Source of the DNA: Brachyspira pilosicoli
GTDB taxonomy: Bacteria > Spirochaetota > Brachyspiria > Brachyspirales > Brachyspiraceae
DNA length: 28,660 nucleotides
Direction of reading: 5' to 3'
Assembly: GCF_019402445.1 (NCBI RefSeq)
Contig: NZ_SRZM01000219.1
Coordinates: 1-28,660 of the forward strand
Part shown: piece by piece, positions 1 through 28,660 of the stretch
How positions within the stretch are numbered: the first letter of the stretch is position 1
Layout of the letters: every line of letters begins with the position of its first letter
Position numbers and translations under genes: made by a program
The notes under the pieces: model-generated
What the model was told of the DNA's origin: nothing
Database searches by the model: none
Seen by the model: the letters and a program-made list of their open reading frames with translations, nothing else

Positions 1-25
1 ACGAAGTCCGCACCGCGAAGGCGGG
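1..25. other. GC-rich fragment at window edge
   Basis: The first 25 bases are strikingly GC-rich in a window that is otherwise very AT-rich. They contain a small stem, CCGC (13-16) and GCGG (21-24), around a four-base loop. No reading frame can be judged from so short a piece. It may be the end of an intergenic repeat or of an element lying to the left. The sequence was not seen again elsewhere in the window. Confidence 0.3.
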
Positions 26-51
26 AAAAATAACAATAAAAAATATACAAA

Positions 52-73
52 ATTTTTTAATTTAATAAAAAAT
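52..73 (-). terminator. Possible weak terminator after yqeB
   Basis: A perfect 8-bp inverted repeat (52-59 and 66-73) with a 6-base loop lies 14 bases beyond the yqeB stop. The stem is all A/T and the minus-strand RNA runs on into U-rich sequence. An all-A/T stem is weak, so this is only a candidate end for the ssnA-ygfK-xdh-yqeB transcripts. Confidence 0.3.
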
Positions 74-86
74 CTATAATTTGAAA

Positions 87-902
87 TTAATTACTATTAT
101 ATAAATACATCATAGCAGTAAGCACAGCTCCTCCTAAGTTTCTTGCCTTATCTGAAATTGTAAAACAGTTATCATATTCAGATTTTCTAGGATCAATATC
201 TGCTATTTTTAAACCATTATGTACTTTAAAACCATCTCTTATAATGCCTCGCAAAAGCCCTTCAAAAGGTGCAATTACTTCTATTTTTTTATTGTTATTA
301 TCTATATATGCTATAATTTCTTTTTCTCTTACGAAATCGCCTATGTTTTTTATGTTTTCAATAATGCCGTCAGAGCTTGCATGTATTACTCTTTCGGCTT
401 CTTTGCCTCCAATGTTTCCAGGTATTCCTGTGTTTGGTATGGCCTCGCCTTCTAAATACATTCTTCCAAGATTATGCCCTCTCATAGTCTCTATAACAAT
501 ATCGCAGTCTTTGCCTGCAGTAAAACCGGGACCTAATGCTATAGTATATTTAGCCATAGATTTATTAGTGCCTAGATTTTTTTTAGCGATTATAGCATCA
601 ATTAAAAATGTTGGTTTTATGTGATTTAATATTTCACAGTTAGGGTCAATAAGAATAGGAATTTTATTAATTGTATTAAGAGCCTCTTCATAGCTTTTTA
701 CAAGTACAGCTTCAATATCTTCTACTTTTATTTTACCATCATAAACAGCTTCAGATAATGCAACTTTCCTTCTTATAGCAGAGGGGTGCTGCGTCTCTAA
801 TATAATAACTTTGAAATGAGCCTTATATAGAGAGTACACAACACCAGTAGCTAAATCACCAGCTCCTCTTACAATTACAAGTTCATTTTTAATTAAACTC
901 AT
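87..902 (-). CDS. yqeB: YqeB, selenium-dependent molybdenum hydroxylase maturation protein
   Basis: This 271-residue protein resembles the YqeB/EF2563 family. Members co-occur with selenium-dependent molybdenum hydroxylases and are thought to help install the labile selenium in the molybdenum cofactor; the exact chemistry is not settled. The visible marks are an N-terminal Rossmann-like stretch, VRGAGDLATG (residues 11-20), a conserved middle region with ALGPGFTAG, and a GNIGG motif before a C-terminal part that resembles a biotinyl/lipoyl-like fold (DGIIENIKNIGDFV). It follows the selenium-dependent dehydrogenase gene by only 3 bases and has no strong Shine-Dalgarno sequence of its own, so translational coupling to that gene is likely. 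Length is normal for the family. Family assignment is fairly sure; the biochemical role is inferred from family knowledge and context. Confidence 0.88.
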   Translation of the reverse strand: MSLIKNELVIVRGAGDLATGVVYSLYKAHFKVIILETQHPSAIRRKVALSEAVYDGKIKVEDIEAVLVKSYEEALNTINKIPILIDPNCEILNHIKPTFLIDAIIAKKNLGTNKSMAKYTIALGPGFTAGKDCDIVIETMRGHNLGRMYLEGEAIPNTGIPGNIGGKEAERVIHASSDGIIENIKNIGDFVREKEIIAYIDNNNKKIEVIAPFEGLLRGIIRDGFKVHNGLKIADIDPRKSEYDNCFTISDKARNLGGAVLTAMMYLYNSN

Positions 903-905
903 AAA

Positions 906-3479
906 TTATCTTGAATAAGGAGTATTTTTAAGCGGCAATTCTGTTTGGAACTCGCCGTTAAATTTATAATATGCCAAAGCAACAGCAGGAGCAGTAGGTA
1001 TACTAGAAATCTCTCCTATACCAGTAGCACCATAACCATAAGGAACACCTTCTTTTTCTATAATAATAGATTCAACATCAGGTGTCTTGTCAGCTCTAAA
1101 TAATCCCAAAGTACCGAATTTTACTTTAGGAACACAATTTTCAAGCGGGAATTTTTCTGTTAAAGCATAACCTAAAGACATAACAACACCGCCCTCAATT
1201 TGTCCTTCTAAAGCTATAGGGTTAATTGCTTTTCCTATATCATGAGCAGCAACTACCTTTTGTATTGTACCGTCTTCATTAAGTATACATACTTGAGTAG
1301 CATAACTATAAGCCACGTGAGAAACAGGATTAGGTTTGTCTACTCCCATTTTGTCAGTTATTGTGAGCCATTCTCCGTAATACTCTTTTCCTTCCAAGTC
1401 TTTTAAAGTTTTACCAGAATCTAAATCTTTTTTAAGTTCTTCACAAGCTCTCTTACAAGCCTCACCTGTAATAAGTGTTTGTCTAGAACCTGAAGTAGTA
1501 CCAGAATCTGGAGAAGTTGCAGTATTAGGCTGATGAACTATTATCTCATCATCATTCAAATTGAGAGTTTCACCTGCTATTTGATAAAGTACAGTGGCAA
1601 TACCCTGACCAATACAAGAAGCAGCAGAATATACATTAACTTTTGAGTCTTTTATTAATAAACGAACTCTTCCAGTATCAGGAAGCCCAACACCCACACC
1701 AGAGTTTTTCAAAGAACAAGCTATACCTACATATTTGTTGTTGTAGAATATATCTTTAACAGCCTCTAATGTTTCAACAAGACCAGTAGAATCATCTGCT
1801 ATTTGATAGTTAGGAAGCACCTGACCAGGACGAATAGCATTTCTGTATCTTATCTCCCAAGGGTCTAAACCGCACATTTCAGCAAGCAAGTTTATATTCA
1901 TCTCTGTAGCAAAACAAGATTGAGGAACACCAAAACCTCTGAATGGTCCAGTAGGAGGGTTATTAGTGTAGAAAGATTTACCCTCTATATCTATAACATG
2001 ATAATTATAAGGACCAGCAGCATGAGTACAAGCTCTTTGAAGTACAGGTCCGGATAATGAAGCATAAGCACCGGCATCTGTAATTAAAGTAGCTTTCATA
2101 GCTGTAAGTATACCGTTTTCATCGCAGGCAGTAGTCATATCTATACTCATAGGGTGGCGTTTTGGGTGCCAGTTAATACTTTCTTGTCTTGTAAGTTTAA
2201 ATTTAACAGGTCTTTTTGTTCTATAAGCCATTATAGCAGCATAGTGCTGAACGCTCATATCTTCTTTACCGCCGAAACCGCCGCCTACATATTTATTTTC
2301 TACTACAACCTTTTCAGCATCTATTCCTAAAGCCATAGCTACTTCTCTTTTTGTATCATAAACGCTTTGGTCGCTTGAATATACAAATATACCGTCACCA
2401 TTAAAAGGCATAGCAACAGCAACCTCTGCCTCCATAAATGCATGCTCTGTCCAAGGAAGCTCATAATGTCTTGTAACTTTATATTTTGATTTAGCTATTA
2501 CTTCATCAGCATTTCCTTTAACTAATCTTTCATGAGTAAGTAAATTGCTTTCTCTATCTTCATGAACTAAAGGAGCATTTTCTTTCATAGCTTCTTCTGG
2601 GTTTCTTACAAGAGGCAGCTCTTCATATTCTATTTTTACTAAATCTCTTGCTTTTTTGGCAGTAGCTTCATCTTCAGCAACAATTAAAGCCAAACCATCA
2701 GCAATAAATCTTGTAGTTTCGCCTTCTCCAATAAGCACGTCCCAATCGTGGAAAATATGACCAACTTTTTTTGCTCCAGGTAAATCTTTAGCAGTGATTA
2801 TATCAACAACACCTTTTAAAGCCTTTGCCTCGCTAATATCTATTTTTAATATTTTAGCTCTAGGATATTTAGTTCTAACAGCAACACCATAAAGCATACC
2901 TTCTATTTCAACATCATCACAATATTCACCAATACCAAGTGCTTTTTCTTTAGCGTCCACTCTTACAATGTTTTTGTCGCCTAATTTTACTTTACCTTTG
3001 TATTCTTTAACATCAATATTTTCTCTAATCATTTTAGCTGCTAACTCAATAGCATCAATGATTTTTTTGTATCCAGTACATCTGCAAATATTGTTTTTTA
3101 TAGCAGCAACGATTTCAAGTCTTGTAGGGTTATTATTTTTATCAATTAATCCTTTAGCACATACAACCATACCAGGAATACAGAATCCGCATTGCACAGC
3201 ACCAGCAACTGCAAAAGCATGAGAATAAACATCTTTTTCTCTTTGAGTAAATCCTTCTATAGTTTGAACACTCTTTCCTTGAAGTCTTCCTATAGTCTGT
3301 ATACAAGCTTTAGTAGGTTTTCCATCTATTAATACAGTACAAGTTCCGCAAGCTCCTTCAGAGCAGCCGTCTTTTACTGATTTACATTTACAATCATTCC
3401 TAAGAACGTCCATTAATTTTCTATCAGAGTCAAAGCTCATTTCTTTGCCATTAATTATAATCTTGGCACTTTCACCCAT
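906..3479 (-). CDS. Selenium-dependent xanthine dehydrogenase-type molybdoenzyme (FeS + Mo fusion)
   Basis: This 857-residue fusion joins an N-terminal [2Fe-2S] subunit to a molybdopterin catalytic subunit. It matches the family annotated as selenium-dependent xanthine dehydrogenase, related to E. coli XdhD. The first cluster is ligated by C39, C44, C47 and C59, the second by C97, C100, C132 and C134. The Mo domain starts near residue 170 and has GGGFGGKE (E406, the bovine E802 position), FRGFG (R514, the bovine R880 position) and GIGE near the C-terminus (catalytic Glu, E823). The residue facing the Mo apical ligand, usually Gln, is T344 here. There is no FAD domain and no FAD subunit beside it, so electrons must leave to another protein; YgfK, encoded just upstream, is a candidate. 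The start has a GGAGGT Shine-Dalgarno at 3485-3490. Likely substrates are xanthine, urate-related or other oxopurines; the sequence does not decide which. Confidence 0.88.
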   Translation of the reverse strand: MGESAKIIINGKEMSFDSDRKLMDVLRNDCKCKSVKDGCSEGACGTCTVLIDGKPTKACIQTIGRLQGKSVQTIEGFTQREKDVYSHAFAVAGAVQCGFCIPGMVVCAKGLIDKNNNPTRLEIVAAIKNNICRCTGYKKIIDAIELAAKMIRENIDVKEYKGKVKLGDKNIVRVDAKEKALGIGEYCDDVEIEGMLYGVAVRTKYPRAKILKIDISEAKALKGVVDIITAKDLPGAKKVGHIFHDWDVLIGEGETTRFIADGLALIVAEDEATAKKARDLVKIEYEELPLVRNPEEAMKENAPLVHEDRESNLLTHERLVKGNADEVIAKSKYKVTRHYELPWTEHAFMEAEVAVAMPFNGDGIFVYSSDQSVYDTKREVAMALGIDAEKVVVENKYVGGGFGGKEDMSVQHYAAIMAYRTKRPVKFKLTRQESINWHPKRHPMSIDMTTACDENGILTAMKATLITDAGAYASLSGPVLQRACTHAAGPYNYHVIDIEGKSFYTNNPPTGPFRGFGVPQSCFATEMNINLLAEMCGLDPWEIRYRNAIRPGQVLPNYQIADDSTGLVETLEAVKDIFYNNKYVGIACSLKNSGVGVGLPDTGRVRLLIKDSKVNVYSAASCIGQGIATVLYQIAGETLNLNDDEIIVHQPNTATSPDSGTTSGSRQTLITGEACKRACEELKKDLDSGKTLKDLEGKEYYGEWLTITDKMGVDKPNPVSHVAYSYATQVCILNEDGTIQKVVAAHDIGKAINPIALEGQIEGGVVMSLGYALTEKFPLENCVPKVKFGTLGLFRADKTPDVESIIIEKEGVPYGYGATGIGEISSIPTAPAVALAYYKFNGEFQTELPLKNTPYSR

Positions 3480-3498
3480 TATTATACCTCCAATTTTA

Positions 3499-3527
3499 AT
3501 AATATATTAATAAAATAAACATAACAA
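3499..3527 (-). promoter_or_regulatory. Possible promoter for the selenium-dependent dehydrogenase
   Basis: On the minus strand TTGTTA (3522-3527) and TATTAT (3499-3504) are separated by 17 bases. The predicted transcript start falls only a few bases before the Shine-Dalgarno, giving a very short leader. The -35 box touches the terminator hairpin of the preceding gene. In such AT-rich DNA this could be chance. Confidence 0.3.
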
Positions 3528-3551
3528 AGGGAATAATACTTTTATTCCCTT
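3510..3551 (-). terminator. Hairpin terminator after ygfK
   Basis: A perfect 10-bp stem (3527-3536 with 3542-3551) has a 5-base loop and lies 28 bases beyond the ygfK stop. On the minus strand it is followed by the U-rich stretch TGTTATGTTTATTTTATT. It may end or attenuate the ygfK transcript before the dehydrogenase gene. Confidence 0.6.
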
Positions 3552-3579
3552 CGCTATGTAACAATTAGTATAAAGTAAA

Positions 3580-6555
3580 TTATTTTAATATTAAATATTT
3601 ATAATTATTAAATACACTATCAACTATGCTATAAACTCCATTAAAGTTTTTAGAACTTCCAGCCTTATAAGACTCTTCTTTGCCGTCAATTCTAAGTTTA
3701 GCATTACCTTCTTTATCTAAGAACAAGAAGCCGTCATTTTTAGAGTTTTTCATGTCATCTGCAGTAGCAAATAATGTAAACTTATCTTTATAAGGAGCAG
3801 AACTATAAGGGCAGAATGTTTCACAGTTTCCGCATTCATTACACATATAGTCAACGTGTATAATTTGTGATATTTTAGCTCCGCCTTCAACTTTAATTGA
3901 TACATTTGCTCTGTTAGGACAAACTTCAGTACAGCTTTCACATATATAATCACAGCTTAAACATCTAGTAGCTTCAGGGTCTTTTGATACCTCTTTTAAG
4001 TTACCTTTTTTGCTGTAAGAAATCTCTTCAGTAGAAACAGAAGGTAAATCAGGGGCAATTGCTTTTCCTAAAATAGATTCAGCAACAACTCTAGCATCTC
4101 TTATAGCCTCAACTATAGTAGCAGCTCCATATAAACCATCGCCAGCAATATAAACATTTTTGATAGATGATTCATTATTAGCATTGCATTTTGGCTTACC
4201 TTTATCATCAACATCTATACCGTTAGATTTATAGAAGTCAGATTCAATTTGTTCACCAATAGAAGCTATTACTGTGTTAGCAGGAACTTCTACTGTTTCA
4301 TTAGTTTCAACAACGTTTCTTCTTCCTTTTTCATCATAGTCAGATAATTCCATTTTTTTGCATAAAAGTTTGCCGTTTTCTAATTTAACAGGTGCAAGTA
4401 GTTCCATAAACTCAACACCATCTTCTAAAGCTTCTTTTAACTCTTCTTCATGTGCAGGCATATATCTTTTAGTTCTTCTATAAACTAATCTAACATTTTT
4501 TACACCCTTGTTTTTCTTAGCAGCACGAGCAGCGTCCATAGCAGTGTTACCACCGCCGATTACTACTACATTCTCACCTAATTCAACATTGCCGTTAGTT
4601 TTGTTGAACTCTTCTAAGAATTTAAGAGCGTTCATAGATTCGCCAGCTTCAAGTTTTAAAGGCATATTTTTATGAGCACCTATACAAACAACAGTGTAAT
4701 CATAATTCTTAGCAAACTCTTTTATATCTTTTATCTCTTTGCCAAGTTCAAATTTAACACCCATTTGTTTGCATAAATTAACATCATTTCCTATTTCTTC
4801 AGCAGTTATTCTGAAGCTAGGTATAATATTAGCAACTACACCGCCAGCTTTTTCTCTTTTATCAAATACTGTAACATCCACTCCAGCACGTGCCAAGAAG
4901 AAAGCAGCAGAAAGACCAGCAGGACCAGCACCTATAACACCAGCTTTTTTTCCTATAGAAGGAGCAGGTTTTAATGTGCTTATTACTTTGCTATATCCAG
5001 CTTTAGCAGCTTCTAATTTACAAGCTCTAATGCTTACAGGCTCTTCATAGAATTGTCTAGTACATTTATCCATACAAGTATGAGGACATAATATACCAGT
5101 AGCAAATGGAAGAGCATTTTTTTCTATTATTACTTTGAAAGATTCTTCATATTGTCCTTTAGAATTAAGTCTTATATAGGTAGTAAGGTCTTGATGAATA
5201 GGACAAGTTTCCATACAAGGAGCTATATAACAATCAACTAAAGGCACTTTTTTATTAACTTTTCTGCTTGCAAGAGGCTTAATAGGCTTAACATGATGTT
5301 TGCTTTTTTTGCCCCATTCAATAATTTTTTCTGTCTTAGCAACATCTACTTTCGTAAATACTTTAGGCTCTTTGAGGTTTTTAGCTATTTGCTCTCCTCT
5401 TTGATATCCGCCTGTTTTTAGGAAAGTAGTAGCCATAGTTACAGGCCATATTCCTGCATCTATAACATCATTAATATTAAAATAATCACATCCTCCAGAA
5501 TATGATATTCTTAATTTTCCGTCAAAATCTTTGCTTAGTCTTGAAGCTACTGTCATAGAAAGAGGGAATAAAGATTTACCAGACATATACATCTCTTCAG
5601 ATGGCAATTCTTTTTGTTTAACATCTACAGGGAATGTGTTAGTGATTTTTACTCCAAATGAAAGTGAATTGCTTTCAGCTAATTTTTGAAGTCTTTGAAG
5701 CATAGGAACAGCATCGCTATACTGTAAGTCATCATTAAAGTGGAAATCAGTAAATGATATATAATCATAACCCATTTCATCTAAAGTTTTTCTAGCATAA
5801 TCATAGCCTAAAAGAGTAGGGTTACATTTAACGAAAGTGTTTAATTTTTTTTCTGTGATTAAATAAGAAGCAATTTTTTCTATTTCTGTAGGAGGACAGC
5901 CGTGAAGTGTTGATAATGTAACAGAATTACAAATATCAGCATTAATTTTATCAATATCTTCTTTTTTGAAGTTTTTAAATCTGCTTATATTATTAGTAAG
6001 CCACTCTTTACATTCTTTAAATATAGAAGTGTTTGAAGCGTTTTTCATGCCTTCAATGAAAGTATCAATTTTTTCAGTTTTAATGCCTTCATAATCATAA
6101 CCAACAGACATATTAAACTGAAAACCGTCCATCTCTCCTAAATCCCATTCTTTAGCAATTACTTTTAAAGCAACCCAAGCCTTAACATATTCATCAAAAG
6201 CCTGAGGTACATAAAGCTCAGTAGACCATTCGCAGTTATAACATTCATCATTAGCAGTGATACAAGGTTTAGCAACGCATTTGCTTAATTCTTCACCGTC
6301 CATTTTTTGTACTGTTTTAAGTTCAAAGAATCTGCTTCCTGTATAATAAGCAGCTATTATATTTTGAGCCAACTGAGTATGAGGTCCTGCAGCAGGTCCT
6401 ATAGGAGTTTCTAATTTTCTTCCAAAAATTTCATAATATTTAGCTTTATCAGCTTTGAATGCCCTTGAAATACCAAATACCTTACCAGATTTTTTTTCTT
6501 CCAAAACCCAATTCATAAGGTTTCCAAAAGGAATAGGGGTCATTACATCACTCAT
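3580..6555 (-). CDS. ygfK: YgfK, putative selenate reductase / FAD-NAD(P) Fe-S oxidoreductase
   Basis: This 991-residue multidomain flavo-iron-sulfur protein matches the YgfK family (named putative selenate reductase Fe-S subunit, part of the selenium-linked purine catabolism gene set). Residues 40-400 resemble a dihydroorotate-dehydrogenase-like barrel. Residues 440-515 hold the cysteine-rich linker typical of glutamate-synthase small subunits (C442, C447, C451, C490, C494, C498). An FAD-binding GAGPAG lies at 542-547, a pyridine-nucleotide GGGNTA at 667-672, and IAGD at 803-806. Two ferredoxin-like cysteine groups lie at C865-C879 and C905-C915. The protein could pass electrons between NAD(P)H and the neighbouring molybdoenzyme, which lacks a flavin; that is inference. 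The start has an AGGAT/GGAGG Shine-Dalgarno at 6561-6567. A second Met at residue 5 is possible but less well spaced. Confidence 0.92.
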   Translation of the reverse strand: MSDVMTPIPFGNLMNWVLEEKKSGKVFGISRAFKADKAKYYEIFGRKLETPIGPAAGPHTQLAQNIIAAYYTGSRFFELKTVQKMDGEELSKCVAKPCITANDECYNCEWSTELYVPQAFDEYVKAWVALKVIAKEWDLGEMDGFQFNMSVGYDYEGIKTEKIDTFIEGMKNASNTSIFKECKEWLTNNISRFKNFKKEDIDKINADICNSVTLSTLHGCPPTEIEKIASYLITEKKLNTFVKCNPTLLGYDYARKTLDEMGYDYISFTDFHFNDDLQYSDAVPMLQRLQKLAESNSLSFGVKITNTFPVDVKQKELPSEEMYMSGKSLFPLSMTVASRLSKDFDGKLRISYSGGCDYFNINDVIDAGIWPVTMATTFLKTGGYQRGEQIAKNLKEPKVFTKVDVAKTEKIIEWGKKSKHHVKPIKPLASRKVNKKVPLVDCYIAPCMETCPIHQDLTTYIRLNSKGQYEESFKVIIEKNALPFATGILCPHTCMDKCTRQFYEEPVSIRACKLEAAKAGYSKVISTLKPAPSIGKKAGVIGAGPAGLSAAFFLARAGVDVTVFDKREKAGGVVANIIPSFRITAEEIGNDVNLCKQMGVKFELGKEIKDIKEFAKNYDYTVVCIGAHKNMPLKLEAGESMNALKFLEEFNKTNGNVELGENVVVIGGGNTAMDAARAAKKNKGVKNVRLVYRRTKRYMPAHEEELKEALEDGVEFMELLAPVKLENGKLLCKKMELSDYDEKGRRNVVETNETVEVPANTVIASIGEQIESDFYKSNGIDVDDKGKPKCNANNESSIKNVYIAGDGLYGAATIVEAIRDARVVAESILGKAIAPDLPSVSTEEISYSKKGNLKEVSKDPEATRCLSCDYICESCTEVCPNRANVSIKVEGGAKISQIIHVDYMCNECGNCETFCPYSSAPYKDKFTLFATADDMKNSKNDGFLFLDKEGNAKLRIDGKEESYKAGSSKNFNGVYSIVDSVFNNYKYLILK

Positions 6556-6593
6556 TTATAATCCTCCAATTATTTATTAATTAATACTGTTTT

Positions 6594-6633
6594 AAAAAAT
6601 TTAGAGTAATGGAGCAAAATATACCCCATTACT
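6594..6633 (-). terminator. Hairpin terminator/attenuator between ssnA and ygfK
   Basis: AGTAATGG and CCATTACT (6605-6612 with 6626-6633) form a stem that, in minus-strand RNA, extends by a G-U and a G-C pair to about 10 bp. It is followed, after five bases, by a run of six U (6594-6599). It sits 19 bases beyond the ssnA stop. I see no clear separate promoter for ygfK, so some read-through is likely. Confidence 0.6.
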
Positions 6634-6651
6634 TAATATAATATATTTAAA

Positions 6652-7983
6652 TTATTTATTAATTTGTTTCCAAAGTTTAGCAGACTCTTCTCTTATTTTA
6701 GCATAAGCAGCTTCTTCATCAATTTTTGTAAGTTTTCTATCTCTCATCAATACTTCACCGTTACAAACAGTAGTATTAACATGTCCGCCATTCATACCAA
6801 ATAATATATGTCCGTTTATGTTTTTATCGCTTAATTCTGTGTAATTTTTATAGTCTACAATGATAACATCAGCAGCAGCTCCCTCTTTAAGTACGCCTAA
6901 AGGAGTTTCAAAGAATCTATTAGCTATTTTAGCATTATTTTCAAATAGCATTGTAGGTAATTCACCCCAAGCAGCATTAGGGTCGCATAAATGATGTTTA
7001 TGAAGTACATTAGCAACTTTGTATGATTCTATCATATCATGAGTATATCCGTCAGTGCCTAAACCTGTTAAAATTCCTTTTTTCATTAATTCCATAGTAG
7101 GAGGACAACCGCAAGCATTACCCATATTAGATTCAGGGTTATGAGAAGTCATAGTATCTGTTTCTTTTATTAAATCCATTTCATGAGGATTAACATATAT
7201 ACAATGCACAAGCAAAGTATGAGGACCAAGTACTTTCCAATCAAATAATCTATCAACCACTCTTTTTCCATGATCTTTAAGACAAGCATGCAAATCTTCT
7301 ATACCCTCAGCAACGTGAATATGACATCCTATACCATCTGGTAAATCTTTCATACAAGCTTCCATAGTTTTATCAGAAATAGTAAAAGAAGCATGCATTC
7401 CCATCATACCTTTAATCATATCTGTTTTATCAGCCATAGCATGCTTAATAAAGTCAAGATTTTCTTTAATAGAAGCTTTAGATTTAGCCTCTCCATCTCT
7501 ATCAGAAACTTCATAACATAAAGAAGTACGAACTCCCATAGTTTTAGCAGCTTCTTCTATAGCAAACAATGAACCTTCAATATGTCCAAAGCTAGCATGG
7601 TGGTCAAACACTGTGGTAACACCATTTTTAATAGATTCTATATAAGTAGCCATTGCACTTTGTTTAGTTTGCTCTAAAGTAAGATTTCTATCTATAGTCC
7701 ACCACATGCCGTCTAATATTTCTAAAAATCCTTTAGGGTTATAACCATTAATACTAAAACCTCTAGCCATAGCAGAGTAAATATGTTCATGAACATTTAT
7801 AAATGCAGGCATAATAATGCTTCCTTTAGCATCTATAAACTCAGCATCTTTATATTTTGCTTTTAAATCTGAAGTTTTGCCAACTTCTTTAATTAATCTT
7901 CCATCACAAAGAACTGCACCATCTTCTATAAACGGTTTAGCAGAATCTCTAGTTATTAATTTACCTCCGCCTATTAATAGCAT
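6652..7983 (-). CDS. ssnA: SsnA, putative aminohydrolase (amidohydrolase superfamily)
   Basis: This 443-residue metal-dependent amidohydrolase is of the SsnA type and would be expected to deaminate or hydrolyse a purine-derived ring intermediate in the cytoplasm. The superfamily metal-binding signs are present: HEH at 65-67, HIHVAEG with H221/H223 and E226, H260, and D311 in LGTDG. It is related to guanine deaminase and atrazine chlorohydrolase-type enzymes, but the association with ygfK, ygeW, ygeX and ygeY favours SsnA over guanine deaminase. It is the first gene of the leftward transcript, preceded by a GGGGGA Shine-Dalgarno and a TTGACA-N16-TATCCT promoter. Its substrate is not proven by sequence. 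Confidence 0.9.
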   Translation of the reverse strand: MLLIGGGKLITRDSAKPFIEDGAVLCDGRLIKEVGKTSDLKAKYKDAEFIDAKGSIIMPAFINVHEHIYSAMARGFSINGYNPKGFLEILDGMWWTIDRNLTLEQTKQSAMATYIESIKNGVTTVFDHHASFGHIEGSLFAIEEAAKTMGVRTSLCYEVSDRDGEAKSKASIKENLDFIKHAMADKTDMIKGMMGMHASFTISDKTMEACMKDLPDGIGCHIHVAEGIEDLHACLKDHGKRVVDRLFDWKVLGPHTLLVHCIYVNPHEMDLIKETDTMTSHNPESNMGNACGCPPTMELMKKGILTGLGTDGYTHDMIESYKVANVLHKHHLCDPNAAWGELPTMLFENNAKIANRFFETPLGVLKEGAAADVIIVDYKNYTELSDKNINGHILFGMNGGHVNTTVCNGEVLMRDRKLTKIDEEAAYAKIREESAKLWKQINK

Positions 7984-8034
7984 ATATTCCCCCTAAAATT
8001 TCATATTTTTATAATTTATAATCTATATTTTAAT

Positions 8035-8062
8035 AGGATATTAAAAAAAGTTGATTTGTCAA
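8035..8062 (-). promoter_or_regulatory. Promoter of ssnA with overlapping inverted repeat
   Basis: On the minus strand TTGACA (8057-8062) and TATCCT (8035-8040) are separated by 16 bases. A short inverted repeat, GTTGA-TTTG-TCAAC (8050-8063), covers the -35 box and could be an operator. The promoter lies back-to-back with that of the regulator gene, so the two transcripts can be jointly controlled. Confidence 0.65.
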
Positions 8063-8087
8063 CGAATTTGTATAAAAAATTCAAAAA

Positions 8088-8117
8088 TTTTTAGATTTTT
8101 TGTTGAAAATCTAAAAA
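8088..8117. promoter_or_regulatory. Inverted-repeat operator candidate in the divergent region
   Basis: Perfect 12-bp arms (8088-8099 and 8106-8117), centred on TTGTTG, form a 30-bp dyad that covers the -35 box of the rightward promoter. The core half-site TAGATTTT occurs a third time at 8157-8164, in the leader of the regulator gene. The position is right for autoregulation by the YheO-type regulator encoded next door, which is inference. Confidence 0.55.
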
Positions 8118-8131
8118 AAAATTAGTATACT
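8103..8131 (+). promoter_or_regulatory. Promoter of the yheO-ygeX-ygeY-ygeW operon
   Basis: TTGAAA (8103-8108) and TATACT (8126-8131) are separated by exactly 17 bases, a near-consensus sigma-70 promoter. Transcription would start near 8138, giving a leader of about 57 bases before the regulator ATG at 8195. Confidence 0.7.
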
Positions 8132-8194
8132 ATAAACGTATCAATTAATGAAGTTATAGATTTTAAGTATATAGTAGCTTTTTATAGGATATTT

Positions 8195-8848
8195 ATGAGT
8201 TCTAATATAATACTAGAGACTTTAGTAAGCGTGGCACATGGTATAGCAAGGCAATTTGGTAACAATTGCGAAGTTTGTATTCATGAATTGAAAGAGGAAG
8301 ATTTAGAGCATACAATTCTTTTTATCATTAATGGCGGTATTACAGGTAGAAAAGTAGGCGAAGGTGCTTCAAATGTAGTATTAAAGACTATAGAGAAAAT
8401 AAAAAAGGGAGAACCTATAGTTGACCATTTATCTTATCTTACAAAAGCATCAAACGGCAAAATATTAAAGTCTTCAACTGTGTTTATAAAAGATATGGAA
8501 GGAAAATATAGATATATACTTTCTATAAACTTTGATATAAGCAGTTTTATTCCATTTAAGAGTGATTTAGATTTATTGCTTCAAACAGAAGATAAATCTA
8601 AACTTGAAGAGATACCAAACAGTGCTCAGGAACTTATGGAAAAGCTTATATTAAAAAGTGAGGAATTGATAGGAAAACCTGCTTCTATAATGAATAAAGA
8701 TGAAAAAATAAAGGCTATAAAATTTTTAAATGACTCTGGAGTATTTTTAATAACAAAATCTGGAGATAAGGTGTCAAATCATTTTGGAATAAGTAAATTC
8801 ACTCTATATAATTATATAGATTCAAAAAAGGAGGAAGTAAATGAGTGA
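8195..8848 (+). CDS. YheO/DauR-type helix-turn-helix regulator
   Basis: This 217-residue cytoplasmic regulator has an N-terminal YheO-like PAS domain (about 5-118, including EVCIHEL and ILSINFDIS) and a C-terminal YheO/DauR-type helix-turn-helix (about 170-212, with VSNHFGISKFTLYNYI). Members of this family control amino-acid catabolism genes (DauR controls D-arginine use). Here the gene overlaps the 2,3-diaminopropionate ammonia-lyase gene by 8 bases and lies beside a divergent promoter pair with inverted repeats. A role in sensing a purine-breakdown or diamino-acid intermediate and switching both transcripts is therefore plausible. The effector and the sign of regulation cannot be read from the sequence. 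The start has AGGAT four bases upstream. Confidence 0.88.
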   Translation: MSSNIILETLVSVAHGIARQFGNNCEVCIHELKEEDLEHTILFIINGGITGRKVGEGASNVVLKTIEKIKKGEPIVDHLSYLTKASNGKILKSSTVFIKDMEGKYRYILSINFDISSFIPFKSDLDLLLQTEDKSKLEEIPNSAQELMEKLILKSEELIGKPASIMNKDEKIKAIKFLNDSGVFLITKSGDKVSNHFGISKFTLYNYIDSKKEEVNE

Positions 8849-10034
8849 GCTTAAATGGGCAGAAAATAAAATGCCTAAGTCAGATGACAAAAATTTACCA
8901 ATAATGTCTATTGAGGAAGTAAAGAAGGCAAAAGCTTTTCATAAAAGTTTCCCTCAATATACACAAACACCATTATCAGAATTAAAAGAAATGGCAAAAT
9001 ATTTAGGTTTAGGAACTATAAAAGTAAAAGATGAGTCATATAGATTTGGTCTTAATGCTTTTAAAGTATTAGGCGGCTCTTACTCTATGGCTAGATATAT
9101 AGCTCAAAAAATGGGAAAAGATGTAAGTGAGTTTCCTTATGATGTATTAACTTCAAAAAAATTAAAAGATGAGTTCGGTCAAGCTACTTTCTTCTCAGCT
9201 ACAGATGGTAACCACGGAAGAGGAGTTGCTTGGGCTGCTAATAAATTAGGACAAAAATCAGTAATTTTTATGCCTAAAGGCTCAACAGAAACAAGATTAA
9301 AAAACATTCAAGCTGAAGGAGCTACTGCTACAATAGAAGAATATAACTATGATGAATGTGTTAGAAAAGCTGCTGCAGAAGCTGCAAAAGTGCCTAATGG
9401 AGTAGTTGTACAAGATACTGCTTGGGAAGGTTATGAAGAGATACCTGCTTGGATTATGCAAGGTTATGGCACTATGGCTTTAGAGGCTGATGAGCAATTT
9501 GGTGAAAGACCTACACATGTATTTGTACAGGCTGGTGTTGGTTCTTTGGCTGGTGCTATGGTTGGATATTTTGCTAACAAATATAAAGATAATCCTCCTG
9601 TAATGGTTGTTGTAGAGGCTGAAGCTGCTGCTTGTTTATATAAAGGTGCTGTAGCAGGCGATGGTAAAATAAGAATAGTTGAAGGTGATTTAAATACTAT
9701 TATGGCTGGACTTGCTTGCGGTGAGCCTAATATTACTTCTTGGGATATACTTAAAAATCATGCTGATTGTTTTATAGCTGCTGAAGATGTAGTTGCTGCA
9801 AGAGGTATGAGAATGCTTTCTGCTCCATTAAAAGGAGACCCTCAAGTGGTATCTGGTGAATCTGGAGCTGCTCCTTTCGGTGCTTTGGCTACTATAATGC
9901 TTAATGATGAATATGCTGAATTAAGAAAAAAATTAAAACTTGATTCTAATTCTAAAGTATTATTATTCAGCACAGAAGGTGATACTGACCCAATTAGATG
10001 GAAAAATATTATTTGGGAAGCAAAAGAGAGATAA
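8841..10034 (+). CDS. ygeX: Diaminopropionate ammonia-lyase (YgeX)
   Basis: This is a PLP-dependent fold-type II lyase of 397 residues that converts 2,3-diaminopropionate to pyruvate and two ammonia. The PLP lysine is K75 in NAFKVLGGS, and the catalytic aspartate characteristic of this family, accepting the D-isomer, is D122 in SATDGNHG. The C-terminal part has the glycine-rich phosphate-binding region typical of the fold (VQAGVGSLAG). It is expected to be the terminal carbon-yielding step of the purine degradation route, delivering pyruvate. The start overlaps the end of the regulator gene and has a strong AGGAGG at 8829-8834, so the two are translationally coupled. Length and motifs are normal. 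Confidence 0.95.
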   Translation: MSELKWAENKMPKSDDKNLPIMSIEEVKKAKAFHKSFPQYTQTPLSELKEMAKYLGLGTIKVKDESYRFGLNAFKVLGGSYSMARYIAQKMGKDVSEFPYDVLTSKKLKDEFGQATFFSATDGNHGRGVAWAANKLGQKSVIFMPKGSTETRLKNIQAEGATATIEEYNYDECVRKAAAEAAKVPNGVVVQDTAWEGYEEIPAWIMQGYGTMALEADEQFGERPTHVFVQAGVGSLAGAMVGYFANKYKDNPPVMVVVEAEAAACLYKGAVAGDGKIRIVEGDLNTIMAGLACGEPNITSWDILKNHADCFIAAEDVVAARGMRMLSAPLKGDPQVVSGESGAAPFGALATIMLNDEYAELRKKLKLDSNSKVLLFSTEGDTDPIRWKNIIWEAKER

Positions 10035-10071
10035 TAATTTTTTATATATATAATTTTAGGGAGAAATAAAA

Positions 10072-11403
10072 ATGAGTGCTATTTCAAAAGAACAATTTGA
10101 ACAAATAAAAGCAAAAGCAGAAGGCTATAAAGCTGATATGACTAAGTTTTTAAGAGATTTGGTAGCAATTCCTAGTGAATCTTGCGAAGAGAAAGGTGTA
10201 ATTGAGAGAATTGCTGAAGAGATGAAAAAAGTAGGATTTGATAAAGTAGAAATAGATCCTATGGGTAACGTTTTAGGTTATATGGGTACTGGTAAAACTT
10301 TAATAGGTATAGATGCTCATATAGACACAGTTGGTATAGGTAACAAAGACAACTGGGAATTTGACCCTTATAAAGGTTATGAAAACGATATCGAAATCGG
10401 CGGAAGAGGAACTTCTGACCAAGAGGGCGGTATAGTTTCTGGTGTTTATGGTGCTAAAATAATGAAAGATTTAGGTCTTTTAAGCGACAAATATCAAGTT
10501 GTTGTTGTTGGTACTGTACAAGAAGAAGACTGCGATGGTTTATGCTGGGAATACATTTGTAAAGAAAGTAAAATTAAACCTGAGTTTGTAATTTCTACTG
10601 AACCTACTGACGGCGGTATCTACAGAGGTCAAAGAGGCAGAATGGAAATAAGAGTAGATGTTAAAGGTATTTCTTGCCACGGTTCTGCTCCAGAGAGAGG
10701 AGATAACGCTATTTATAAAATGGCTGACATACTTCAAGACATTAGAAGCCTTAACGAAAACGATGCTAAAGATTCTACACCTATCAAAGGTTTAGTAAAA
10801 ATGTTAGAAGAAAAATACAATCCTCAATATAAAGAAGCTAACTTCTTAGGAAGAGGTACTGTAACTGTTTCTCAAATATTCTACACTTCTCCAAGCAGAT
10901 GTGCTGTTGCTGACTCTTGTTCTATATCATTAGACAGAAGAATGACAGCTGGCGAAACTTGGGAAAGCTGCCTAGAAGAAATAAGAAACCTTCCTAATGT
11001 AAAAAAATATGGTGCTGAAGTATCTATGTATAATTATGAAAGACCATCTTGGAAAGGTTTAGTTTATCCAATAGAATGTTACTTCCCAACTTGGGTAATA
11101 CCTGAAGACCATGCTGTAACTAAAGCTTTAGAAGAGGCTTATAAAGGTCTTTATGGTACTGAAAGAATTGGACCTACTCCAGAAATAGAAAAAGAAAGAA
11201 AAGCTCGTCCGCTTACTGATAAATGGACATTCTCTACTAATGGTGTATCTATAATGGGAAGAAATGGAATACCTTGTATAGGTTTTGGTCCTGGTGCTGA
11301 AGCTCAAGCTCATGCTCCTAATGAAAAAACTTGGAAACAAGATTTAGTTGTATGTGCTGCTATGTATGCTGCTGTACCTACTATATACTGTGCTAATAAA
11401 TAA
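10072..11403 (+). CDS. ygeY: YgeY, selenium-metabolism-linked M20 family hydrolase
   Basis: This 443-residue cytoplasmic metallohydrolase of the M20/ArgE/DapE superfamily belongs to the YgeY subgroup found with selenium-dependent purine enzymes. The dinuclear metal and catalytic residues are visible: H83 and D85 (DAHIDT), D116 (RGTSDQEGG), E151/E152 (QEED), E177 (STEPT) and H414 near the C-terminus. It probably cleaves an amide or ureido bond in an intermediate before the ammonia-lyase step; the exact substrate is not shown by sequence. It starts 37 bases after ygeX behind a GGGAG Shine-Dalgarno with 8-base spacing, in the same operon. Confidence 0.93.
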
Positions 11404-11450
11404 TAAAAATATTAATTAAATAAAAAATAAAAATAAAAGGATAGAAAAAT

Positions 11451-12644
11451 ATGGGTATACAAAAATATATTTCAAAACTCGATAGCCTTGAATTTGGAAA
11501 AATGTATAAAAATGACTTTTTCCTTACTTGGGACAAAACTTTTGATGAATTACAAGCTGTTTGGACTGTTGCTGATGCTTTAAGATTTTTAAGAGAAAGC
11601 AACATATCTACTAAAGTTTTTGATTCTGGTTTAGGTATTTCTTTATTTAGAGATAACTCTACTAGAACTCGTTTCTCTTTTGCTTCTGCTTGTAATCTTT
11701 TAGGTTTAGAAGTACAAGACTTAGACGAAGGTAAAAGCCAAATCGCTCATGGTGAAACTGTTAGAGAAACTGCTAACATGGTATCTTTCATGGCTGATGT
11801 TATAGGTATCAGAGATGATATGTATATTGGTAAAGGTCATGAATATATGAAAGAAGTTTCTGAGTCTGTAAGACAAGGTTACAATGACGGTATATTAGAG
11901 CAAATTCCTACTCTAGTAAACTTACAATGTGACAGAGACCATCCAACTCAAATGATGGCTGACTCTTTACACTTCATCCACGAATTAGGCGGATTAGAAA
12001 ACTTAAGAGGTAAAAAAGTTGCTATGACTTGGGCTTATTCACCTTCTTACGGTAAACCTCTTTCTGTACCTCAAGGTGCTGCTGGTTTATTCACAAGATT
12101 AGGTATGGATGTTGCTTTAGCTTATCCAAAAGGTTATGAGCTTATGCCTGAAGTTGAAGCTATTGCTAAGAAAAATGCTGAAGCTGCTGGCGTAAAATTA
12201 ACTATCACTAATGATATGGACGAAGCTTTTGAAAATGCTGATGTTGTTTATCCTAAATCTTGGGCTCCATTTGCTGCTATGCAAGAGAGAACAGACCTTT
12301 ATGGTAAAGGCGACACTAACGGAATAAAAGAACTTGAACAAAGATTATTAGCTCAAAACGCTAAACATAAAGATTGGTGCTGTACTGAAGAAAAAATGAA
12401 GAAAACTAAAGACGGAAAAGCATTATACTTACACTGCTTACCTGCTGACATTAATGATGTTAGCTGTAAAGAAGGTGAGGTTGCTGCTTCTGTATTTGAC
12501 AGATATAGAGTACCTCTTTACAAACAAGCTAGCTACAAACCATATGTTATAGCTGCTATGATTTTCTTAGCTAAGTTTAGAGATCCTCAAGCTGTATTAA
12601 GCAAATTAGCTTCTGATGGAAAACCAAGAGTATTTGGTTGCTAA
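11451..12644 (+). CDS. ygeW: YgeW, knotted carbamoyltransferase
   Basis: This 397-residue member of the aspartate/ornithine carbamoyltransferase superfamily is of the YgeW type. The carbamoyl-phosphate site is STRTR (70-74), with HPTQ at 164-167 and HCLP at 328-331. Unlike ornithine carbamoyltransferases it lacks the usual ornithine-loop pattern and carries the longer C-terminal region typical of YgeW. In this context it most likely works in the catabolic direction, phosphorolysing a carbamoylated (ureido) diamino acid to give carbamoyl phosphate for the carbamate kinase encoded next; that is inference from context. It follows ygeY by 47 bases with AAGGAT upstream of the ATG, and is followed by a terminator-like hairpin. 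Confidence 0.93.
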   Translation: MGIQKYISKLDSLEFGKMYKNDFFLTWDKTFDELQAVWTVADALRFLRESNISTKVFDSGLGISLFRDNSTRTRFSFASACNLLGLEVQDLDEGKSQIAHGETVRETANMVSFMADVIGIRDDMYIGKGHEYMKEVSESVRQGYNDGILEQIPTLVNLQCDRDHPTQMMADSLHFIHELGGLENLRGKKVAMTWAYSPSYGKPLSVPQGAAGLFTRLGMDVALAYPKGYELMPEVEAIAKKNAEAAGVKLTITNDMDEAFENADVVYPKSWAPFAAMQERTDLYGKGDTNGIKELEQRLLAQNAKHKDWCCTEEKMKKTKDGKALYLHCLPADINDVSCKEGEVAASVFDRYRVPLYKQASYKPYVIAAMIFLAKFRDPQAVLSKLASDGKPRVFGC

Positions 12645-12658
12645 TAATTAAACAATAT

Positions 12659-12702
12659 AATGGTAAGTGTCTATTAATTATAGTGCTTACCATTTTATAT
12701 CT
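12659..12702 (+). terminator. Hairpin terminator or attenuator between ygeW and arcC
   Basis: AATGGTAAG (12659-12667) pairs perfectly with CTTACCATT (12686-12694), and three further G-U pairs can extend the stem. The following TTTATATCTTT is only moderately U-rich. The hairpin splits the rightward gene series into two parts with partial read-through likely. Confidence 0.6.
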
Positions 12703-12773
12703 TTAATATTGTGAAAAAAAGAACTTTTTTGATGATATTAAAATTAAATTAATTTTGTTTTTAGGATATAAAA

Positions 12774-13715
12774 ATGGAAAATAAAAAAAGAATAGTTATT
12801 GCTTTAGGCGGTAATGCTTTGGGAGATACTCTTGCAGAGCAAATGGAAGCTGTAAAAATAACTGCTAAAAACATAGTAGATTTAGTAGAAAATGGCTGTG
12901 AAGTAATAGTAGCACATGGTAATGGTCCTCAAGTTGGATTTATCAATAATGCTATGAATGAATACACTAATAATCACAACACTGGAAACCCTATACCTTT
13001 ATCAGTATGTGTTGCTATGAGTCAGGCTTATATTGGTTATGATTTACAGAATGCTATTATGGAAGAGTTTTCTAATAGAAATATTGCAGTTCCGCCAATA
13101 GCTACATTAATTACACAAGTAGTAGTTGATGAGAATGACCCTGCTTTCAAAAACCCTACTAAGCCTATAGGTCAATTTATGACTAAAGAAGAGGGTGAGG
13201 CCAAGGCTAAAGAATTGGGTTGGACAGTAAAAGAAGATGCAGGAAGAGGATACAGAAGAGTTGTTGCTTCTCCTAAGCCTGTTGCAATTGCAGAAAGCAC
13301 TGCTATTAAAGCTATGCTTAATGAAAAGGCTTTAGTAATTTGCTGCGGAGGTGGTGGTATACCTGTTGTAAAAAGAGGCAATCATTTAAAAGGTATGGCT
13401 GCTGTTATAGATAAAGACTTTGCTTCTGCTGTACTTGCTAAAGAACTTGATGCTGATATGCTTATCATTTTAACAGCTGTAGAAAAAGTTGCTATTAACT
13501 TTGGTAAACCTGATGTTAAATGGCTTGATTCTATGACTATAGAAGAGGCTAAAAAACATTGCGATGAAGGTCAATTTGCTCCTGGTTCTATGCTTCCAAA
13601 AGTGCAGGCTTGTATGCAATTTGTTGAGGCTACTGGAAAAGAAGCTATGATTACTTTGCTTGAAAAAGCTAAAGATGCTATTAATGGCAAAACTGGTACT
13701 AGAGTAGTGAAATAA
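12774..13715 (+). CDS. arcC: Carbamate kinase
   Basis: This 313-residue amino-acid-kinase-family enzyme makes ATP and carbamate (which breaks down to ammonia and CO2) from carbamoyl phosphate and ADP. It has the N-terminal LGGNAL motif (11-16), GNGPQVG, and the C-terminal region with GSMLPKV that is typical of carbamate kinases. Length is normal. It is the energy-conserving step for the carbamoyl phosphate released by YgeW rather than part of an arginine deiminase operon, since no arcA or arcB is present. The gene follows a 129-base gap containing a hairpin, with AGGATA upstream of its ATG. In E. coli the corresponding paralogue in the ygeW-ygeX-ygeY region is named yqeA. Confidence 0.94.
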   Translation: MENKKRIVIALGGNALGDTLAEQMEAVKITAKNIVDLVENGCEVIVAHGNGPQVGFINNAMNEYTNNHNTGNPIPLSVCVAMSQAYIGYDLQNAIMEEFSNRNIAVPPIATLITQVVVDENDPAFKNPTKPIGQFMTKEEGEAKAKELGWTVKEDAGRGYRRVVASPKPVAIAESTAIKAMLNEKALVICCGGGGIPVVKRGNHLKGMAAVIDKDFASAVLAKELDADMLIILTAVEKVAINFGKPDVKWLDSMTIEEAKKHCDEGQFAPGSMLPKVQACMQFVEATGKEAMITLLEKAKDAINGKTGTRVVK

Positions 13716-13764
13716 AAAATTATATTTACTATAATAAATATAGAAATAAAAAGGAGGGTCATAA

Positions 13765-15111
13765 ATGGAGGGAAATAAATCTAATTCACAGTTAGTTTAT
13801 CAACTTGAAGGTCGTCCGAACATAGCTGTTGCACTTCCTTTAGGCATGCAGCATGTAATGGCAATGTTTACTTCAAACTTGGCTCCTATATTAATTATTG
13901 CGGGGGTATGTGGTTTATCGGGGGCTGATACTGTTGTTATGGTACAGTGTGCAATGTTTGTATCAGGGCTTACAACTTTTATTCAGCTTTATCCTATAAG
14001 ACTTGGAAAAAACAGACAAATCGGTGCTAATCTTCCTATAGTAATGGGTACATCTTTTGCTTTTGTACCTACTGCTCAAAGTGTTGCTGCTATGGGCGGT
14101 ATAGGAATGGTATTAGGCGGTGCTATGATTGGAAGTTTAACAGAAGTTATTATGGGATTCTTCTATAAATATATACGTAAATTCTTTCCGCCTTTGGTTG
14201 TTGGATGTACACTTGTAACTATAGGAGTAAGTTTACTTAATGTTGGGGTTGGTTATTTTGCCGGCGGGGTTGGATCTCCTGATTATGGTTCTCCTAAAAA
14301 TTTAGCTATGGGTTTTTTATCTTTATTTGTTATCATTATACTTCAGAAGTTTGGTAAAGGTATTATTAAAAATTCTGCTATTTTAATAGGTCTTATTGTT
14401 GGATATATAGTTTCTGCTTTTTTAGGTATGGTTAATACTCAGCCTATATCTGAGGCATCTTGGTTTAGAGTTCCTCTTCCTATGCATTTCAAAATAGAAT
14501 TTTCTTTGCCTGCTATAATAAGCTTCGCTGTTCTTTATATAACTTCAGGACTTGAAACTATAGGTAATACTTCTGGTATTACAATAGCTGGTTTTGACAG
14601 GGAAGCTACAGAAAAAGAAACTTCTGGTGCTATATTGGCAGATGCTTTAGGTTCTACAACTGCTGCATTTTTCAATTGTCTACCAAACACTGCTTTTGGA
14701 CAAAATGCGGGTATAGTATCTATGACTAAAGTTGTTAATAAATTCTGTATAGCAACAGGTGCTTTTGTTTTAATGTTATGCGGATTTTTCCCTAAATTGG
14801 GTGCTGTATTTTCTGCTATACCTAGCTCTGTATTGGGCGGATCTATAATAACAGTATTTGCTATGATTTTAATTAATGGAATCAAAATGATAGCTAAAGC
14901 TGGTTTTAGCGAACGTAATATTGTGGTAATGGGTATTACTTTTGCTTTGGGTCTTGGAATAGCTAATCATCAGGATGCTATAGCAAGTCTTCCTAGTTAT
15001 GTGAAATTCATATTCCATGACACTGTTTCTGCAACTTGTATTATATCTATTGTAGCAAATCTTATATTCCCTGCTGATAAAGAAAGTAAGCCAGAGGATT
15101 ATAATGCATAA
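13765..15111 (+). CDS. NCS2 family uracil/xanthine/urate permease (first copy)
   Basis: This 448-residue polytopic membrane protein of the nucleobase:cation symporter-2 family imports a purine by proton symport. The family marks are GMQHVMAMF (QH at 29-30), the TM8 carboxylate E264 in ETIGNTSG, and the signature QNAGIVSMTKV at 313-323. The second TM8 acidic position, Asp in characterised xanthine permeases (E-x3-D), is N268 here. About 12-14 hydrophobic segments can be seen. A strong AGGAGG lies at 13752-13757. Its position between carbamate kinase and the xanthine dehydrogenase genes points to xanthine or urate as the substrate; which one is uncertain. Confidence 0.9.
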   Translation: MEGNKSNSQLVYQLEGRPNIAVALPLGMQHVMAMFTSNLAPILIIAGVCGLSGADTVVMVQCAMFVSGLTTFIQLYPIRLGKNRQIGANLPIVMGTSFAFVPTAQSVAAMGGIGMVLGGAMIGSLTEVIMGFFYKYIRKFFPPLVVGCTLVTIGVSLLNVGVGYFAGGVGSPDYGSPKNLAMGFLSLFVIIILQKFGKGIIKNSAILIGLIVGYIVSAFLGMVNTQPISEASWFRVPLPMHFKIEFSLPAIISFAVLYITSGLETIGNTSGITIAGFDREATEKETSGAILADALGSTTAAFFNCLPNTAFGQNAGIVSMTKVVNKFCIATGAFVLMLCGFFPKLGAVFSAIPSSVLGGSIITVFAMILINGIKMIAKAGFSERNIVVMGITFALGLGIANHQDAIASLPSYVKFIFHDTVSATCIISIVANLIFPADKESKPEDYNA

Positions 15112-15145
15112 TTGTGTGTAAGTTTTTAATTAGTAAGGATATACA

Positions 15146-17281
15146 ATGGAAACTTTTATTAAAGAATTAAAAAATTCTGTTCCGAGAGTGGATGCTTTAG
15201 ATAAAATAACAGGAAAAACTAAATATTTGAGCGATATAGACTTTGGAAAAGATGTTCTATATGCAAAAATAGTTTATTCTACTAAAGCTAGGGCTAAGAT
15301 ATTAAAAATCAATATACCAGAACTTCCTGAAGGTTATTTTACTGTTGATTATAAAGATGTTCCGGGTAAAAATATGACTACTATGGTTGTAGCTGATTGG
15401 CCTCCATTTGCAGAAGATACTGTAAGATATATTGGAGAGACAATACTACTAGTAGTTGGACCTGATAAAAATATAGTTTATGATATTGCTGAAAAGATAA
15501 CTATAGAATATGAGGATTTGCCTGCGGTATTAAATATAGAAGATTCTAAAAAATTATTAGGCGGAGCTATAGTTAATAATGACAATATATTTGTATCATT
15601 CAAAGCGGGATATGGTGATGTAGATGAAGCTTTCAAAAAAGCAAAAACTATAATAGAAGAAACTTATCATACACCATATCAAGAACATTTATATATGGAA
15701 GTTAATGGTGCTGTAGGTGTATGGGAAAATAATAAGGTATCAATTTATTCATCTACACAATGTCCATATTATGTACGCAAAGCAACAGCTCCTGTACTTG
15801 GGGTTGAAGATGACAATTTAAGAATAGTTGCTCCTCCTATAGGCGGCGGTTTTGGGGGTAAAGAGCATTATCCGGATGTATTATCTGCGGTTGTGGCAGT
15901 TGCTACACATAAAGCTAAAAAAACTGTAAAACTTATATTAGACAGACAATTTGATATGGCTTATAGTGTAAAAAGACAGCCTGCTCAAATAACTACTAAA
16001 GTTGCACTTGATGAAAACAATAATATTATTGCACTTGATGTAGTATCAGATATGGACGCTGGTGCTTATGAGGCTAGTTCAAGAGTTATAATGCAAAGAT
16101 GTACATACACTGCTGCTAATGTATATAATTTCCCTAATGTGAGAGTATTAGGAAGATTGTATGTTACTAACAATGTACCTAGCTGTGCATTTAGAGGATT
16201 TGGTGCTCCTCAAGCAATATTTGCTATAGAAAGAACTATGGATAATATTGCTAAAAAAATAAATGTTGATCCTATAGAATTAAAAAGAAAATATTTCGTA
16301 AAACAAAATGACCCAACTATAACAGGCGGAGTATTCCATGATAATATAATACTTCCTAAAATGCTTGATTGGGCTTTAAAAGAATCTGATTACGAAAGAA
16401 AAGCAAAAGAATATAAAAACACTATGTATAAAGGAATAGGAATATCTTGTTTCTTGCATGGCTGTGCTTTTACTGGAAGCGGTGAAAGAGATATAATTAA
16501 GGCTAAATTAAAATTAAGAAAAAAGGGCAAAAAACTAATTATACTCACTTCAAATACAGAGATAGGTCAGGGGCTTCATACAACATTTAGAAAAATAGCT
16601 TCATACAATTTAAATATTCCATTAGAAGATGTAGAAATAGCTGAATATGATACAGATATTGTTCCAAATACTGGTCCTACTGTAGCTTCACGTTCTGCTA
16701 TGATAGTAGGGTATTTAGTACAAGAGGCTTCTAAAAAATTAAAAGAAAGATGGAATGAGGCTGATGAAATAGAAATAGTAGAAGATTACAAACACCCTAC
16801 TCATTTAATAGATTGGGATACTACTACTTTAAGAGGTGATGCTTATCCTAGTTATGGCCTTGGAATAAATGTTGTTGAAGTAGAAGTAGATAAATATACA
16901 TTAGAAGTAAAAATTGTAGGTGTATGGGCTGTATTTGATTGCGGATATCCTATAGATGAAAAGATAGTAGAAGGTCAGATAAAAGGCGGAGTTGCTCAGG
17001 CACTTGGCTGGGGAGCTTTAGAAAAATTGGTAAATAAAGACGGAAAATTCCTTCAAGTGAAGATGTCTGATTATATGATTCCTACTTCTTTAGATTTGCC
17101 TGAAATAAAAACTTGTATAATGGGTGAGCCATATCAATATGGACCATTGGGTGCTAAGGGAATAGGGGAAATAACTTTTGACGGTGCTGCTAGTGCTTAT
17201 GCTTCTGCTATGGAGAATGCTTTGAAACATCATTTTACAAGTATACCTATATTACCAGAAAATATTGCGGAGGTGTTATGA
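15146..17281 (+). CDS. xdhA: Xanthine dehydrogenase, molybdenum-binding subunit
   Basis: This 711-residue catalytic subunit of a three-part xanthine dehydrogenase binds the molybdopterin cofactor and hydroxylates hypoxanthine or xanthine. It carries Q179 in QEH (apical Mo ligand contact), GGGFGGKE with E240, FRGFG with R350 and GIGE with the catalytic base E675. All four positions correspond to the bovine active site (Q767, E802, R880, E1261), so it should act on purines. It is somewhat shorter than E. coli XdhA. The TGA stop overlaps the ATG of the iron-sulfur subunit gene. The start has AAGGAT five bases upstream. Insertion of the cofactor probably needs the XdhC-type chaperone encoded at 21259-22125. 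Confidence 0.93.
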   Translation: METFIKELKNSVPRVDALDKITGKTKYLSDIDFGKDVLYAKIVYSTKARAKILKINIPELPEGYFTVDYKDVPGKNMTTMVVADWPPFAEDTVRYIGETILLVVGPDKNIVYDIAEKITIEYEDLPAVLNIEDSKKLLGGAIVNNDNIFVSFKAGYGDVDEAFKKAKTIIEETYHTPYQEHLYMEVNGAVGVWENNKVSIYSSTQCPYYVRKATAPVLGVEDDNLRIVAPPIGGGFGGKEHYPDVLSAVVAVATHKAKKTVKLILDRQFDMAYSVKRQPAQITTKVALDENNNIIALDVVSDMDAGAYEASSRVIMQRCTYTAANVYNFPNVRVLGRLYVTNNVPSCAFRGFGAPQAIFAIERTMDNIAKKINVDPIELKRKYFVKQNDPTITGGVFHDNIILPKMLDWALKESDYERKAKEYKNTMYKGIGISCFLHGCAFTGSGERDIIKAKLKLRKKGKKLIILTSNTEIGQGLHTTFRKIASYNLNIPLEDVEIAEYDTDIVPNTGPTVASRSAMIVGYLVQEASKKLKERWNEADEIEIVEDYKHPTHLIDWDTTTLRGDAYPSYGLGINVVEVEVDKYTLEVKIVGVWAVFDCGYPIDEKIVEGQIKGGVAQALGWGALEKLVNKDGKFLQVKMSDYMIPTSLDLPEIKTCIMGEPYQYGPLGAKGIGEITFDGAASAYASAMENALKHHFTSIPILPENIAEVL

Positions 17282-17766
17282 TGGCCATAAGTTTTACTGT
17301 TAATAATAAAAAAATTAATACAGAATTAAATCCGCTTACTAGATTAATAGATTTTTTGAGAGATGAATTAAAACTTACAGGCACTAAAGAAGGTTGCGGA
17401 GAGGGTGAATGCGGAGCTTGTGCTGTTTTGATGAACGGTAAGGTTGTTAATTCTTGTTTAATTCCTATAGCTTTATGCGAGGGAAAAGAAATTTTAACTA
17501 TAGAAGGTTATACAGAAACAGAGAAAGGAAAAATAGTAACAAAAGCTTTTATTGATGAAGGTGCTGTGCAATGCGGTTTTTGTACTCCAGGTATGGTGAT
17601 GTCAACAGAGGCTATTTTGAATGATACAAAAGGAAATCCTACTGAAGAAGAAGTTAGAAGAGGACTTTCTGGAAACTTATGCAGATGTACTGGTTATGAC
17701 CATATAGTTAATGCTGTATTAAGAGCTTCTGAAATGGCTTCAAAGGAGGGTAAAAAATTATGGTAA
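17281..17766 (+). CDS. xdhC: Xanthine dehydrogenase, [2Fe-2S] subunit
   Basis: This small electron-transfer subunit has two [2Fe-2S] clusters: C39, C44, C47 and C59 (plant-ferredoxin type), and C98, C101, C134 and C136 (alpha-helical type), counted from the start used here. An ATG three bases earlier (17278) is also possible, but the GGAGG at 17269-17273 is only 4 bases from it and 7 from 17281, so 17281 (161 residues) is preferred. It links the Mo centre of the preceding subunit to the FAD subunit that follows. Genes of the three subunits overlap (order Mo, FeS, FAD), which fits a stoichiometric complex. Note that xdhC is the E. coli name for this FeS subunit; it is unrelated to the XdhC chaperone further right. 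Confidence 0.92.
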   Translation: MAISFTVNNKKINTELNPLTRLIDFLRDELKLTGTKEGCGEGECGACAVLMNGKVVNSCLIPIALCEGKEILTIEGYTETEKGKIVTKAFIDEGAVQCGFCTPGMVMSTEAILNDTKGNPTEEEVRRGLSGNLCRCTGYDHIVNAVLRASEMASKEGKKLW

Positions 17767-18611
17767 ATACTTTGACAGCTAAAAATATTAATGAGGCTTT
17801 GGAATTAAAATTAAAGCATAATGCAATAATTTTTGCAGGCGGTACAGATTTAATGGTAGAGCATCTTAGAGGAAGCAATTTAATAGCTAAATTTGAAAGA
17901 CCTGTGTTATTCATAAATGAAGTAAATGAATTAAAAGGTATAAAAGAAGATGAAAATAATATCATAATAGGAGCATTAACTACATTTGATGAAATAATTA
18001 AATCTCCTCTAATTCCTCAAGTATTAAAGGAGAGTGCTTTAGGTATAGCAGGACCTCCTATTAGAAATATTGCTACTATTGGAGGAAATATTTGCAATGC
18101 TTCGCCTTCTGCTGATAGTTTGCCTTCGCTTTATGCAATGGATTCGGTGCTAATATTAAAAAGTAAAGACTCACAAAGAGAAGTAAAAATAAAAGATTTC
18201 ATCACTGGTGTAAGTAAAACTACAATAAAAGATGATGAAATACTTACTCATATAATGATACCTAAGAAAAATTATGAATATTCTTTCTATAGAAAAATAG
18301 GTACAAGAAAGGCTAATGCTTTATCTAAACTTGCTATTTGTGCTTTAGTTTGTAAAGAAAATGATAAGTATAGATTTAAGATAAGTTTCTGTACTTTAGG
18401 AATTACAGTTACAAGAGATGAAACTATAGAAGAGAAGTTTGCTGTTTCAGATATCAGTGAATGGAAAAATAAAATAAAAGATATACAGGAAGCGTATTCT
18501 TCTATTATGAAACCAAGGGATAGTGCAAGATCAACTGCTTTATATAGAAAAAAATGTGCTTTAAATTTAATAGAATATTTTTTGGAGGAAGCACTAAAAA
18601 ATATCTGTTAA
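17760..18611 (+). CDS. xdhB: Xanthine dehydrogenase, FAD-binding subunit
   Basis: This 283-residue FAD subunit is of the CoxM/XdhB type. The two FAD-pyrophosphate motifs are AGGTD (26-30) and TIGGN (105-109) with GPPIRNIA in front. It receives electrons from the iron-sulfur subunit and would hand them to NAD+ or another acceptor. It overlaps the FeS subunit gene by 7 bases, with GGAGG upstream inside that gene. This is the only recognisable FAD subunit of a molybdenum hydroxylase in the window, so it could in principle also serve the selenium-dependent enzyme on the other strand, though nothing in the sequence shows that. Confidence 0.92.
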   Translation: MVNTLTAKNINEALELKLKHNAIIFAGGTDLMVEHLRGSNLIAKFERPVLFINEVNELKGIKEDENNIIIGALTTFDEIIKSPLIPQVLKESALGIAGPPIRNIATIGGNICNASPSADSLPSLYAMDSVLILKSKDSQREVKIKDFITGVSKTTIKDDEILTHIMIPKKNYEYSFYRKIGTRKANALSKLAICALVCKENDKYRFKISFCTLGITVTRDETIEEKFAVSDISEWKNKIKDIQEAYSSIMKPRDSARSTALYRKKCALNLIEYFLEEALKNIC

Positions 18612-18650
18612 TTTAAAAGATAAAAACAATTTAACAAATGGAGAAGAAAT

Positions 18651-20030
18651 ATGAGTATGAATGAAAAAACTCAAAGCGCCTTGTTTGAATATGAAGGCGT
18701 TCCAAAAATGACTCAAGCTTTCCCGCTAGCTATTCAACACGTAGTTGCTATGATTGTTGGTTGTGTAACTCCTGCTCTTATAGTATCATCTGCAGCTGGT
18801 CTTAAAAGCGGAAGTCCAGAGCAAATATTATTAGTTCAATCTTCATTAGTATTTGCTGCTATTTCTACGATAATTATGGTTTTTCCTATACCTATAACTA
18901 AAAACTATCATATAGGTGCTAGACTTCCTATGATTATTGGAGTTAGTTTTGCTTATGTATCTACTATGCAGTCTATTGCTAGAGGTCCTGAAGGCACTGG
19001 TCTTGGTGTTAGAGGTCTTGCAATCATTTTTGGTGCTCAAGTAGTAGGCGGTATTGTAGCTATAATATTTGGTTTAGCTGTTGAAAAAATTAGAAAACTA
19101 TTTCCTCCTTTAATTGCTGGTACAGTAGTATTTACAGTTGGTCTTTCATTATATCCTACAGCTGTTAGATATATGGCTGGCGGAAGTACTTTATATAGCA
19201 TAAATGGTGAAGTTGTTCCTTTTGGTTCTTGGCAGTATTGGACTGTTGCTTTCATTACTCTTATTGCTGTTATTTTCTTCAATCAATTTACTAAAGGATT
19301 TTTAAAATTAGCTTCTATACTTATGGGATTAATTATTGGTTATATAGCAGCATTTTTCTTTGGTATGATTAATTTTACAAGTGTTGTTAATGCTGGTATT
19401 TTCCAAGCTCCTAAACTTATACCTTTTGGAATAGAGTTTGACCCTTCTGCTGCTATTGCTATAGCACTTTTATTTGCTGTTAACTCTGTTCAAGCTATTG
19501 GAGATTTTTCTGCTACTACTTCAGGCGGTATGGGAAGAATGCCTACTGATAAAGAATTAAAATGCGGTATCACTGCTTATGGTATTACTAATATATTATC
19601 TTCTGTATTTGGTTGTTTGCCAACTGCTACTTATAGCCAAAACGTTGGTATAGTTGCTACTACTAAGGTTGTTAATAGAATAGTATTTTTAATTGCTGCT
19701 ATTATAATATTAGTTGCTGGTTTATTCCCTAAATTCTCAGCTTTACTTACTACTATACCTTCTTGTGTATTAGGTGGTGCTACTATAATGGTATTTGCTT
19801 CTATTGCTATGACTGGTATTAAATTGGTATTTACTGAAAATATGGGTCCTAGAAATACTTTAATAGTAGGTCTTGCTGTTGCTTTAGGTATGGGTACTGT
19901 TCAAGTTGGAGGAGCTTTAGATACTTTCCCTGCTTGGGCTAAAACTGTATTTGGAAGCAGCCCTGTTGTTATAGCTACTTGTGTTGCTATTATATTAAAT
20001 GTTATTCTTCCTAAAGAAGAAAAAAAATAA
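18651..20030 (+). CDS. NCS2 family uracil/xanthine/urate permease (second copy)
   Basis: This 459-residue integral membrane nucleobase permease is related to but clearly different from the copy at 13765-15111. It has the QH motif at 29-30, the signature QNVGIVATTKV at 330-340, and many hydrophobic segments. In TM8 the essential Glu of the family is replaced by Q281 while the following Asp is kept (D285, in QAIGDFSA), the reverse of the first permease. That suggests a different substrate or coupling, for example urate versus xanthine. It lies 39 bases after the FAD subunit gene, with GGAG before the ATG, and ends at a strong terminator. A Met at residue 3 is an alternative start. Confidence 0.9.
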   Translation: MSMNEKTQSALFEYEGVPKMTQAFPLAIQHVVAMIVGCVTPALIVSSAAGLKSGSPEQILLVQSSLVFAAISTIIMVFPIPITKNYHIGARLPMIIGVSFAYVSTMQSIARGPEGTGLGVRGLAIIFGAQVVGGIVAIIFGLAVEKIRKLFPPLIAGTVVFTVGLSLYPTAVRYMAGGSTLYSINGEVVPFGSWQYWTVAFITLIAVIFFNQFTKGFLKLASILMGLIIGYIAAFFFGMINFTSVVNAGIFQAPKLIPFGIEFDPSAAIAIALLFAVNSVQAIGDFSATTSGGMGRMPTDKELKCGITAYGITNILSSVFGCLPTATYSQNVGIVATTKVVNRIVFLIAAIIILVAGLFPKFSALLTTIPSCVLGGATIMVFASIAMTGIKLVFTENMGPRNTLIVGLAVALGMGTVQVGGALDTFPAWAKTVFGSSPVVIATCVAIILNVILPKEEKK

Positions 20031-20042
20031 TTGTATAATTTT

Positions 20043-20080
20043 AGACAATGGGATTTTAAAGCCCATTGTCTTTTATTTTA
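20043..20080 (+). terminator. Strong intrinsic terminator after the second permease
   Basis: A perfect 10-bp stem (20043-20052 with 20062-20071, GC-rich core GGG/CCC) with a 9-base loop is followed by TTTTATTTT. It closes the long rightward transcript. It also overlaps the 3' end of the convergent gene, but that strand lacks a U-run after the stem, so it mainly serves the plus strand. Confidence 0.85.
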
Positions 20081-21257
20081 AATCTTCTCTTTTATCTATA
20101 TCTATTAACTTCATTTCATCTATTGTATATAAAAAAGTGTCATTAATATTTTTCTTTATAATTTTTGATGCTCCTTCATCATTTTCTAGTTTTAAAATGT
20201 CATCAATATATTTAGAAGAAAAAATTGCAGGGTTAGAAACTCTGTTTTCTGTAAACATAGCTCCTATATTTTTTTGGCTGAAGTAGAAATATTTTATCAT
20301 ATTAAATATATCATCGCTTCCTAAAAAAGGCATATCGCACACAAAAAAAGCAAAACTGTCAGAGCCATCTTTTATTGCTTCTTTTAATCCAAGTTTTATT
20401 GATGAGCTTATTCCAGCATTATGATTGGTATTATAGATAACGGAATAATATTTATTTTCAAACTCTTTATTTATTATTTCATCATATATGCTTACAACAA
20501 TTATAGAAGTTTCTAAGTTTTTTAACTTTTTATCTTTTTTTAATAATTTTACTACATCAGATATTTTATCAATTGTGTTTTCAAACAATGTTTTATTATT
20601 AAGAGAATTAAATTTATGAAGTAATTTGTTGCCATTAAAACGTTTGCTATTTCCAGAAGCAAGAATTATAAATGCAGTTTTTTTATAATTAATATTTTTG
20701 TTTTGTGTAAAATCATTTAAGTATAATTGAATATTACTGCATTTATTTTTTAATTTGTTTATGTAGTATTTGTTTGCAATAAATTTGATAGTTTCAATAT
20801 CTACAATTTTATTTTTATCTATTTCCTTGCATAAATTGTATCTAAAACAAACTTCGCTAAATTTTCTATTTAAAGCATGAAGTCCCATTATTATAACTAT
20901 TTTAGAAATTTTGCCTAATAATATATTAGGTATAACAGGCTCATTTTCATTAGGTATTTTTATAGGGTAATGTTTTGCTCCATCAGCTTCTATTAATATA
21001 ATATCAGCGTATTTAATAGCATTATTTAATTCATCATCTCCAACATACATTAGCTTTTTTTCATCATACTCTTTACCAAGCACTATTATATTTTTATTGT
21101 CAAATGAGTGAGAATTAATATTGTCAGTATATTTATTAGATTTATAAATTTTTGTTGTGGTTGTTATAATAACTTTTTTGTCTTTATAACTTTTTGATAA
21201 GTTTTCTATATATGTAGTCTTTCCACCAGCACCGCATACTAATATTATTTCAGGCAT
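20073..21257 (-). CDS. YqeC-MocA fusion, selenium/molybdenum cofactor maturation protein
   Basis: This 394-residue protein joins two proteins normally encoded separately. Residues 1-190 match YqeC, a putative selenium-dependent hydroxylase accessory protein, with a P-loop-like GAGGKTT (9-15), TTTTKI (32-37) and EADGAK (90-95). Residues 195-394 match MocA/YgfJ, the molybdenum cofactor cytidylyltransferase, with the nucleotidyltransferase motif ILASGNSKRF (198-207) followed by NKLL, and CDMP (307-310) as the metal-binding aspartate site. In this motif the family's usual LAAGxSxRMG is slightly altered (LASG, RFNG). A single protein would couple the two maturation steps. The ATG lies one base after the stop of the XdhC-chaperone gene, so they share a transcript. 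A frameshift or assembly join is unlikely because the linker is continuous. Confidence 0.87.
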   Translation of the reverse strand: MPEIILVCGAGGKTTYIENLSKSYKDKKVIITTTTKIYKSNKYTDNINSHSFDNKNIIVLGKEYDEKKLMYVGDDELNNAIKYADIILIEADGAKHYPIKIPNENEPVIPNILLGKISKIVIIMGLHALNRKFSEVCFRYNLCKEIDKNKIVDIETIKFIANKYYINKLKNKCSNIQLYLNDFTQNKNINYKKTAFIILASGNSKRFNGNKLLHKFNSLNNKTLFENTIDKISDVVKLLKKDKKLKNLETSIIVVSIYDEIINKEFENKYYSVIYNTNHNAGISSSIKLGLKEAIKDGSDSFAFFVCDMPFLGSDDIFNMIKYFYFSQKNIGAMFTENRVSNPAIFSSKYIDDILKLENDEGASKIIKKNINDTFLYTIDEMKLIDIDKREDLK

Positions 21258-21258
21258 G

Positions 21259-22125
21259 TTATTTTTTTATTTTCCTTCTATTTTCAAATATTGCTCTTTT
21301 TAATATTAGCTCTGCTGCTATACTTACGGCTATCTCTTCTGTAGATTCTGCCCCTATTGGCATGCCTATTGGAGCATGAACTCTTTTTATCATTTCATCT
21401 GTATATTTTTCTTCTTCTTTTAATCTATTATGTAGTGTAGCTATTTTTTTGCTGCTTCCTATCATTCCAATATAATAAGCATTTGTTTTTAGAGCATTTT
21501 TTTCTACTATATAATCATAACTATGTCCTCTAGTTACTATAATTATATAATCTTTTTCTGTGATATTTATTTTATTAAATACATTCTCATAATCATCCAC
21601 TATAATTTTGTATGCATTATAAAATCTCTCTTTGTTTGCAAACTCTTCTCTGTCATCAATTACAATACAATTAAATGATAACTTATTAAGTATATCAACT
21701 AAGTCTAATGAAACATGCCCAGCCCCAAATATATATACATTACTGTTTTTTTTATTTTCTTCTTCTATTAATCTTTCTATAATTTCTTTGTTATTTTTGT
21801 TTATATATTTAAAATCAATTTCTACATTTCCTCCGCAAAGCATACCAACTCCGCCAGATTCTTCATTAGTGAGAGAATAATTTTTTTTGTCATTTGATTT
21901 TTTTTGAAGTAGGGTGAAAGCATCATTTAAAACTTTAAACTCTAATATTCCTCCTCCTATTGTAGAGAGAGTCTTTTTATTATTGTTTTCATCAAAATAT
22001 GCAATCATCATAGCATCAGAAGTTCTAGGTGATGAACCGCTAGATTTTATTATATTTATTAGTATTATTTCTCTATTTAGTTCTAATAATTTAATAGCTT
22101 CATTTAAAGTATTTTTTAGTGTCAT
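21259..22125 (-). CDS. XdhC/CoxI family molybdenum cofactor chaperone
   Basis: This 288-residue protein is of the XdhC/CoxI family, which binds molybdenum cofactor, promotes its sulfuration and inserts it into xanthine dehydrogenase-type enzymes. Visible are GSSPR (30-34), TIGGG (55-59), the conserved cysteine segment MLCGGNVEI with C97, and a C-terminal Rossmann domain beginning with YIFGAGHVS (131-139). It is transcribed with the YqeC-MocA fusion and lies between the purine operon and the flavodiiron operon. It could serve both the xdhA-type enzyme and the selenium-dependent one. The gene's Shine-Dalgarno is weak (AGAG region), and its promoter is not clear. Confidence 0.9.
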   Translation of the reverse strand: MTLKNTLNEAIKLLELNREIILINIIKSSGSSPRTSDAMMIAYFDENNNKKTLSTIGGGILEFKVLNDAFTLLQKKSNDKKNYSLTNEESGGVGMLCGGNVEIDFKYINKNNKEIIERLIEEENKKNSNVYIFGAGHVSLDLVDILNKLSFNCIVIDDREEFANKERFYNAYKIIVDDYENVFNKINITEKDYIIIVTRGHSYDYIVEKNALKTNAYYIGMIGSSKKIATLHNRLKEEEKYTDEMIKRVHAPIGMPIGAESTEEIAVSIAAELILKRAIFENRRKIKK

Positions 22126-22171
22126 ATTATATTATCTCTTTTATTTAAATATTTTTTATTATATATGTAAA

Positions 22172-22209
22172 CAATAAAAAAGTCGACCGCAATAATTACG
22201 GCCGACTTT
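22172..22209 (-). terminator. Strong intrinsic terminator of the flavodiiron operon
   Basis: In minus-strand RNA 22199-22209 pairs with 22179-22189 over 11 positions including one G-U, with a 9-base loop, followed by a run of U (22174-22181). On the plus strand the same position is an A-C mismatch, so the hairpin is built for the minus strand. It ends the CoA-transferase/acyl-CoA dehydrogenase/flavodiiron transcript 25 bases after the last stop. Confidence 0.88.
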
Positions 22210-22233
22210 ATATGCTTTTAAGTGTTTTTAATC

Positions 22234-23445
22234 TTATTTCATAGATTCAACTATAGCATCAACTAAAGAATCAATCTCACCAATGTTAGCATCTTTCATA
22301 GAAGAAGAAACAGATACTTGAGGGTCGATGATTTCGCATTGTTTTAAGTTGTTTTCAATGAATTCTTGCATCAAAGCACCAGATTTAGGAGCCCAAGAAC
22401 CATTTTCTATGATAGCGAACTTACGTTTTTGAACATTAAGAGCTCTCATATCATCTAAATAATTATGCATAGGAGGATAAATATTCAAGTTGTAAGTAAC
22501 AGAAGCAAGAACAACATGACTATATTTGAAAGTTTCAGAAATCAAATAAGAAACATGAGTGCTTGAAACATCATACATAACAGTGTTACTAACACCTTTT
22601 TCAGCTAATTTAGAAGCAACAACACCAGCCATAGCTTCAGTATTACCATACATAGAAGCATAAACGATTAATACACCTTTAGTTTCAGGCTCATAAGTGC
22701 TCCATTTGTTGTATTTTTCAAGAATGTAACCTAAATCTTTTCTCCAAACAGGTCCGTGTAAAGGACAAAGCATTTTAATTTTGTCTATTATACCGCCAGC
22801 TTTTTTAAGTAGATGCTGTACATGAGGACCATATTTACCAACGATGTTAGTATAATATCTTCTAGCTTCATCAAGCCATTCTCTGTCGAAGTTAACTTCA
22901 TCAGAAAATTGTTTGCCATCTATAGCAATGAAAGAACCGAAAGCGTCAGCAGAGAATAAAACACCATTAGTGCTATCGAAACTAACCATAGCTTCAGGCC
23001 AGTGAACCATTTGAGCAGCAATGAAGTGAATTTCATGCTTACCAAATTTTCTAGAATCACCTTCTTTTACTTGAATTTTTTTGTCATCAGTAATAGTGAA
23101 ACCAAATTGATCCATAAACATAAATGCTTTTTCAGTAGCAATAACTTGAGTTTCAGGGTGACGAATCAATACTTCTTCAATAGAAGCAGCATGGTCAGGT
23201 TCCATGTGGTTGATAATCATGTAATCAAGTTTTTTACCGTTTAAAACATATTCTATATTATCTAAGAATTGTCTGCAAACTGCCCAATCAACAGTATCAA
23301 AAAGAACAGTTTTTTCATCTAATAAAAGATAAGAGTTATAAGAAACCCCTCTAGTTAAAGGGTGAACATTTTCAAATAGAGCCAAACGATGTTCATTAGC
23401 TCCAACCCAATATAAATCTTCAGTAACTTTTCTAACGCAATGCAT
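22234..23445 (-). CDS. FprA-family A-type flavodiiron protein
   Basis: This 403-residue cytoplasmic flavodiiron protein reduces O2 to water (and, in some members, NO to N2O). Its N-terminal metallo-beta-lactamase domain has the diiron ligands H80, E82, D84, H85, H148, D167 and H230. The C-terminal flavodoxin domain (about 255-403) starts with the FMN-binding loop YASMYGNTE (262-270). It has no built-in rubredoxin, and a rubredoxin normally donates its electrons; the gene just upstream encodes an acyl-CoA dehydrogenase with a rubredoxin domain at its C-terminus, a likely partner. The ATG is preceded by a strong AAGGAGG. It is the last gene of a three-gene transcript ending at the terminator 22172-22209. 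Confidence 0.94.
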   Translation of the reverse strand: MHCVRKVTEDLYWVGANEHRLALFENVHPLTRGVSYNSYLLLDEKTVLFDTVDWAVCRQFLDNIEYVLNGKKLDYMIINHMEPDHAASIEEVLIRHPETQVIATEKAFMFMDQFGFTITDDKKIQVKEGDSRKFGKHEIHFIAAQMVHWPEAMVSFDSTNGVLFSADAFGSFIAIDGKQFSDEVNFDREWLDEARRYYTNIVGKYGPHVQHLLKKAGGIIDKIKMLCPLHGPVWRKDLGYILEKYNKWSTYEPETKGVLIVYASMYGNTEAMAGVVASKLAEKGVSNTVMYDVSSTHVSYLISETFKYSHVVLASVTYNLNIYPPMHNYLDDMRALNVQKRKFAIIENGSWAPKSGALMQEFIENNLKQCEIIDPQVSVSSSMKDANIGEIDSLVDAIVESMK

Positions 23446-23473
23446 TAAATTTCCTCCTTTGTTAGTTTATCAA

Positions 23474-23494
23474 AATTAAGCATTTTACTTAATT
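23474..23494 (-). other. Small intergenic hairpin between acyl-CoA dehydrogenase and flavodiiron genes
   Basis: AATTAAG and CTTAATT (23474-23480, 23488-23494) form a perfect 7-bp A/T-rich stem with a 7-base loop. It sits in the 54-base gap and is followed on the minus strand by only a short U stretch. It is probably too weak to terminate but might adjust expression of the downstream gene. Confidence 0.3.
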
Positions 23495-23499
23495 ATTAT

Positions 23500-25425
23500 T
23501 TATGCCTTAATGAAGTTAGCTTTTTCTTCACTACATTCAGGACATACCCACTCTTCTGGAAGAGCAGTAAAGTCTGTACCTGGAGCTATTTCAGCTTCTG
23601 GGTCTCCAACGAATGGATTATACTCATAACCACAACCAGAACAAACATATATTTTTGGCATTTCCATAACTTTCTTAGGTACGATTCTTTTAATTTTCTT
23701 GTAAGGTACTTCAGCAGGTTTTTTAGCAGCATCGCCACCTAAAGCAGCAGTAAGTAAAGGAAGTATCTCAGTAACATCACCAACAATACCATAGTCAGCA
23801 TTTTTGAATATTTTAGCAGAAGCTTTCATATTGATAGCAACTATGATAGAAGCGTTTTTAATACCTTTCAAGTGTTGGTTAGCACCAGAAATACCGCAAG
23901 CAATATACAAGTTACCATTGAATTTTTGACCAGACATACCAACATATCTATTGATAGGTAAGTATCTCAATTCTTCAGCAACAGGACGAGAACAACCAAT
24001 AGCAGCACCAGCAGCTTTAGCTAAGTTCTCAACAAGTTTCATATTTTCTTTACCGCCAATACCTTTACCAGCAGAAACAACTCTTTCAGCATCAACTATA
24101 GGAGTATTAATGTCAATACCAACAGAGAAGTCGATTCCATCTTTCTGTAAAGCAGCCACAAGAGCATTAACTTTGTCTTGAGCAGAACCTTCTTTGAAGA
24201 TGATGTTTCTTCTTTCACCAGTGATAGGACCTTTTTTAGCCATAGGACCAGCAACAGCAGCTGCAGGAGATTTAGGCATTTTACCAAGTATAGCAGCAGA
24301 AATAACAACTCTTTGAATTTCGTTAGTACCTTCATAGATTGTACAAATCTTAGCATCGCGGTAAGCTCTCTCAACCATGTAAGCACCTTTAATATAACCG
24401 TTACCACCATGGATTTGAAGAGCATCATTAACAACTTCCAAACCTATATCAGAAGCATACTGTTTAGCCATAGCAGCTTCCATACCATAAGGTTCATGTT
24501 TTTCTTTAAGATAAGCAGCACTGTAAACAAGTAATCTTGCAGCACGTAATTTAGTAGCCATATCAGAAAGTTTGAAAGCAATAGCTTGTTGTTGAGCTAT
24601 AGGGCGACCAAACTGTATTCTGTCTTTAGCATATTCTAAAGCAGCCTCATAAGCTCCTTGAGCTATACCTAAAGCTTGAGCAGCAATACCTATACGACCG
24701 CCGTCAAGAGTTTGCATAGCAATTTTGAAACCTTGTCCTTCTTTACCAAGTAAGTTTTCTTTAGGAACTTTAACATCAGAGAAAAGTAATTGAGCAGTAG
24801 AAGATGAACGTATACCAAGTTTGTTATAATGTTCACCAAACTCAAAACCTTCCCAACCTTTTTCTACTATGAAAGCACTAATACCTTTAGTACCAATACC
24901 AGGAGTAGTAACAGCGAATACTACATAAGTATCAGCTTTAGGAGCATTAGTGATGAATATTTTTTCACCGTTTAATATGTAGTGGTCACCATTTAATACA
25001 GCAGTAGTTTCTGTACCGCCTGCATCAGAACCAGCTTCAGGCTCAGTTAAACCGAAAGCACCTATTTTTTCTCCTTTAGCTAGAGGAGTTAAATATTTTT
25101 TCTTTTGCTCTTCAGTACCGAAAGCAGCGATAGGGTAAGAACCTAAAGAAGTGTGAGCTGATAAAATTACACCAACACCACCATCAACTCTTGAAAGCTC
25201 TTCTACAGCTATAGCATAACTAATAACATCTAGTCCAGCACCGCCGTATTCTTTACCATATGGTATACCCATAATATCTAATTTCTTTTTACCCATTTCT
25301 TTTACAGCTTCATCTGGGAATTTATTATCAAGGTCAAGCTCTACAGCTATAGGTTTTACTACTTCTTCAGCCCAAGCTCTGACCTTAGCACGAAACTCTT
25401 CGTGTTGTTCAGTTGTTTTAAACAT
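23500..25425 (-). CDS. Acyl-CoA dehydrogenase fused to ETF-alpha FAD domain and rubredoxin
   Basis: This 641-residue three-domain protein begins with a complete acyl-CoA dehydrogenase (1-380). It has GAFGLTEPEAGSD (122-134), RIQFGRPI (269-276) and the catalytic Glu E365 in YEGTNEIQR, as in butyryl/short-chain enzymes. Residues 440-560 resemble the C-terminal FAD-binding domain of electron-transfer flavoprotein alpha (SAGKGIGG at 451-458, GCSRPVAEE near 477, GISGANQHL near 511). Residues 590-641 are a rubredoxin with C595, C598, C628 and C631. Standard acyl-CoA dehydrogenases are about 380 residues and need separate EtfAB; no etfB is in the window. The fusion offers a path from acyl-CoA flavin to ETF-type flavin to iron, then perhaps to the adjacent flavodiiron protein. 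The chain length of the substrate is inferred as short from the CoA-transferase next door. AAGGAGA precedes the ATG. Confidence 0.92.
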   Translation of the reverse strand: MFKTTEQHEEFRAKVRAWAEEVVKPIAVELDLDNKFPDEAVKEMGKKKLDIMGIPYGKEYGGAGLDVISYAIAVEELSRVDGGVGVILSAHTSLGSYPIAAFGTEEQKKKYLTPLAKGEKIGAFGLTEPEAGSDAGGTETTAVLNGDHYILNGEKIFITNAPKADTYVVFAVTTPGIGTKGISAFIVEKGWEGFEFGEHYNKLGIRSSSTAQLLFSDVKVPKENLLGKEGQGFKIAMQTLDGGRIGIAAQALGIAQGAYEAALEYAKDRIQFGRPIAQQQAIAFKLSDMATKLRAARLLVYSAAYLKEKHEPYGMEAAMAKQYASDIGLEVVNDALQIHGGNGYIKGAYMVERAYRDAKICTIYEGTNEIQRVVISAAILGKMPKSPAAAVAGPMAKKGPITGERRNIIFKEGSAQDKVNALVAALQKDGIDFSVGIDINTPIVDAERVVSAGKGIGGKENMKLVENLAKAAGAAIGCSRPVAEELRYLPINRYVGMSGQKFNGNLYIACGISGANQHLKGIKNASIIVAINMKASAKIFKNADYGIVGDVTEILPLLTAALGGDAAKKPAEVPYKKIKRIVPKKVMEMPKIYVCSGCGYEYNPFVGDPEAEIAPGTDFTALPEEWVCPECSEEKANFIKA

Positions 25426-25477
25426 TTGCTTCTCCTTTTTTAATTAATTTGTTTTATTATGAATTAAACTAACTTTT

Positions 25478-26827
25478 TTATTTATTGCTATTTCTCCAGA
25501 TATTGCATTCTTGAGCTTTTTTGATTAACTCTTCTCTAAAATCTGGATGAGCTATAGATATTAAAGCTTCAGCTCTTTGCCAAGTGCTTAAACCTTTTAA
25601 GTTTACTTTACCATACTCTGTTACAACATAATGAGTATTAGCTCTTGTATCTGTAATAATAGTACCATTAGCAAAACTTGGAACTATTCTTGATTGCAAT
25701 GAACCATCTTTACCTTTTACAGTTGATGATAAACAAATAAAGCTTTTACCGCCTTTTGAAAGATAAGCACCTAATACAAAGTCTAATTGTCCGCCAGCAC
25801 CGCTTATATGTTTAGTACCAGTAGATTCAGCACTTACTTGACCGAATAAATCTATTTCAACAGCATTGTTTATAGACATAAAATTATCTATAGAAGATAT
25901 TACTCTTACATCATTAGTATAATCTACAGGAGCAGACAAACATTGAGGGTTATTATGAAGGAAATCATATAACTTTTTAGTACCAGCACCAAAAGCATAA
26001 GTTTGTCTTCCTCTGTCTATATTCTTTTTATTTCCAGTGATTTTACCAGCTAATGATATATCAACAAAAGCATCAACATACATCTCTGTGTGTACGCCTA
26101 AATCTTTAAGGTCAGATTCTGCTATTAAAGAACCTACAGCATTAGGCATACCACCAATACCCAACTGTATACAAGCACCATTAGGTATTTCTTCTACTAT
26201 AAGTTTAGCTACAGTTTTATCTACCTCAGTAGCAGCACCGCCTCCTCCTAATTCTACTATAGAAGGATTATCTCCCTCTACTATCATATCAACTTGATTA
26301 ATATGTACAGATTCTCCGCCGATATGGTCAGCACCTAAACAGCGAGGCATATTTTCATTTACTTCAACTATAACACATTTTGACCTTTCTATAACAGCCT
26401 GCATATGTGACGCATTAGGACCAAAACTAAAATAACCATTCTCGTCCATAGGTCCAACTTGGAACATAGCCACATCTATACCGCGAGGTAAATCTCTATA
26501 ATATCTAGGCATTTCAGAATAACGAATAGGGTCATAAAAACAAAATCCTCTTGATATCGCTTTTCTTTCTATACCAGACATATGCCAAGAGTTCCAAGTA
26601 AAATGTTTTTCTGGATTAAGAATTTTAAATATTTGAGGCTCCCAACATAATATACCGCCTCTAATATTTATATCTGTTAGCTCGGGCATTCTTTCAGCTA
26701 ATGCTTTATCTAATTCTATTGGGGTAGCAGTTACCCAACCGTAATCTATCCAGTCACCAGATTTTATTACCTTAACGGCTTCATATGGCGAGGTTAATTT
26801 TTGATTATAAAGTTTGATATAATCCAT
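25478..26827 (-). CDS. Acetyl-CoA hydrolase/transferase family CoA-transferase (butyryl- or 4-hydroxybutyrate-type)
   Basis: This 449-residue family I CoA-transferase moves CoA between acetyl-CoA and a short acid such as butyrate. The catalytic Glu is E248 in VHTEM, and the CoA-site glycine stretch is GIGGMPNAV (223-231), with GGQLDF further on. An upstream GTG at 26837-26839 would add four residues. However, that region carries GGGAGAT, a good Shine-Dalgarno spaced five bases before the ATG at 26825-26827, so the ATG is the better start. It is the first gene of the transcript that includes the acyl-CoA dehydrogenase fusion (52-base gap) and the flavodiiron protein. Butyrate versus 4-hydroxybutyrate or another acid cannot be decided from sequence. 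Confidence 0.9.
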
Positions 26828-26863
26828 GAAATCTCCCACTTAAATGATTTTTTGATATACTCT

Positions 26864-26892
26864 AGTATAGTAAAATAAATTTTGATTGTCAA
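26864..26892 (-). promoter_or_regulatory. Near-consensus promoter of the CoA-transferase operon
   Basis: On the minus strand TTGACA (26887-26892) and TATACT (26864-26869) are 17 bases apart. A second inverted repeat (TATACT and AGTATA, 26856-26861 and 26864-26869, 2 bases apart) covers the -10 box. Transcription would start near 26857, about 30 bases before the ATG. Confidence 0.75.
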
Positions 26893-26902
26893 TCAAAATT
26901 TA
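26876..26902. promoter_or_regulatory. 27-bp perfect palindrome over the -35 box (operator candidate)
   Basis: Arms of 13 bases (26876-26888 and 26890-26902) are perfectly complementary around one central T; the core is TTGATTG-T-CAATCAA. It covers the TTGACA box, so a bound protein would block RNA polymerase. The odd spacing resembles the 7-1-7 form of Fur/PerR-family sites more than the even-spaced FNR type (TTGAT-N4-ATCAA), but the sequence matches neither consensus closely. The regulator is not identified. Confidence 0.7.
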
Positions 26903-27017
26903 CAAGATATTATTTTTAAATTTTATTTCTCTATATATTATTATTCTTGTTTTATATTTTTTATTTCACAAAAACTACATTTTTATTTTTTATTTTTTGC
27001 TTTTATTTGTTTTTTAC

Positions 27018-27045
27018 TTGACTTATAGATATTTATTTACATAAT
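27018..27045 (+). promoter_or_regulatory. Candidate promoter of the EFR1-family gene
   Basis: TTGACT (27018-27023) and CATAAT (27040-27045) are separated by 16 bases. A perfect TATAAT at 27051-27056 lacks a good -35 box at the right distance. The 244-base gap that holds this is otherwise very T-rich on the plus strand (about 26917-27018), with no other feature seen. Confidence 0.45.
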
Positions 27046-27083
27046 TATTATATAATAGATAAAAGTACTATGGGGGGTATATT

Positions 27084-27914
27084 ATGATAGTAAAAAAAGT
27101 CTATGCTGTATATTACAGTGCCACTGGTACTACTCAGAAAATAGCTTCTTTTATAGCAGAAAATGTCGCTAAAAAACTTAATGTTGAGTGTGAGAAATAT
27201 AATTATAGCTTGCCTAAAAGAAGAGAAAAAGTGCTTGAGTTTAAAGAAAATGATTTAGTGATATGCGGAAGTCCTACCTATGCAGGAAGAGTTCCAAATA
27301 TAATGCTTCCCTATTTAAAAAACAACATTAAAGGTAATGGTGCTTTAGCTATACCTGTAGTGCTTTTTGGTAATAGAAACTTTGATGATGCTCTAATTGA
27401 ACTTAGAAATATCTTAGAAGATAATGGTTTTCATACTATAGCTGGTGCTGGTTTTGTTGGTGAGCATTCTTTTTCTTATACTTTAGGGGCTAATAGACCT
27501 GATGAAAAAGATATGCAAATTGCTGCCGATTTTGTAGACAAAATAGTAGAGAAAATAAGAACTGTTGAAAATATACCTACTGAACCTATTAAAGTGAGAG
27601 GAAATGACCCTATTCGTCCTTATTATACACCAAGAGATAGACATGAACATGCTATTGATATATTAAAAGTAAAACCTAAAGTTAATTTGTCAAAATGTAC
27701 AGATTGTAAAATATGTGCTCATGTTTGCCCTATGGGGTCTATTGATTTTAATGATGTGAGCAAATATGTTGGTATATGTACAAAATGTGGTGCTTGCATC
27801 AAAAAATGCCCAGAAAAATGCAGATATTATGATGATGAGGGCTATTTATACCATCAACATGAGTTGGAAGAACAGTTTGAAAGAAGAGCTGAACCTGAAA
27901 TATTTTATATGTGA
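27084..27914 (+). CDS. EFR1-family flavodoxin-ferredoxin
   Basis: This 276-residue cytoplasmic electron-transfer protein joins a flavodoxin-like domain (1-165) and a C-terminal ferredoxin with two [4Fe-4S] clusters. The FMN phosphate loop is YYSATGTTQKI (10-20), with GSPTYAGRVP near 62-71. The clusters are ligated by C205, C208, C211 and C215, and by C232, C235, C238 and C242. This layout is typical of the EFR1 family in anaerobes, where the partner is usually unknown. It lies divergently beside the CoA-transferase operon and might share control with it. A GGGGGG stretch at 27072-27077 serves as Shine-Dalgarno, six bases from the ATG. Confidence 0.92.
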   Translation: MIVKKVYAVYYSATGTTQKIASFIAENVAKKLNVECEKYNYSLPKRREKVLEFKENDLVICGSPTYAGRVPNIMLPYLKNNIKGNGALAIPVVLFGNRNFDDALIELRNILEDNGFHTIAGAGFVGEHSFSYTLGANRPDEKDMQIAADFVDKIVEKIRTVENIPTEPIKVRGNDPIRPYYTPRDRHEHAIDILKVKPKVNLSKCTDCKICAHVCPMGSIDFNDVSKYVGICTKCGACIKKCPEKCRYYDDEGYLYHQHELEEQFERRAEPEIFYM

Positions 27915-27917
27915 TTT

Positions 27918-27972
27918 TTATAACTTATCATTTTATATAAATATATATTTTAATGATAAGTTATAATTTTAT
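27918..27972 (+). terminator. Intrinsic terminator of the EFR1-family gene
   Basis: A perfect 15-bp stem (27918-27932 with 27952-27966) has a 19-base A/T loop and is followed by TTTTATT. It begins 4 bases after the EFR1 stop and runs into the stop codon of the convergent gene. The minus strand lacks a U-run after the stem, so it mainly serves the plus strand. Confidence 0.75.
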
Positions 27973-28623
27973 TAACTTCTTAATATAACAACTTCCAATA
28001 CCAGGAAAATCGCAAGTTTGTGAGGCAATAGACCAAGAAGCTCTTAATTCTTTATCAGCATAAACCATATGGCTTATATTTTCTGGAATCAATATTTCAT
28101 TAACAGTTGATATATTTATTAATTCATTTGCAAGAAGCATAGGCTCTCCCATGCATACTACTTCATTGAATAATACTTCAGTATCTGAAACCTGACAAAA
28201 GCATAAATCTCCCATAGCTATAGAAATGCTTACACTATATCTATTTGCTTTTAATGTTGACATTAGTTCTTTGGCACAACTATAGGCGTCTTTTAAAATA
28301 TCGCTGTAAGTTGTATTTCTAAATTTAAAATTGTCAGAAAATACTGCTACTATATATTGAGCTGATATTTGATCAACTTTTCCGCCATATTTATTGCTTA
28401 TTATAGGCAATGATTTGCTGTAAAAATCTTTTAGATATGAATTAAGTTTTTTTTGTTTTAATGTGTTTAGAGCTCCATATAGATTGCATAGTTTTAATGA
28501 TAATACTACAGAAGAAGCATTTGTATTTTTTATATAATTTTCTCCTTCATTTATGCTAAAAAATACTTTTTTGTCTGTAAAATTTGATAGATATTCTTCG
28601 TATTGTGCTTTTCCTATTATCAT
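27961..28623 (-). CDS. Degenerate class III nucleotidyl-cyclase-like protein
   Basis: This 220-residue protein shows a weak but continuous resemblance to the class III adenylate/guanylate cyclase homology domain. VVLSLKLCNLYG (39-50) stands where the first metal aspartate (xDIxGF) should be. YGGKVDQISAQYIVAVF (79-95) parallels the GG-x-vdk-x-GD-x-mavF region, ISIAMGDLCFCQVS (133-146) the G-x-h-x-G-x-v-x-G strand, and GEPMLLANEL (159-168) the Gd-x-VN-x-AaRL helix. Both metal aspartates and the transition-state Asn/Arg are lost, so it should be inactive and may act as a ligand-binding or scaffold domain. No transmembrane segment or other domain is visible. GGGAGA precedes the ATG, and a TATAAT (minus strand, 28653-28658) lies at the window edge. 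Function is unknown. Confidence 0.6.
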   Translation of the reverse strand: MIIGKAQYEEYLSNFTDKKVFFSINEGENYIKNTNASSVVLSLKLCNLYGALNTLKQKKLNSYLKDFYSKSLPIISNKYGGKVDQISAQYIVAVFSDNFKFRNTTYSDILKDAYSCAKELMSTLKANRYSVSISIAMGDLCFCQVSDTEVLFNEVVCMGEPMLLANELINISTVNEILIPENISHMVYADKELRASWSIASQTCDFPGIGSCYIKKLIKL

Positions 28624-28660
28624 AAAACTTCTCCCAAATGAACTATTATTTAATTATATT

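Follow-up and report, generated by a model that had tools for sequence, protein, structure and literature searches.

A butyryl-CoA:acetate CoA-transferase gene heads a predicted BOOR operon in Brachyspira

An apparent operon of three genes in Brachyspira pilosicoli most probably encodes BOOR, an enzyme pair that would pass electrons from butyryl-CoA to O2, together with a butyryl-CoA:acetate CoA-transferase (But) that would set the level of butyryl-CoA; we put the probability of this reading at about 0.88. In F. nucleatum, BOOR comprises BCR and a flavodiiron protein, FDP (FN1423-FN1424), and reduces O2 to water with butyryl-CoA as donor (excerpts of PMC12288474). BCR is a fusion of an acyl-CoA dehydrogenase, an ETF-alpha FAD domain and a rubredoxin. 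Assigning the Brachyspira pair to BOOR appears essentially right from its architecture, gene order and kept residues, FN1424 and FN1423 having been compared by description only.

Organization of the operon

The stretch of DNA analyzed here, referred to as the window, is 28,660 nucleotides long and corresponds to contig C134 of a 2.47 Mb genome (463 contigs, 98.5% complete). Its BCR shares 99% identity with a B. pilosicoli protein. The features of the operon were as follows.

26864..26892, minus strand: sigma-70-type promoter TTGACA-17-TATACT upstream of But (11/12 matches, best of 28 sites)
25478..26827, minus strand: But, butyryl-CoA:acetate CoA-transferase (TIGR03948; Pfam PF02550 and PF13336)
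25426..25477, minus strand: But-BCR gap of 52 bp with ribosome site AAGGAG
23500..25425, minus strand: BCR, fusion of acyl-CoA dehydrogenase, ETF-alpha FAD domain and rubredoxin, 641 aa (Pfam)
24289..25413, minus strand: acyl-CoA dehydrogenase part of BCR, residues 5-379 (Pfam Acyl-CoA_dh N/M/C)
23857..24099, minus strand: ETF-alpha FAD-binding domain of BCR, residues 443-523 (PF00766, 95 bits)
23512..23649, minus strand: rubredoxin domain of BCR, residues 593-638, CSGC...CPEC (PF00301, 65.5 bits)
23446..23499, minus strand: BCR-FDP gap of 54 bp with ribosome site AAGGAGG
22234..23445, minus strand: FDP, flavodiiron protein, 403 aa (ODP beta-lactamase and flavodoxin)
22179..22209, minus strand: intrinsic terminator just 3' of FDP, 14-bp stem and T tract

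The genes run in the order But, BCR, FDP, with open reading frames in all three and Pfam or NCBIfam matches, as in the original prediction of an adjacent CoA-transferase, fusion and flavodiiron protein without a rubredoxin; the gene order, spacing and terminator that it described were also borne out. AGGAG-type ribosome sites lie immediately 5' of the ATG of BCR and of FDP, and the But start (ATG 26827) is preceded by GGGAG, with an alternative GTG in frame at 26839. Promoter-like sites in the region numbered 28 compared with 21.6 in shuffles, and terminator-like sites 3 compared with 2.1; as these numbers are near the shuffle level, the counts alone are weak and the weight rests on the best promoter and terminator only. 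The TTGACA-17-TATACT promoter before But was common to 7/7 Brachyspira sequences compared (the window and six other loci). A single But-BCR-FDP transcript is well supported by these predicted signals.

A perfect 7-1-7 palindrome (window 26882-26896) covers the -35 element of this promoter, and its arms run further in the window. Allowing up to two mismatches, the pattern was found at 10 places per strand in its own genome (one exact, in the window, and nine with two mismatches), compared with 4 for a reversed-pattern control. It was rejected as the operator of a regulator, as the arms were not conserved in other Brachyspira loci.

An EFR1-family flavodoxin-ferredoxin gene (window 27084-27914) is divergent from the operon; across the 16 sequences compared, it neighbors But in the window and the pilosicoli group and in none of the rest. 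A protein encoded at window 20073-21257, next to XdhC (21259-22125), combines YqeC and MobA-like nucleotidyltransferase domains. Part of a purine-type gene set was seen at window 6652-20030, namely a xanthine permease, an SsnA-like hydrolase and a molybdenum subunit resembling that of xanthine dehydrogenase.

Domains and conserved residues of BCR and FDP

Pfam placed an ODP beta-lactamase domain at residues 34-231 of FDP and a flavodoxin domain from residue 260, and found no rubredoxin domain in FDP itself. No match to PF01012, the ETF N-terminal domain, was found by Pfam in BCR. As the EtfA N-terminal domain is absent, only the electron-transferring FAD domain is retained, and BCR should on its predicted domains be non-bifurcating. 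An AlphaFold2 model of BCR (mean pLDDT 86.4, pTM 0.68) confirmed the folds. It matched C. difficile Bcd (5ol2_C) with a TM-score of 0.97 by target length and 60% identity, and the 50 Foldseek matches listed, out of 968, were all acyl-CoA dehydrogenases.

Alignments were made from 87 loci, comprising the 80 relatives described below and seven spirochaete stretches (two near-duplicates), using full-length rows only. This gave 86 rows plus the window for BCR (L009 was left out as partial) and 83 rows plus the window for FDP (L005, L039, L065 and L074 were left out as partial or missing). E365 of BCR, which we take to be the catalytic glutamate, was invariant in 87/87 rows, and the motif residues of the ETF-alpha domain were mostly invariant. 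C595, C598, C628 and C631, presumably the rubredoxin cysteines, were kept in 86/87 rows, the exception being L039, where BCR ends at 580 residues. FDP residues H80, E82, D84, H85, H148, D167 and H230, which we assume to be the diiron ligands, were kept in 84/84 rows.

The BCR-FDP pair in other genomes

For the survey of relatives, 80 loci were retained of 471 confirmed; these are the closest relatives and so a biased sample, with no Fusobacterium record among them. FDP lay directly after BCR in 78/80 loci, and in the other two (L065 and L074) the contigs end 89 and 84 bp past BCR. A second sample comprised 391 genomes drawn evenly from the class of G297, the Clostridia, in which BCR was found in 32 at E <= 1e-200 and was followed by FDP in 31 (27 of the 28 fetched loci, plus G297, G313, G328 and G344 with loci L011, L030, L055 and L080). 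A genome survey for co-occurrence had been proposed with the original prediction, and on these counts it is false that the two genes are adjacent only here.

The one exception in the Clostridia, L145 6972-8690, encodes a 572-aa fusion of acyl-CoA dehydrogenase and ETF-alpha, with neither a rubredoxin match in the fusion nor a neighboring FDP. Absence of rubredoxin and FDP together is what a rubredoxin-to-FDP path predicts, although as a single case it proves little. In the protein P0034 (1084 aa, 37 member sequences), an FDP core is followed in one chain by three alternations of rubredoxin and ETF-alpha domains, with no dehydrogenase; going by its domains, it is a natural fusion of the predicted electron path. 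When the middle part of P0034 was used as a query, no other protein with both ODP and ETF_alpha domains was found among the 100 matches listed.

Our search of 296 genomes of the spirochaete phylum scored up to four candidates per genome, such that a weaker second copy could escape, and listed near-full-length BCR outside Brachyspira only in G275, G090 and G113. Other matches in non-Brachyspira spirochaetes covered the dehydrogenase part, up to about residue 434 at most. The BCR-FDP pair of G113 had no butyrate-pathway neighbors.

But in Brachyspira and linkage to the butyrate pathway

But scored 844.3 bits against TIGR03948 (NCBIfam; cut-off 674.8), covering positions 1-445 of the 445 in the model, and was the sole PF13336 gene found in its own genome. 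BCR was present in 25/26 Brachyspira genomes, But in 24/26 and both in 23. Among the latter, But was directly upstream of BCR in 22/22 decidable genomes, 21 by coordinates and G022 because But and the BCR start adjoin each other at one contig end; G021 was left out of this count owing to contig breaks. The But-BCR-FDP trio stays together between Brachyspira species while the flanking genes differ, and But, whose role the original prediction left aside, is what distinguishes the BOOR operon of this lineage. Genes with similarity to Thl, Crt and Hbd lie divergently upstream of But, past the end of the window, in the pilosicoli group (L002, L112, L113 and L114).

No But was found within the fetched flanks (up to 6 kb, some shorter) of 72 non-Brachyspira loci, nor beside BCR in any of the 28 sampled Clostridia loci, and it was rejected on these counts as a general partner of BOOR. 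A search for But in 50 of the 72 non-Brachyspira genomes gave matches in 41 at E <= 1e-60 and, in 16, at 59% identity or higher. But was on another contig in 14 of those 16 genomes and on the same chromosome, but more than 0.8 Mb off, in G326. In the sixteenth, G342 (L078), it lay on the same contig, approximately 8 kb beyond BCR. L078 is part of L149, an 11.6-kb contig of an Anaerocolumna MAG carrying, at 410-11643, BCR-FDP-Thl-Crt-Hbd-Bcd-EtfB-EtfA-But on one strand.

A second row, Thl-BCR-FDP-Hbd-Crt-But, also on one strand, was found in the spirochaete G275 (L106 1-7546, and L146). The thiolase, 3-hydroxyacyl-CoA dehydrogenase and enoyl-CoA hydratase domains were confirmed and But was also matched; the row is without bcd-etf, and a separate Bcd-EtfBA lies elsewhere in G275. 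In spirochaete G090, a thiolase-like gene precedes BCR-FDP and a separate Bcd-EtfBA is present in the genome, with no But in the fetched stretch. Apart from L078/L149, similarity to Thl, Crt and Hbd near BOOR was seen in only one of the 80 loci (L002); among the 28 Clostridia loci, L134 gave a weak Hbd-like match, L133 a Bcd-like one, and the others none. BOOR is thus linked to the butyrate pathway more than once, but not commonly.

These data also bear on whether But might be a mere positional neighbor, sharing the promoter but functionally uncoupled from BOOR, which we consider unlikely. Consistent with such an arrangement, most genomes outside Brachyspira have BOOR with no But next to it, and within the genus the two are separated in three genomes: G001 (L100) and G003 (L102) have BCR and no But match, with dnaG-like and sigma-70-like genes preceding BCR in G001, and G019 (L101) has But with BCR not found. 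However, the trio is intact across the genus despite its differing flanks, with the promoter hexamers unchanged, and BOOR is joined to But and to other butyrate-pathway genes in both G275 and L149. By family assignment, moreover, But and BCR share a metabolite.

Proposed mechanism and alternative readings

We infer that the Brachyspira proteins act as F. nucleatum BOOR does, with electrons passing in the order FAD-FAD-Fe-FMN-diiron, and that But acts on the same pool of butyryl-CoA. The FAD of the BCR dehydrogenase would oxidize butyryl-CoA to crotonyl-CoA, and the electrons would then move to the FAD of the ETF-alpha domain, the rubredoxin iron of BCR, the FMN of FDP and finally its diiron site, where FDP would reduce O2, near the mucosa, to water. 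But would exchange butyryl-CoA with butyrate and acetate and thereby set the butyryl-CoA pool, such that one transcript would control both exits from butyryl-CoA, to butyrate or to crotonyl-CoA with O2 as sink. The crotonyl-CoA would return to Bcd-EtfBA. The path from acyl-CoA via FAD, ETF-type FAD, rubredoxin and flavodiiron protein to O2, bypassing NADH and any separate ETF, had been anticipated correctly in outline by the original prediction and fits F. nucleatum BOOR in the available parts of PMC12288474; the novelty that it implied does not stand, this path being already published as BOOR.

One Bcd-EtfBA copy and one FDP were detected in the window's genome, RnfC is present, and the two PF01012 genes found are both on contig C105. 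Given Bcd-EtfBA and RnfC, an energy-conserving cycle of the type proposed for F. nucleatum BOOR (PMC12288474, in part) would be possible in Brachyspira, and L149 agrees with this in having BOOR and Bcd-EtfBA in a single row of genes. But may work in either direction, releasing butyrate with O2 as an overflow, or taking up butyrate that fuels O2 reduction.

A stronger form of the latter, which we regard as improbable, is that the module serves O2-dependent butyrate oxidation in these spirochaetes, an anaerobe burning butyrate at the oxygenated mucosa under low O2. But would then activate colonic butyrate with acetyl-CoA, BOOR would use O2 to drive the energetically difficult step from butyryl-CoA to crotonyl-CoA, and crotonase, 3-hydroxybutyryl-CoA dehydrogenase and thiolase would yield two acetyl-CoA, one re-priming But and one available for ATP. 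On their sequence assignments, the G275 row and the divergent thl-crt-hbd of the pilosicoli group contain the genes that this would need. The odds are lowered because the L149 row includes bcd-etfBA, which is a better fit to butyrate synthesis or cycling.

It is more doubtful still that BCR is mainly reductive, a crotonyl-CoA reductase for butyrate formation with electrons entering via rubredoxin, But releasing the butyrate and FDP as a side branch. In G275 (L106 and L146), BCR-FDP does sit inside thl-BCR-FDP-hbd-crt-but, a position in which one would look for a crotonyl-CoA reductase. Against this, a separate Bcd-EtfBA is present in the window's genome, in G275 and in G090, and in L149 it is in BOOR's own row, making BCR unlikely as the crotonyl-CoA reductase of the genome. 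The ETF part of BCR is also without the N-terminal and beta-subunit domains, such that no NADH site is seen. The potential of rubredoxin is normally near 0 mV, which would make it a poor reductant of crotonyl-CoA. PMC12288474 (in part) gives about -10 mV for crotonyl-CoA and describes the F. nucleatum enzyme as oxidizing butyryl-CoA with O2. Last, although the PDB entry closest to FDP in sequence is 1ycf, named nitric oxide reductase, the idea that BCR feeds FDP for reduction of NO and not O2 in nitrosative defense, an option left in the original prediction, is very improbable and was set aside, since F. nucleatum BCR-FDP is stated to have no NO reductase activity (PMC12288474, in part).

Reading the operon as BOOR plus But, with electrons passing from butyryl-CoA to O2, would extend BOOR to a genus of spirochaetes that almost always carries BCR (25/26 genomes). 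NADH oxidase has been credited with the defense of Brachyspira against oxygen (PMC2650404, seen in part), and a second O2 sink, one that spares NADH, would alter how survival of Brachyspira at the mucosa is read. The operon, which carries the only butyrate CoA-transferase detected in its genome, and the two other arrangements, in G275 and L149, would link butyrate turnover to O2.

Comparison with known systems

The primary BOOR paper is Bystrom & Wolthers 2024, as cited in reviews. In the parts available, PMC12288474 and PMC13404960 mention BOOR for Fusobacterium and Firmicutes, and PMC12630350 also gives its architecture and gene order. No description of BOOR in Brachyspira or of a But-BOOR operon was found in the literature searched, which was mostly without subscription papers and partly in excerpt. 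Nor was a published account of BOOR linkage to butyrate-pathway genes found there; the primary BOOR paper, which lay outside this search, may list Brachyspira.

F. nucleatum BOOR and the Brachyspira pair share the BCR order of Bcd, EtfA C-terminal domain and rubredoxin, an adjacent FDP and the same proposed reaction. The F. nucleatum system, an alpha4beta4 complex according to excerpts of PMC12288474, is bicistronic, whereas the Brachyspira operon has a third gene, But, which comes first. F. nucleatum releases butyrate via an acetoacetate CoA-transferase (PMC12288474, in part), whereas no gene for a PF01144 enzyme was found in the window's genome. Roseburia and other gut Clostridia have the same BCR-FDP pair; there BOOR adjoins an Rrf2 regulator, as in the Roseburia C0FN14 neighborhood (excerpts of PMC13404960), whereas in Brachyspira no Rrf2 match was seen among the neighboring window ORFs scanned and But comes first.

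Further likenesses are to Bcd-EtfAB (5ol2), whose dehydrogenase (5ol2_C) is 60% identical to that of BCR and whose ETF-alpha FAD domain is homologous, and to NAD(P)H-fed flavodiiron proteins, which have the same FDP core and a rubredoxin-type donor. Bifurcating Bcd-EtfAB possesses EtfB and the EtfA N-terminal domain, whereas BCR has neither and gains a rubredoxin. In Brachyspira, unlike in the NAD(P)H-fed proteins, electrons would come from an acyl-CoA dehydrogenase carried on one chain with the rubredoxin. With But in the lead, the operon extends the known BOOR system in a manner specific to this lineage.
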